A stretch of DNA of 64,000 nt, from contig KB722765.1 in NCBI GenBank assembly GCA_000349905.1, positions 85,200-149,199 on the forward strand, in the 5' to 3' direction. The notes below the pieces were generated by a model. The model ran no database searches. It was not told where the DNA came from and worked only from the letters and a program-made list of their open reading frames with translations. Positions within the stretch are counted from its first letter, which is position 1; each line of letters starts with the position of its first letter. Source of the DNA: Volvariella volvacea V23 (lineage: Eukaryota; Basidiomycota; Agaricomycetes; Agaricales; Pluteaceae). Shown one piece after another: positions 1-64,000 of this stretch. A program made the position numbers and the translations under genes.

Positions 1-435
1 ACATCATCCATCCCTTTGTTGATAAAGTCGACTACCCTATCCTCAATGTCAGTATAGGGACACTAAATTGGCGGGGATACTGAGGTGATGCTTGATGAAT
101 CAGTAGATTTCAAGGAATGCGTCGTAGTCAACGGCTTTCCCATTTCATGCAACATTGGGTGACATCAACACCTGTTGTATGAATGATGGAAGAGAGCAAT
201 CGCGATACAACACCTGTTATAATGTGGAACGGATGAAGTGCTTGACATCAACTCAATTGCCGATGTCACTTACCCACATTTTATGAGTAGGCATCTTCTT
301 GGCTTGACTTTCCCCAGACAGTTTTGGGTTCGACTGCACAGCCCATTTCACTGGGCTGCATGAAAAATGAGAATATCCCCGTATCAACCACAACGCGCCG
401 CGAGCCATCCGTCCTTCCGTGGATGGGGTGTAATT
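1..435. other. Left edge, no gene recognised
   Basis: No open frame with recognisable protein character was found on either strand. The sequence stops resembling the downstream metalloprotease units at about position 436-440, so this stretch lies outside the tandem array. It may be unrelated flanking DNA brought next to the truncated protease copy. Confidence 0.4.
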
Positions 436-710
436 TAGGCTGGGCCTTGGTTATCTGCTCTGATGAGACTTGGGTCGGATCTCATCCTTACAAACTGCTG
501 ATCTCAGCGGGCGGCTTGTTTGCGGCAAACGTTGAGACCACAAGCCAGCGAGCTTCAATCCCAAGCGTAGCACGTATATCAGTATGCATAAATACTGACA
601 TAGTGATCTCAGGCTCACCTCGAATGTGAGCTACGCTTGTCCACAACGGCTGCATGGGCAAAAACCAGTTGAGAGAAGAGAGCAGCGAAAAAAAATGCTG
701 GAGAAAACGT
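436..710 (-). pseudogene. Truncated M43-type metalloprotease copy (unit 1 of tandem array)
   Basis: On the minus strand this matches exon 1 and most of exon 2 of the intact genes at 2171-3334 and 5153-6317. The signal-peptide exon is preserved (hydrophobic run, then HAAVVDKRSSHS) with its GTGAGC donor. The codon aligned to the paralogs' ATG is ACG at 708-710. Exon 2 carries an in-frame TGA just after the QAAR residues, where the functional copies have a Leu codon. Homology ends abruptly at about 436-440, so the zinc-site exons are missing. Lost start, nonsense codon and truncation together make this a pseudogene. Its hydrophobic leader still reads cleanly, suggesting fairly recent decay. Confidence 0.85.
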
Positions 711-2170
711 GATACAAGTGAGCGAGGGGATTGGATTGAGGGAACTGGTGCACCTCTTACTGTTTTATCTCATTCTGTTGTGAACGGAATACATCCGAAC
801 GACCGAGCCTGAAATTCAGAGATAGTCAAGCGTACATAGCTATGCCAAAAGGTTCCGGCACTGGTGCAAAGCTTGAAACACGCGTAAGATAGACTTGGGG
901 TTCCCGTGGCTCGAATACTGAGAATGAATTAGACATAAGGCGTCCCTACGTCAACGTCGTCGGTGTGAGTGCATCTGTCCGCCTAAGTTGCCTTTTTTGG
1001 CGGGGACTCCCGGGTAGGACGTTTTCGCATTACACCTCTGAACAGAGCCGGAAGACTACATATGATTGAAAAGGAGACGTCAACCTGAAAAGGAGACGTT
1101 CAACTGACGCAGGTCAGCCAATGAATATATTCCTTCCTTTCAGGGCGTGGAGTAATCTGCAGCCGATACCATATTGTTGCATGATGCGTGTTGACACTTG
1201 GGCGCAGACGAGATGTCGGGTGAAATGTGGATACATTCCCTGCAGGCACCAAGGTGGTGCTTACCTGCCCTAGTTTGCAATTAGATAATTGCTAAAGAGC
1301 TGCAATATCTGACTATAACCCGGAAACGGCAACCTGGGCTGCAAGTAAAGCAGTAGAGGGTCCAAGTGAGATGTTGCTATATTAGTCTGAGCTGTAGATT
1401 CGTGGATATAACAGCGAGAATTACCTGGGTCAGCGAAATGGCCGAATAGTAAAGGAGGGACATGATGTACTGTGTTCATATTGTCGATGGCGGTGCAATC
1501 AACCTATAAGTGTTTCACACCGCCAGTTATCAGCTACACGAGATGCCCAGCACATGCGCCAGATAGTCACCAGAGATCCGTCAAAGCCTATAAAGGACTT
1601 GCTTGCTGCTAGAGTAGTTCAAAATAGGCCATCGCACATTCGTCGCTGCCTAGGTTTGCAATAGATTTCAGATCGAAGGTAGGGATGACAGTCACCTCCC
1701 CAAAGCTTATGATTTCTGTGGTATAGCCACGAGTGAGCGCTGTGAGCTTCCAATATCAGTGGCGGTAGACGTACCTTATCCGTCTGGACCAATGTTCCAC
1801 ATTTTGGAAAGTGTAGATAACATCAGGGAGCAACAGTAGACCCTGGAAAGGTCCCGACAGATTAATCACCTAGTCACTTTTGATAGGGCTGCATTAGGCT
1901 GCTCGATCACGCCCGAGGGTTTCTCTTCGGTTTGAAGACGACAGGCTCAAGGAATGGCTCAAAACGTGGCTAGCGTGATGGGTAGGCGTCAACCAAGTAT
2001 GAATCACATGATATAGTTTATTTGGTGTTTATTTACAAAGACTATGGAAACGCAAAGAAAAGACATGAAAATGCAATGTGAGAAAAGAGTCCTTACAAAT
2101 GTTCATGTTGCAATAAATACGACGACTTGGATCAAACGCATATGCATATCATCTCAGGGTGCTTGACCGC
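711..2170. other. Non-coding spacer of duplication unit 1
   Basis: Upstream and intergenic sequence of the decayed protease copy, alignable in blocks to the corresponding spacers of units 2 and 3. Short open frames here are not shared between units and are treated as chance. Confidence 0.5.
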
Positions 2171-3334
2171 TCAGCACGCAATGCCGCGGTAGGCACGTGT
2201 CTGCTCCTGCATCCTGGCAATTTGCCCAGGTGTGAACACCAACCTACACGCATCCGGGATGTAATCCATGTAATTGTCTAATCCCCACAGTGCCATATTC
2301 AGAACTCGCACTAATAAAGGCAGTGTATCCACTCACTAATAGTAGGCGCAATCCCACAACTCGCTTGGAAGTTGTTACACTCCTCAGTTGGCCCGGCTTG
2401 CGGTGCAGTATCATCAACGTAGTCTCCTGGCTCGTCACATCCATTGTTGAATGTGTGCCAGAGACCAAGCCAGTGGCCAACCTCATGGGTGAAGGTCTTG
2501 CCTTTGCCATAACCTGGTATAGGTCCTCCAGGTAAGATGACGGGGTTAAGGAGAATACCATCGAGGTACTGGAACTCCTCATAGAACGCTCCAGGAGTAC
2601 CGATTCCCATGAGGCCATCAGGATAGAGTCTGACAGCAACGGGGACATGTAAGCAAGTGCGCGGAGTCTACGCGTTGGAGACTCACGGAATTGTGTAGAT
2701 ATTTAAAGTCTCTGGACCTCCTTCGCGGAAGCGGGATGCAAATTCGTGCCAATTCGGGTCGTCGAAGCCACTGTTTAGGTCTACTCAGCAACCCCGTCTA
2801 TGAGCGTACGACTCACTCACCTCCCGTTCACACCGGCGTTGAACCACTTACTGTTCATTATACGACGAGTACGGACGTGGTTGAGCCTAAACCCAGCAAC
2901 TGCGAGATCCTCGTTGACGGCACGCATTTGTTCTTGGAGAATCTCGTGGCTGAAACCGGAACGTGTAGGCCAGAGGTCAGGAGGGAATGTGGTGTGCGAC
3001 TCACGGTATCCATCCACCCTCTCTTGTCCTATTTGTTGCAATAATATTCCAGTATACATCTACCTCAGCTGGGCCCTGGTTATCTGCACGAACGAGACTC
3101 GGATCGGGTCTCATCCTCGCAAATTGCTGTTCCAAGCGGGCGGCTTGTTCGTGATCGATGTTAAGACCACAGGTGACCGAGCTTCGAGAGCGTAGCGGTG
3201 CGTGAGCACACATACGCCCAGGTGCAGGGACCTCAACCTCACCTAGAATGTGCGCTACGCTTGTCCATAACGGCAGCATGAGTGAAAACCAGTTGAGAAA
3301 CGAGAGTAGCGAGAAAAAATGCTGAACAGAACAT
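2171..3334 (-). CDS. Secreted M43-type (pappalysin/cytophagalysin-like) zinc metalloprotease, copy A
   Basis: Predicted extracellular zinc endopeptidase of 293 aa. Exons on the minus strand: 3334-3243, 3181-3005, 2949-2821, 2770-2687, 2629-2337, 2277-2171 (total 882 nt, all introns GT-AG). The first ~23 residues form a signal peptide (MFCSAFFLATLVSQLVFTHA). The mature part starts with CGLNIDHEQAARLEQQ, followed by the conserved VYWNII block. Exon 5 carries the zinc site HEVGHWLGLWHTF, that is HExxHxxGxxH with catalytic Glu, then GCDEPGDYVDDTAPQ. The last exon has the NYMDY Met-turn and ends in a terminal Cys (YRGIAC), probably disulfide-bonded. A TATA-like box lies ~60 nt upstream. This copy sits in unit 2 of the tandem array. 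Family assignment is firm; substrate and role (host protein degradation or nutrition) are inferred. Confidence 0.9.
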
Positions 3335-5152
3335 GGTGAGAGAGAAGAAGAAAGAAAGCTTGACTGAGGAAGTTGGAATACCTTCTGGCCTTTTTATACA
3401 GCTCTGCCTGCGGCGGAGTACCGTCCAGTAACCGAGCCTGAATTCAAAATTCGATTGAGCGCGTCCTTGGCCTGTGGCTATGCAGCGCTGAAGGTCCCTG
3501 TGCCAGCAGGATGAAACCCACGAGACCGCTGAATTCCAGCGGCGTCGAATAGGATTGAATTGAATACGGGTCCTCGATCTCAACGCTGTCAGATCGAATA
3601 CGTCCTGTTGCCTAGTTTATCATTTGTCGTAATGACTCCCGGGTAGGACGGCATCGTTTTGCGTTTTCTGGCAGAGCAGTAGGGCAGTTGTTGATCGACA
3701 AGGCGAGGCTAACCTGAGCTTGAGGGGTTGCACTGACGTCGATACTAATCGAGCACTCAACAAGTATATTACTTCCTTCCTTTCGGGGTGTGGCACACTC
3801 CGATACCATGATGTTAAATTGATGCATGTTGCATGGGAACTACTTGAGCGCGGATGAAATGCAGGCTGTGAATTGTTGGCGCATCCTCGGCAGGCACCAA
3901 GATGATATTGACCGGATTTAATTATGAGGCTCGAAGATGGTCGAAGGGCTGCGGCGACTGGCGGCTGTCTGAAATCAACATCTTAGAGGGCAGATAATAC
4001 CGAAGAGAGACTCGGATGACGCTATCGACCCTAACCTTGGCTGTAGCGTCGTGCAAATGACGGCTGAGCATTACATGGATCAGCGAATAAGCAAGGTCTC
4101 GTGGTAAGCACGCAGTCACGAAAGACAACATTTCGTGACTATAGTTCATGATATGCACAAACATGGGATGCAGACACAGTGCCCAAATTCCAAGTGAATA
4201 TATATTGTACGTACAAGATTTTGTTGTCGTCGACGGGCGCTTGACATGATATCCAAAGGGAATGTAGATAAAGCCGCAAATAATATTAATCCCGTGGATT
4301 TGCAATTCGGGAGGGTGTTAGGCACTGCGCGCCGAGAGCCGCGTACGGACATGCTGGGGTAAGTGCACGGGAAGTGTCCCAACAATGTCAGTCGGGTGAG
4401 CTGTGCGGCGGACATGACAAGAAGAGACAGTCACCTTTGCAGTAATCATGAGTATCTTCCATAGTATTGCAGCACGAATAGCAGCAGCAATAGACTCGCT
4501 TTGAAAGTACAGGTCCAGCGCGTCACATCTGGAAGGGTGTAGTTATCATCGCGGCGTAACAGTGGACCTTAGAAAAGTCTCAACAGATTATTATCTCATC
4601 ACACGTGACAGTACAGCATCATACCGCTTCAAAGGCTCGTTCAATACCATCCAAGTATTTCTTTCTGGCTTGAAGTCGAAATGCTTGAAGGGCGGTGATG
4701 CGGTATCATCTGACTGTGAACCACGTGATGATTCATTTGGACTTGTGTGTTGAAGTCCTAGGCGAATCGGGGACAATCCTCCGATATCCCTCAAAGCGGC
4801 CTAGTGCAGTCCTATCACAATTCATTGGTGAATGATCTGTTGAAACCGTTCTGACAGCGAGCTATTCAATTCCCATCCGAGCGTTTCTCTCCAGCGTGAA
4901 GACGACAGGCTCAAGCAATGGCTCACAAACCAGGCCAGCTAATGTGGTAGACATCACGATTCACCCGAGTACGAATCAATGATACAGATATATTTTGTTT
5001 GCTGCATCTATGTACAAAGGCTATGAAAATGTAAAGAAATTGACAGAGGACAAAATGTGAGGGAAAAAATCCTTAAAAATGTTCATGGTTCGCAATAAAT
5101 ACTCCAACCTAGATCGAACATATATGCATGCAGCTTCAGAGTCCTTGACTGC
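3335..5152. other. Non-coding spacer of duplication unit 2
   Basis: About 1.8 kb between the start of copy A and the stop of copy B. It aligns in blocks with spacers of units 1 and 3. No conserved coding frame is seen; the short ORFs differ between units. Confidence 0.5.
3391..3398 (-). promoter_or_regulatory. TATA box of metalloprotease A
   Basis: TATAAAAA on the minus strand, about 57-64 nt upstream of the ATG at 3334. A related GATAAAAG occupies the corresponding place upstream of copy B (about 6369-6376), and similar A/T boxes precede copies C and E. Confidence 0.55.
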
Positions 5153-6317
5153 CTAGCATGCAATACCCCGATAGGCACGCGTCTGTTCCTGCATCCTAGC
5201 AATTTGCCCAGGTGTAAATTCCAGACTGCACGCATCAGGAATATAATCCATGTAGTTATCTGATCCCGTCGCACCACAGTCAAGGTTCTTGTCAAATTAA
5301 AGGTAGTATATTCACTCACTGATAGTAGGCGCAACCCCGCAACTAGCTCGGAAGCTGTTGCAACCACCAGTTGCGTCGGCTTGTGGGGCGGTATCAGAGA
5401 CGTAGTCGCCTGGCTCGTCACATCCGCCTTGGAATATGTGCCAGAGACCTAGCCAGTGGCCGACCTCGTGAGTGAAGGTCTTGCCTTGGTTATAATCTGG
5501 TATAGGTCCTCCAGGTAAGATGATAGGGTGGAGGAGAATGCCGTCAAGGTACTGGGACTCGTCGTAGAATGCTCCAGGAGTACCGATTCCCGCAAGACCA
5601 TTGGGCCGGAGCCTGACATCGAGGGACGTGAGCACATTAGCGGCGTCTACAAGTACAAGACTCACGGAATCGTGTATACATTCAAGGTCTCTGGACCTCC
5701 TTCGCGGAAGCGGGATGTAAATTTATGCCAGATCGGATCATCGAAATCACTATTTAGTCCTACTCAGCGACTTCGCATATGCGCCGTGCACAACTCACTT
5801 ACCTTGCGTTTACACCAGTGTTGAACCAATGTTCACTTACGATACGACGAGTGCGGATATGGTTCAACTTGAACCCGGCAACTGCGAGATTCTCGTTGAC
5901 GACACGCATCTGTTCTCGGAGGGACTCAGTGCTAAAATCGGAATAAGTGGGCTAGATTTCAGAAGGGACCTAGTTTGCGACTCACGGTATCCATCCTCCC
6001 TCTCTTGTCCTATTTGCCGCAATGATGTTCCAGTAGACGTCTATCTCAGCTGGTCCCTGGCCATCCGCTCTGATGAGACTCGGGTCGGGTCTCATTCTCG
6101 CAAACTGTTGATCTAAGCGGGCAGCTCGTTCATGGTCGATGTTAAGACCACAGGTGAGTGAGCTTCGATCCCAAGCGTAGCGTGTGTCAGTGCGCACAAG
6201 CACGATGTATAGATCTCAGCCTCACCTGGAATGTGAGCTACGCTTGTCCATAATGGCTGCATGAGCGAAAACAAGTTGGGAAAGAAGAACAGCGAGAAAT
6301 AGTGATGGAGAAAACAT
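5153..6317 (-). CDS. Secreted M43-type zinc metalloprotease, copy B
   Basis: Predicted 293-aa extracellular metalloprotease. Exons: 6317-6226, 6162-5986, 5931-5803, 5749-5666, 5612-5320, 5259-5153. Each exon has exactly the length of its counterpart in copy A (92, 177, 129, 84, 293 and 107 nt). The leader is hydrophobic (MFSPSLFLAVLLSQLVFAHA). The zinc site HEVGHWLGLWHIFQGGC is complete with catalytic Glu, followed by DEPGDYVSDTAPQ, the NYMDY Met-turn and the C-terminal YRGIAC. Differences from copy A are mostly substitutions without frame damage, suggesting both copies are maintained. This is unit 3 of the tandem array and the nearest relative of copy A. Confidence 0.9.
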
Positions 6318-9300
6318 GATACAAGAGGACGAGGGGACTTGATTGAAAGAATTAGAGTCCCTCTGGCCCTTTTATCCTCCTCCACCCACGGCGGAACACT
6401 AAACCATAGCCGAGTCTGAAGTTCAAGGGTTGATCGCGTGTATACTGGCCTGTGGCTGTGCAGCGCTCAAGTTGCTGCACTGGCGTAAGGGATGAAACCT
6501 ACACAATCGTTGATCCCCACGCCGCTGAATATCTCGCCCCATTGAACAGTGGTCTTCCCTCCCGCCAACGCTACCACTCGGAGTGCGTCCTTTTGCCCAA
6601 CTCCCCGTTTCTGGCCGTGACTACCCGAGCAGGTCAGTATCACACTGCACTCTCTGGCAGATCCGTAGGAACACTACCGATCGAGAAGGCAAAGCTAACC
6701 TGAACTTGTGGGGTTGAACGGACGTAGATATCAGGCGAGTGCCCAATTCCCATCATGCATTTTCCCATCCGGGGTGTGGTGCACGCCGATAGCTGATGTT
6801 CAACTGATGCATGATGCATTTTGACTGCTTGAGAGAGCGGGTAAGATGCCGATTATGAAATAATAGTGCATCATCTGCAGGCAGCAAGATCACCCTGGCT
6901 GGCTCTATCGTTGAAAAACGGCTGACTGCAATCCGAGAGCGATAAGTCGGAGTGCAAGTAGCACCAAAAAGGACCCGGAGAGATAATGCCGTCTACGTGA
7001 GTCTTGGCTGTAGATTCGTGAATATGATGGTTGAGCATTGCCAGAATCAGAGAAGAAGCCAAATGGCGGAGAAACGACATATAGCACTGAGTTCGTGTTG
7101 TCGATGGCCGCCTCTGAGTGTTCCGCATTGCCGGTAAGTGGCTATACGAGACACCCAGCACGTGTGCCGTGATGATCACTAGAGGTTGATTAAAACCAAC
7201 AGAGGCCCTGCCTGCTATCAGAGCAGTGTAAAACTGGCTCCCGCATTTAATATCGTGATATAGGCTGTCCATGTGGGTCACCGAAGGTTAGGGCTCACAG
7301 ACACATTTGTGACAGAGGTAAAGGCTCGAGGTAGATACGCAGTCACAACATACGAAAACTTCAGGGGCAGGGTCAACAACATGTGCGGAACGAAGATGCA
7401 AATGTAGTATCTAAGTATTGGGTTTGTATACGTACGAAGTCTGTTGGCATCTGCGGGCTCTTTGACGCGATATTTGAAGGAGACACAGTCGAAGCCCTAG
7501 ATATTAAGAGGTCTCCCGATTTGCAATTGCGGATACCGGCCCCTTTGCACAAGGAGGTGCGGACCAGCATGGCGCACTAGAGGTGTCGCCGAGAATGTGA
7601 CTACTTCAGTGGTAGACATAAGAAAGTGAGTGTACGACGATCGGCTTGACAGAAACTAAGTGTCTCCCTTTAGCATAGCATAACTCAATATACAGTAACG
7701 GTAGCAATAGAAGTACCTTTGACCTTTAGGACCAGCACGCCACTCTGTGAGGGTGTGGTTAGAATGGTCATCTGTGGACTGTTATTACCATTCCAAGGTC
7801 CTGATGCTATCGCAAGTGAGGAGACAACATGAGACTGTCTTAAACAATCAATCGGGCTCATTTAGTCCTCATCAGAGTAGCGTCTTCCGGCTCAGAGGAC
7901 GACAGGCTCGAAGGATGGCGCCAAAATGCGCCTTGACAAGAGTCGAGCTCGAGGGCGTAGGGACCACGTGATTCATTATTTGCACCTGTGTATGCGAAGA
8001 ACCAAAGTCGGCGGACATGCTTGACCCTGATGCTGGTGCTTAATGACAAAATGATGTGGAAGGAGAAAGTTTGTCTCCTCACCCCAGCATATCAAGGTTG
8101 ATCAGAGTACCTAGCGCTCGATACTCCAGAGTCAATTTCGACTTGCTAGCCCATTTCATCGCGGTCGAAGCGCCCACGACCAGCCGCGACCAGTCCACGA
8201 CCTCACTTTCAGGATGCCTGACTTGGCGTTCCACTCCTCATCCTAACTACCGATCATCGTGAGCAGCTCAAGACACGATTAGATAATACCGAAACGAAGA
8301 ACACCCGCGAAGGAGTTAGCACACCACCGTCTAATCTCACTTGATTACGAACGTCATCAAAAGAAATATAAACGTACGAACATGGGCACCCACGAACACA
8401 CGCACACCTATTCCTGCCGTACTGCAGCTTGCAACCAGCTTGCCACACGACCTCCGAGTAATGAACAGACGTCAAGACGTATAACTCTTCCCAATTGAGT
8501 GGGCAGGCATTTCCCCGGTCGGTCGGAAGCAATACTTGTCCTAATTTGGCAAAACTTTTCGGATGTCAACACCACCTTTCGTCCTGCGTCAGGGCATGAA
8601 GAGCTGTGCACATACTCATGCCTGCATTCTGGCAGTCAATGAGCATGAGGATCTAGCGAGGTCGACATCTAATGGCACTACACGAGACTGCCAGGTGCTG
8701 TGGACATGGGAAATCGCCTCGATGCAAGTGGGGGGTGGAGTTGGTAAAAGATTTTAGACGTCATGCATACTGCAGGTCGCGAGGGAGGGAGGCCGCAATA
8801 TCTTCAACAGGGCCGGTGTTACAGGTACCCGAATATGGGTATGCTGCAAGTAGATAACCTTGCTTCGATCGACGGCTGCGTGATCCAAGGAGGAGATGCG
8901 AAATGAAGTGGCTGAAGAGAGGACTTGGACGATGCCAAAGAGGTGATGATGGGAAAGCTTGGAGAGCGTGAATAAGGCTGCTCGTGGCGATGACATCCCA
9001 GAAAGGGTTATCCGTCGCAACACAAAGAATCCCTGCGGCTGGGCATGAGCGCTAAGAGACTTGGGGGACGCGGTCCTCCGCATCCTGCTTCGATGCTTCA
9101 AAGTCCTGTTGGCATCGACCGGTCCACCTCCCAGCTCTTTTCGACGACGACAGCAGGCTGATAGAGCGCCGCAGACCCGTCAGATTGGGACAGGAGTGGC
9201 TACACGTGAAATGGCCCGTGCGTCGGAATGCCAAGAGCACTTGGTACTGGTCGGGCTGGTGGGCAGACGGAGAAAATTATTGTGAAGGGGTAGATTGAAA

Positions 9301-9430
9301 CTCCGCTGCCGACGTAGTATTTGACTGTGCAGACGGGTTGAATAGCAACCAACAAGTTCTTCTCCCTTTTCTCTTTCTTTTCGACCCAACCTACGAGTAT
9401 ATTCTTCGTTTAAAGTCATCATATTTCGTG
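6318..9430. other. Non-coding: unit-3 spacer and unique intergenic DNA
   Basis: Positions 6318 to about 7980 continue duplication unit 3, with homology to the other spacers fading near 7970. From there to 9430 the DNA is unique. Overlapping short ORFs on both strands around 8250-9450 show no recognisable motifs or consistent splice pattern and are not called. Confidence 0.45.
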
Positions 9431-10844
9431 ATGGCCCCAGTCGCTCTTTCAACGCTAGTCACTCTCGCCCTCGCCTCCTACGCCTACGCCCAAGAGACGT
9501 TCCCAGCTACTCCTCTGGCCAGCAAGACGTTCTCTTATCCCTCCGGAATCGTATGCATCTTAACTTGATTACCCCACTTTGTTCATTAAGAGTGCTATTT
9601 TTAGCCCTATCAAGTTGATACCGAACCCCATCTTATCCGTGGTGGCCAATACGGTTACAACATCTGCAACTCGACCACCCAGAACCAAGATTCCCGCTGC
9701 CAGACTGCCCTCATCAACAACATCGAAGGTTCGTCTCCGTTCATTTTCGCCCTTCGTTTTTTATTCGGTCTTCGTCTCTTTTTTACCATTTGATCGTCCC
9801 TTCCCATTCACTCCAACACGACCCTGACTCGCTTGTTCCTGTTAGACTTTTGCATCTGGGGTCCTCCTGAACCCGACTCGGTTGTTGGTGACCATGAAGG
9901 TGTCATGGTTGCATGGTGCACAAAGCCCACAAGCGGCGCTCGCCTGATTCCCGAGGGTACTCTCCAAGGCTTGCAATGGATCAACGCCCCCGACTACGTC
10001 GCTCTTCTCGGTTACATCGACCAAAGACGCATCAACATTCCTGAGGGTGATTGGGGAGGTGAACTCGACCCCCACGGTGCTGATCTCGTACGTGGCTTCC
10101 TCCGCTCCACTTCTTCGCACTCTATCCCCCATTTGCACGCGACTTATGGCCTGAATCTGTTTTAGCGTGGTAACCCACTCGGTAGTCTCGTTTACACCAA
10201 CACATGGAGCGGCGACAACAGCACCTTTGATCAAGTCATTGAATGGCATCTGTACGTCGTCATTTACACTATCTGCCTAGTTACACACCACTCAATCTCC
10301 CTCCCATAGCTTCATCGGTGGCAACTTCTTCTGCTTCAAGGCCTGCGATCCCAGGGGTGCCGACGACGACCGCTACTGCGAACACATCCTCGATCGTATC
10401 GGTTGCGCCTACAACGTCCCAAACAATGCCCAGAATGGCACATTCGAGGTTTGCGATGGTGAAAACCAGGACTTCCCCGGTATCTACACCGTCGATGGCG
10501 TCGAGATGACCTACAGCCAGCCCCCCGAATCTCTCGGCCCCATCACCACCATGCCTTACCAGCCCCGTGTGCCCGCCACCTCCAACTGCGTCACCTACGA
10601 GTCCGAGTCCTTGTTCCCTGAGCTCCGCACCATCAGTGCTCCTCACATCACCCCCGCTCCTTCCGAGACTGCATCTGGCTCATCGCCCACCGGCAGCGGA
10701 AGCGGAAACGGCTCTAACCCATCAAGAACTAACACTGCTGCCAACTCTGAGGATACTAATACAGAGGGTAACGGTGCTTCGTCACTCGCCATCTCGGGTC
10801 TTTCCCTATTGGGTGTTGTCTTCTCTGTCGCTCTCCTGTCGTAA
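9431..10844 (+). CDS. Secreted GPI-anchored protein of the MAG (macrofage-activating glycoprotein-like) family
   Basis: Predicted 368-aa surface protein. Exons: 9431-9550, 9605-9728, 9846-10087, 10166-10251, 10310-10844 (1107 nt). An N-terminal signal peptide (APVALSTLVTLALASYAYA) is followed by a cysteine-containing body with blocks resembling the basidiomycete family often named macrofage activating glycoprotein: LASKTFSYP, YGYNICNSTTQ, DFCIWGPP, GTRLIPEG-like, GELDPHGADLRGNPLG and FIGGNFFCFKACDP. The C-terminus has a Ser/Gly/Thr/Asn-rich stretch and a final hydrophobic tail (SLLGVVFSVALLS) typical of GPI-anchor addition. Expected location is the cell wall or outer plasma membrane. The family name is historical and the molecular function is unknown. 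Family recognition is from memory of these blocks, not from a search. Confidence 0.85.
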
Positions 10845-12950
10845 AGTACGAGAAAAATATCATCACCTCTTTACGTTGCACCACACATACTCCCGCCCGC
10901 TCTCTCTTCCTCCATCCGCGTTGCTTCTTTTTAGCCCTTGACCCCCCATTGACAATTGACGTTTACTAGACAATTTGTTTGGACGGACTTGAAACGTGAC
11001 GTACAGACGATTTGTTATTGGGATGATTTCTGCATCGACGACAGCTATAGCCCCCCCCAGTCGTATAGCTTTAGCATAAAGTATTTAGTGCCGTGGCCTT
11101 CTGGTTTCTAGTTGTTTCTCATCTTTCCCCTTTATGATCCATGGATTTAATACATACCCAAAACTGACATTTTTTGCATATTATGCATTGGGCATTTTGG
11201 GTTCTTTATGGGTTCTCTCTTGTGCGAGATTTGAGTGCATTGCGCTGAGGTTCTCGGTTGACAGCTCCGCCCGACGTTTAATGATAGCGGGCTGCCAGTC
11301 GAAGCTCTTGGATAACTGATTATGGCACGATGACGGTATCCTGAAATTTTGTAATAGACTGGTCGAGCTCTCCCGATGTCCCTCCCGCCCTGTCCCTGTC
11401 GAAATTACATTGAACGTAACCCCAATTCTTGAATCGATCTGCGCTTCTTGGGTTCAAAATTTCTTCATGTTCCGCGCCAATGCTACTGAGATAGCACACA
11501 CAAATCTGACCGTGAGCTTTTGTCATGGTGGGTGCCTTGTATTGTTTTCGAATTCGTACCTTTCTTTGCATATTCGTTGTTGTTCTCACTTTTAGTTCCC
11601 ACTTTGTCTTTACCTCTTCGGTTTTGTTGTCTTTGTCTTTGTTATTCGATTTGTGGCGTGTCCCCCGTTCCTAGGCCCCAAACCAATACCTCCAAATTCG
11701 GCCCCCGAAAACTCCAAGTGCTTCAAAGTTGCAATTGCGCAGCAGTGTCAATGGTGTGGCGTGGTCGTGGGATCCGTCAGTGTTACTCAACCAGCCATTC
11801 ACGTCAACTATGAGTGTACAGAGCCTATGATATCGGTGATGACGCTAAGGCGTCGATCTGCCTCGTCAGCTAGAATAGGCTACAACGGAAACCCGATGGG
11901 ATGCTTAATTTGAACCCTATGTCGTTGGTGTTTGCACGGCTGGCTTTCTTGCTATCCCGTAAGCGCCTGTGCTACCACGGAGGCTTGTACCAGCATTGGT
12001 CGAACATTGCTAGCGCACGCCAGTTAAGCTTGAACTCGAATAACAAAGTGCCAGGCTGCATTAAAGCCATAAATACACCAGAACCATGGGGCATAAAAAT
12101 CAAATTCGAATTCCCGATCTTCGGGATTTTTGAGTGGCTGTGCATATTCACTCCGATGCACCCTTTGCATGATTTCAACGTCTCTGTTCAGCCAGTCTGC
12201 CGCCGGCCTCATATGATGGACCACAAGCCGCTTAAGGGGAGCGCAGTGTGATAGCTGGTATGGAGTGTTGATCGGTCGACATCAGGCCCGCGCGTGGGAT
12301 GTATGCAGTGCTAACGCTTATTGATACCAGCGCACGAGCGCTCATAGCAGGTCACATTCTGCCAACAACAAGCAGGGGAAGGCTGTTCTGTATTATCAAC
12401 CCCACGGTTAATCGAGGAATTACGAGTGTCGATTGGTGTAAGTGTGTTTCTATGTTTCCTCTCTGGGTTGTCGTAGCGGCGACGCTATTGCCATTGCCAG
12501 CGCCAAGGAGAACTGTGATCGTGATTCACGTCGAGTTGAACGTTGCCGCCCTAGCGTCTTCTAGCCTAGAGCCTAGTGTATTAAGTATTACTAGTGCCTA
12601 CGCTAGCCATACCCACGCATATGCGCATGTACACATGCACAAGGGGACTCCGAGCTCGGCATGATGATGGCTCATGATGGCTATAACTAAATCCCATCGA
12701 TCAATCTATCATATAGTGGAGTACTTGCTGTATATATGCATAGCCACCAGGTTAGGGCCTGCTACATCGTTGGAGGATTAAGAGAGGACGTGAAATTGCT
12801 AGCATCAGCAGGTGGGTGTACTAATAATACGTATTTGAAGGATGCCGGGGTCAGTTGTTCATCGTATAAAGAGGCGGCGAAAAATCGTGGAGAATCAACC
12901 TTCTCTTTTTTTTTTTTCTTTATCTTTTCTCTATCGCGTCCCCGTTGACC
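10845..12950. other. Intergenic, no gene recognised
   Basis: About 2.1 kb without a supportable gene. The first few hundred bases are probably the 3' UTR and flank of the MAG-like gene, including a pyrimidine-rich tract. The last 100 nt are the promoter and 5' leader of metalloprotease C. Confidence 0.5.
12865..12871 (+). promoter_or_regulatory. TATA box of metalloprotease C
   Basis: TATAAAG lies 80-86 nt upstream of the ATG at 12951 and is followed by a long pyrimidine (T-rich) tract, a common fungal core-promoter arrangement. Confidence 0.5.
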
Positions 12951-14151
12951 ATGTTTTCAAAGATCTTCTTACTTTCTATTCTCTGCTCTCAGCTTTTACT
13001 CGCCCAAGCTGCTGGATACCATTTCCGGACTCCACACTCAGAGTGAGTGACGTTTTCTTTCCCTTTTTTTTTTCTTTGCCAGTGAGTTGGAAGGGGTTTG
13101 CTGACAATATGAGGTTTTTTCATGCAGTGCATTTGGATGTGGCGTTGATGTGGACCATGAAGAAATTGTTCGAATGGAGGAGAACTACCAACGGATGCGT
13201 CCGGGCCCGAATCTCTTTCGAGCCAACAATTCTGCCCCAGTTAAGATAGACGTTGTATGGAATGTCATTGCGGCGAATGGTACCAGGGAAGGAGGGTGGA
13301 TATCGTGAGTCCTCTCCTTGATGGCTACCCTTTCGTTCCTTTTTTTAAGTTGCACCATGAAAGGACGAAAACGATCAAAGAGCAAATGCGGGTAGTAAAT
13401 CAAGATTTTGAGGGAACTGGGTGGTCGTTCAGGCTTACTCGGACTCAAAGGATCTTTAACAAGCGGTACTTCTCTGGTATCAACATTACCTTGTAAGTTC
13501 CAAAACGCCCATCCGCATGATTGACGCGATACGTCGAACAGGGGATTTGAGGATCCGGTGTTCAACGAGTTCACAAAGCGCTTCCGCAGAGGAGGCCCAG
13601 AAACACTGAACATCTACTCCCTTGAGTACGTCACCCCTTCCAGCACCTAGCCATTCCGCTTACCTACCCATCAAAGACTCCCCTTGCCCATCCTAGGAGT
13701 CGGCACCTTCCCCGCGCTGTACGAAGAACTCCAAAACCTCGACGGAATCCTATTGCACCACTACATCGTCCCTGGAGGCCCTTTGCCTCCCTACGACTTG
13801 GGCAGGACTCTCACACACGAAATCGGACACTGGCTGGGCCTCTTGCACACCTTCCAAGGCGGGTGCGAGGAGCCCGGGGATTTCGTCTCGGATACTGCAC
13901 CTCAAGAGGCCGAGACGGGGGATTGCAACTTCAGGGTTATGTGTGGCATTCCTACCACTCCTAGTACGTGTATACCTTCTTTGCCGTTGACTCGTGTTCG
14001 TGTTGGCTTACTAGGGATTGCTTTTTTTCTGCATTGGGTTTTAGATAACTTTATGGACTATAACCCGGATAGTTGTCAGACGCGGTTTACTGCAGGGCAG
14101 ATTCAGAGGATGCAGGAGCAGACGCGGGCTTTCCGAGGTATTGCTTGCTGA
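12951..14151 (+). CDS. Secreted M43-type zinc metalloprotease, copy C
   Basis: Predicted 291-aa extracellular metalloprotease. Exons: 12951-13042, 13128-13304, 13364-13492, 13542-13625, 13677-13963, 14045-14151. Exon lengths 92, 177, 129, 84 and 107 match copies A and B exactly; exon 5 is two codons shorter. Signal peptide MFSKIFLLSILCSQLLLAQA. The zinc site is HEIGHWLGLLHTFQGGC, followed by EEPGDFVSDTAPQ, then NNFMDY as Met-turn and the terminal FRGIAC. It lies outside the tandem array and in opposite orientation to A and B. Sequence divergence is greater, pointing to an older duplication. A TATA box sits ~80 nt upstream. The exon 3 acceptor (AAAG before GACG) was chosen because it alone keeps the frame and the 129-nt length. 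Confidence 0.88.
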
Positions 14152-16566
14152 TTGGGGGCCAATTTATTGATGGACTTGAAGCACAACCTCCGAATCGTAA
14201 AGGACTATGTAGTAGATAAATGTATTTTGACTATGTTACTACTAGTCAGAGCAGCTAGATTTACCCAACCGCAGATAAGTTACGAAATAGGGGATCGAAT
14301 TGATCGCGTCGAGGTTGAAATGTTGAGGTTTAAAAAGATGTATCGGTCGTCATAATTACCAAGCCCAGCTTTTGGTAGGCAAACTTCCGCTCCTGCTGCA
14401 ACAACTCAGACATCCTCTCCGGGTTTTCGAGCATCATATCAACGACGTCCCAGAACGGCATTCCGGAGCGCCTAAACGGTACCTCACGCACCCCGCACGG
14501 GCACGCCTCTTCTCTGTCGTTTGTTGCGCTTGTTGGGTGTTGCAGGTGTGGACTCTCTAATTGTGGAGGGTGGTGATATTTGTGCGACAGGAAGCTGGAG
14601 GTGTGGTGGTGGCAGATCTAGAGTTGGGAGCGGCGCGCGTGTTGCTCATGGTACTTGTAACTTACATGCGATTGCTGGCTCGCGATCTCGGCGATCGCAA
14701 CGCGTTGTGTGGGGTTGTTTAGGCTTGTGTATCTGAGCGCTCACAACAATCGCTCGGCATCTCGAAGTTGTGATCTCGGGACATTGCCTTGTTCAGACGC
14801 CTAGAAGGCAGAAATCCAGGCTCCAGGCTAACAATAGTCGGCTTAGACCAAAGCTCAATGCTTATGTGTGCTGCATTGTCATAGACAGAACCTTGCCTGG
14901 GTCTTCAGTGAAGGCGCAATGCGTCAAACATTCGATTACAAGCTCTATGACTACGCAAATGGGGACCTTGGAGGTATAGCCAATGGGACACAATAGTCGT
15001 CTCAAGGACGTTCCTTGTGTCTCTAACTAGACCATCGATTGGAACGACATATACTCACTTATTCATTCAAGATGCTCGACAAGGTGGTTGGTCTCGTTCT
15101 TAAGGTTTCAATCCTCTAAGTTGCCGTTTCTCAGCCAACCGCTGTAATCCGCAAGATTTGTGGTATGCACGTTTACAGGCACTCTAGCGTGGCCTTCCAT
15201 GCACCGGTGGTCAATGTATACTTCCATGTCATTACAAGCAGTCCTGGCCTCGAATCTAGAAATATTCCGTGCGTTTTTTCACCGTTTGCTCAACAAAGCA
15301 ACTATCGACAGCTAATTTCACACAGAGACTCGCAGATTTATGGTTATACTGGTATCTAAATAAGGTTCGCTTTCGTTGCCTTGGTGGTGGTCCTGATTCC
15401 ATCCGTGAGTCGCTAGTCCTCGTTAGTCGAGATACAGGGCCTCGAGCTAATGTACTTGCCATTTAGTTAATTGTATGGGTTACAGTAATAGCGCCTGCTA
15501 TTTGGAGTCCACTCCTGGTTAAACGTGCCGCGCTCACCTAGCTTGCCACTATAGAGGGCTCCGAGCATGATGGGTTAGCATAAATTCATTGTTTACCATC
15601 CATGCAATGGCTGTACGGTTGCGACTGCAAATTGAATTCTTGGCAGCATAGGACGACCCCAGATGGCAATTACCAAGGCTTCTACTACTCCTTCCGGTCG
15701 AAATTGATTGTTGCACACCGTTTGATGCTCCTGTGGCGCCGTCCTCAGAACTCTTGAATAGCATTTCGGAACCCCGAGTACTCTCCCATCGGGAATGATA
15801 TCCCCTTTGTATGTATACACTCATTTTCTTAATCAGCTACTCTTGACACCTACAGTGCTACTGTACATCCTTGGCCTTTCGTGCTCACATAACTTACTTT
15901 AAGTATGTTCATAAAGTCGCCCGAGGGGTCATTGAGAATCGAACTGGCGCGCCGTAAACTATTGGGAGTCAAAAAGGAGTTGAAACACGGTGATTCGAAG
16001 AACCGCCGGGGATCCCTACCCATGACCATTCTACGTAGTCTGATCCACACGGATCCGAAATTCTTCAACGAAGTTTACAGCCTCATCCATTATATTTGGG
16101 CTCAAGCCGCAGTGAACTATAATCAGCCTTTTGCGTTTCGGAGGCCGACATGTCAGGTATGTCAGATCGAGAATTCCGATCGAGTACCTCGACAGAGAGT
16201 GCAGGGTCTAGATGTCCGATGTCGAATACGCCAAGAGCTCATGCTTTTGGGTGTTGTCCTGGCTTTACCCACGATCTCGGCCTCATTGCACGAGCGTCTA
16301 TCGTATCTATTGCCCAAAATTTATCAGCACGAGTGAAGTGAATGAATATTGTACACGAGTGAAGAGGCACGGCGCAGCAAATAAGAAGATCTATATATAA
16401 AACATCCACTTGCATACCACGTTTGACGTGTGGATAGCCATGAAATGCTTCAGTATGTGGGCTGTTCGCCGCCAAGGACTGGACTCGAGTACGTCATAGT
16501 GTACGAAAAGACTTAAACAAGTGGGAAAACGCATGGTAACCTTCCATCTCCTCGCTTCTATTTACC
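14152..16566. other. Intergenic, no confident gene
   Basis: About 2.4 kb between metalloproteases C and D. A 143-codon open frame at 15905-16336 (+) starts with a basic, helix-prone stretch but has no recognised motif and overlaps open antisense frames, so it is not called. An A/T box (TATATATAAAA) near 16393 is ~170 nt upstream of copy D and may or may not be its promoter. Confidence 0.4.
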
Positions 16567-17720
16567 ATGCTTTTCCACTTCTTCTTCCTACTCCTTTGTT
16601 CTATACTCATCTTCGTCGATGCTGCCGTCATCTTTGGACGAAGGTCTGAATCTACTCCAAGGTATTCGAGTGTTCCCAGTTGTGGATGAGCTTCGCTAAG
16701 ATCTCTTAGCTCGGTTCTAGGATGTGGTGTTCACATCGACTCTGAAGAGGCTGCCCGAATTGAACAACGAGTAAACTCACATCGTGTATCCCCTGAGCTC
16801 TTTCGAGCACCAAACGACACAAAGCCAGAGGAGATCGAGATACACTGGCACGTTTTCTCTGCCAATCTAACTGTGCAAGGGGGCTGGGTATCGTGAGTTT
16901 TATAAAGTTGACCTGCATGCCGCCACTGCATGACTAAAACTGTTATTAGGGAAGAATCTATCACTGAGCAGATGCGCGTTTTGAATGAAAATTATCTATG
17001 CACTGGATTTCAGTTCACCGTTGCCCAAATTGAACGAATTTTGGACCCACGATACCATGGGGGACTAACTCTGTGAGTCCTAGGTATAGTTAAGGTCGCA
17101 CAACCTTGACACGTTAGTCAAGGCAAGAGAACGACACGTTGTACTTCGAGTTAGCGGAACGCTATCGGGTGGGAGGCGCAGAAGCCCTGAATGTATATGT
17201 AGTTGAGTAGGTCCCTTTCATTTCCTTCATGATACCATTTCCGATTCTCATGTGTCGTAATTTAGCCTCCCTGGTACACTATTAGGTGCTGCCACGCTGC
17301 CTGTGTACTACGAGGAAATCCAATATCTGGACGCTGTTCTCATAGATTACGCAGCCCTACCCGGAGGAAGTGAAGTGCGTTTTAATACAGGGAAGGTCTT
17401 GGTCCACGAAGTTGGCCACTGGTTGGGCCTTTACCACATATTCGAGGGTGGATGTGACGCGCCGGGAGACTATGTTGACGATACTGCACCACAAAAAGAG
17501 CCAACTATCGGTTGCGATTTCCGTTCAACATGCGGAGTACCCCCAACGCCATGTAAGTCTTCATCATTAATCTTTCAAATATTGTTTTAACAAATTTTTG
17601 GTGTCACGTCTAGACAATATCATGGATTATAGTGAGGACGTGTGTATGCTGGACTTCACACCTGGTCAAATTGCTAGGATGCAGCAGCAAACCCGTATGT
17701 TCAGGGGTATCCCGTGCTAG
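16567..17720 (+). CDS. Secreted M43-type zinc metalloprotease, copy D (divergent)
   Basis: Predicted 292-aa extracellular metalloprotease. Exons: 16567-16661, 16710-16892, 16950-17072, 17123-17206, 17266-17552, 17614-17720 (879 nt). Intron positions and phases match copies A-C, though exons 1-3 differ by a few codons. Signal peptide MLFHFFFLLLCSILIFVDA. The zinc site HEVGHWLGLYHIFEGGC is intact, followed by DAPGDYVDDTAPQ. The Met-turn region reads NIMDY and the protein ends FRGIPC. The propeptide-side half is the most divergent of the five copies, including an IHWHVFSANL block in place of VYWNIIAANRT. Adjacent to copy C in the same orientation. Confidence 0.87.
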
Positions 17721-17824
17721 AACCTGAAACAGAATATAAATGGACTGGACAACGGGCCACTACTTATTCAATCAATGGATTATACTTTAATGTGCTGCGC
17801 ACTATGAAGGCGGACCCTCATTAG

Positions 17825-18658
17825 ATACAGTTCTGTAATCTTCTAGATCGTATCAATCCGCGGGAGGGGCGTGTTTACTATATCTGGCACAAATTTGCGG
17901 ATTGCCAAAAAGGGAAATACAGCCTGATCCTCAAACCTGAAAGCTGTAAACGCCTAAACGACCACCTGTCCTTCAGTGCCGGTACAGATGGGCCCATACG
18001 ACTCCATCCAATCCCATTCTACCCATGCATCGTCATTGGGTTATCAAAGATCAACCCAATTTTCCAAAAATACTACTGGTTTTTCTTTATCCCTGATCCG
18101 TCTCCGGCCAATAACGACAGTCCAGAGTCAATGCTACAGGGCGCGAAGTACCATACTACAAACGTGGATGCCAACTCGGGGCGCACTCCGTGGTGCTATG
18201 AATCATACTCATTTAAATTGGCCAACTCGGCAGACCTGATGGCCGCAGCTGTTGCTGGTGTTTTGCATAGCCCCACAGTTGACGAGTCTGAACAGGTTCT
18301 GAGCCGGATTCCTTTGGCTCTTCCAGAGTCAGATTCAAGAGAACTTGCGCTCACGTGTCGTACTTGGATTCAAGAGGCGATGCGTCGATTGGCAGATGCG
18401 GACATCACACATTGCACTGACGCCGGTGCATTGGAAGCGGAGATCTTATCGTACACCCAGAGTTCGCGCGTAAATTCGATGATTCGAATATCAAAGGTTA
18501 GAGTTGAATTTGAATGGGCAAGGAACTCGTCGATTGTTCGGCGGGAACAAGCAGCAGTGAATAGATGTTCTCTACGATTACTCAGATTTATTAAGTTGCA
18601 GCAATTTTTTTTTTTGCTCCTTCCTTCACAATCGTGTGAGATGGCAGCATGGTTCTAA
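17825..18658 (+). CDS. Unrecognised ORF resembling a basidiomycete DUF6914-type protein, 5' end unresolved
   Basis: One frame is open for 277 codons from the TAG at 17822 to the TAA at 18656-18658, but its first ATG is at 18131. The downstream part looks like real protein: KYYWFFFIPDP, GAKYHTTN, WCYESYSFKLAN, LTCRTWIQEAMRRLADA. The pattern of a YxW core, a YH-x-x-N motif, a WxYE motif and a C-terminal CRTW motif recalls the DUF6914 family of Agaricomycetes, of unknown function; this is a tentative recollection. Either translation starts at 18131 (175 aa), or an upstream exon supplies the start, or the 5' end has been lost. It lies immediately downstream of metalloprotease D. Confidence 0.45.
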   Translation: MQFCNLLDRINPREGRVYYIWHKFADCQKGKYSLILKPESCKRLNDHLSFSAGTDGPIRLHPIPFYPCIVIGLSKINPIFQKYYWFFFIPDPSPANNDSPESMLQGAKYHTTNVDANSGRTPWCYESYSFKLANSADLMAAAVAGVLHSPTVDESEQVLSRIPLALPESDSRELALTCRTWIQEAMRRLADADITHCTDAGALEAEILSYTQSSRVNSMIRISKVRVEFEWARNSSIVRREQAAVNRCSLRLLRFIKLQQFFFLLLPSQSCEMAAWF

Positions 18659-19177
18659 GGTCAAGGATACGGGTTCATTGTAATTGAGATTCTATTGTCT
18701 TACGAATCCAATGAACTAGTGTTATGTCCTCTAAAATAGCTCGAATATGACCGTTGTCCCGCTAGGGGCGCGAATCTATTCCTACGACCTTAAACCACCG
18801 CTGGTGGTCTGCATTGAAGACTTAGGTCCTATCAGTTTGTATTAAAATGCTAAATAGGGAGGACAACGGAAGCAGCTACGTTGGCTCTGTGAATCCCGCT
18901 TTTTTGCTCTTAATTAACGAGGCAATTGGCGGTGCATCATGAAACACTTACCACTACCATAGACAGTGTACTGCATTTTGTCCCTACTATGTTATGCACC
19001 AGGTATGGTAGCTAAGCACAAGGATCTACGATGACACTCTATCCAAGGAATAATGGTGTCTAGCTTGGTGTGCTCGATGGTGATCTCTTGGACATGTGGC
19101 TAACCATTTGGCTTAGAAGCGGGCTGTGCGAGGAATTCCTAAGTATCGGCTATGACGGCAAGGGGTGAACGGCTCAC
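18659..19177. other. Intergenic, no gene recognised
   Basis: Lies downstream of the truncated NTF2-like copy. I looked here on the minus strand for its missing exons 4-6 and did not find them. Confidence 0.4.
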
Positions 19178-19662
19178 TGAAGCTCGAGGATGGCGGTGTT
19201 ACCGACCACGATGTGGTCAAACACAGTCACGAGACGAATCGGTTCCTAGAAATACCAGTATTTGGTATTCATGTCAAAGATGCCTCGACTAGAACTGCAT
19301 ACAGTTAGGATGCCGTTAACGACGTTGAAAGTCGCAGCCTGAAATGCTATTGGAAATGAATTAGCTGCAATTTGCACTAGAAGATATATGGAATATCACA
19401 TACAAGCTAAGGAGAAGTATCGACCCTGCAAAGGCGTGGTTTTGAATTCAGGAAGTGGGTTTGAAACTGTCCAGTCGACGTCTTCAGCGACGTGCTCGGA
19501 GAAGAAGACAGAGGAGTTTCCGTTTCCTATGGGTTCGAATATTTGGCGGGCAGCGCTGGGTGTGAGTACGCTCTGACGAGGCCAGTGGCCAAAGTCAAAG
19601 TGTGCGTCCGCTGAGACGAGACTGGAGAGGCAGAGGACTGGGAAAAGGAATTTTGCCAACAT
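19178..19662 (-). pseudogene. Truncated paralog of the secreted NTF2/SnoaL-like gene (exons 1-3 only)
   Basis: Minus-strand exons 19662-19404, 19346-19303 and 19245-19178 reproduce the first three exons of the intact gene at 21951-22793. Exons 2 and 3 have identical lengths (44 and 68 nt) and exon 1 is six codons shorter. Signal peptide MLAKFLFPVLCLSSLVSA, then ADAHFDFGHWPRQS, FEPIGNGNSSVFF, AEDVDWTVSNPLPEFKTTPL and EPIRLVTVFDHIVVGN are well kept, and all three splice donors are still GT. Sequence after the exon 3 donor (GTGAGC) no longer matches exons 4-6, so the C-terminal part of the fold is missing. I call it a truncated pseudogene; a short secreted protein from the preserved exons cannot be excluded. 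Confidence 0.7.
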
Positions 19663-21950
19663 AGCTGAGATGTATGAACTGGGTAAGATGAAATTGGATT
19701 AGAGGATGCGGTGTGTCGAGGTCGTTGAGGGATTTCTACTAGTTATCAAGAAAAAATATGTGTGGAGGTCATTATTGAGTCGGTGGAGGATGGATTGAAC
19801 TTTACGTTAACACTCGGAACTACGCCTGCTTCAGCACTGTTGCGACTGGGCATCCAGCACAGGAGCGAAAAGTGGCATCTCGTGGATGGTACATCGGGGT
19901 GTGCAACATGTCCAGTCCCACCGACCCGATCGCATTAGTGGTGCGTCCAAGAAAATACACGTTCGGAGACCGCTCGCGGCCCACCCAAGTGGATGAGCTC
20001 ATCCTGATAATTGAAGGGCGGAGTTAATAAACGAGCTCACCTAACAACGCAGGCGCTGTTCCAAGAGAGCACAGTAAACCTTGTTAACAGGGTAGATAGC
20101 TCATCCTATCATTGATACAATCACGCGTCACTTTATTGACAACCTGAGCCAACGTGGTCCGAGTCGCAATTCCACAGGGTACGTCGGGGTGTGTCAACCA
20201 AGGTTTGATAAGTGGGGGTTGTCACGGACTAAAACGACATCCACCTCACGGCGTGAGGTTGGGCGACAATTCAAGGCAATCCGGTCAGCAAAGAAGAGTC
20301 ACTCTTTTGGGTTGCTGGATACCCTGAGTCTGTCCCTGGCTGGAATGATGCACTGATGCGTCCGAACAAGGGTCATGTCTTGGATCTGCTTGAGAAAGAG
20401 TCTAGTCTACCCCGAATACGAAGTATCAAGCCCTCGAGGGCGGGATCATTAAGAAGCACGATGACCAGGTCTAGGGATGGTGGATCTCGACAGTCAGCGG
20501 ATAAGATAGGCATCACGAAGGGAGCAACGTACGTGGTCCGAAGCTGTTGATAAGCTGGTTTACACACTGTGTGGAGGTACCAGGGTGAGACGTCGACAAC
20601 TAATCAAGGCATCAACAGATGTCGTCAGATGGGATTGATGGTTGTGATACCGTAAGCAACTGACAGAAAGAGTCAAAGGTCAGTCGAGTACGGCGTGAAG
20701 TTTATGGCGTAAGAGGAAATGGGCTGCAGTGGCTCCTTTGGCGCCCATATTCGGATCCTGGTTGCATTTGTAGACTCCTACTACAAGACACTAGATTATC
20801 AATGCGAGCTCTCCGCTGATTGCTTGCGATTCCAGAACATCAGATCAGGCTCTGAGCCGAATGGAAACACCCGTGACGGAGTAAATAGACGCCTGTGCAG
20901 AATAAACTGGGACATGCCCAGTTCATTTCTTTACTGCAGGGCTCCAAGAATTGTGTGTTCCGGTAATTTTTAACGAAATGGCAGATATGCACCTTGTGGG
21001 CGCAAGCCCCGAGAAGAGACCATCATTCGTTCGTACGAATAGCCGTGGACGACACGGTGGTCTTGAGTGCGCTGACGGCATTTTACTTAATTCCTCCAGC
21101 ATGAGTAATTGCAGAGTGCTTTGCGAGAGTTGCTTGGTGTAGCAGGAATCAGAGGGAGACGTGCAAGGCGGGATCACAGCACCATAGCGGGATTTTGGCA
21201 TTACCGTCGTGAGTCCTTACAGAATGCAACCAAGACTTTGGACTACATTCCTTGTGGATGTCTAGCAGAGAACGCACGGAGTCCGAGCAAAATGGCGAGG
21301 GTGGAGGCCGTCATGGTGTTGTTCCATTGATAGGATCATGCTGCTGGCAAGGGTCGTTCTAGCATGATGCCACTTGATAGGCGCACCCGTATCCTGACCC
21401 ATTGCACTTGACCACCCTGCGAGCGCCGCAAATGACGTTCTGCAGAATATTGAGCCATTGGGCGTCATGATGATCTAGTAGGTGCACAGCTCGTACTAGG
21501 TGTCGATCGAGAACGAGAATTACGCCAAGTCCAGCTGGGTTGAGAGCAAGTCGAGCGCGCCAAACAAGCACACATAAGTCGCTCGCGTCGCGTAACGCAT
21601 CGGGTTTCTTTCAGCTCACCGCTGCACCCCGCGCAGCACACCGACAAAGTGGGCCCCGCAAGTATTTACTCCATGGTCTTGGCCAATTCATGCCACATTG
21701 TGCAGGCGCAAATCTCACAGATGTCGTGCCCGTGGTTGATGATGGTACGCCATGTCAACGATGCAATCACCAACGTTTACCACATTGATGAGACTAGGTC
21801 CATACTTGCACTGGGTCGCGCTCGCATTGTGCCATCTCTGAGCTCGGCTCATACTGGAACACAGTATAAAAGGTACCTCTCATTTCTCCCAACCATCCCA
21901 AGTCGCCAACCAACACTCGCACTGTCAATTCAACTACAGCATACTTCAAG
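19663..21950. other. Intergenic between inverted NTF2-like copies
   Basis: About 2.3 kb. Only the promoter of the downstream gene (TATA box near 21865) is identifiable. No other supported gene was found. Confidence 0.45.
21865..21871 (+). promoter_or_regulatory. TATA box of secreted NTF2-like gene
   Basis: A perfect TATAAAA lies 80-86 nt upstream of the ATG at 21951, the same spacing as in metalloprotease C. Confidence 0.6.
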
Positions 21951-22793
21951 ATGATCGCTAGAGCCCTCGGCCACGCTGTCTGCCTTGCACTCCTCGTGAT
22001 GTGCCTCATAGACGTCGTAGCAGCTGATGCTCACTTTGGCACTCACTGGCCGCGCCATAACCCGCTTACGCCATCTCTCGTCAGACAAATCTTCGAGCCT
22101 CTTGGAAATGGAAACTCTTCCGTCTTCTTTGACACTCATGTCGCCGAAGATGTCGACTGGATCGTGTCCAACCCTCTACCTGAGTTCAAGACGACACCCC
22201 TGTCTGGTCACTATACTTCCCTATCTGGTTCGTCTTCCCATCCTCTCCGCAGTTTCATCCCGTTTTGATCCATATTTCGCGTGATGCAGAATTCCGAGCT
22301 TCAACGTTCAACGTTGTGAATGGTATCTTAACCGTAAGCATACCGCACGATAATCCCCCCTCAAAAAATCTGATTTCAACAAATGCAGGAACCCATCCGT
22401 CTCGTCACTGCCTTCGATCCAATCGTCTCTGGAAATGTCGCTGTAGTTGAGTTACAGTAAGTATCCAGACTCCCGACATAAGCTGCGTTCGTCTCACTCT
22501 CGAATAGCGCACAAAACTCCGTTGGAACACCCCTCGTCTCTCGCTATGGATACCACTTTGACAACAGGTAAGTAGAACAAACCAGCCTTTACGCCTTTGT
22601 TGACCGGGGGATGTGTAGATATGCCTGGATTGTGACTTTCAACGACCAAAGAAAGATCACTCGAGTCAGGTATGTAGCCCTCCAATTCACGATACGATAT
22701 ACCTTGTTCCTTATGCATCTTTAATACTATCGTAGGGCTTACCTCGACTCTGCCATGGTCCGCGACTTGGTCACATGGCACGGAAGCATCTAA
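21951..22793 (+). CDS. Secreted NTF2/SnoaL-like small protein
   Basis: Predicted secreted protein of 185 aa. Exons: 21951-22227, 22290-22333, 22389-22456, 22508-22567, 22619-22669, 22736-22793 (558 nt), with clean GT-AG junctions. The N-terminus is a signal peptide (about 25 aa, ending VVAADAHF). The body contains PSLVRQIFEPLGNGNSSVFF, AEDVDWIVSNPLPEFKTTPL, STFNVVNGILTEPIRLVTAF, YGYHFDNRYAWIVTFNDQ and a C-terminal KITRVRAYLDSAMV. The order (helical N-terminal part, DVDW segment, strands ending in an RVRAYLDS-like edge strand) is typical of SnoaL/NTF2-like folds, which can be enzymes or binding proteins; no catalytic residues can be assigned. Secreted members of this kind are common in plant-associated basidiomycetes. 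It lies inside the metalloprotease island. Confidence 0.8.
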
Positions 22794-23157
22794 AGGGACC
22801 ACGCACTTGTACATAGAGTTACGAATCATTAGAATACGCGATAGATGGGAATGTAAATAGAAGGAAGTAGGAGCTTTGTAAATGCTGTGTTTATACGTTT
22901 CGAATGAATTTGCTTTGATACAAATCTAGCTGTGACGCATCTTAGCCCATGTAGGGATCCTGTGCGGCGGTATTGCCTCCCCCAGACAGTGGGTACGATC
23001 TGGTAACGATAAAGGATATTCAAAATTCATAACTGTTCCTATTCGTCTACCAACGTATGTATAGGAACAATAAATTACAGGGGGCAATAAATACAAAACA
23101 CTGAAAGTTCAAGTCCAAATCTATCTCGTAAACTCACAACCACAACTATCCATCGTA
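22794..23157. other. Convergent 3' flank between NTF2-like gene and metalloprotease E
   Basis: The two genes converge here; the interval presumably contains both 3' UTRs. No gene is seen. Confidence 0.5.
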
Positions 23158-24363
23158 TCAAACAGCGATGCCACGGAACGCACGCGTCTGCCCCTGCATC
23201 CTCGCAATCTGCCCAGTCGTAAACTCCAGCCTACACGCATCCGGGATATAGTCCATGTAATTATCTAAATTTCAGACACCCTCAGGATACCGCTTAAGAA
23301 AGAGAAAAACACCAGCGACTCACTGATCGTAGGCGCAACCCCACACGTAGCCTGGAACGCCTCGCACTTGCCAGTCGGATCCCGCTGGGGTGCCGTATCC
23401 GACACAAAATCCCCCGGTGCGTTGCACCCGCCTTCAAATGTATGGAAGAGGCCGAGCCAGTGCCCGACCTCGTGGCTGAGCGTCTTGCCTTGGTTGTACT
23501 CCGGTATGGGCCCGCCGGGCAAGATGATGGGGTGGAGGAGGATGCCGTCGAGGTCTCCGACCAGTTCGAGGAACGAGGGGGGGCTTCCGACGCCGACTAT
23601 ACCGAGGGGGATGAGCCTGGTACGGAGTGAGTTTGTGTGAGTGTGTGCGTTGTGCTGGGGGTATGGGTGCGACGTACGGGACAGTGTAGATGTTCAGGGT
23701 TTCTGGACCTCCGGTGCGGAAGCGGGGCGCAAAGGTATTCCACAAGGGGTCTTGAATGTCGCTATACAGTTCGATTTAATCCAATGAGCTCCCAAAGCTT
23801 TGACCCCAGAGACAAGACCTACTTTGTCAGGTTCACTCCGAGATGGAACCACTTGACATTCAAAATCCTCCGCGTACGGATATGCCTGAACTTGAACCCT
23901 GCGGGTGCAAGGTCCTGGTTGATAACCCTCATCTGCTGCTGTATAGCATCGGTTCTAAAAACCACAGTCAGCGACTCAATTTGTTGGAAAAAACTATCTA
24001 TCAGCCACTCACGGTACCCAGCCGCCCTCCCTCGTCCTGTTCGCAGCGATGATATTCCAATAGACATCTATCTCGGCCGGGCCCTGACCGCTACCACGGA
24101 AAAGACTGGGGTCGGGTCTCATTTGGTTAAAACGTTGCTCCATTCGGGCGGCATCTTCGCGGCTGACGTTGAGACCACACACGGGGCTGTTTGGGTTGCT
24201 GTACATGTAACACACCACTCAGCACGAGGGGATTGAGAACGATTCAAGGTACAACTTGCCTCGTAGACGCGTAAATGGGGACGGTGCGCTCGCTCAAAAC
24301 CGCCGCATGTGCAAGAATTAGCTGGGAATAGAACACCGCGAGAAGGAACGCCGTGGAGAGCAT
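23158..24363 (-). CDS. Secreted M43-type zinc metalloprotease, copy E (lacks terminal Cys)
   Basis: Predicted 301-aa extracellular metalloprotease. Exons: 24363-24260, 24198-24013, 23954-23823, 23761-23678, 23616-23324, 23264-23158 (906 nt). Exons 4-6 have the lengths seen in copies A and B. Signal peptide STAFLLAVFYSQLILAHA. Zinc site HEVGHWLGLFHTFEGGC, then NAPGDFVSDTAPQ, NYMDYIPDAC and a C-terminal FRGIAV. The other four copies end in Cys, so one conserved cysteine is missing. Intron 1 begins with GC (GCAAGT), a rare donor class. The exon 2 acceptor has two in-frame choices 12 nt apart; the longer form is used here. A TATA-like GATAAAAA lies ~80 nt upstream. The exon coding this end is G/C-rich at third positions compared with copies A and B. 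Confidence 0.88.
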
Positions 24364-26280
24364 AATGGACTTGAAGAAAAGAGAAGAGAAGGAAAACCCG
24401 AGAGAGAGTATCTGCCAGTAACAGCACAACAGCTACCCCCTCGCCTTTTTATCTTGCCTATCTACACTGGTGGCGGAACACTGGCAATCAGCCGTTCATC
24501 AAACCGGCGGGTAGTTTACAGCACGGCGCACATGTGCTCGCCTTGTGGCGATGTAACTCTCGAGGTATGTACAGTAATGCCGTTCTTTGCCGAGGCGTGA
24601 TCTCTCCTGGATGATCGTCAAGTTTGATATGGAATAGGTGGTGCAGCTGCTACGCCGTGGGCAGTCATTAACGCTGGTCCTGTATTTCGATACCGTATAC
24701 GAACTCACAGCTTTGGGGCATTTCTAAATGGAAAGAAAGCACAATGATTTCGCTCGTCTGACATAGGCAACTAGATGTACACTTAGCACCACCGTACAGC
24801 ATTGACCTTATTTGACAAAGGAATATTAAGTAAACAACCCCTCGGAACGCCGGATAAACAAACAATCAAGAACGACGAGGCGGTCGACGTAAGTGATATG
24901 ACGGGTATCCCCAGGTCACGCTTTGTTGCTTATAACTCCTGCTAACCGGATGAAATATACTCGGGTGCCGCTCCATATAAATGATGGCCCTACTTGTGCC
25001 AGTGCAAGAGCTCCACTCATCGTGTCTCGCACGCATACACAGCCGCTCTTGCTATGGTATTGGAAAAACAGAGACGTCTCAATAAGCCACGGACCACGGG
25101 CTTTGAAAGGTCTCTGATGGTGCTATCACATGGCGAAAAGTGATTACTAACCATAACGCAACTGATGCCATCCATACTCTCCAGCACCTTTTTTGTTCTA
25201 TCATTCCATCACTTTGACTGCTCCAGATTTAGGTTCGGTTGTTCGCGGAAGGCTGTGGTACAGGAGGACTTCTCGTTGCTGCTCAAGTTTTCGTCTGGAT
25301 TCCGAGGCTGAACGCAGCAAATACAAACGTCGCTTTCGTTGAAGGGGGAGGACGCGCGGGTTGTATGCATGAGATTTTTGTGGGCGTTTTGGTTGTCTAG
25401 GGTTGTTGGCACGAGACCGGTACGTGGAATGGTTATGGGATATGCGCGAATTTATACGTGGAAGGCGACGTCAGACACGAGGGTGGACCGTCGAAAATAT
25501 AAAATCGGCTCTGAATAATTTCAACACTTGGACACTCGACAGGAGAAAAAGAACGAAAAGATGTGATAGGGTTGGTTGGAATTCGTCTGTGCGTCATTCC
25601 GTGGGTGGTTATTTCGCTGGGGAGAACCGCTGTCGAGGGTGTTCGATATCAGTTTGAGGAAGTCGAAATAATGGCGTTGACGAAAGGAAGAAAGGAAGGG
25701 GGAAAAGGTTCATTTTGAGTCCTGGATCGGGAGAGAACTTTCGAACGGTGAGTGGACACATTTTTCGTTCACGATATGTCAGGTGGTTAGTGGCACTCAC
25801 TAGGTGAGTACCTCGAGGCCCTATTCAGGGGCGAAGATCGTGTTTTCATTCTCCAGTGAGACAACAGCGGAGGTAAGCGAAACGTTAGACCGTCACCGGA
25901 AAGGATAGAGCTAAACATCCAAGGATTGAATACTGTACAAAGTCCACGACGCTAGAAGCTGGGATCGAAACTCAACTCATCACAGGGCTGTTTTCACTTT
26001 TCGACCTGCGACTAGGTCGAATTTGGAACAGCCTTGTAATGGGTGATTATCACCCCATGCCTGCCAATGTGCCCGGTTGGACATTGGTCTATAGACTTGG
26101 CAAAAAATTTTGCCTTCTGTGGCTGTCTCCATGTTAGAAGACGCGAGGCACACATATCGTGTCCTCTAATATCTTGCGGAGTGTCATATGGCTCTGGCAC
26201 AGTATTCATCAAATACTTCGTGGATGGACTTGAGAGAAGAAAACTCACGTACTTACAGGACCTCGTAACCTAAACCGTTG
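24364..26280. other. Intergenic, no gene recognised
   Basis: About 1.9 kb. Only short, inconsistent open frames on both strands are present. Confidence 0.45.
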
Positions 26281-27595
26281 CGCTCACGACACAGAATGAC
26301 GCAGGAGGACGAATATCGCTGTTGACAGTAAGTACCCATGCCCCTTGTTATCCTTCTCACCGGTAACCTTTTGGGAAGCCTCCAATCTCAAGATGTCGCC
26401 ATCAAAACGCCACTGCGGCTTTACGTTTGAAAGATACGAACGGTCCAGAGCGAAGCTGTAAATGGCACGAGGGATGCTTCATTGCACCTTGAGCGCCGTC
26501 AATATATCTGTCTATGGAAGTGTCCAACCTGTCGAAATATCATTATTATGGGTCATGAGAAGGGCTCCTTATGCACTCGCATGCCTCGTCCTTTTCTGTT
26601 CCGACATCTACTGGACAGTGGGCGACATTGAGATTCAAGTTGTTGAGATGATCTCGATCATCGAGGAGACCGGGGCCAGGAGCTTCGTGACGTGATGTGA
26701 CCGTCAACAGACAGCTCCACGACCATCGTCAAACCAGCGCCTATATGACCTGCGGCATAAGTTCTGTTGTCATCCGTGCGGCGCTGGGTGTTGGCATATC
26801 CTCGCGCAGTATCTCGTCTGTGAGCATGGCTTGGTTATTGCCGTGATCCGGACGTCTCGAGAGGACCTCTGTTGGCAGTGACAGCGGTGAGCGTAAGCTA
26901 CTTCTCAACCCTTCTAGATTCAATTTGTCCGACTACCCTTCACCGAAGCCTCTCGACGCGCTCTGGCGCTTGATGTGCGCTCTGCCCAGTCCAACACTGC
27001 AACCCCAGAGAGGCCTGAGTATTGCGCATCGATATAACGAACGAATGAACAGAACAAAGGGGAAGGGAAGTCAGGGCAATCCGATCGTCCACAGCGACAA
27101 AATGCGCACAAGTCGACAGAGACGAGGCACAGGAACAGACATCTTCTGCTGCTGCGGAAGTCCTGCTCCCATTCGGGCGTGCGATTGTACCCACCAGACG
27201 CCGCTGGTTCCTATACGCACTTTCGTCCCCACATCCCTACTTTGCTGGAGCTCACTCTCTCCCTTCCCCTTTGTTTCTCTCTTTCCTGTTCTCGTCTAAC
27301 GTCCTCAGCTTCTGCAACGCTGACAGCAGCTTCGCGCGCATACCCCACCTCCGACACAAAGCACGGTCCGATGAAAACTACGTCTCCTTCTGCACCTAGA
27401 AACGCCTTCTTCAATCAGACGACCGAGCCGTGCTCTTCACCGCAAGCTAGCACCATATACGCCGCCGTCCTGCAAGTCGTTGACTAGGATAACGCACGGA
27501 TCCGACGAGGTGTATTTTGGTAGGACCTCACTCATCAGCTCAACAGCGTTTTGATTCATCACATAGACCGACTCCCAGCGTCGTTTCGTTCTGTC
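26281..27595 (+). repeat. Left arm of degenerate inverted duplication flanking the DUF1275 gene
   Basis: This segment matches the reverse complement of 30950-32245 in order. Anchors: ACAGAATGACGCAGG near 26291; GGTCATGAGAAGGG near 26550; GCGCCTATATGACCTGCGGC near 26739; the CTACTTTGCTG and CGCGCATA blocks near 27238 and 27333; GAGCCGTGCTCTTCACC near 27424; and CAACAGCG near 27541. Similarity is strong in blocks with small indels. No conserved open frame spans the arms and the ends do not show an obvious transposon signature. Confidence 0.75.
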
Positions 27596-28849
27596 CGGGT
27601 TCGAGATCGGAATCATTATGGATGCGGATTAAAGTACGCATGCACATACCACTTTGAAAGCTTGATGACGTTGGTCCTCTCCACCAGATGCCCAGCTACC
27701 TAATCTCGATCGAGAAGGACCGCCACGAGAAACGACAGCTGCGCAGCGCTTGCAGTCGTATTTGAGTTCACTATAGTCATCCCTAGGTCCCGCCCAATCG
27801 GATCATTGCTCGTGGGTAAGCTCGCATATAGTGGAACTCGTCCGATGGTCGTGGAAGGTAAGCACTGTCGCAATGCTACAGTACATGCAGATAGCTCAAC
27901 TCGATCCCGATTCTCAACCCATGACGCCACTACTGCTCCAGGACTCGAATCCGATCGGCTCATCGTATCAGAGGTGTCCACAAGTGTCCAGGAAAAGGGC
28001 GATACCACGACTTGCCGTCGGAACCGCTTCAATGCGTCGCGGTGGTCTCAGCCGAGTTGCACCAACAAGGCATATTCGCTTTTGTGTGCTGGTATAGATT
28101 CTCGTACGTACTGCGATGAATTGTAATCTACAGTCGATCGGTGTGCATCTTGGTGCGAGACAAAGTGCGAGTGCATGGGCGTAGTGAGGGTGAGGTACGT
28201 GTTGGGTAGGGCATGCCATAGGTCATCAAACGGCGGTGGCCATTCACGAAAAGTGGAGTACGCGAGGTGCAGGGGAGGGAGGCCTTGGCGTTTCTTTGTG
28301 ACTGGTAACGAGATAGGAAAGTCGAACTGACGGACCGAGGCTGCTTATTGTTGACTCCACTGGCAATGAGCTCTTTTTCCGAGTCGATTTGGGTCGTATT
28401 CCGAATCGTGCTGAATCTACGCCGGCATTTCAATACGAACGCAAAGATACGAGTGAGCTATAGCACTCCCAGTCTGCTGATAAGTTGATAGTGACATACG
28501 TGTTGAAGCTCGACAACAAGCCCCCAAGACCTACAACTACTTTTGGGATTGTTTGTGCTTAGGACCTGTAATCAATAATAATATATACGACCATTTTGGG
28601 GAATCGAAAGCTGATCCTTTTGCCATTTAGGAGTGGTATAATAGTGAAATTGTGTTTGTTTGGTACATTATGTTTTCGATAAGTGGATGCATGACGTGCC
28701 TTCTGGCATTGCTTCATAGACCTCTCAAAGACATTGAAATTAAAAGAACATGCGTTAGTATCATAGATAGCTACTATCGTCCCCCTGGGTATTCACCCTC
28801 TATACACCGTGGTGCTACTGCTCTAAGTGCAAGCCCAACGAACATACAC
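27596..28849. other. Intergenic, no gene recognised
   Basis: Between the left inverted arm and the 3' end of the DUF1275 gene. The final ~300 nt are AT-rich and are likely its 3' flank. Confidence 0.4.
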
Positions 28850-29935
28850 CTACTTTGATCCCTCCTTTCCCTTGACAAAGATCCACGAGATGGCGATTAG
28901 CACTCGCATTCCAACGCCAACACCCAATGTTCCAGCTGCACCGATCTTCCCGACGAGGGCTCGGCCGATAAAACCGCCGAGGAAGAGGGCGCCGGCGGCG
29001 AGGACCTTGTGGTCGCGGGAGATGACCTTGTTTCGCAGCTTGAAGAGACGGGGGTCGGACATGAGCTCGACCCAGACGGTCGTTAGGACGACTGATGACG
29101 GCAGTGGCAGCAGCAACGAGAATGAAAAAAATGGCGAGGATGCGGTTGGTAGCAACAGCGATGACATCAATCAGTACGAGGCTTGCATCACAATGGCGCC
29201 ATCACTCACTGGTCGTCCCGAATTGGGTGTTCACCCTCTTGCCCAAGATGCCCTGCACGCCCAGACTCGCGCTCATAAACGCGATGGCGACAAACGAGAG
29301 CGTGTTCGTCCACGAGGGCTCCTCCCGCTCGCTCGCGATACTCGGCTGGCCGCTCTTCCATATCGTCAGCGCGGCGGCCATGGTGAGGAGGGCTTGGAGA
29401 AGCGTGCCGACGACGAGCCAGCTGCGCTTGAGGGGGCCGACGCGGTCGCCGATGCGGCCTACGAAGGCGCCGAGGTTGAAGCTGATGAGGGAGGTCAGGG
29501 CCTGTTGGTCTGCGCGGTGGAAGGTGTGGTCCTGGAGTTCGCGGGGGCCCTCGAAGAGGCGGGCGATGGCGAGAGCGAGCTGGAGGGCCGGGGAGGGTGG
29601 GTGTGAGGGCTAGAGGTGCTGTGGAGTGGAGGCTGGACTTGCCTGGCAAAAGTTTCCGGTTTGGAAACCGCACCATACGAAGATGGCAGAGAAGGAGATG
29701 ACGTCTCTGTCGAGGCATTAGGGGCGTCGATGGAGCAGGAGCTGTAGACTCACATGTATCCGGTCATGAAGCAGTACGCTGCTAGAGGCCCCGTTGCGTC
29801 CGCTGGGTCGATATCCGAGTTGAGATACTCCCAGAACGACTTTTGCTGTACTCCTCGTCCGCCCTCTGCATCCGTCCGTCTAAATTCGGCGGTCATTGTC
29901 TCATTCGACGGCGCCTTGGACATATCTTGGGACAT
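28850..29935 (-). CDS. DUF1275 (YoaK-type) multi-pass membrane protein
   Basis: Predicted 285-aa integral membrane protein. Exons: 29935-29754, 29706-29643, 29579-29210, 29091-28850 (858 nt). After a polar N-terminal ~45 aa, the DUF1275 hallmark appears across exons 1-2: LAAYCFMTGY, then DVISFSAIFVWCGFQTGNFCQ, the usual TGN motif after the first membrane segments. Later hydrophobic segments include FNLGAFVGRIGDRVGPL, WLVVGTLLQALLTMAAALT, SFVAIAFMSASLGVQGILG and a C-terminal pair ending VLIAISWIFVKGKEGSK. About six membrane segments fit the family. Transport substrate is unknown. Intron 2 uses a GC donor (GCAAGT). The gene is flanked on both sides by the arms of an inverted duplication. Confidence 0.85.
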
Positions 29936-30949
29936 CGACTACGAGCGCACGAAACACAAGGAGAAACGACGAGGGAGGGGAAGGGTTGAGGAGCAGGAGA
30001 ATGAGAACCGGCGGTGAAAATATAGTGGCATGCAGAAAGAGGCGAGCTTGGCGCTGCGTCAATTGCAAGCGGCTGTCCGCTCCGGACCTTCTCGAACGTT
30101 CCCACGGTCGACCCTCCCCTCTAATCCCGAGCCAGGTCGCTCTTGGCTCGCGGGCGCACGCTGCTGGCGTTTCTTCCCCCAACGTTCGAGCGTGGGCAGT
30201 GACAGATCGGTGTCTTGTGCTGCCATGCAGACGCCCAATGTCGGGATGTCAGCTCGCCGTTTGGCCCATATGCCCCCGCATAAACTACGCCCTGAGCATC
30301 GCACTCCAGAGTCGAGTCTCAAGTGGCGGTTCTCGCGTTCATTACCGGGACGTGGACGCGACATCGCTAACGATCGCACACCGGAAGGCTGTCGTCCGAT
30401 GGCTTGGCTGCGGTGAATCGTCAGAAGTCGGGGTCTTCTTCGGGGTTCAATGGACGCTCGTTATGTAGCATGGCTGTCCGAGTCGGACCGTCCAGCGTTC
30501 CCACCCGTCCGTAAGTCCTCAACGAGCCCCCGAAATGAGACCAATCTGCTCAACACGTTTTCAGGTTGTAACCTTTTTAAGATAATCGATGCTGTTCAAC
30601 GGCCACTTGGCATTTGGAGCAGGGCGACAGGCCCCATTCCCATCGATTGACAGAACGTCGAAATCCCTCAGGCTAGCGGTGTCAGCGGCCTCACAGAACC
30701 TGGAAATGCGACTCCCGAATCGACGTGGCATGCTTATCTACGAAAGCTTTGCCTTTTCCGTTCTCCTGCGGATACGATAGCGCCCTGACTGTTCATTCGC
30801 TCACGCTAAATCCCCACAATCTGTGCATTGGCGATCTTATCTGCATCCCCCCCGGAAACTCCTATTATCGCCATCCTTAGTGATATTCCTTGCGGCGTAG
30901 ACGAACTGTTGAAGCCTGATAAATCCAAGTAACGTGCACGAAACCGAGC
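29936..30949. other. Intergenic upstream of the DUF1275 gene
   Basis: Contains the presumptive promoter of the DUF1275 gene. Several long overlapping open frames on both strands (29896-30468) reflect local GC content. None has a recognisable motif. Confidence 0.4.
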
Positions 30950-32245
30950 GTCTGAGGTTTGCTGTTCCGGTCGTCAATAAGTTTCGTCTATGCGATGAAT
31001 CAGAGCGCTGTTGAGTTGATGAGCAGAGTTCTAGAGTACTTCTGAGGATGGACATTGGTCGACAACTTCTACACCTCGTCCATGCCTTTCCGCATTCCAT
31101 TCCCACCAAAATACAGCTAATTGAAGCGGTACCGATAATCTGTTATCCGAGTCTACGGTTTGCAAGACGGTACAGTGCTAGCCTGTGGTGAAGAGCATGG
31201 CCTACCCATCTGAATGGAGAAGGCGTTTTAGGCGGAGAAGGAGATGCAGTTCTTATGAGACCACGCTAATGTCGAGATTGACATGGTTCTTTAACAAGGA
31301 TTGGCGCACGTGAGATATGCGCGCGAAGCTGCGAGTGCTGCAAAGGCGGTCCTAGAGAGAGGATGCGAGACGAGACGAGAGGAATACAAAGAAGAGAAAA
31401 AAAGGGGAAGGGAGCGAGTGAGCCGCAGCAAAGTAGTGATATGGCGATGAAACTGCGTACCGGAGCCACCAGCGTCTGTTGGATAAATCCAATAAGCCAA
31501 CATCTGCCAGTTCCTGCATGAACTCCAACTCCCAACAGACCAGTGATGCACATTCTTATTGAACACGAACCTACCGGCATTTCTCAACAATCGAGTCCGA
31601 ATCTCATCCTACCAATGCATCTCTCTTGTCATGCCTAAAGACGAGATACTGCACCCAGCGCCGCATGGACATCACGGACACAGATAATGCTGTCCTAGGT
31701 TCAACACACGCACCTTGTGCAATGGGCAAAGGAGACATGATTGAACCACGGACACAACAGAACTTGTGCCGCAGGTCATATAGGCGCTGGTTCGACGCTG
31801 GCGATGGCGGTGGGCAAATGGAACGACGCCGGAAGTCAGCTGACGGTCACGTCACGAAGTGCCTGGTTTGCAATCTCTGATCTCTTTGTTGCCCAGCTCG
31901 TGAGCGCAAGTCGTCCGCTGTCCAGTGGATCTCGGGACAGGAAAGGATGAAGCACGTGAGTGCGTCACGACCCCTTCTCATGACCAATAATGACATTTTG
32001 ACAGGCAGAGGTGGGCACTTCCATAGACGGCGTTCAAGGTGCAGTGAAGGCATCCCTCATGCCATCGACAGCTGCGCTCTGGACTGTTCGAATTTGTCAA
32101 ATGTAGAGCCGTAGTGGCGTGGCGACAGCGACAGCTTGGACGATTGCAAGTTCCCCAAAGGGGTACCAGCGAAGAGGAGGACAACAGGAGACGCATGGCG
32201 GCTTTGTGCCAACGGCGGTATTTGCACTCCCGAGTCATTCTGCGT
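30950..32245 (-). repeat. Right arm of degenerate inverted duplication
   Basis: Reverse-complement counterpart of 26281-27595. Matching blocks: CGCATAGACGAAAC (near 30985), CCATGCTCTTCACCACAGG (near 31190), the CGCGCATA and CTACTTTGCTGC blocks (near 31320 and 31430), GCGCCTATATGACCTGCGGC (near 31780), GGTCATGAGAAGGGG (near 31985) and GCAGAATGACTCGGG (near 32240). Spacing between blocks differs from the left arm by insertions and deletions. Confidence 0.75.
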
Positions 32246-33259
32246 CGTGAACGTACCGGCCCAGCTCACAAGGTCTCGTGAGCGTGCGGTTTCCTTCGTT
32301 CACGCCCACCTCCTGGACACGCTGCGGAGGTGATGGTACGGGAAAAATGGCCGCACAGCTACACTGTGTGTCGGTGGTGCGCCATATTCAATCCTTTTCG
32401 CATCATCGTGGAAGCCTGCATATATGGGATAGCCCGAGTATCGTCAGGGGAGCCAACCGTCAAGGGTATCCAAAGGGGGGTTGTATCAAAACGCACGAGC
32501 ACTAGAATGGTAAAAGGGGGACAACGTGGGTTGACGAGGACACGGCCAAGCTTGACTCCATCCTAGTCCCAGGCTCGCTCACAGACGGCACTGCTGCACA
32601 TGCAGTGCCAGACGAGGACCGTAAGACGCTTGCCAGGCGAGGTGGGAGTGGGGAGTGGTGGGTGTGAGACGGGGTGTTGATGTCTGGAGGATAGGAGTAA
32701 GAAAAGGCGGTTGGGGTATCGGTGTGGTGATGGGGGATTTATACGCAGGCTTGGGAGAAGCCGGTGGGCGTGCATAGCGAGGTGGGTGTCACGGCTTCTC
32801 GTCGATGCACACCCCAACGGACGAGGGACGGTGTGAGGATAACGATAGATCTCGCTTTGTGACGTCGTCTTGACCAACACTGTTGTTAGCGCGCGTATAT
32901 CGGATCGCCTTGAGGCGTAGCGCCATCACAGATGCGCTTGACATCCGTCGTTCCGAACACCTCGCTCAGCTCACAACGCGTGCATTCAACGATGGACCCG
33001 AGATAGATGGTTATAGCACGACGTCAGTCAACTCTAAGACAATGACACGCGCTGGACGAGGAGCTTCGTTGACTCGCTGCCACCAAGAGTTGGCATGCTG
33101 ACGTTAGATTCTGATGGCCAGCACGGAAGCTCCTTTCTTATTCGCCTCCTAGAGGCGTGCTCTAACGTATTGAAGTATATAAACTCGTCGCCCCTGCTCT
33201 TCTCTCCTCATCCCTCTCGCACCCTCTCGCGATTGCTTTGCGTCTATATCCTAGCTGGC
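32246..33259. other. Intergenic upstream of DUF2235 gene 1
   Basis: About 1 kb without a supported gene. It ends in the promoter of the DUF2235 gene (TATATAAA at 33176). Confidence 0.45.
33176..33183 (+). promoter_or_regulatory. TATA box of DUF2235 gene 1
   Basis: TATATAAA lies 77-84 nt upstream of the ATG at 33260 and precedes a pyrimidine-rich leader. Confidence 0.55.
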
Positions 33260-35569
33260 ATGGCTTCGAGAAATGGGACAGCTCGTGCGAGCGCACAGTC
33301 CCCCACTTCGAATGGGACGGCAGAGCACCTTGATGCCACTGTGGCGACTTCTATTCCTCCTGTGCACGAAAACCGCACGCTCGTCCTCTGCTTTGACGGG
33401 ACAGGCGACCAGTGAGTCCGCCAGCTGGCCACCGAAGGCTCGACTGACGGTTTGCAGGTTCGATGCAGATGTAAGTCCATCCACGTCTCGCCTCCCGGCG
33501 TGCTGAAGATCACCCAAGAACTCGAACATCGTCGAGTTCTTCTCGGCGCTCAAAAAGGACGACAGGACGGAGCAGATGGTGTACTACCAAGTGAGCCGCG
33601 TTCCGTCCGGGGTGCTTCTGGACATGCCCACATCGTGACTTTGACAGGCGGGCATCGGGACGTGGACGTCTCCGCAAATTGCCACTCCCATGGCAGCTTC
33701 GATATCCAAGGTACGGCACACGCGCCGCTCATCCGGTTGTGGTCACGAAGCGTCCGTCTGCAGTCCCTGGACGAAGCCATCGCCTGGAACCTCGACGCAC
33801 ACGTCATGGGTGACTCGCCTGTCCTTTTGTGCGATCTGCTGATTGACTGGCTGCGACAGATGGGTACGAGTTTTTGATGCAGAACTGTGCGTGGCTTTCT
33901 TGCGAGTCGGGCTGTCGACTTATGTTCCCCAGATATCGCCGGGGATCGGATTTGCCTCTTCGGTGAGCTTCTCTCCATTCGCGGCTCGTAGCATCTCCAA
34001 CCTTCGTTCAGGCTTCTCTCGTGGCGCATACACCGCCAGCAGGCAAGTTCGTTGCTCTGTCCTTTGTATCCCGGATCGCTGAGATTTGGGTGCCCAGTCT
34101 CGCAGGAATGATCCACAAGGTGGGTCTGTTGCCTGCATGCAACCACCAGCAGGTCCCTTTTGCGTACAAGATGTACACGCGCACGGACGAAACGGGATGG
34201 GAACAGTCCAATCTGTTCAAGAAGACGTTCTCTGTTGATGTTGACATCGAGTTTGTTGGACTATGGCAAGTCTAATTGACCCGCTTCTGTTCCCATTGGA
34301 CCTGATGGCCTTTACCAACAGGGACACCGTCAACTCTGTGGGCCTCATCCCCCGCCGTCTCCCGTTCACCACGTCCAACACCATCGTCAAGACCTTCCGC
34401 CATGCTCTCGCCCTCGACGAGCGCCGTGCGAAATTCAAGCCCAAACACTGGAGACACCGCAAGCCCAAGGAGGCGATGATGAGCATCACGGATCAGCACA
34501 TCGAGCAGCTCAAGAAGGACAAGGAGAAGAAGCGGAACCAGAAGGATAAGGACCACCACCCGCATCGGCAGAATACGCTCAAGGCGATGGAGATGAGGTA
34601 TAGGAGGGATCCGACCGAGCCGACTGATGTCAAGGAGGTGCGGTCCTCCTGTTTTCGTGGGGCATACAGGGATCGCTCATGCACATGACAGGTTTGGTTC
34701 GCTGGATGCCACTGCGGTACGTACAGCACTCCCCCGGTCACCCTGTCCTGACGCCCGTCCTCAATCGCCAGACGTCGGCGGTGGTTCCGGTACGTACCTC
34801 CGTTGCCACACTGCATTCCCCCGCCCACTCCTCGCGCACAACAGTCCCGAACCGCACCAAAAACAACCTGGCGCGGATCCCGCTCCGGTGGATGATCCGC
34901 GAATGCTTCCGCACCGCGACGGGGATCATGTTCGACCCCGACTCGCTCCGCAAGCTCGGCCTCAGCCCGGACTCGCTCTACCCCGTCGTCCTCGAGCGGC
35001 CGGCCGCGCTCCCCGTCAGACCCCACCAATACCTCGTCACCATCGACGAGGCAAAGAAGACTCTTGCAGAGGAGGAAGCGCTGGCTAAAGCCGAGCGCGA
35101 GCGGCCAAACTACAGCTCGGGCGACAGCAGCAGCGCACTCGCACCCGTCAACCCGTTCCAGACGGAAGAAGAGTGCGACCTGCTCGACGCGCTGTCGCCC
35201 ATCTACGACCAGCTCTCGCTCAACCGGTTCTGGTGGATCCTGGAGATCATCCCGATGCGGGTGAAGGAGCAGAACGAGGTCGCGCTCGGGTGGAGGGACC
35301 GGTATTTCTGGTGGGTCCCGAGGCCGAGGCTGCCTCGTTGGCTGGGCGGGCGTGGGCGTGGTGCGGAAGAGTATCATGAGCATGAGGATGCGTCGAAGCC
35401 GAGGTTCGAGGTCAACTGGGGGAGGGCGAGGAAGATCCCGAAGAAGAAGAAGGATGGGGTGTATATACATAGGACGGTGGACACGAGGATGAAGGCGAGT
35501 TATAGGGATGAACGAAAGTACGTCCCGAGGGCGGAGTTTAAGGGCAAGCATGTCATCTGGGTGGATTGA
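33260..35569 (+). CDS. DUF2235 (Tle1-like) alpha/beta hydrolase-domain protein, copy 1
   Basis: Predicted 561-aa protein with the DUF2235 fold, shared with type VI secretion phospholipase effectors of the Tle1 group; the fungal function is unknown. Thirteen exons: 33260-33411, 33458-33470, 33519-33590, 33648-33710, 33764-33809, 33860-33886, 33933-33962, 34012-34042, 34098-34265, 34322-34637, 34692-34716, 34772-34789, 34845-35569 (1686 nt). Motifs: LVLCFDGTGDQFD (oxyanion/DGT region, ~41-53), GIGTW, AGDRICLFGFSRGAYTA (GxSxG nucleophile elbow, ~135-143), HKVGLLPACN, WDTVNSVG and CHCDVGGG (catalytic Asp region, ~312-319). A Lys/His-rich insertion (~250-275) is copy specific. Exon 2 is only 13 nt and exon 12 only 18 nt. 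Introns 8 and 9 use GC donors. No signal peptide is seen. Confidence 0.88.
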
Positions 35570-35908
35570 GTGCGTGCGCGTGTGTTCCAGCTTTGGATGT
35601 ATAGCACCTTTAGCTCAACTCTTGTCTATTCATTCGAGTACCAATCTACGATGCTAAATGCAACGCAACCCATGGACCCGTGACTTGGCTGTTCCTGCCA
35701 CCGACCATATCCTGTCCCAATTGCGAGGCGCAATCACATTTCTCTGGTTCTTCGTTCACACCTACATTTTTTTGTGGCGCCAACGGAAAGTGACGACTGC
35801 CAATGGTTGGCTACTTGTAGGCTAGGAACCAGGCATATTCCTCCAACTTGGATATATTATGTAATCATTTGGCCGAGTGGCACAACGACTTGGATTATTA
35901 CCTCCACC
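35570..35908. other. Short intergenic upstream of the Crinkler-like gene
   Basis: 3' flank of DUF2235 gene 1 and promoter region of the next gene. The open frame of the Crinkler-like gene extends upstream to 35774, but the extension has no conserved character. Confidence 0.5.
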
Positions 35909-37969
35909 ATGGCCTCTTGGACCCGCAACCAGGCATTCACGGTTGCTCTCAATATCTTTTTCCTTAATGACGCAAACTCCCAGCATCAAGTTGTAGCATT
36001 AACAGATCTACCCAAGCTGGATGTAGAGGATTACATGCGCATTCAAGATCTTTGCCTTCCAGTCGACCGGCTAGTGGCAAAGAAATTCAAGTTCAAGGTT
36101 GACACCGAGAATTTGGATTTCTTCAAGGTGTGTCGTAATTTCCTTGCTTATATCTGCTATAAGGCTGAACGCCGCTCAGCCCAAGCAAGCCATTACTCTT
36201 GACGATGCCAAAGAATGGGCTATGGCACACATGCACACAGACCTTACAACCGTTACGCGGAGACTGCAACCCGCTATGAAGCTCTGCCATGCTCTCGATC
36301 TGTCGACTATTGGCGATGACTATGTCGACTTGATCGTCTGTGGCGAGGCTCGAGACGACAGTGGGACTGACGAAGAGGCAGACACTGTAACAGACTTGCC
36401 CATGTTCGCGGGCTATAAAAGTGCGTTTCATCTAATCTCGCGATTAAGGCTCTTAACAGCCAAATAGGATACATTACACTCCTCAATAATGTCAAGAATT
36501 TGACACCATCCAGAGTATCCAAAGGGCGTATACCGCTGCAGAGGAGCATCAGTACCGTCATCTATGATGGGTCTTTTGTGTTGGGTATGGATGGAACACC
36601 TGCCATCGAGACAATGGCGCAACCTATTGAGGTTTTCTACCCCCCTTTTGGACAAGTGGCGAGAATGTTGGAGGACGCCGAGTTCAAGCCCGATGTGGAT
36701 GCTCTGAATCTAGTCGCCCAGTTGATGTCAGAAGCCGGCAAGATTTCGACGGACCAGGACCACGGGGCGAGATTGCGCGCTCGACTCACCCGGCTCCTTG
36801 GCACGTACATTGGGCAAGTCCAGATATCGACCCATTCCAGCGCTGATGGCCTGGCTTTCACAACCCGTGATGGAGCCCTCGTCCCGCTCCTCGTGGTCGA
36901 GCTCAAACGGGCATTGGGCGAGGGTGGTTGTGACCCTCTTGTCCAAGCGGAATATTCTGTCCTTCAGAGGTGGCATGAAAATCAGGTGAGTGCCATTGAT
37001 ATACGGATTGCCATGCATTTCTCATTTCTCCGCCAGCTGAAATCTCTGCGAGAGAAATGTGCTTGCCCTACCTTCGTCATTGCTGGAGGAGGCCACAATC
37101 TTGCACTTCTTGGCGTTGTTTGGGCGGACAGATTTATCGTACAACGCTTGACAGACATTGTCTCTGTCGCGCAGGCATCGGCATCCACAGACAAGCAAAT
37201 CTATAAGCTTGCGCGCCTTTTCGCCGTCATTCGCAAAGCCGTTCGAGAATTGCGCGAATACTACATAACCATCAGTGCAAAGCGTATTCCTTCCCTGCAG
37301 CCGGACACCCCACACCCCCGGTTCTTCCCATACACCACCAAGTTTCGATGCAGAGAACGAAAGGAAATTATAGAATTCGAGTATAAGCGCCCCATCGATG
37401 ACGACGACTCTCGGAATCTCATCTTTTATGTCGAGACTGTCGAACAACCCGCCCGCCCGATGATAGTCAAGTTCTCGGACCGCTACGGCGACGAAGCTCA
37501 CCAACATCTTGCTGTCGACGGTCGCGCACCAAAGCTTTTTTATTGTGGCCTGCTCGATGGGGACACGGATGTCTTGACCTGTCCGGCTGCTAGGGGGACA
37601 TTTCGCATGGGCGTCGGAGGTCTCTACGAAGGTCCCCTCCACATGATCGTGATGGAATACCTTGATGGGCAGAGCGCACAAGAGATGTCCCACGATAAGT
37701 GGCCCGAAGGTGCATATGAGAACATATTGGCAGCAATTGAGCATCTACATGATGGTGGCTTCGTCTTTGGGGATCTGCGACCGCCAAATGTGGTGTTTGC
37801 CCCAGATGGGACTGCAAAGCTCATCGATTTTGATTGGAGTGGGAAGGAGGGTGAGGTGTTTTACCCATCTGGATTGTCAGAATGCATAGATTGGGCTGAA
37901 GGGGTTAGGTCATTCCATAGAATCGAGAAGAAACATGATCTGGACATGCTCGACAAACACTTCAAATAG
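35909..37969 (+). CDS. Crinkler-like effector: header, PD-(D/E)XK nuclease-like domain and kinase-like domain
   Basis: Predicted ~636-aa protein. Exons: 35909-36127, 36180-36420, 36468-36985, 37037-37969. The last intron (51 nt, GTGAGT...CGCCAG) is in frame, so retention would give 653 aa. The start at 35909 has the context CACCATGG. Residues 1-73 resemble a CRN header (ALNIFFLNDANSQHQV ... VDTENLDFFK), and a splice junction follows immediately. Around residue 270-320, DGALVPLLVVELK then EGGCDPLVQAEYSVLQRW fits a PD-(D/E)XK nuclease core (D...ExK plus a Q-containing helix). The C-terminal third is kinase-like: IVKFSDRYG (Lys), HMIVMEYLDG, FGDLRPPNVVF in the HRD-loop place (~568) and LIDFDWSG in place of DFG. 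This combination matches the nuclease-kinase class of Crinkler-RHS-type effectors. Any role in host cells or genome conflict is inference. Confidence 0.75.
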
Positions 37970-39778
37970 TAGGCTTATAGCATATAAACTTTTAGTACAT
38001 TGGGAGATACCTTGTAAACTAGAGCACATAAGTACCATAGTGAAGCAAAGCAAGCAGCCTTGTGCTGATAATTGTGTTCTGTCCATAGCTAATTGGAATT
38101 GGGAACCTGTCATTATGCCTAATGCTTGCTCAAGCTGGATAAAGAACAATGACTTGATACAACAGGCAAGCTCTGCTATTTTCTTGTTGAGGAAAAAGCA
38201 AATACTCAGATTCTATTCCCAAGTGAAGAATAGTAAGTAAAGGTGTGAGTGAAGAAGAGGCTAGCTTGTATGCTTACCTATTCCCAAGCGAAGAATCTTT
38301 AAAGCTGGGGAATAGGTGGCAAGAGCAGTACGGTATATATACTACTCGAAGATAAATAAAGATAAATAAAGGGATATAATCTCTTGGGTGGAGAGAAGTG
38401 GAGGGTAAGAATGAAAGTAAGAAAGTGGGAGTCCTGAGTGAAGAGTGTAGCGCACAGACCAGGGGGCGCATAAGCTGGGTCGGCATGTATGTGTAAGCCC
38501 ATGTCATGTGCAGTCAATGTGGGAATNNNNNNNNNNNNNNNNNNNNNNNNNNNNNNNNNNNNNNNNNNNNNNNNNNNNNNNNNNNNNNNNNNNNNNNNNN
38601 NNNNNNNNNNNNNNNNNNNNNNNNNNGGGACGGAGTCATATGAGATCATAACTGGTCGTCTGACTTGACACATGTTCATCTAGAACAAGATTGGGTCATC
38701 GGACTCAATACAAAACAAAGGGCATATCATAAATGGGAAGGTAGAGACGGGTAGAGTGGGTATAGGGTACAGGTAAGCGGATGTATGTAGGTAATGGTGA
38801 TGTGTACGAGGGAGAATGGAGTAATACGTATTATGTATTGAAGATATAATGGAAGGGGAGTAATGGAAAAGGGAAAGGAAAAGGAAAATAAAATGATGAA
38901 GATGCTTGGTGGGTGTCAATATGAATGTAAATGCTGGGTGAGCATTTGGTTGGTGTAATGAAGACGCTTGATGGGCATCTGAGTGATGGGCGTTTATGTC
39001 GAGGGCTCTTACGAGCCCTGACATTTCTGCATAAGCAACTCAGAGTGCCAGATAGGATGAATTCTTTTGTACTGGGTGCTACCATCATCATATTTCTCTG
39101 GCACATCTTTGCTGGCACAATCTTTATCTAACATTACAAAAAATGTTACTGGAATAAGGTATTGTTTGAGGTAATAAACTTGGTGTGTGCTTCAGCCAAT
39201 GCATATGATCACCACCCTTTCGCACCGACTCCGACCCCTAACCTGAACATTTTGCACACCAAATCACACAGTTCTTTCATGTGATTTAACGTGCAAAATG
39301 CTGGACGGGGGATGGGGCTTGAAACCAAGTCCGATCCTCGAGCTTTCGGGCTCCTCCTTGGTGGCGACGACCTCTTGCTTTGATGCACTGACCATGTGTT
39401 AAACGAGGAGATTCTCTTTTGCTTCATACAGGTCCTAGCTGGGCTTTGATATCAATTTGTGATGATTGCAAGACTCGGGCATAGAGGGGGAGATAGGAAC
39501 TCGGGCAATGGTAGATTGAAAGCTTCAAGATGCAAGGCGCTGCTATTTAACCACTGTGAGAGCAGCTACAAGTTGTGACAGGCCTTCTCGCCTTGAAAGC
39601 CTATCGGAAATCCGTTTCTGACGCCCAGCGAAGAAGCAGTGTGGTCACGATTTTGAAAAGTTTACGCGCACCCAGATGCTACATGTTCAATTCCTAGAGA
39701 GAGAGGCTGAGTGAAGTTTGAGATATACCCAACAGTCGTGGCGAGTCAAGCTAGTAACGTACGCAGCAGCTTCTATTA
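37970..39778. other. AT-rich intergenic region with assembly gap
   Basis: No supported gene. Low-complexity purine-rich stretches flank the 100-N gap, suggesting a collapsed repeat. A small hairpin (GGGCTC, loop TTAC, GAGCCC) lies near 39003. Confidence 0.45.
38527..38626. other. Assembly gap (100 N)
   Basis: Exactly 100 unknown bases, the conventional placeholder for a scaffold join of unknown length. Anything spanning it cannot be judged. Confidence 0.99.
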
Positions 39779-41188
39779 CTAAATCTCCTCCGAGCGATAC
39801 CGACTTGGTCTCAACCCATACTCGTTATTCGAATAGATATTCAAGTATGTATATGCATCCGTCTTGAACCCAATTGAAACCGGCCCACAAACCCATTTCT
39901 TCAAATCATCCTTAACCCGCCTCACATCCTCTAAATCCAAGTAATCTCTCACATAGACGCATATCACATGTTTCCGCTCCTCCAAACAACCGACCTGGCT
40001 GGTCGACACCTTGGCCTGTCCGAGCTTCCTCCTCAAACAGACATACCGAACCACCTTGCCCCACACGTCATCAACCCGATTAGACTCGGTCATGATCATC
40101 CATTTGCCAACGAGGACGTTGTTGGCCCGTGCAATTTCGTCTATCGCTTGCACCGTCACATACTCCTTTCCCTTCTCGATGAGCGCCTGGAAATTCCTCT
40201 GCAGTCCCTCTACGTCCTTGCCCTGTGTCTCTCCGCCTTCGTATTCAGTCAACCTCTTCAGATCTTGGTCTGAATACCGGTCTATGGCGATCCAGGCACA
40301 GTATGTGCTAGGTGTCCTGCTAGGAGGCCAGCGATCCAGGAATCTGCTTATCCTGTCTTCGGTACTGGTTTCCATGCGCCAGTGGGTGAGTATCCAATCT
40401 CCATCTGAGCCATGATACAGTGGCCTAGTCGGAGGGTCGACCCATTGTGGTTGTGTATCTCTATCTCCGTGTGACGGCGTTGGCATTGACTGCGATCCTT
40501 GGGCAGCAGGCAAGTCGCGTTGACGTCGATGAGGAGGAATGTATTGTCCAGGAGGCATTAGTGGCTTAGATCCCTGAGCACTTGTTCTTACTGGCAGGCA
40601 GTGAGTGTGAGAAACCTCATGATAGGGAGGGACTTTAGCTGACATCACGTGCTGGCGCTTTGCCACTGACACTAATTGAACATCAATTGGAGGTGTACAC
40701 GCAGTGTGACGCTCAGAACATGCTGCTTGACCATAATCAGCTAGATTGGATAGCAGCAGAGTTCTGTTGCCGTAGAAATGAATGGTTGGAATCGTTTCAT
40801 CCGATCCCATCCTAGGAGTACCCATGGAGGAAGGTAGTAATAGGTAGGCTCCCGTATGGAAGTGGACGAACAACCTTGGTGATAGAGGGAATACATTTGG
40901 GTCGTTATTAAGAATTAACAGCCAGGGCTTAACCTCTTTCCCCAGGTCGGAAGCCATATAGCCTCTTATTTGTCCAAAAACGGTACGCATGGATCTAACA
41001 ATGTACCTCGTAGTCTCTTTAGCCCCAAACAGCCTTCCAACACGATCAGAAGCTTGGATACATTCGAGTCCCGGAGTTTGGTGCAGAGGGTAGTGAGTTG
41101 CTCTTTGAAGAGGTTTTGGGATGTTTATCAGGATTGACGCGAGAGTCTTGTAATGCCGTTCGATGACGGCACAGGAGTTCCCGTGCAT
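39779..41188 (-). CDS. DUF1917 (Bles03/UPF0696-like) protein, N-terminal extent uncertain
   Basis: A 469-codon uninterrupted frame. The C-terminal half has the DUF1917 pattern: GDWILTHWRMETSTEDRISR, STYCAWIAIDRYSDQDL, LVGKWMIMTESNRVDDVW, KVSTS, HVICVYVRDYLDLEDVRRV and GFKTDAYTYLNIYSNNEYGL. A natural start is the internal Met at 40558 (MPPGQYIPPHRRQRD), giving 259 aa; such PPHRR-type N-termini are common in fungal proteins. The preceding 210 codons are open and contain protein-like stretches (KPWLLILNNDPNVFPLSPR) but match nothing I recognise. The function of DUF1917 is poorly known; a eIF4E-like fold has been suggested for the family. A frameshifted fragment of the same gene lies at 50628-51040. 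Confidence 0.75.
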   Translation of the reverse strand: MHGNSCAVIERHYKTLASILINIPKPLQRATHYPLHQTPGLECIQASDRVGRLFGAKETTRYIVRSMRTVFGQIRGYMASDLGKEVKPWLLILNNDPNVFPLSPRLFVHFHTGAYLLLPSSMGTPRMGSDETIPTIHFYGNRTLLLSNLADYGQAACSERHTACTPPIDVQLVSVAKRQHVMSAKVPPYHEVSHTHCLPVRTSAQGSKPLMPPGQYIPPHRRQRDLPAAQGSQSMPTPSHGDRDTQPQWVDPPTRPLYHGSDGDWILTHWRMETSTEDRISRFLDRWPPSRTPSTYCAWIAIDRYSDQDLKRLTEYEGGETQGKDVEGLQRNFQALIEKGKEYVTVQAIDEIARANNVLVGKWMIMTESNRVDDVWGKVVRYVCLRRKLGQAKVSTSQVGCLEERKHVICVYVRDYLDLEDVRRVKDDLKKWVCGPVSIGFKTDAYTYLNIYSNNEYGLRPSRYRSEEI

Positions 41189-43272
41189 TGTGCGAGACAG
41201 ACAGGAACAACTTGTGACGCGGACAATTTTCTATATCGCTACCAACAAAGTCCCAGGTTTTTTACTCGGCGATACAACTGAGGGCCTCAACTATGCTCTC
41301 GTGTGCATCCATAAGGAGTGCACCCAAAAAGGTACTACTCAACTCTTCCGTCTAGATGCTAATGAGTTATTAGGATGTGGTGCGCGGAAGGAAGAAAGAC
41401 GACCTTAAGGCCGGCAGGGGGATTTGAGAAGAATTCTATTGCAGGCTCATAACCCAGCGCCAGGATATACATACTTCTTCTGCGCCATTAAAACATACAC
41501 TCAAAGTAAACGCCGGGGATGGGCGGTGAGTGCACGTTCGTATGCTTTCAATATAGTCCTACTGACCATGTGGCGCAGCTCATAGGCTAGTCGAGACTTG
41601 CTGATGCCCGTTGCCTGATTGGTAGGGATAACCCTGTCGTGGTGTTCATTGTCTCCCAGAGACGTTCACAAACGCATAGCCCAGCAATAAAACAATGCCT
41701 CCTTGACAATGACACCAAAAGCCCCTTTTCAAGCATGCGTGTGTTGTATACCCATGATGAGGATTAACCACAGTGCATTCTCAGCTTGTTATCATTTGAG
41801 ACGCTGTGGCGCATGTACCTAGGTGCAGGGTCTGATACTGTTCACAATTTCAGTATTTACATGATGGGCGAAATGGAGTGTACCTCACCAGTGAATGCAG
41901 CCAAGAGATATGCGGCCAAGTTCCCTTTGTGCATCGCTGCGAGGACCTTCAACTCGTCATGATTTTTGGTAGACCGACATTGATCCTTGTTGCCATTCAG
42001 AAAAATAGCGCTGAGAAGTTGTGGCGGAATGGGGGATGCATAATGGGTAAGGAGTTCCGGTATCGTACTCACAGCAGCGGGGCTGCACGTTTGTAGCATC
42101 TCAATCTGTGCGCTGAGGTCCTGGTCCGCGACCGCGTCTCCCGAGAAAGCGACATTGTCAAGCCATTCAACCAGTTCACTGGAAGCGGTTTGCATAACGA
42201 CCCAAATCGAGTGCGGCGTAGTGGTAGTAGGGGCACTAAGGATTGATTATCTGCATTGCTCTCCAGCGTACACATGCACCGCTTGAATATTGTGATTCCA
42301 TCCATCATCGGTTGTATAGGATTGTGGGCGCAGAGAGTTGTGAATGCATGGTCTATCCCATATTAGGCCAAGATATGCAACGCACCGGTGAATGCACTAA
42401 GGATACTGTGACCGCCATGACCCATGTTAGTGAGGGTATCCAGCGATCCTTCGTCCTGTGCGCCTCACGTTGTTGTCCTTGGCACCTTTGAAGACAGGCC
42501 CTGAAACTTTGGGCGGAATGTGTCTCCAGGCAGGTCCACAGAAGCGACTCCTTGCAGTTCCTGTCTCCGTGATTATCAAGCACCTCTTGGGAGGTACATC
42601 TTCAGCGTCTTTAGGGTCTATTACCTAGTGGACGTTTGCAAGGGGTTCCATTTTGATAGTCATATGGGGCCCAAAGGCAAAGCTAAATGATAGTTACGCT
42701 GGCCATGTATCCGGTGTGTCGCCGCTTAAACTCAATCACGGAAACTCACAACCAGATGAGTGATATTCGATTCCTCCATAGAACGTAAATGAGAGCAGTG
42801 GGGGTTGATCATATAGCTTTATTCTAGATGACTATATGCGCTAACTTTACCGTAAACTATAGAATACAATTTTCAACGTTCTAAGGGATGAAATCAAGCT
42901 AGGCAAACTGCGATATCGATGGTAAGTGTGGTAAGCATTAGATTAGCCCTCTAAGTTGACTGGATGACCGCGATGTAGCGAGGTGACCAATATGCAAAAA
43001 TGGGGATTAGTGGTGTAAGCGACAGTGCAGCAGTTTGATAGCGATGAAAGGAGTGAGGGGGTTAAATTAAGGGGTCAAGATAAGGGGATGGCGGTAGTGA
43101 GGGGCGATGAGGAGTCACAACGTCAAAAACACAGGGGATCAGAGAGAACGTAGGCACCCTGGTATAGAGCGCCACTTCTGATAGACCTTACCGACAGACG
43201 TTGCCAGCTTCTCCCCGCTCCTTTTTCCAACCGTATTACATGTCATGATTGCAAGATTGACATGCATATTGT
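41189..43272. other. Intergenic with possible gene remnants
   Basis: About 2.1 kb without a confident gene. A plus-strand frame at 41163-41408 and minus-strand exon-like pieces at 41857-42195 and ~42360-42550 have some protein character but cannot be joined into a coherent model. Confidence 0.4.
41857..42195 (-). CDS. Possible exon or gene remnant, unrecognised
   Basis: A 112-codon minus-strand frame with plausible protein composition: SSELVEWLDNVAFSGDAV, IEMLQTCSPAA and FLNGNKDQCRSTKNHDELK followed by VLAAMHKGNLAAYLLAAFTG. It runs into a GT at the AFTG codons that could be a splice donor. A second minus-strand piece near 42395-42440 also ends SAFTG with a following GT. I do not recognise the family and could not extend it into neighbouring exons. 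It may be the decayed residue of a gene. Confidence 0.25.
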   Translation of the reverse strand: MQTASSELVEWLDNVAFSGDAVADQDLSAQIEMLQTCSPAAVSTIPELLTHYASPIPPQLLSAIFLNGNKDQCRSTKNHDELKVLAAMHKGNLAAYLLAAFTGEVHSISPIM

Positions 43273-46200
43273 TTACGGCAACTTCTCGTGGAGCCTCTTC
43301 ACAAACTCCTCATTATCACTAAACACCTCGACGAGCACCTCCTTCACATTCTCCACGTACACAAACCTAATGCCCTCCTTGACGCTGTCCGGGACATTAG
43401 CCTCGATGTCGGCTCTGTTCGCCGCAGGTGCGATGATAGTTTTGATCCCAGCTCTGTGAGCAGCGAGGATCTTCTCTTTCAGACCGCCGACGGGGAGAAC
43501 TTGACCTACGAGGGAAATTTCACCAGTCATGGCTACAAAAGTAAATTAGCAAACCCGAAGCTCAAGTCCTAACTCAATTCACGCACCAATATCAGGACTA
43601 ATCCTGACACCCTTGAACAGCGAAACAAACGCCGACAACAGAGCTGTTCCCGCACTCGGGCCTTCCTTTCCGATGCTTCCTTCGGGCATATGAACGTGGA
43701 CATCCCTCTCGGTCAAGAACTGCTCGTCGGCAGATGAAGTGATGCCCAAGTCGTAGGCGTGGCTCTTCACCCATGACAAGCCGATTTGGGCGCTCTCTCG
43801 GATGACTTCGCCCAGTTTGCCGGTTAGTTGGAGTCCTCCTTTGCCGGGCATGCTCTGAACGACGCGCGTAAGTCAAGAATGCGAGCGTGGCTTGTAGGAC
43901 TGAGACTTACCATAGCTTCGACGGGCATAACAGCGCCACTGCCATTACCCAAGTACCCCAACCCGGTGCTGACACCAGGCGGCGGCGGCTGAACGTACAT
44001 CCTATCCTTCTGGTAAACAGGAGGTCCAACGTAGTCCTTCAGGTTTTCTCCCGTGATCCGGATATGAACGCTCGAGGGTATAGGCATCGGTTGACGCTGT
44101 TGGGTTGTGACAGATTTGCGGTGAGGGTCGGCAGCTTCAGAAGCGGCTTCCGTCGTTGTAGAGGTAGCGGTGGGATCGGGGTTCATAACGGATTCGTTAG
44201 GCAGAGGCTCTTGTGATTCAACAGTTGAGGTGGTGGCGTCTGATGCTGGTGCATCAGTCGTCGCCGTACTTGCAGGATCGGGTGTCGCAGCGGCAGCCGG
44301 GGTAGGTTCAGGGAAAGTCTCTTCGCCTAGATCTTGAACGAGTTTCAGGGCAGCTTTACGATAGATCTACCGAAATCAAATGAGCACGTTGTGACGTTAC
44401 GAAAGAGAATACCGCCCACCTTGTCAATGTGCTTCTTCAAATTCCTAACACCACTCTCTCGGCAATAATACTTGATCAATAGATCGACCGCATCCCTCTC
44501 AAGCTGCACATCCGCGTCTTTCAATCCCGATGCGTCCTTAGCTTGAGGACCTAGGTACTTTTCTGCAATCATGGCCTTTTCTTCCGACACGTATCCGCTG
44601 ACTTCGAGGACTTCCATACGGTCGAGGAGCGGGGCGGGTATCGTTTCCAGATTGTTGGCTGCGAAGGAGAGATTGAATTAATACGCTATCAAGTTGACTT
44701 GCAGAAAAGGAAAGTGACTTGCCTGTACAGACAAAGAGAACGCGAGACAGATCGACGGGAACGTCCATGCTAATGAATTAATTAATATCAAATCAATTAA
44801 ATAAAATGAGAAACTAGACGCACTAATGGTCCAAAAAGCTGTTATTTTGCTCAGGATCCAGCATTTCCAACAAGGCGCTAGCGGGGTCTCCATTGATCCC
44901 ACGTCCAATCTTGTCAACTTCGTCGATCAGCACCAAAGGATTTTCGGTCCCAACGCGTTTAAGAGCTTGAATAATTTTGCCGGGCAGTGCTCTAAAAAAA
45001 GACAAGAAGCGATTAATACCCATCGAGAACAAACAAATTACACCTACCCAACATAGGTCCTCCTGTGCCCCTTAATCTCCGCGACGTCCGTCAATCCTCC
45101 GACCGAAAACCTGAAGAACTGTCGTCCCAACGCTCTGGCAATACTCTTCCCGATACTCGTCTTGCCAACACCAGGGGGTCCGGCTAGACAAATGATCTTG
45201 CCTTCGACGGTTCCGCGGAGTTTGCCAACAGCCAGGAATTCGAGGATGCGATCTTTGACGTCTCGCAGACCGTAGTGGTCTTCGTCCAGGACGCGCTGGG
45301 CGTGAGTGATCGAGTAGTTTTCAGGAGAATGTTGGCCCCATGGGATCTATCACGCACGAACAAGTCAGCCAAACGAAGACAGAGAAAGAGCTGAATCCTA
45401 CCTGCGTCAACCAATCCAAGTAGTTCCTAGTGACGTTCGCCTCGCTAGCCGCGGGCTCCAAGCTCGCCAACTTGTTGATTTCCTCCTCAAACACCCGTCT
45501 AACGCCCTCCGGCATCTTCAATGCCGCAGCTCTCTCCTTGAACTTTTCAATCAACTTGTCCTTCCCGTCGCTCTCCATGCCCAACTCCTTCTTGATCCCT
45601 TTCAACTGCTCCATAAGGTAGTACTCTCGCTGTCGCTTGGCTATCTTGGAATCGACGTCGCGGGCGAGTTTACTTTGCAGCTGAGCGTTGATCAGTTCCT
45701 TCTTGAGGACCAAAAGAGCTTTGCGGAGCCGGTCGTCGATCGCCAAAGCCTCGAGCACATCCTGCAACTCTTGAACCTCTCCCGTAGACACCGCAGCCGC
45801 AAAATCAGCCAATTTGTCGGGCTCATCGAAAACGTTGGCAGCGACTTGATTGATTGAGAAGTTGGTGATTTGGTCGCGGAAGAGTGGGTTGAGTTGAGCG
45901 ATGTCCTTGAAGACAGAGACGATTTCGGACATGAAGGCGCGGATGTACTGGTCGTCCTTGTTGTAGGGCAGAGTAGTCAGGTTCTCGATGTTGACGATAG
46001 AGATGTCGTGGTTGTGCAGGAAGGAGGTTTGAACGGGGCCTATTATCGTGCATGAGACGAGGAAGAGCAATCGTGAAGTGTGAACTTACCATTGGGGATG
46101 GGTGCGACCTGACCTTCCGGCGGTGGAGTAGCCGGTGGAGTAGGTAGCCCATCTGCACTAGTCTCCGCCTCAACATTCGCCGTAGACACAGCTCCAGCCT

Positions 46201-47029
46201 TGACGAGTTCCGTAATCTTAATCCTCCTGTGCGGGTAGAGTACAGCCGTCAAACCTTCCTCCACGTCGCCAGGCGACGCGCCAGGACTAGGAGCAGCGTT
46301 GAACACACTCGTAATCTGCGCAAAAACTCCTACAGGATGGACTTGATCCAAATCGGTGATAACATCCGAATCGGTATTTTCGTCTTTGAGCAGGAATGCA
46401 CCGAGGTAAGGCTGGCCGCGCTTCATCATTTCTTTGACAGCTGCGACGACGGAGGGGTTGCGGATAACGACTGCCTTGTAGAAACCGGGGAAGAGAGGAC
46501 GACGGGCGATGGGTAGAGCCAAAACCTGGGGGTAGTTTTCGGGTACGGACTGCTTAGCTATTGAACCGGGTGCGGAGGAAGGAGGTGGGGGAGGCGGCGA
46601 TGACGAAGGCGGTGGGGAGGAAGAATCGGAAGGGGAGGATGGTGGATCGTTGGAATGGGTCCCTCCATCGCTCGAACTTGACGAGGAGTGTGCTGATGAA
46701 GGAGGTACGGAGGAGTCCTCGTCATGCCCTGCTGGCCGACTGGGTTCCTCTGAGGACGACGGGGGTTTGGCTGGATCATCGGGAAGATCCTCCGACGAGG
46801 CCTCTTCACCGTCTTCCTTCTGACCTGGCTTCCCGTTGACCCAGCGGGGCGCCTGATACAGCGAGCTTGACGGTCTAGCAAGGCTCCTCGCTGACGAGGC
46901 AAACGCAGCACGCGGTATTACATCTGCTATACGCCTCCTGTGGGTGGTTGTCGAAGTGGTGGTAGCGAGACTATGCCATATGCGAGGACGAGCGACAGTG
47001 TTGCGTAGGCCTAGAGTCAGCCAGTTCAT
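43273..47029 (-). CDS. PIM1: Mitochondrial ATP-dependent Lon protease (PIM1-type)
   Basis: Predicted 1104-aa AAA+ serine protease of the mitochondrial matrix that degrades damaged proteins. Exons: 47029-46090, 46039-45402, 45346-45048, 44991-44824, 44769-44723, 44658-44420, 44366-43911, 43854-43587, 43532-43273 (3315 nt). The basic, Ser/Thr/Arg-rich N-terminus ([18 protein letters not shown]) looks like a mitochondrial presequence. A Pro/Ser-rich linker (~60-155) precedes the LON N-domain ([16 protein letters not shown]). Walker [14 protein letters not shown] (~582), Walker [10 protein letters not shown] (~645). The AAA+ and protease domains are separated by a Thr/Ala/Pro-rich insertion of roughly 80 aa in exon 7. 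Catalytic Ser is in GPSAGTAL (~996) and Lys in [10 protein letters not shown] (~1038). Intron 5 has a GC donor. Divergently paired with DUF2235 gene 2. Confidence 0.97.
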
Positions 47030-47451
47030 GGAGAGTCAGCGGTAGAGATGAGGCAAGTCGACGCAACCAGAGCCGTTGAGCAGGTCGTGGGCTTGGTCGA
47101 GGTCGTGTTGCGCGATGAGCAGTAAGCAAAGTCGCAAGCCGGGGCTTTCCAACTTTTTCGGCCTGATGACGAAATGCATGACAAAGCCCATTAGGTAAGA
47201 TTTCCCACGCCCATTTGCTCGTCGGCTTGGCCTCGACGGCGAAACGACTGGCAGACGACCGAACTCTGCTTGGCCACCATTGCAATTAGGAGTAGACATA
47301 TAGGGCGCCACCATTGCAATTAGGAGTAGACATATAGGGCGTCTGATTGAGGAGCCCAATGCTCCTATCGTCGTCTCCTGACTTAAGCATTCAATGTGTC
47401 AATGGGCTGTATATCTAGGACGTCTGTGTGCCCGAATACCAGCGTCCTCTA
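47030..47451. promoter_or_regulatory. Putative bidirectional promoter between Lon and DUF2235 gene 2
   Basis: The ATGs of the divergent genes are 422 bp apart, so both core promoters must lie here unless transcripts overlap. The interval contains a perfect 34-bp tandem duplication at 47273-47340. No clear TATA box was found. Confidence 0.45.
47273..47340. repeat. Perfect 34-bp tandem duplication in shared promoter
   Basis: Two identical adjacent 34-bp units, 47273-47306 and 47307-47340, each starting GCCACCATTGCAATTAGG and ending CATATAGGGC. No mismatch between the units, so the duplication is recent or selected. Confidence 0.95.
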
Positions 47452-49683
47452 ATGCAAAAAGCTGTCCCAGCCCCAGCGAGTACTCCAAGTACGATCCCCA
47501 CTACTATCCCTACCAAACACGAGGCACGTACATTGGTACTATGCTTCGATGGAACTAGCAACGAGTCAGATTGCTTTGACTTCCTCGTCGATTCTATTGC
47601 TAACCGTACGTCCGCAGGTTTGGCTCCAAGGTAACTCGCACATACACACGGAGGCCGCGTTCCACTCGAACCAACCAATACGATAGAACTCGAACGTCAT
47701 AGACTTCTTGCATGCCCTCAAGAAGGACGACAAATCAATGCAGATGGTCTATTATCAGGTAACCTCTGTTTCCATTATCCTCGTCGTGGAGGGCACCAAC
47801 CATGATTTGTCTAGGCTGGACTTGGGACATGGTCCCCTCGGAAGTTCGTGACAAGAATGGCTAGAAAAGTATCCAAGGTGCAATGTCAGCTACTCACATA
47901 ACGACTTGATTGCTTATTCTCTTCAGGCCTTGGACGAGATGTTTGCTTGGAACTTAGATGCGCATATAATAGGTATGGGACTCATATAAATTACTCTGCT
48001 GCATGCTTACCCCACTAGATGGATACAAGTTCCTCATGGAGCACTGTACGTCCCACAGACTGCTCTCAGGAGATTGCCGCTGATTCTCCTGTAGATATCG
48101 CAGGCGATCGCATATGTCTCTTTGGTCGGTCCACTTTCTAACCTCAAAATTGTCCTCTGACAGTATAGCGTCTCCTCAGGTTTCTCTCGAGGCGCATACA
48201 CGGCTATGTGGTACGTCAAGCCTGCATGAAAACAGTTCTCGTACTTGCCCACTGATTATCAGCCAGTCTCGCCGGTATGATACACAAAGTAGGCCTTCTT
48301 CCAGCAAGCAACGCAGAGCAAGTCCCATTTGCCTACAAAATGTATACCCGCGCAGGCCAAGAAGGGTGGGACGAATCAAACCTCTTCAAGGAAACCTTTT
48401 CCGTCGATGTCGATATCGAGTTTATTGGCTTATGGTCCGTCGCGACCATCGCTCCTTACATACCCCAACACAAGATACCGACCTATGCTTCCTCATTACA
48501 GGGACAACGTCAATTCAGTGGGCTTCATCCCACGTCGTCTACCATTCACCCAGTCAAACACTATCGTACACAACTTCCGCCACGCGATATCGCTAGATGA
48601 GCGCCGTGCAAAGTTCAAAGCCCAACAGTGGATTCGGACGAGCGAAAAAGGGGCTCTCATGAGTGTTACCGAGCAGAGAATTCAGGAAGCCATCGAAAGC
48701 GGGAACAATGGTAGGAATGCCGATGCAGGTGGGAGCGGAAGTGCTAACGGGGCCAATAATGGGGCTGGAAGAGCGAAGAATATATTGAGTAATGTGAAGG
48801 ATACGTTGCATAACCTTAGAATTAAAGATCTGGAAGAGAGGTATTCCAAGGATCCGAAAGTACCTACTGACGTATTGGAGGTTTGTGCCGTCTCTACACC
48901 TTCAAAGGACGATCCGAGCTTATATGTTTTGACGTTTTCAGGTTTGGTTTTCTGGGTCTCATAGCGGTAAGTCCTTGATCCATCAAGATATCGTAAACTC
49001 GCTCACATCTTCATGCTAGACGTCGGAGGCGGTAGTGGTGCGCACACACTTTCCTCCCACACAACACCATCTAACTTCAAACAGTCCCAACAGGAACAGC
49101 CCACAGCCTCGCACGCATCCCCCTCCGCTGGATGATCCGCGAATGCTTCAGAACAAAGACAGGAATCATGTTCAACACCGAATCTCTCCGCCGCCTCGGC
49201 TTCGCGAACCCAGAGTCCTTACTACAAGAACCAGGGCATACACGCCCCAAGAGGCTCGATCCTGACCCAAACCTTGATTTTATAAGAGGCAAAGACGAAG
49301 ATCCCTCCCCTCGTGTATTGCTGGATCCAGAGCAAGGCCAAGGCTCGCCTTTCCTGACCGAGGAAGAGCACGAGCTCCAAGACGCCCTCTCCCCGATCCA
49401 CGATCAACTTTCTATCAGGCGCCTATGGTGGATCCTCGAGCTCATCCCACTACGGATTAAAGTCATAAACGATCTGGCCCCAGACGAGGCGCCGCAGTTG
49501 AAAGCTAATTTGGGACAGGGAAGGGAGATTCCGGATCCGACAAAGAAGGATTTGTATGTGCACAGGAGCGTTCTGACGAGGATGAATGCGAAGGACGCGA
49601 CGGGGAAGGAGGGAGCGTATGTGCCAAAGGCAAAGTTTGATAAGGGTGATGTAAAAAAGTGGATTGACGATCCTGATAATTAG
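47452..49683 (+). CDS. DUF2235 (Tle1-like) alpha/beta hydrolase-domain protein, copy 2
   Basis: Predicted 527-aa paralog of the gene at 33260-35569. Thirteen exons: 47452-47564, 47618-47630, 47687-47758, 47815-47877, 47927-47972, 48019-48045, 48095-48124, 48180-48210, 48267-48434, 48502-48880, 48942-48966, 49020-49037, 49085-49683 (1584 nt). Exons 2-9, 11 and 12 have the same lengths as in copy 1, including the 13-nt and 18-nt exons. Motifs: LVLCFDGTSNEFG, AGLGTW, AGDRICLFGFSRGAYTA (nucleophile ~122-130), HKVGLLPASN, WDNVNSVGFIPRR, then SHSDVGGG (~321-327), where copy 1 has CHCDVGGG. A Gly/Asn/Ala-rich insertion replaces the Lys-rich one of copy 1. The first ATG in frame is 47452; an upstream start by an extra exon is possible. 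Confidence 0.87.
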
Positions 49684-50627
49684 GTATTTGCGAGTGAAGT
49701 ACCGGATGAGCTCGCATGGCGGTGGTGTTGATTAATCTCTACCGATCTTGTTGCAACTTAATTTACACGAAGGAGACAACCCCTTCGCGAGCATTGTACG
49801 TCCAAGGAGTCAACGTTGATGTCAAGGAGAGGACGTGTATTAGTGAGGCGTCCAGCTGTAGAGAAAAACAAACGGATACTCAATCGCATCAAAATATTTT
49901 GAACAAGAACGCACTTTGGCGTTGGTATTCTAGATGTCCCTCGTCACCGACAGGTTATTCTTCTTCGTCCGTACTTATCGGTATCTTCCTTCGTGGGTCT
50001 TCCTGGGATGAGATCAGATAAAAAATTCCAACAAACCATTTCTACAGTAGATGAAGCTCTCTTGATATCTAACCTTGCTTATCATGATGGACCAGTATAC
50101 TTTGAGTGTTAAACTGCACGTACACCTCCCAATGACGCTCATTCACTGGTAGTTCTGGATCACCGCCATCCCGCCTGAAAGGCGATTTGAGGTAGCAACA
50201 CTCAGACTATTCGGTGATGGTGGTATAAACCAGGTTTTCGCAGCTTGGTCTCAAAGGTTGTTTTAGAACTTAACTGAGGGGAGGACGCGAAGGGCTTCTC
50301 AGAAGTGGGTGTATCCCATCATCTGCAAATCCCAATGGGCATCGTAAACGGCTATGTCTATTCAAAGACACCATCTGAACCGATTTTCTCAGTCGCCGCT
50401 GCGTATGCTTTGACAGGAGTAGGCATTTGGTGTTCGAGCCATTATATCAATGCCTTGACCATTCTACTTAAGCAATTGGTTTTTATGGGCATTGTATGTG
50501 ACCAGGGTGTATACAGTAGCATTTACCCCAGAACATTCCCGACTCATGAAATGGATTCGGCTGCAGACGCAGACAGTAGGTTTTTCGAGGTAAAGAATAA
50601 GGTACCTTATAAAGCTCGGCCAGTCCT
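49684..50627. other. Intergenic, no gene recognised
   Basis: About 0.9 kb between DUF2235 gene 2 and the DUF1917 fragment. No supported coding sequence. Confidence 0.45.
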
Positions 50628-51040
50628 GTTGGTCAGCATGCTAAAGAAGCTTTTCGACGACGACATCGAGAAGGGAAAGAATTATGTGATGGTGCAAGCG
50701 ATAGACGAAATTGCACGGGGGCCAAAAACGTCCTCGTTGGCAAATGGATGATTATGGCCGAGTCTAATCGAGTTGACGAGGTGTGGGAGAAGGTGGTTCG
50801 GTATATCTGTTCGAGGAGAAAGTTCGGACAGGCCAAGGTGTCGACCAGCCAGGTCGGTTGTTTGGAGGAGCGGAAACATATGATATGCGCCTATGTGAGA
50901 GATTACTTGGATTTAGAGGATGTGAGGCGGGTTAAGGATGATTTGAAGGAATGGGTTTGTGGGCCGGTTTCAATTGGGTTCAAGACGGATGCATATACAT
51001 ACTTGAATATCTATTCGAATAACGAGTATGGGTTGAGAGA
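50628..51040 (+). pseudogene. DUF1917 gene fragment, frameshifted
   Basis: Matches an internal C-terminal part of the DUF1917 ORF at 39779-41188, in opposite orientation. It starts near IEKGKNYVMVQAIDEIARG; then the aligned bases CGGGGGCCAAAAAC replace CGGGCCAACAAC, a net 2-base gain that breaks the frame. It resumes as MIMAESNRVDEVWEKV through GFKTDAYTYLNIYSNNEYGL. Homology stops at both ends (after NNEYGL), so neither terminus is present. Identity after the frameshift is very high, pointing to a recent partial duplication. Confidence 0.85.
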
Positions 51041-51211
51041 CCAGTATTTTCGCCATCAGTGCAAGCCAAAGAGCTATCCTAGCCCAGGTCTCAGCTGGAA
51101 GTTTTGATTCAATATCGGAGTCGTTCGAAGGACAAGTCCGCTATGGCTTACGTGCGGGTTAACAGAACCGTACGATGCTTCCATTAACATTACGTTGATA
51201 TTTTTGGGTAA

Positions 51212-52449
51212 TCATATGAGCATTTCTTCTACATCTCGCAACCAATTCTCTTCAATCCGCTCGCGTGCGTCTCCCCATACTCGCTGAACTTCAACTCGTG
51301 TGTCCTTATCTAATAGGCGCCTTAAATTAGGGTGCCTCTCCACTGTCAGTTCCACTTCCTGTTCTGTTTCAAACGTAAGTCTCTTCAGCGATTGTGGGAA
51401 TACGCCATTGCATGTCGAAAATGCTAACAAGTAGTCTTTTTCATCGTCGTCGTCATCACTATCGGATTCTGTGAAACCGGAATTCTCTTCCTGCACATCG
51501 GCATTGGTACTATCCCTGTGTATAGGTGTGGTAAGGTCGGATCCCTTACACTCGTATAAGTGGTTCGTAGGATGGCCCAGTGCCCGCAAAAAGTATCGGG
51601 GAAATTCATTGGAAACTATAGCATCTTCGTAAAGCGGGATGGTAAGGTACTGAAGTTGAGGAAATGCCGTAGTAAGGTAAGGCAGGAAGCCAGCTGGAAA
51701 TGGTCCTGGCGAACGACTGAAATGGACATGAGTTATGCTGGGGAAGTGAGTGGTGGCTTTTGGTGCTTTGAGCTCGGGATTGAACAATCCGTGAAGCGAA
51801 ACTCGAGAGAGGTTGGGATAGGGTGAGTGTAGTAGACCCTGTGCGTCACGAACAGGCTCTGTGGCAGCGTTCAAGAAATAACAAGATTGAATGGCTTGTG
51901 AATCTCACCCTCAAGGTCGTCTGGATCCACGAGAGGGAAAAGAACGTGCAAGCGATTGAAGTAGAGTTTGACGGTCAAACTCTTCAAATGACCTGAGAGG
52001 AGCTGGACGAGATCATATAACGGATTCAAAACACAACCCCTGTCTTCGAAATGTCCTCCAATGATTATCTGATCCTCCCCATCATCGCTATCAGAGTCCT
52101 CAGTCCAAGCGTTCCATATATCCACCAACAGATGTCGAACAACGAAGTTAAGAGATTGACCATGACCCTCGGAGTCCATTGCGTCCTCCGCTTTTCGTCG
52201 CTGTACCAAGTCCTCGAAGTCGCAGAGTTCGTACCAGCTCGTGAGGTGAACGGTTTGGTAAGTATATGGTTTAGAGAGGACGTTGAAAGATTTGGAGACA
52301 AGTAAAAGCGCTACACCGGTTTTCCCGCCATCTGTGCAGGCTAGGGAAAAGATTCTGGACGAGATTTCGACTGGGAGCTTTGATATTACGTCGAGGTTCT
52401 TCATGTGTGCAATAGCGGCAGTTGAGGATGGTGACCACCATGTATTCAT
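51212..52449 (-). CDS. F-box-like domain protein
   Basis: Predicted 397-aa protein. Exons 52449-51883 and 51838-51212, with a 44-nt intron starting GTTATT and ending GCACAG. If that intron is not real, the gene carries a frameshift at 51871-51883. The N-terminal DVISKLPVEISSRIFSLAC (~19-37) is an F-box-like motif (LPxEIxxxIF), the segment that binds Skp1 in SCF ubiquitin ligases. The rest has loose leucine-rich-repeat character (LSRVSLHGL, FPQLQYLTIPL, SLKRLTFETEQE), as in many agaricomycete F-box proteins that recruit unknown substrates. Acidic runs (DSDSDDGED and ESDSDDDDDEKD) are present. An alternative start is the Met at 52404 (MKNLDVISKLP). Confidence 0.7.
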
Positions 52450-53204
52450 GAATCGGGCGAGACAATGCCCTGCCTCGTCGATGGTAATTTGTGGTTGATT
52501 GCGGTGATACCTCTTTCAGACTCCGATCTTCCATTTCAAAGACATACTGGCTGGCTATGTTGCCCCAAGTGGATGCTATGTGCGCCTAATTATTACAGGA
52601 ACGAGCATACAAAGTGCCCAGAGTTTAACGCCAAGATACTTAACCACCACCTGGCGAAAACGCGCTCCTATTCTCATATGCTCAAGTCAAGGCCTTTCAT
52701 AGTGCGGGACAAGATTTGCTCTACATTCGTAGCTCTTCGAGAGGATTATCGCCCTCAGGTGGTCTCATTCGCGGACCACAGTCCACGCCTGCTGTTGCTC
52801 GGCCAACAAAGTACCCAAGGACTTGCAGGACAAGTTAGTCGGTGGGTTAAACATTGAATATTGAAGTATAGTCATCATTAAGAGCAGTGAAGGGACGAGG
52901 ATATTACCAATGAATTTGCAGTCCGTTTCAAGTTGGCACAAAGAATCGGTTAAAAACCAGAGAAAAGATTGCTCAGTCAGTGAGACTAACCCTAGCATAT
53001 AAATTTCAGCTAACAAGTACGATTATAGCGGTACATCGGGAATAGCAAATTCATTCGACTTGGTCCATTTTCCATATGCGTTTCGTACATTCCCATTGAT
53101 TTCCCTGGAACATCAAGGGGTTAGATACCAAGTCGATGCTACAAGCAGGCCATGAGAGAAAACACACCTTCACATTACGACAAGTGAAAAATTTTTTGAG
53201 ATAG
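52450..53204. other. Intergenic between F-box gene and decarboxylase gene
   Basis: Upstream region of the F-box-like gene and 3' flank of the decarboxylase gene. The plus-strand frame 52465-52857 shows no recognisable motif. Confidence 0.45.
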
Positions 53205-56200
53205 CTAATTATTTGGATTATGTCCATTTCCAATACCCATTCCAACGCGAACAAGAGTTTCTAGCGATGCCTTTCCGTTGAGTTGTAAGTCTTCATCCCA
53301 TTCTATTACTCCTTTTTCAAATAGCATAACAATAGTAGAGCCACCTATGTACGAGTTCAGTCACTAACAGGAAGCACATGGTTAAAAGAGACTTACCGAA
53401 CGCAAAATACCCAAACTCTTCACCACGCTTGACGAATTGACCTTCTTCCACTGTAGTTTGAATCGTTCCCACCATCATCGCTCCAACGCACACTGCCATG
53501 ACTCGACCAAACTGCGGGCTATCAATGGGAACAATCTTTCGTGCGTTTTCGCCGTAGACATCGAGAGCGGTTCGAATAGCTTGAGGCTGGATAACGCCTC
53601 GTAAGTATGAATCCGCAGAGTGATAGACATAGAATGGGGTTAAGGATGGGCGATAGCAACTCACGTTCACTGTGTAGTACTCCCCAGCAATATACGTCAT
53701 CTTCCCGATTCGGCCGTCTACGGGGGAGTGGAACCTATGATAATCCTGCGGCGCCAATCTAAAAATCGCCAATGCGCCACCGGTATACTTATCCACGTCG
53801 TCCTTGTAAGTGTCTCCCAACAATCTCGAGACGCTGAACTCGCGCCCTTTGATCCAGATACGAGTGGCTTCGCTAACGCTCTCGAAAGCCATGAAGCGAC
53901 AATCGGCGGCGCTAACAAGACGATAGGGGTTCTCGGGTTGTTCGACTGGTCGAGCGGAAGCCTTGAGTTTCCTATGAGCGATGCCGTTAGTAACGAAGAG
54001 AGTGTATAGCCGTAGACGAACCGATAGAAGAACTCGTTGAAGTTTTCTACGGACAAAACCAGTTAAAGGAGTTGTGAATCTCGGAATGAAGGACTCACTG
54101 AAGGAGTCGAGGGGATCCAAAATTTCGTCAGTATTCAGTTGATGGAATTCGATAAAACCGGGGATATCGCGAGCAGATTCGGGAGCATCGTACTTGATAC
54201 CTTGCTTGATTGACAGAGACTTGAGTAGTCCTCGGGCTGGAGTGTGATAATCGGTCAGCATATATCCCACAACTAACTCTCTGGAGTTTACCTTTAGCAC
54301 TCTCCATGCGACCTTTGGCACCCTGAAAACGAATGCTAAGCATGAATCTTCAGACAATATGTACCAGACGCACCTTGTACAACAGTCGGATACCTAATCT
54401 CACATACACCTGCATTTTTTCCTCCTCCAGTTGACCCGTCATACGGTTTTGTACAATAATGTTAGCAGAGTTCTATAGCGGCCGTAAGCACAAGTAGTAG
54501 TCAAGGGAGTAGAACTCGACTCACTGCACCAAGCTTATAATCACCACTCGAAATCTTCGTCAGCACCTTCGTGTACCACTTCCTCTGTGCCTGACTGGCC
54601 GTCACGAAATTGCCAACTACAATCCTATCAACCTTATTCCAGTCCTTACTCGCGCAAACCGCCAAGTGCGTTATAATATCCACTTCAGCTTTCTCTCCCA
54701 TCCGAGGTCGATGACACAGAGGGCAATTCTTGACATTGATAACACGCTCGACTGACCCATCCTCCGACCCAGCTCCGTTCTCAACACCCGAACCCGAACC
54801 AGACGAAGGTTCAGCACCGATGCCCTCCCCCTTTGTTTTCGACTTTTTGGTTTTCTTGCTTTGTTCCTTTCTTTCTCCGCCCATCGTATCCTTCGTCGTC
54901 CGTTTCCGAATCCCAGCCGTGAACCTGATCATCCTTCCACCACCACTGGAGTTGCCGTTACCTCCAGGCGTGGAGGCACCACTATCCAACGATGGCGTGT
55001 CCAAAGGCGAAGTGGAGCCCGAAACCGGCGTTGAAGCAACAGCCGTAACAGTCGACTCGGTCGGGCTCCGCACAGGCTTACCCGCCACCTTCCCCCCGAG
55101 GTCCTCGCCCGCCGAAGTGAACCCAGAGCTCTCCTCTCCCTCATCCTCTGCATCATCGCCCGAATTATCCACCGCACCAACACCGCGGTTCTTTATGACT
55201 ACACGGTCGAGCGGGATCTGCGATGGCTCGGTCCTGTAAGAATCGTCTCCCAACACTGCCGTGACACCGGCAACGTTCGGGCCGGTAAAGTCCAGCCCGT
55301 CTAGCTGCAGCTCTTTGCCCTCTCTGTCGCTAACGCCGAGAATGGGCGTGGCGCTGACACTCGAGTCCTCCTCGTCCCCTTCCTCTCCTCTCCCGCCTTC
55401 CCGCTTGTGTACCCTTCTCTTCTCGCTATCCGGCCTCGTCAGCTCTTCTTCGAGGCAGGTGACGACTTGATCAACAGTTAAAGTATCTTCCTCCATCTTC
55501 TTGCCAAACTTGGTCCAGAATGAGTTGATGGTCTCGGGTGTGAGGGTCGAGCCGAGCGAGTCGAGCATAGAGGTCAACTCGAGATGCGAAATCTGACCAA
55601 CATCGTCAGAGTCGTATTGGGCGATGTATTGGCGCCAGAAACGCTGGCGGAGCGCTGCATATGGCTGGTACTTGGCACTGATACGTGGAGGGAAAAATAA
55701 GGCAATGGAATTATCAAGCGCAGCAAGACGTACCGGAATGAGATGGTCGGGGTGTGCTTGCTTGATATCCCCTTCTCCGTAACCAGCTGCAGGGTGTAAT
55801 CCTTCATATCCCCCTCCAACTGTCCGGCCCCTCCGTCTTCATCAAACTTGTACAACCCAGTCTCCGGATCCGGCTGCGGAGCGCTCTCGATCAGCTCTTT
55901 CACGTCAAAGTTGACGTCGCCGATGTTGTCGTTCGCGGACAACTTGTCCCAATCCAGGACGGCGAGGTTGACCTTGAAAGAGGTTTCGTATCGCCGGACG
56001 TGGAAGAGGAGCTTCTCGTCCCAGATGGGGTTGAGTGAATGCCGAATGACGCGAGTCCGGAAGACCTTCTTGCCAAAGGAGATGACGACGAAGGGGTCCA
56101 TATCCCATCCCGTGCGTGTCACTATGCGATAGCTCAGTCCCGACGAGCGCAGAGCAAAGCGGACACTACTTACTGTTCGCCAACTTGGGCAAGTCACTAG

Positions 56201-57987
56201 CACCCCGTATCTCCAACATCACAATCCCGACAATATCCTTCCCAGACCCGAGTCGGTACTCGCCCTTGTTCTTCTCCCTCGACTTTTTCTTCTTCTTGCT
56301 CTTCTCCTTTTCCTTGTGCTCCCCCTCTTCCTCTTCCTCAATGGTCGAAGGTGTACCAGGCGTAGTGTCAACCGGAGCAAGTTTGGGGCTTGATGTGGGG
56401 CTGGCGGTCAACGGGCTCGAGGGGGTGACGAGCGACCTTGACGTCGTTGAAGATTCTTTGGTCGACGAACCGCTCGTGTTCCAGCTCTTCTTGCTGAACC
56501 GCCTCTTCTTCTCTTCCTTTCCTTTGCCCTTCTCACCATCGTCCGCCAGTGCACCCAGCCCAGTCAGCCCAAGTCCCAACCCGACTCCTGTCCCAGTGCC
56601 GGCGGGGATAGATGGACCGGTTGAGTCCAACGTAGATGCAGGCAACGCAGAAGCGGCGATGAGAGGGGAGTTGGAAGCAGAGGTGGGCTGAGAAGTCGAG
56701 CCGCTCCTCGGGGTGGTGGATTTGCGCCTTCCAAACTTCCAGAACCCGGGCTTGGACGCACTCTGTGTCGGGGTGGTCGGGGACGCCGGTGAGACGCTGA
56801 GCTGGGGTGCGGTCATCGGTGGGACGGGTGAAACAGGGAGGGAGGGAGGTGGTGGTGGGTTCGTGTCGATTGACATCGAGTGGGAAACGGGCTTGGGAAT
56901 GGAAGCGGTCGAGGCGGGAGTGGTGGCGACGGTAGACGAAGGAGCGGTGTGGTCGAGTTCTAGGTCGTCGATTTCCTCATCCGAGTCTTCCTCTTCATCA
57001 GAGGAGCTGGAGGAGGATAGACCGCCATCATCTTCGAAAAAGTGACCTGATTGGTGAGGAGCTTGGGCGGCTGCTGCGGATGGAGTTGCCATGGATGCCG
57101 ATAGGCCGTGGTGATGGGACCGTATGGTGCCAATTCCCTCGGTCTATGGGTGATGTGGGTGGGTGGAAGGGACTTTGAGAGGGCGGAGGAGAATACGTAC
57201 AGGAGGGGCTGATACGATAGAAGGCCGGGAGCGTTTTACGAGGTGCTTGTAGATGGTTTCGAATGCGTCGGGAGTGGGAGTTGCAGACTCGGGGGGAACG
57301 AAGCCAATCTTGAGTTGAATTGTGCCGGTTGCAGGAACGCTTTCGCGGGTTGAGACAATGGGAAATGTAACAGGCTGCTGGGCGTCAGTCACCGGTGTGG
57401 GCGCCGTAAACAAAGGGGTCTTACCTCGTTGTTGGGGTCGTCGAACGCCCACGGGGTGCCATCTAAGAGAGTGTGCCCAGTGCCATAACTTCCAAACCAG
57501 TCCTCAACCTGCAGAGCCACCTCGCCGAGATATTCCTTTTTCAGGGCATCTTTGTCCCACACAATGAGTTCGAGGGCGCCAATGCGATCGGCGAGCGAGA
57601 GGTAGATGGGGAACTGAAAAGTCGCGTCCTTTGGGCTCCAGACGGGGTTGAGAGTCTTCTTGATTACAGGAGTGGTGAAACGAGTGTTGAGAAGTGTGAG
57701 AGTAACGAACCTGTGTGAGAAGACGTGAGCGCGAGTTGGACAATAAGAGCGGAGAATGGAGCGCACGGGTCGCTAAAGCCATTTGAATCGCCAGCAAGGA
57801 GTTCCTGACAGCCTAAAACCTGGACTTTGAGGATGACGATGGGCTGTTCGTCAGGGTTGGGAGTGAATGCACCCCTCTTCTTCCAGCGGTCGGCCTTGAA
57901 ACCAAGCTTGCGGGGGGTTGCACCAGCAGGAAGACGCGCGGCAGACTTGAGAGCTTTGCCGATCTTGAGGGCCTTGGTGTAAGGCAT
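53205..57987 (-). CDS. Phosphatidylserine decarboxylase proenzyme, C2-domain type (PSD2-like)
   Basis: Predicted 1373-aa enzyme converting phosphatidylserine to phosphatidylethanolamine at endomembranes. Thirteen exons: 57987-57767, 57710-57425, 57374-57201, 57143-56174, 56121-55734, 55677-54525, 54472-54374, 54322-54292, 54236-54099, 54046-54022, 53971-53665, 53586-53397, 53344-53205. Order: C2 domain (~50-165, [18 protein letters not shown]), long Ser/Pro/acidic linker, second C2 (~530-670, [20 protein letters not shown]), EF-hand-like [12 protein letters not shown] (~702), a further disordered region with a CxxC pair (NCPLCHRP), then the decarboxylase domain. There AADCR and HRFHSPVDG supply the Asp and His, and FGGST (~1326-1330) is the self-cleavage site whose Ser becomes the pyruvoyl group. 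The GGST motif is split by intron 12. The PSD2 class is clear; residue numbers are approximate. Confidence 0.95.
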
Positions 57988-59884
57988 GTGCCTGCGAAAT
58001 CGCTGCGAGGGGGTCGATGGTGGTGGTTGGTGGGTGAGTGTGTTGTGGTGCAATTGATCCCGGTTCGGCTATGGACGGTGTTCCCGGGCGCACCGACGAT
58101 AATCTCCATCATTGTGGCGCCGAGCAGCCTTGCATCAATGTGAGATTGTAGCCTTGGGCTTCAGTCCAAGACACAGCTCACACATCGACTACAGCACAGG
58201 ATTCAGCGCACAACCAACCACTCGGGACGTAAACGACACGTGCAGCTGCGACTCGTAGAGCAATTGTGATCTGTACTCGCATACCTAACTGACGAATAAT
58301 TAGACTTGGTCTGGGCTACATTCTCAATGGGTCTACAACATGGGACGGGAAAACGCTTCTCCCACAAAATACGTCCGTAGACTGGTGGCCCCGTTGAAGA
58401 TCAATTGTCATACGGGCTGCGAGACAAGCCGCCCTACACCGTTCGACTAGCCCTCGAACAATCAGACTCACGAGCCGGCATCCGGATGAACAAGGAGGGG
58501 AGACTTCCAAAGGCCCGTAGAAATCGCGTTCACCACCAACGAAACAACTGAATCTGTGCCTCCATCCCCGTAGGAACGCAAAAATCGTTGATATTACGAG
58601 TGGAGTATCTACAACCTTCATCATACAGCTCTCTCTTCGACGACATTCCAACTCCCAGTTTATGCGCTATTGACGCCGAGCCTTTAGGTCTTTGTGGACA
58701 CATTGAACGATCGCGATGCGCCGGCGCTGGTAATTGTAATCCCGCCTCATGCTCGCCAATCTCGTGTTTAGACCGAATAAATATCCAATTTAATCGCCCA
58801 GCGATAGCAAGCATAGTATACGGCTCGTCTGTTGGCAACAAGCGAGCTCGGGATCGTGTGGACGGTGGAGCAGAGGGCTGCGCCAAAAGTCGTCTTTAGC
58901 TTTGAGCCCACACGAGAGAAGCAGCACCCTTGCGCACCTACACCATTTATTCGTCCCTATTTAGCGCTATCAAGTCTCGACGATAGCAGTGAAGGGGCGT
59001 TAATACCCGAGATTGTCGCAGCAAATGGCAAAGTCCGGCCGATCATCGAGCACAAGCGAGCAACTCTTTTCAAGACTTGGTCCATCACCACGATGTCCTC
59101 GAGGCACATTTCGACCACTTCTCCGTTTGTCCATTGGTCGTGGTTCTTTTTCATTTGCGTCCAGGTACATAATTGCTGCCACTGTTCCGTTAATTTCTGC
59201 TTCGGGCTCAATAGGATGTCATATAGGCATTGTTGACGGAAATCTTATCTCATACGAGGCATCGACGGAGCAAGGTGTCCAATTGCTTGGCATGTAGGAT
59301 AAGTCCTCGAGACTCACTCTAGCAAGGGATGAGTGATTCAGGAGCCTCGTTTTCGTACTAGAGACATACCCAGGCGTTCGGAATGCTAAGCAACCCTTCG
59401 GAAGTAGGAATTTGATTTCCTCGACCTTAGCGAGGTTATCTTCGCCTTCCCATTCGTTCCTGTCCCTGTCATCAATACCGTATCCAGACACTGGGATAAA
59501 CCGTAGACGCCGACACATCTCGATGGGGCTTTAGTTTGCTGCGTTTTAGCCAATCGGGAGCGCCAATTCCTTAGTAGCGAGACATACTAGAAGGCAGTCC
59601 TGCTCTCGCTCTATAGGGAGCAAACACGTGTACCCGCTCAGCTGGTCTGGACCACCGTTTGTTGTGAATCCCATGTCCACTTTCTGTAATTGCTCACGCT
59701 TTTATTGGGTTAGCACTACATAATCCGGCGCAATTTGCCTGTACAACGTTGAAAATTTGATATCTACTATCGGTAAGACCCCGTCTGTCCAATAGAATTG
59801 ACGGCCATCTCAGATTAGCCCTCCGAGTTGAGCTCGAGCAAAATGATAAAAGGGAGATTTGGGTCGTAGTAACCAGCGTCCCCC
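57988..59884. other. Intergenic, possible gene remnant within
   Basis: About 1.9 kb. Includes the promoter of the decarboxylase gene and, further right, a helix-rich minus-strand remnant described separately. Confidence 0.45.
58957..59518 (-). pseudogene. Possible degraded gene, unrecognised
   Basis: Minus-strand pieces with protein-like character in two frames. One is 59518-59219, with WEGEDNLAKVEEIKFLLPKG, a possible short intron, then SLEDLSYMPSNWTPCSVDAS. The other is 59211-58957, with ILLSPKQKLTEQWQQLCTW and VVEMCLEDIVVMDQVLKRVA. They overlap closely but need a frame change that no good splice pair provides, so I read them as one decayed gene. Family unknown. Confidence 0.25.
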
Positions 59885-61957
59885 ATGCCATCTCTCAAAT
59901 TCTTTACCACTGTCGCTTTGGCCACTATAGCTAGCGTCACGGCGGCGTTTGCGCACCAAGAGCTGCTTTCAGATTCACGCCTTTCGGTTCCTTCTCCCGC
60001 CTGCCAACAAATCCAAGAATCTATTTCCTCCTCTTCGGCGGTCTATTACCCAGGTCTGGACGACCCGCCGTCGTCGTCATGGACTGTAGCTCATCGTCTT
60101 TCGCTCAGATCAACCGGAATATGAGAAGGGAATACATCACTGGGCGTCATCAAGTACTGAACAAGCCGAGTGCGTAGTTGAGCCAGGAACACCAGAGGAT
60201 GTAGCCACCATAGTGAGTAGACACCTTCTGCTTCTCGTTCAGCTTGCTTACCAGTCATAACAGCTCAATATCGTTGGAGAGACCCGCACACCATTCGGTG
60301 TACGTTTTAATGCCTTCTGGTCGTGCAAATTTTCTTATCTACGCAGGTCAAAGGTGGCGGACATTCTGCTAACCGGGGCTTCTCATCCACGACGGGTGTG
60401 ATGATCGCAATGTCTCGATTCACAATGGTGGCCTACAACCCCGACACCCAAACGGTCGACGTTGGAGCTGGCAACGTATGGGATGACGTATATAGAGCGG
60501 TAGCACCACATGGCGTCAACGTTGTTGGAGGAAGGGTAAAAGGGATTGGTGTAGCTGGCTTTGTGCTTGGTGGTGGTAAGTGATCCACTAAGTATGTCGT
60601 GTCTTACTCAAGTCCCCATCAGGATACTCGTGGAACACCAACGAGTATGGCCTCGCTCTCGACAACGTCGTTGCCGTCGAGCTGGTCAAGCCAACTGGGG
60701 AAATTGCACAAGTTGATGCCGAGTCCGATCCAGAGCTGCTTGCGGCGCTGAAGGTGATTATCTGATCTATCATAACCCGTGCATTGCGATTGACATGATG
60801 TGACAGGGAGGATTGAATAACTTTGTAAGTCAACGTTTTGCGCTACCAGATGGTATGACCAGGACCAGGGTACTCACGTCTCTTTCAGGGCATTGTCACG
60901 CGATTCACGTTGCGTACGCATCCACAAGGCGAAGTTTGGGTAGGTCCTTCGACTTTTACAGACATATCACAACGAACTAACACCCCGCAGGGCGGTTTCA
61001 TCGCATACACAGAAGCCGAGTATTCCGCGCTTTCCATTGCGACCGCCAAGTTCTCCAAGGATGTTGTCGACCCGAAGGCAAGCATGGTCACACTGTATAA
61101 CATAGTTCATGGACAGGTAAGGCTCATCGCCTTTTGCTTATTTCCCGGATTTCTGACTGCCTCGTATGCTTAGCATTTCCCCGCTGTCATTCTATTCTAC
61201 GACGGCTCCGAACCACCCGCAGGTATCTTTGACGACTTCTTGGACATCAAGCCATTAATGAAAGATATCAAAACTCGCGAGTTCAACGACATGATATTTG
61301 GTCTTCCTACGGGCGATGCAACGGTTGGTGCTCGGTAAGTGCTGCTATCCATTCAACCTCTGTCGATCAAGATGTTCATCCGTTCGATTTATTTGTAGTG
61401 TTGCATTTCATACGATTGCACTCGAGACCTATAGCGAGTCCCTAATGAACTTTATTGCCGAGGAAGCAAGGGTAAGCCCTGTTTCTCATCGGATCTACTT
61501 ACTAATGTCCTCACATTATCACTAGGCTTCAAGCGCGTCGACTTCGGATAAATCTGGTTTCTTTGTGTTCTACGCCGCTGAACCGTTCCTCCCCAACATC
61601 ACGATGCACTCTCTCAACCAATCCAGTGCATACCCAGCCTCGAGGTCAACTACCACTTCATATTCCCCGTTCAACCTCTACTTTGCGTGGACAAATCCGG
61701 AGCACGACACAGAAATGCAACACACCATAAAGGAGAGTGCGATGAGGATCCAGCGGTTTGCTGTTGATGAAGGCCAAGTGTCAATCATGGGAAAGGATGC
61801 AACGTGGTATCCTAATTATGCTCTGAGTGATACACCCATTGAGAGAATATGGGGAAAGAACTTGGAGTGGATGATGAGAGTGAAGAGGAGAGTGGACCCG
61901 AAAAACATTATGAATCTTGCAGGGGGATTTAAAGTGTTATTACCAAATGTTGAGTAA
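59885..61957 (+). CDS. Secreted FAD-linked oxidase, BBE-like (PCMH-type FAD-binding)
   Basis: Predicted 509-aa secreted flavoprotein oxidase. Eleven exons: 59885-60053, 60109-60212, 60264-60299, 60347-60575, 60623-60753, 60807-60824, 60889-60939, 60991-61116, 61174-61334, 61399-61471, 61526-61957 (1530 nt). Signal peptide SLKFFTTVALATIASVTAAF. The FAD domain shows AECVVEPGTPEDVATI and VKGGGHSANRGFSST, in which the His is the usual covalent FAD attachment site. GRVKGIGVAGFVLGGGYSW follows; enzymes with bicovalent FAD carry a Cys in the first part of this segment, here replaced, so single-point attachment is likely. NNFGIVTRFTLRTHP follows. The C-terminus has the BBE motif region (WYPNYAL, IWGKNLEWMMRVKRRVDPKN). 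Exon 6 is only 18 nt. Substrate unknown (sugars, alkaloids and polyketides are used by relatives). Confidence 0.9.
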
Positions 61958-62283
61958 TAGATGTAGATGTGTATGTTAGATTTAAGTATAGTATCTCTGA
62001 GTTTTGCACAGGTTTTGTCTGCATAATGGATTTATAATGTGCATGTATCTTAGACAAGATAAATCAATGATTTTTTTGTGATTATTTCAAAAAAATATGC
62101 TTTAAGCAGTGCTTTTTTCCTTGGATGATTTGGAAGAGTAGGCTATAGCTGGCACCTGGTAGGTTCCAAGTCTTCACTTTGTTCCATGTCAGCAATGAGG
62201 GCACTTGGCCCCAAAGACAAGATACAAAGAAAATAAATAGAAAACCACAGAGAGAACACCAACACTCGGCACACATCTTTACA
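61958..62283. other. 3' flank of the FAD oxidase gene
   Basis: AT-rich 3' flank leading into retroelement-derived DNA. No gene is seen. Confidence 0.5.
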
Positions 62284-62907
62284 TGTTATCAGATGGGCCT
62301 ACTACAAGAGATCACCCACATGGCAGTGCCCAGGTATCACTGATGGCATGGTTGTGAAAACTCTCACTACCAGCCGGTGGGGGAGACAAGAGGGATAAAC
62401 TGATCCTAACAACATATACTCACCTCTTAGTAGCCTGTTAGTTCAGGTTGCGCCAGAGTCTCTGAGACAAAGCTAGCTTGGCAGAGTAGACAAGGTTGAA
62501 ACTGAGGAAAACCCCCAGAGCCAACCAAGCCCACTTATATATTCACCAGAGTCCATATGTACATGTTTACACTATTCCAGATTATTCTATGGGTATCTAT
62601 CTATGACCTCATGATGACATCACCAGTGTCCAGTATTGCTAAGATCCCATTGGGTAGAGATAAGCCGGGATGATGGCTCCAAGACTAATGACGCCACTGA
62701 GAATACCTTGATGCCCGAGACCTCTGAAGGTGGCTCAAAAGGTAATGTATCATGTGGCCAAGATGTAATCTAATCTAATCTGGATTAAGTAAGCAAGTCA
62801 TGTGGTCCCTGGCGCCTGAGAATGAAATGAAATAAAAAAGAAAAGAAAATAAAATAAAAATTAAATAATTGGTAAATAAATAGGGAATAAGGATATGATT
62901 CCTGACA
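62284..62907 (-). mobile_element. LTR-like sequence, minus orientation, no target duplication
   Basis: Read on the minus strand, it starts TGTCAGGAATC and ends CTGATAACA, the TGT...ACA form of Ty3/gypsy-type LTRs. It contains a TATA-like ATATATAAG near 62535 at a position suitable for an LTR promoter. The 5-bp flanks (TTACA and CCCAT) do not match, so the copy may be recombined or my ends are wrong. No internal element genes are visible on either side in the window. Confidence 0.5.
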
Positions 62908-63131
62908 CCCATCTAGATATTCACCATTGTGAGCCAAGCCTGAAATCCTAACCATTTCTACTGACCTTTTGTAATAGCCACACTATAGTGGATATTACAA
63001 TGGCAACAACATGGTTGAAGGAAATGAATGGCATGTTTAATGAAATTCAGGGCACTGTGCAAATAAGAAGTACTGTGTTATCAGGCCAAGTGGCTAAAGA
63101 AAATAAAAACTCACAACCTCCTGCTGCGACA
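62908..63131. other. Short spacer between LTR-like elements
   Basis: Includes one copy of the CGACA target duplication at 63127-63131. No gene is seen. Confidence 0.5.
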
Positions 63132-63688
63132 TGTCACGGTTTTCTACATGTGACAGCATTCACACTATTTCTTCCCTTCAATTACTTCACATTATTCTAG
63201 TAACCCTCAGGCACTAACACCCTTGAGTGGCTATTGTGAGCGCTTATGCCTCAGTGCTTATCCTAGGCGTCTATTCTTATTATATAATCATTGTTAGTAA
63301 TATCTTCGCACGCCAAGACTCTTCTAGAATCTTCCAGAAGGTTATGGAACATGCCAGAACCTCAGAGTTATATTACATCATGACTAAGTCATATGTATAG
63401 CCTCATGGAATGTCATGGAACATTGTAGAATAGAGGGACTTATGCCATTGGTCAATTAGTTAAACACATGCTTCAGATAACTGATAGATCTGTTGGCAGT
63501 CATTTACATTATACAAATAGTTACATACAGTCTTGTAGATATATAAGGCCTATACTTCTGAGTATCACTCCTCAGATCAATCAATTTTGTGTTCTTCCTT
63601 CGCTCTACTGCATTATCTGTGCACAAGCAACTGCCCTATTTGACTCTACTCCTGCTAAAGATCATCTCAGAGGTAAGTACTTGTAACA
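63132..63688 (+). mobile_element. Solo LTR with 5-bp target-site duplication
   Basis: A 557-bp segment beginning TGTCACGG and ending TTGTAACA, flanked by CGACA at 63127-63131 and again at 63689-63693. TGT...ACA ends and a 5-bp direct duplication are the signature of retrovirus-like LTR integration; the lack of internal sequence makes it a solo LTR left by LTR-LTR recombination. It carries a promoter-like ATATATAAGG at about 63538. Orientation is inferred from that box. Confidence 0.8.
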
Positions 63689-63875
63689 CGACATATGACC
63701 ACAGCATTTCGCAGGCATATTCCAGTGCAAATACAGAGTTGTGATGGTGCAGCACAAAGTTCTAAAAGTCCAGGTCTATAGGTATAGGTGGCAATACAAT
63801 CGAAGAAATATCCATAGCAAACAATGACAATAACAAAGCAGAGAACTAAACACACATCAAAAGCCGACATCGGAA

Positions 63876-64000
63876 CTAGGCATTTGAAGTCAACACAGAC
63901 ATCTCCTCCATCGATCCATCCGAGTACATCCCATCTTTCTCTGATATCTCACCGACATGATCGGTATGTCCACCGTTGGCGTAACCCAGTATTTCGGAAG
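63876..64000 (-). CDS. 3' end of an unidentified gene running off the right edge
   Basis: A minus-strand frame enters from the window edge and runs 41 codons to a TAG at 63876-63878. Its residues (ILGYANGGHTDHVGEISEKD, then acidic and Ser/Met-rich, ending SVLTSNA) look like a hydrophilic protein C-terminus. Both other frames are interrupted sooner or later without such character. Too little is visible to name a family. Confidence 0.4.
   Translation of the reverse strand, partial: SEILGYANGGHTDHVGEISEKDGMYSDGSMEEMSVLTSNA

Follow-up and report, generated by a model that had tools for sequence, protein, structure and literature searches.

What kind of protein is encoded by the gene at 35909..37969 of the window, that is, the whole 64,000-nucleotide stretch of Volvariella volvacea V23 DNA analysed here, and does it serve the fungus itself or act on a host? 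The gene is complete on the + strand from the ATG to the stop codon, and its four exons encode 636 amino acids. The coordinates, the length, the motifs, and the splice junctions given in the original prediction were all found in the sequence. The features are as follows.

35909..36127, +, exon 1 (73 aa): first part of a Crinkler-like, probably ubiquitin-like header
36128..36179, +, intron 1 (52 nt, GT..AG)
36180..36420, +, exon 2: remaining header (to about VDLIVCGEA) and linker
36421..36467, +, intron 2 (47 nt, GT..AG)
36468..36985, +, exon 3: predicted PD-(D/E)XK domain, helical N-terminal cap and catalytic half
36845-36847, +, Asp of the PD-(D/E)XK domain
36899-36901, +, Glu of the PD-(D/E)XK domain
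36905-36907, +, Lys of the PD-(D/E)XK domain
36944-36946, +, Gln of the PD-(D/E)XK domain
36986..37036, +, intron 3 (51 nt, GT..AG), in frame with 17 stop-free codons
37037..37969, +, exon 4: final strands of the nuclease domain, long linking helix, and kinase
about 37187-37255, +, long linking helix within exon 4
about 37328-37966, +, kinase within exon 4
37469..37471, +, ATP-binding lysine (IVKF), in 33 of 33 aligned relatives
37766..37789, +, catalytic loop FGDLRPPN, Asp of GDLR in 30 of 33 and Asn in 31 of 33
37823..37837, +, metal-binding motif IDFDW in place of DFG, first Asp in 30 of 33

The conservation counts for the kinase refer to 33 rows picked from 54 relatives, with the window excluded. 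When the exons were searched separately, exons 1-4 fell consecutively on the Tetrapyrgos nigripes protein P0002 (residues 7-76, 77-155, 157-332, and 335-641). Since intron 3 is in frame, the mechanical ORF (36419-37969) reads through it. The 17 residues encoded by the intron are absent in 13 of the 14 aligned relatives, and P0009 has an unrelated stretch at that place. The gene is intact, and it is divergent.

Where are the relatives of this protein found? When the ORF was used as the query, 54 proteins came up with E values of 0.001 or better; the best one is 54% identical and spans 97% of the ORF. They are scattered over species and include proteins of Tetrapyrgos, Stygiomarasmius, Armillaria, Marasmius, Dendrothele, Mycena, Serpula, Hebeloma, and Volvariella; ranks 49 and 54 belong to the centipede Strigamia maritima. 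The centipede protein P0049 (25% identity) has a similar nuclease-like and kinase part with FGDLRPPN and LIDFDWSG, and a Crinkler domain is absent from its precomputed Pfam domains. Its occurrence in a centipede may be due to transfer, contamination, or old inheritance. For the alignments, 14 and 33 of the 54 relatives were picked by length and spread. A profile of the 33 relatives was also searched with, scoring being confined to the candidates that had most words in common; 14 proteins reached E 1e-8 or better, and 12 of these bear mushroom names. In a quick tree of the kinase region (38 rows: 33 of the 54 relatives, the window, and four copies from its own genome), the window falls among proteins of Tetrapyrgos, Stygiomarasmius, Marasmius, Armillaria, and Dendrothele, in a set of 12 rows with SH-aLRT 100. 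The long-branch joining of the own copy C32:5926 with Lenzites in this tree was set aside.

This distribution bears on the idea, put forward in the original prediction, of a host-directed effector. Such a protein would leave the fungus by unconventional export and cut or phosphorylate targets in the cells of another organism. Armillaria is among the genera of the family, and some Armillaria species are root pathogens. However, the relatives come from mushrooms that decay wood, live on litter, form mycorrhizas, or cause disease, and the closest relative of a paralogue (the copy on C35) belongs to Volvariella volvacea, which is a saprotroph. A host-directed role is thus not supported and seems improbable to me, even though action in plant cells has been reported for oomycete Crinklers and for one Crinkler of a mycorrhizal fungus (PMC5289972, PMC6131194). 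A self-versus-non-self role, which the original prediction named as the other option, is possible.

Do the predicted domains stand up to closer comparison? As had been proposed, a nuclease fold and a kinase fold are both present in the predicted structures. Judged by the predicted fold and the conservation of catalytic residues, the C-terminal part contains a REase-superfamily (PD-(D/E)XK) domain, to which a protein kinase is coupled. Some relatives deviate at the catalytic positions of the nuclease: the first Asp is Asn in P0003, and the Glu or the Lys is lost in a few others. Pfam gave no result for the nuclease region alone at E up to 10, and a PDB sequence search with the nuclease piece of the window returned five chains at E 1.1-1.5, which is the chance level. 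Foldseek with the nuclease model found nothing below E 0.001 (best 0.018), and the same held for viral structures (nothing below E 0.001). The closest structural neighbours of the nuclease domain model are mitoribosome entries and chains, which I take to be animal mL37/mL65. PF07147, presumably the mL37/mL65 family (PDCD9 in the search output), had no match in the genome, but no positive control matched either, which makes this result uninformative. The mL37 and mL65 proteins are described as repurposed endonucleases interacting with rRNA (PMC8998825).

The kinase had been predicted to lack HRD and DFG and to be of uncertain activity. The letters are indeed absent, but the doubt about activity is weakened, since functionally equivalent catalytic residues are conserved. 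A probably dead kinase was rejected because these residues are retained. The RIO1 model reached 19.0 bits on exon 4 against a cut-off of 22, and the Bud32 models reached 15.9-28.5 bits on the ORF against cut-offs of 125-246. FunK1 (PF17667) had no match in the window at E<=1, and one of 34 rows matched it at E 0.093. A tblastn search on plasmids gave 13 records, all within query 385-484 (the kinase) and none with 80% query coverage. Almost all of the PADLOC and NCBIfam matches fall on the shared loop of the kinase, and the scores from NCBIfam stay far short of their cut-offs.

Which of the two domains would be the output? The catalytic residues of the kinase are better conserved than those of the nuclease, and this, together with the presumed mL37/mL65 neighbours of the nuclease model, would fit a protein whose output comes from the kinase, with the nuclease-like domain serving just as a scaffold for nucleic acid binding or dimerisation. 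Against this, the nuclease D, E, K, and Q are present in the window and retained in 25-30 of the 34 rows, and cell death by CRN8 is reported to have required the nuclease and not the kinase (PMC5289972). I consider the scaffold reading unlikely; the nuclease, as a putative enzyme, would cut nucleic acid.

Is the N-terminal part a Crinkler header? The original prediction had the N-terminal unit end at the first splice junction. This boundary was rejected because the relatives run uninterrupted past that point, and the header continues through exon 2 to about VDLIVCGEA. Exon 1 ends in LDFFK, where the corresponding strand of the Pfam-matching Crinkler headers of the genome has LWK; the literal LxLFLAK motif is absent from exon 1. 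CRN N-termini without this motif have been reported (PMC5289972), so that the motif does not define the wider family. By blastp, exon 1 is 46% identical to P0002 over 70 residues and matches 5 of the 54 relatives, while exon 2 matches 4 of them, best at 48% (P0001); the N-termini of P0001-P0004 match exons 1 and 2 at 32-48%. Neither exon matched a family in the Pfam search. A Crinkler-header profile from the genome itself, built from 21 ORFs of which some are the same place fetched twice, gave -0.4 and -0.5 bits for exons 1 and 2 (E about 1), and -0.5 and 0.5 bits for the headers of P0002 and P0003. When the headers of six relatives were scored against the Crinkler-header profile, P0001 (15.5 bits) and P0004 (11.5 bits) passed and the other four failed. 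In the same test, which had nine sequences, the E values against the Crinkler profile were 1e-5 for P0001, 2e-4 for P0004, 0.03 for P0022, 0.05 for P0020, 0.5 for P0003, and 1.1 for P0002. In a comparison of profile with profile, the headers of the six relatives (six sequences, Neff 2.8) matched Crinkler over 79 columns with a probability of 72% and P 3.3e-5, against 0.2% for the reversed control. The header in the P0003 model is predicted to be strand-strand-helix-strand, with pLDDT blocks of 49-77, which is a low to moderate confidence. A header search of public proteins with P0001 residues 1-150 found P0001 alone among 248 candidates; this is a weak test, as P0002 was missed too. I infer that the window header may be a divergent Crinkler header.

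Are Crinkler headers joined to this module elsewhere in the genome? The Pfam Crinkler model has 27 matches in the genome, 21 of them over the cut-off (20 places after one overlapping pair is merged). The 14 control genomes gave zero matches; they may be prokaryotes and hence are a weak control. The window ORF has 16 matches in the genome, falling into 11 loci, some by the kinase part alone and five without a nuclease-profile match. At six of the 11 loci, the same strand carries a Crinkler match 0.2-1.7 kb upstream (five over the cut-off, C16 below it), and nuclease profiles match at three of these six; no upstream Crinkler match was found at the other five loci, the window's among them. The chance expectation of 0.0014 per locus is rough and assumes an even spread, whereas the headers cluster. 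In the copy on C35, the nuclease, middle, and kinase profiles follow in that order behind a Crinkler header. At other places in the genome, the nuclease-kinase module does occur linked to Pfam Crinkler headers. The proposed architecture of header, PD-(D/E)XK domain, and kinase is supported by models, conservation, and other genome copies, with the header as its least firm part.

Two other regions of the genome were observed. At C14:5502-27231, nine Crinkler-header matches, six over the cut-off, form a local cluster within about 22 kb. At C28:283500-290000, the neighbourhood of two Crinkler-header matches includes an ORF whose GPPGSGKTTLL stretch looks like a P-loop by eye, with no Pfam match; this ORF perhaps belongs to the NTPase class of Crinkler proteins.

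What lies around the gene? At 39779-54393, the window has ordinary genes for a Bles03-domain protein, a LON-domain protein (two ORF pieces), and a phosphatidylserine decarboxylase. A check of 33000-41500 for repeats at least 20 bases long found none. A transposon cargo was rejected on these two grounds. An intact gene in a region with the decarboxylase and the LON-domain protein would also suit a housekeeping nuclear enzyme (for example in DNA repair) with no conflict role. However, the family is multi-copy and fast-diverging, the other genome matches being 27-52% identical to the window ORF, the exon 1 header has no second match in its own genome at E<=1, and the relatives are scattered over species. 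A housekeeping role is therefore very unlikely in my judgement.

The reading I favour, and hold to be likely, is an intact, divergent Crinkler-RHS (CR/CRN) protein with a kinase-controlled nuclease acting inside fungal cells. It is favoured because toxicity is ascribed to the nuclease, and a regulatory role to the kinase (Zhang et al. 2016 via PMC5289972), Crinklers occur in free-living eukaryotes as well (PMC5289972), and fungal NLR proteins with Crinkler domains at their N-termini are described (PMC9815663). The Crinkler-like header would place or dock the protein, the PD-(D/E)XK nuclease would be the active output, and the short RIO/Bud32-like kinase would control it through phosphorylation or ATP binding. 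I infer both this gating and the intracellular location; the targets of the protein may be foreign nuclei, mobile DNA, or damaged self, with no delivery to a plant or animal host.

Most studies of Crinklers treat them as effectors in disease. Given 21 Crinkler-header matches above the cut-off and a family found in several life styles, the role of Crinklers for the fungus itself could be tested in a non-pathogen, with hyphal fusion, nuclear compatibility, and control of mobile DNA as candidate roles to ask about. If the kinase switches the nuclease, a proposal standing since 2016 would be answered.

How does the gene compare with known systems? Its nearest relatives P0001-P0008 (Tetrapyrgos, Stygiomarasmius, Armillaria, and Marasmius) lie within its 12-row tree set. 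P0001-P0004 have the same header, while the Armillaria models P0005-P0007 (361-366 aa) are without it. P0029 of Volvariella volvacea WC 439 and the own-genome copy C35:58575-60574 have the same nuclease-kinase module at 33-34% identity to the window ORF. These two pair with each other (77% over 221 columns) on a separate branch of the kinase tree, and their headers, unlike that of the window, exceed the Pfam Crinkler cut-off. The likeness to RIO and Bud32 atypical kinases is confined to the catalytic motifs. The mL37/mL65 proteins are structurally near the nuclease domain by the predicted model, although they are ribosomal proteins without a kinase and no sequence match was found between them and that domain; this nearness is a possible lead, the single one beyond the described REase plus kinase architecture. 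Among the matches listed from the open-licence literature, there was no study of a mushroom nuclease-kinase Crinkler family. Nevertheless, to call this a poorly described system, as the original prediction did, was too strong, since the REase plus kinase class of Crinklers is already in print and, as given in Zhang et al. 2016 (via PMC5289972), makes up about one-sixth of the Crinkler-RHS C-termini. The window gene resembles that class in having both modules, nuclease and kinase, after an N-terminal header and in a genome that carries many Crinkler-header matches. It differs in that its header has diverged beyond the reach of the Pfam Crinkler model, with the literal LFLAK motif absent, and in coming from a mushroom, not an oomycete. 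The architecture as such has been described already, and the window gene is a new and rather divergent member of it and not a new system.
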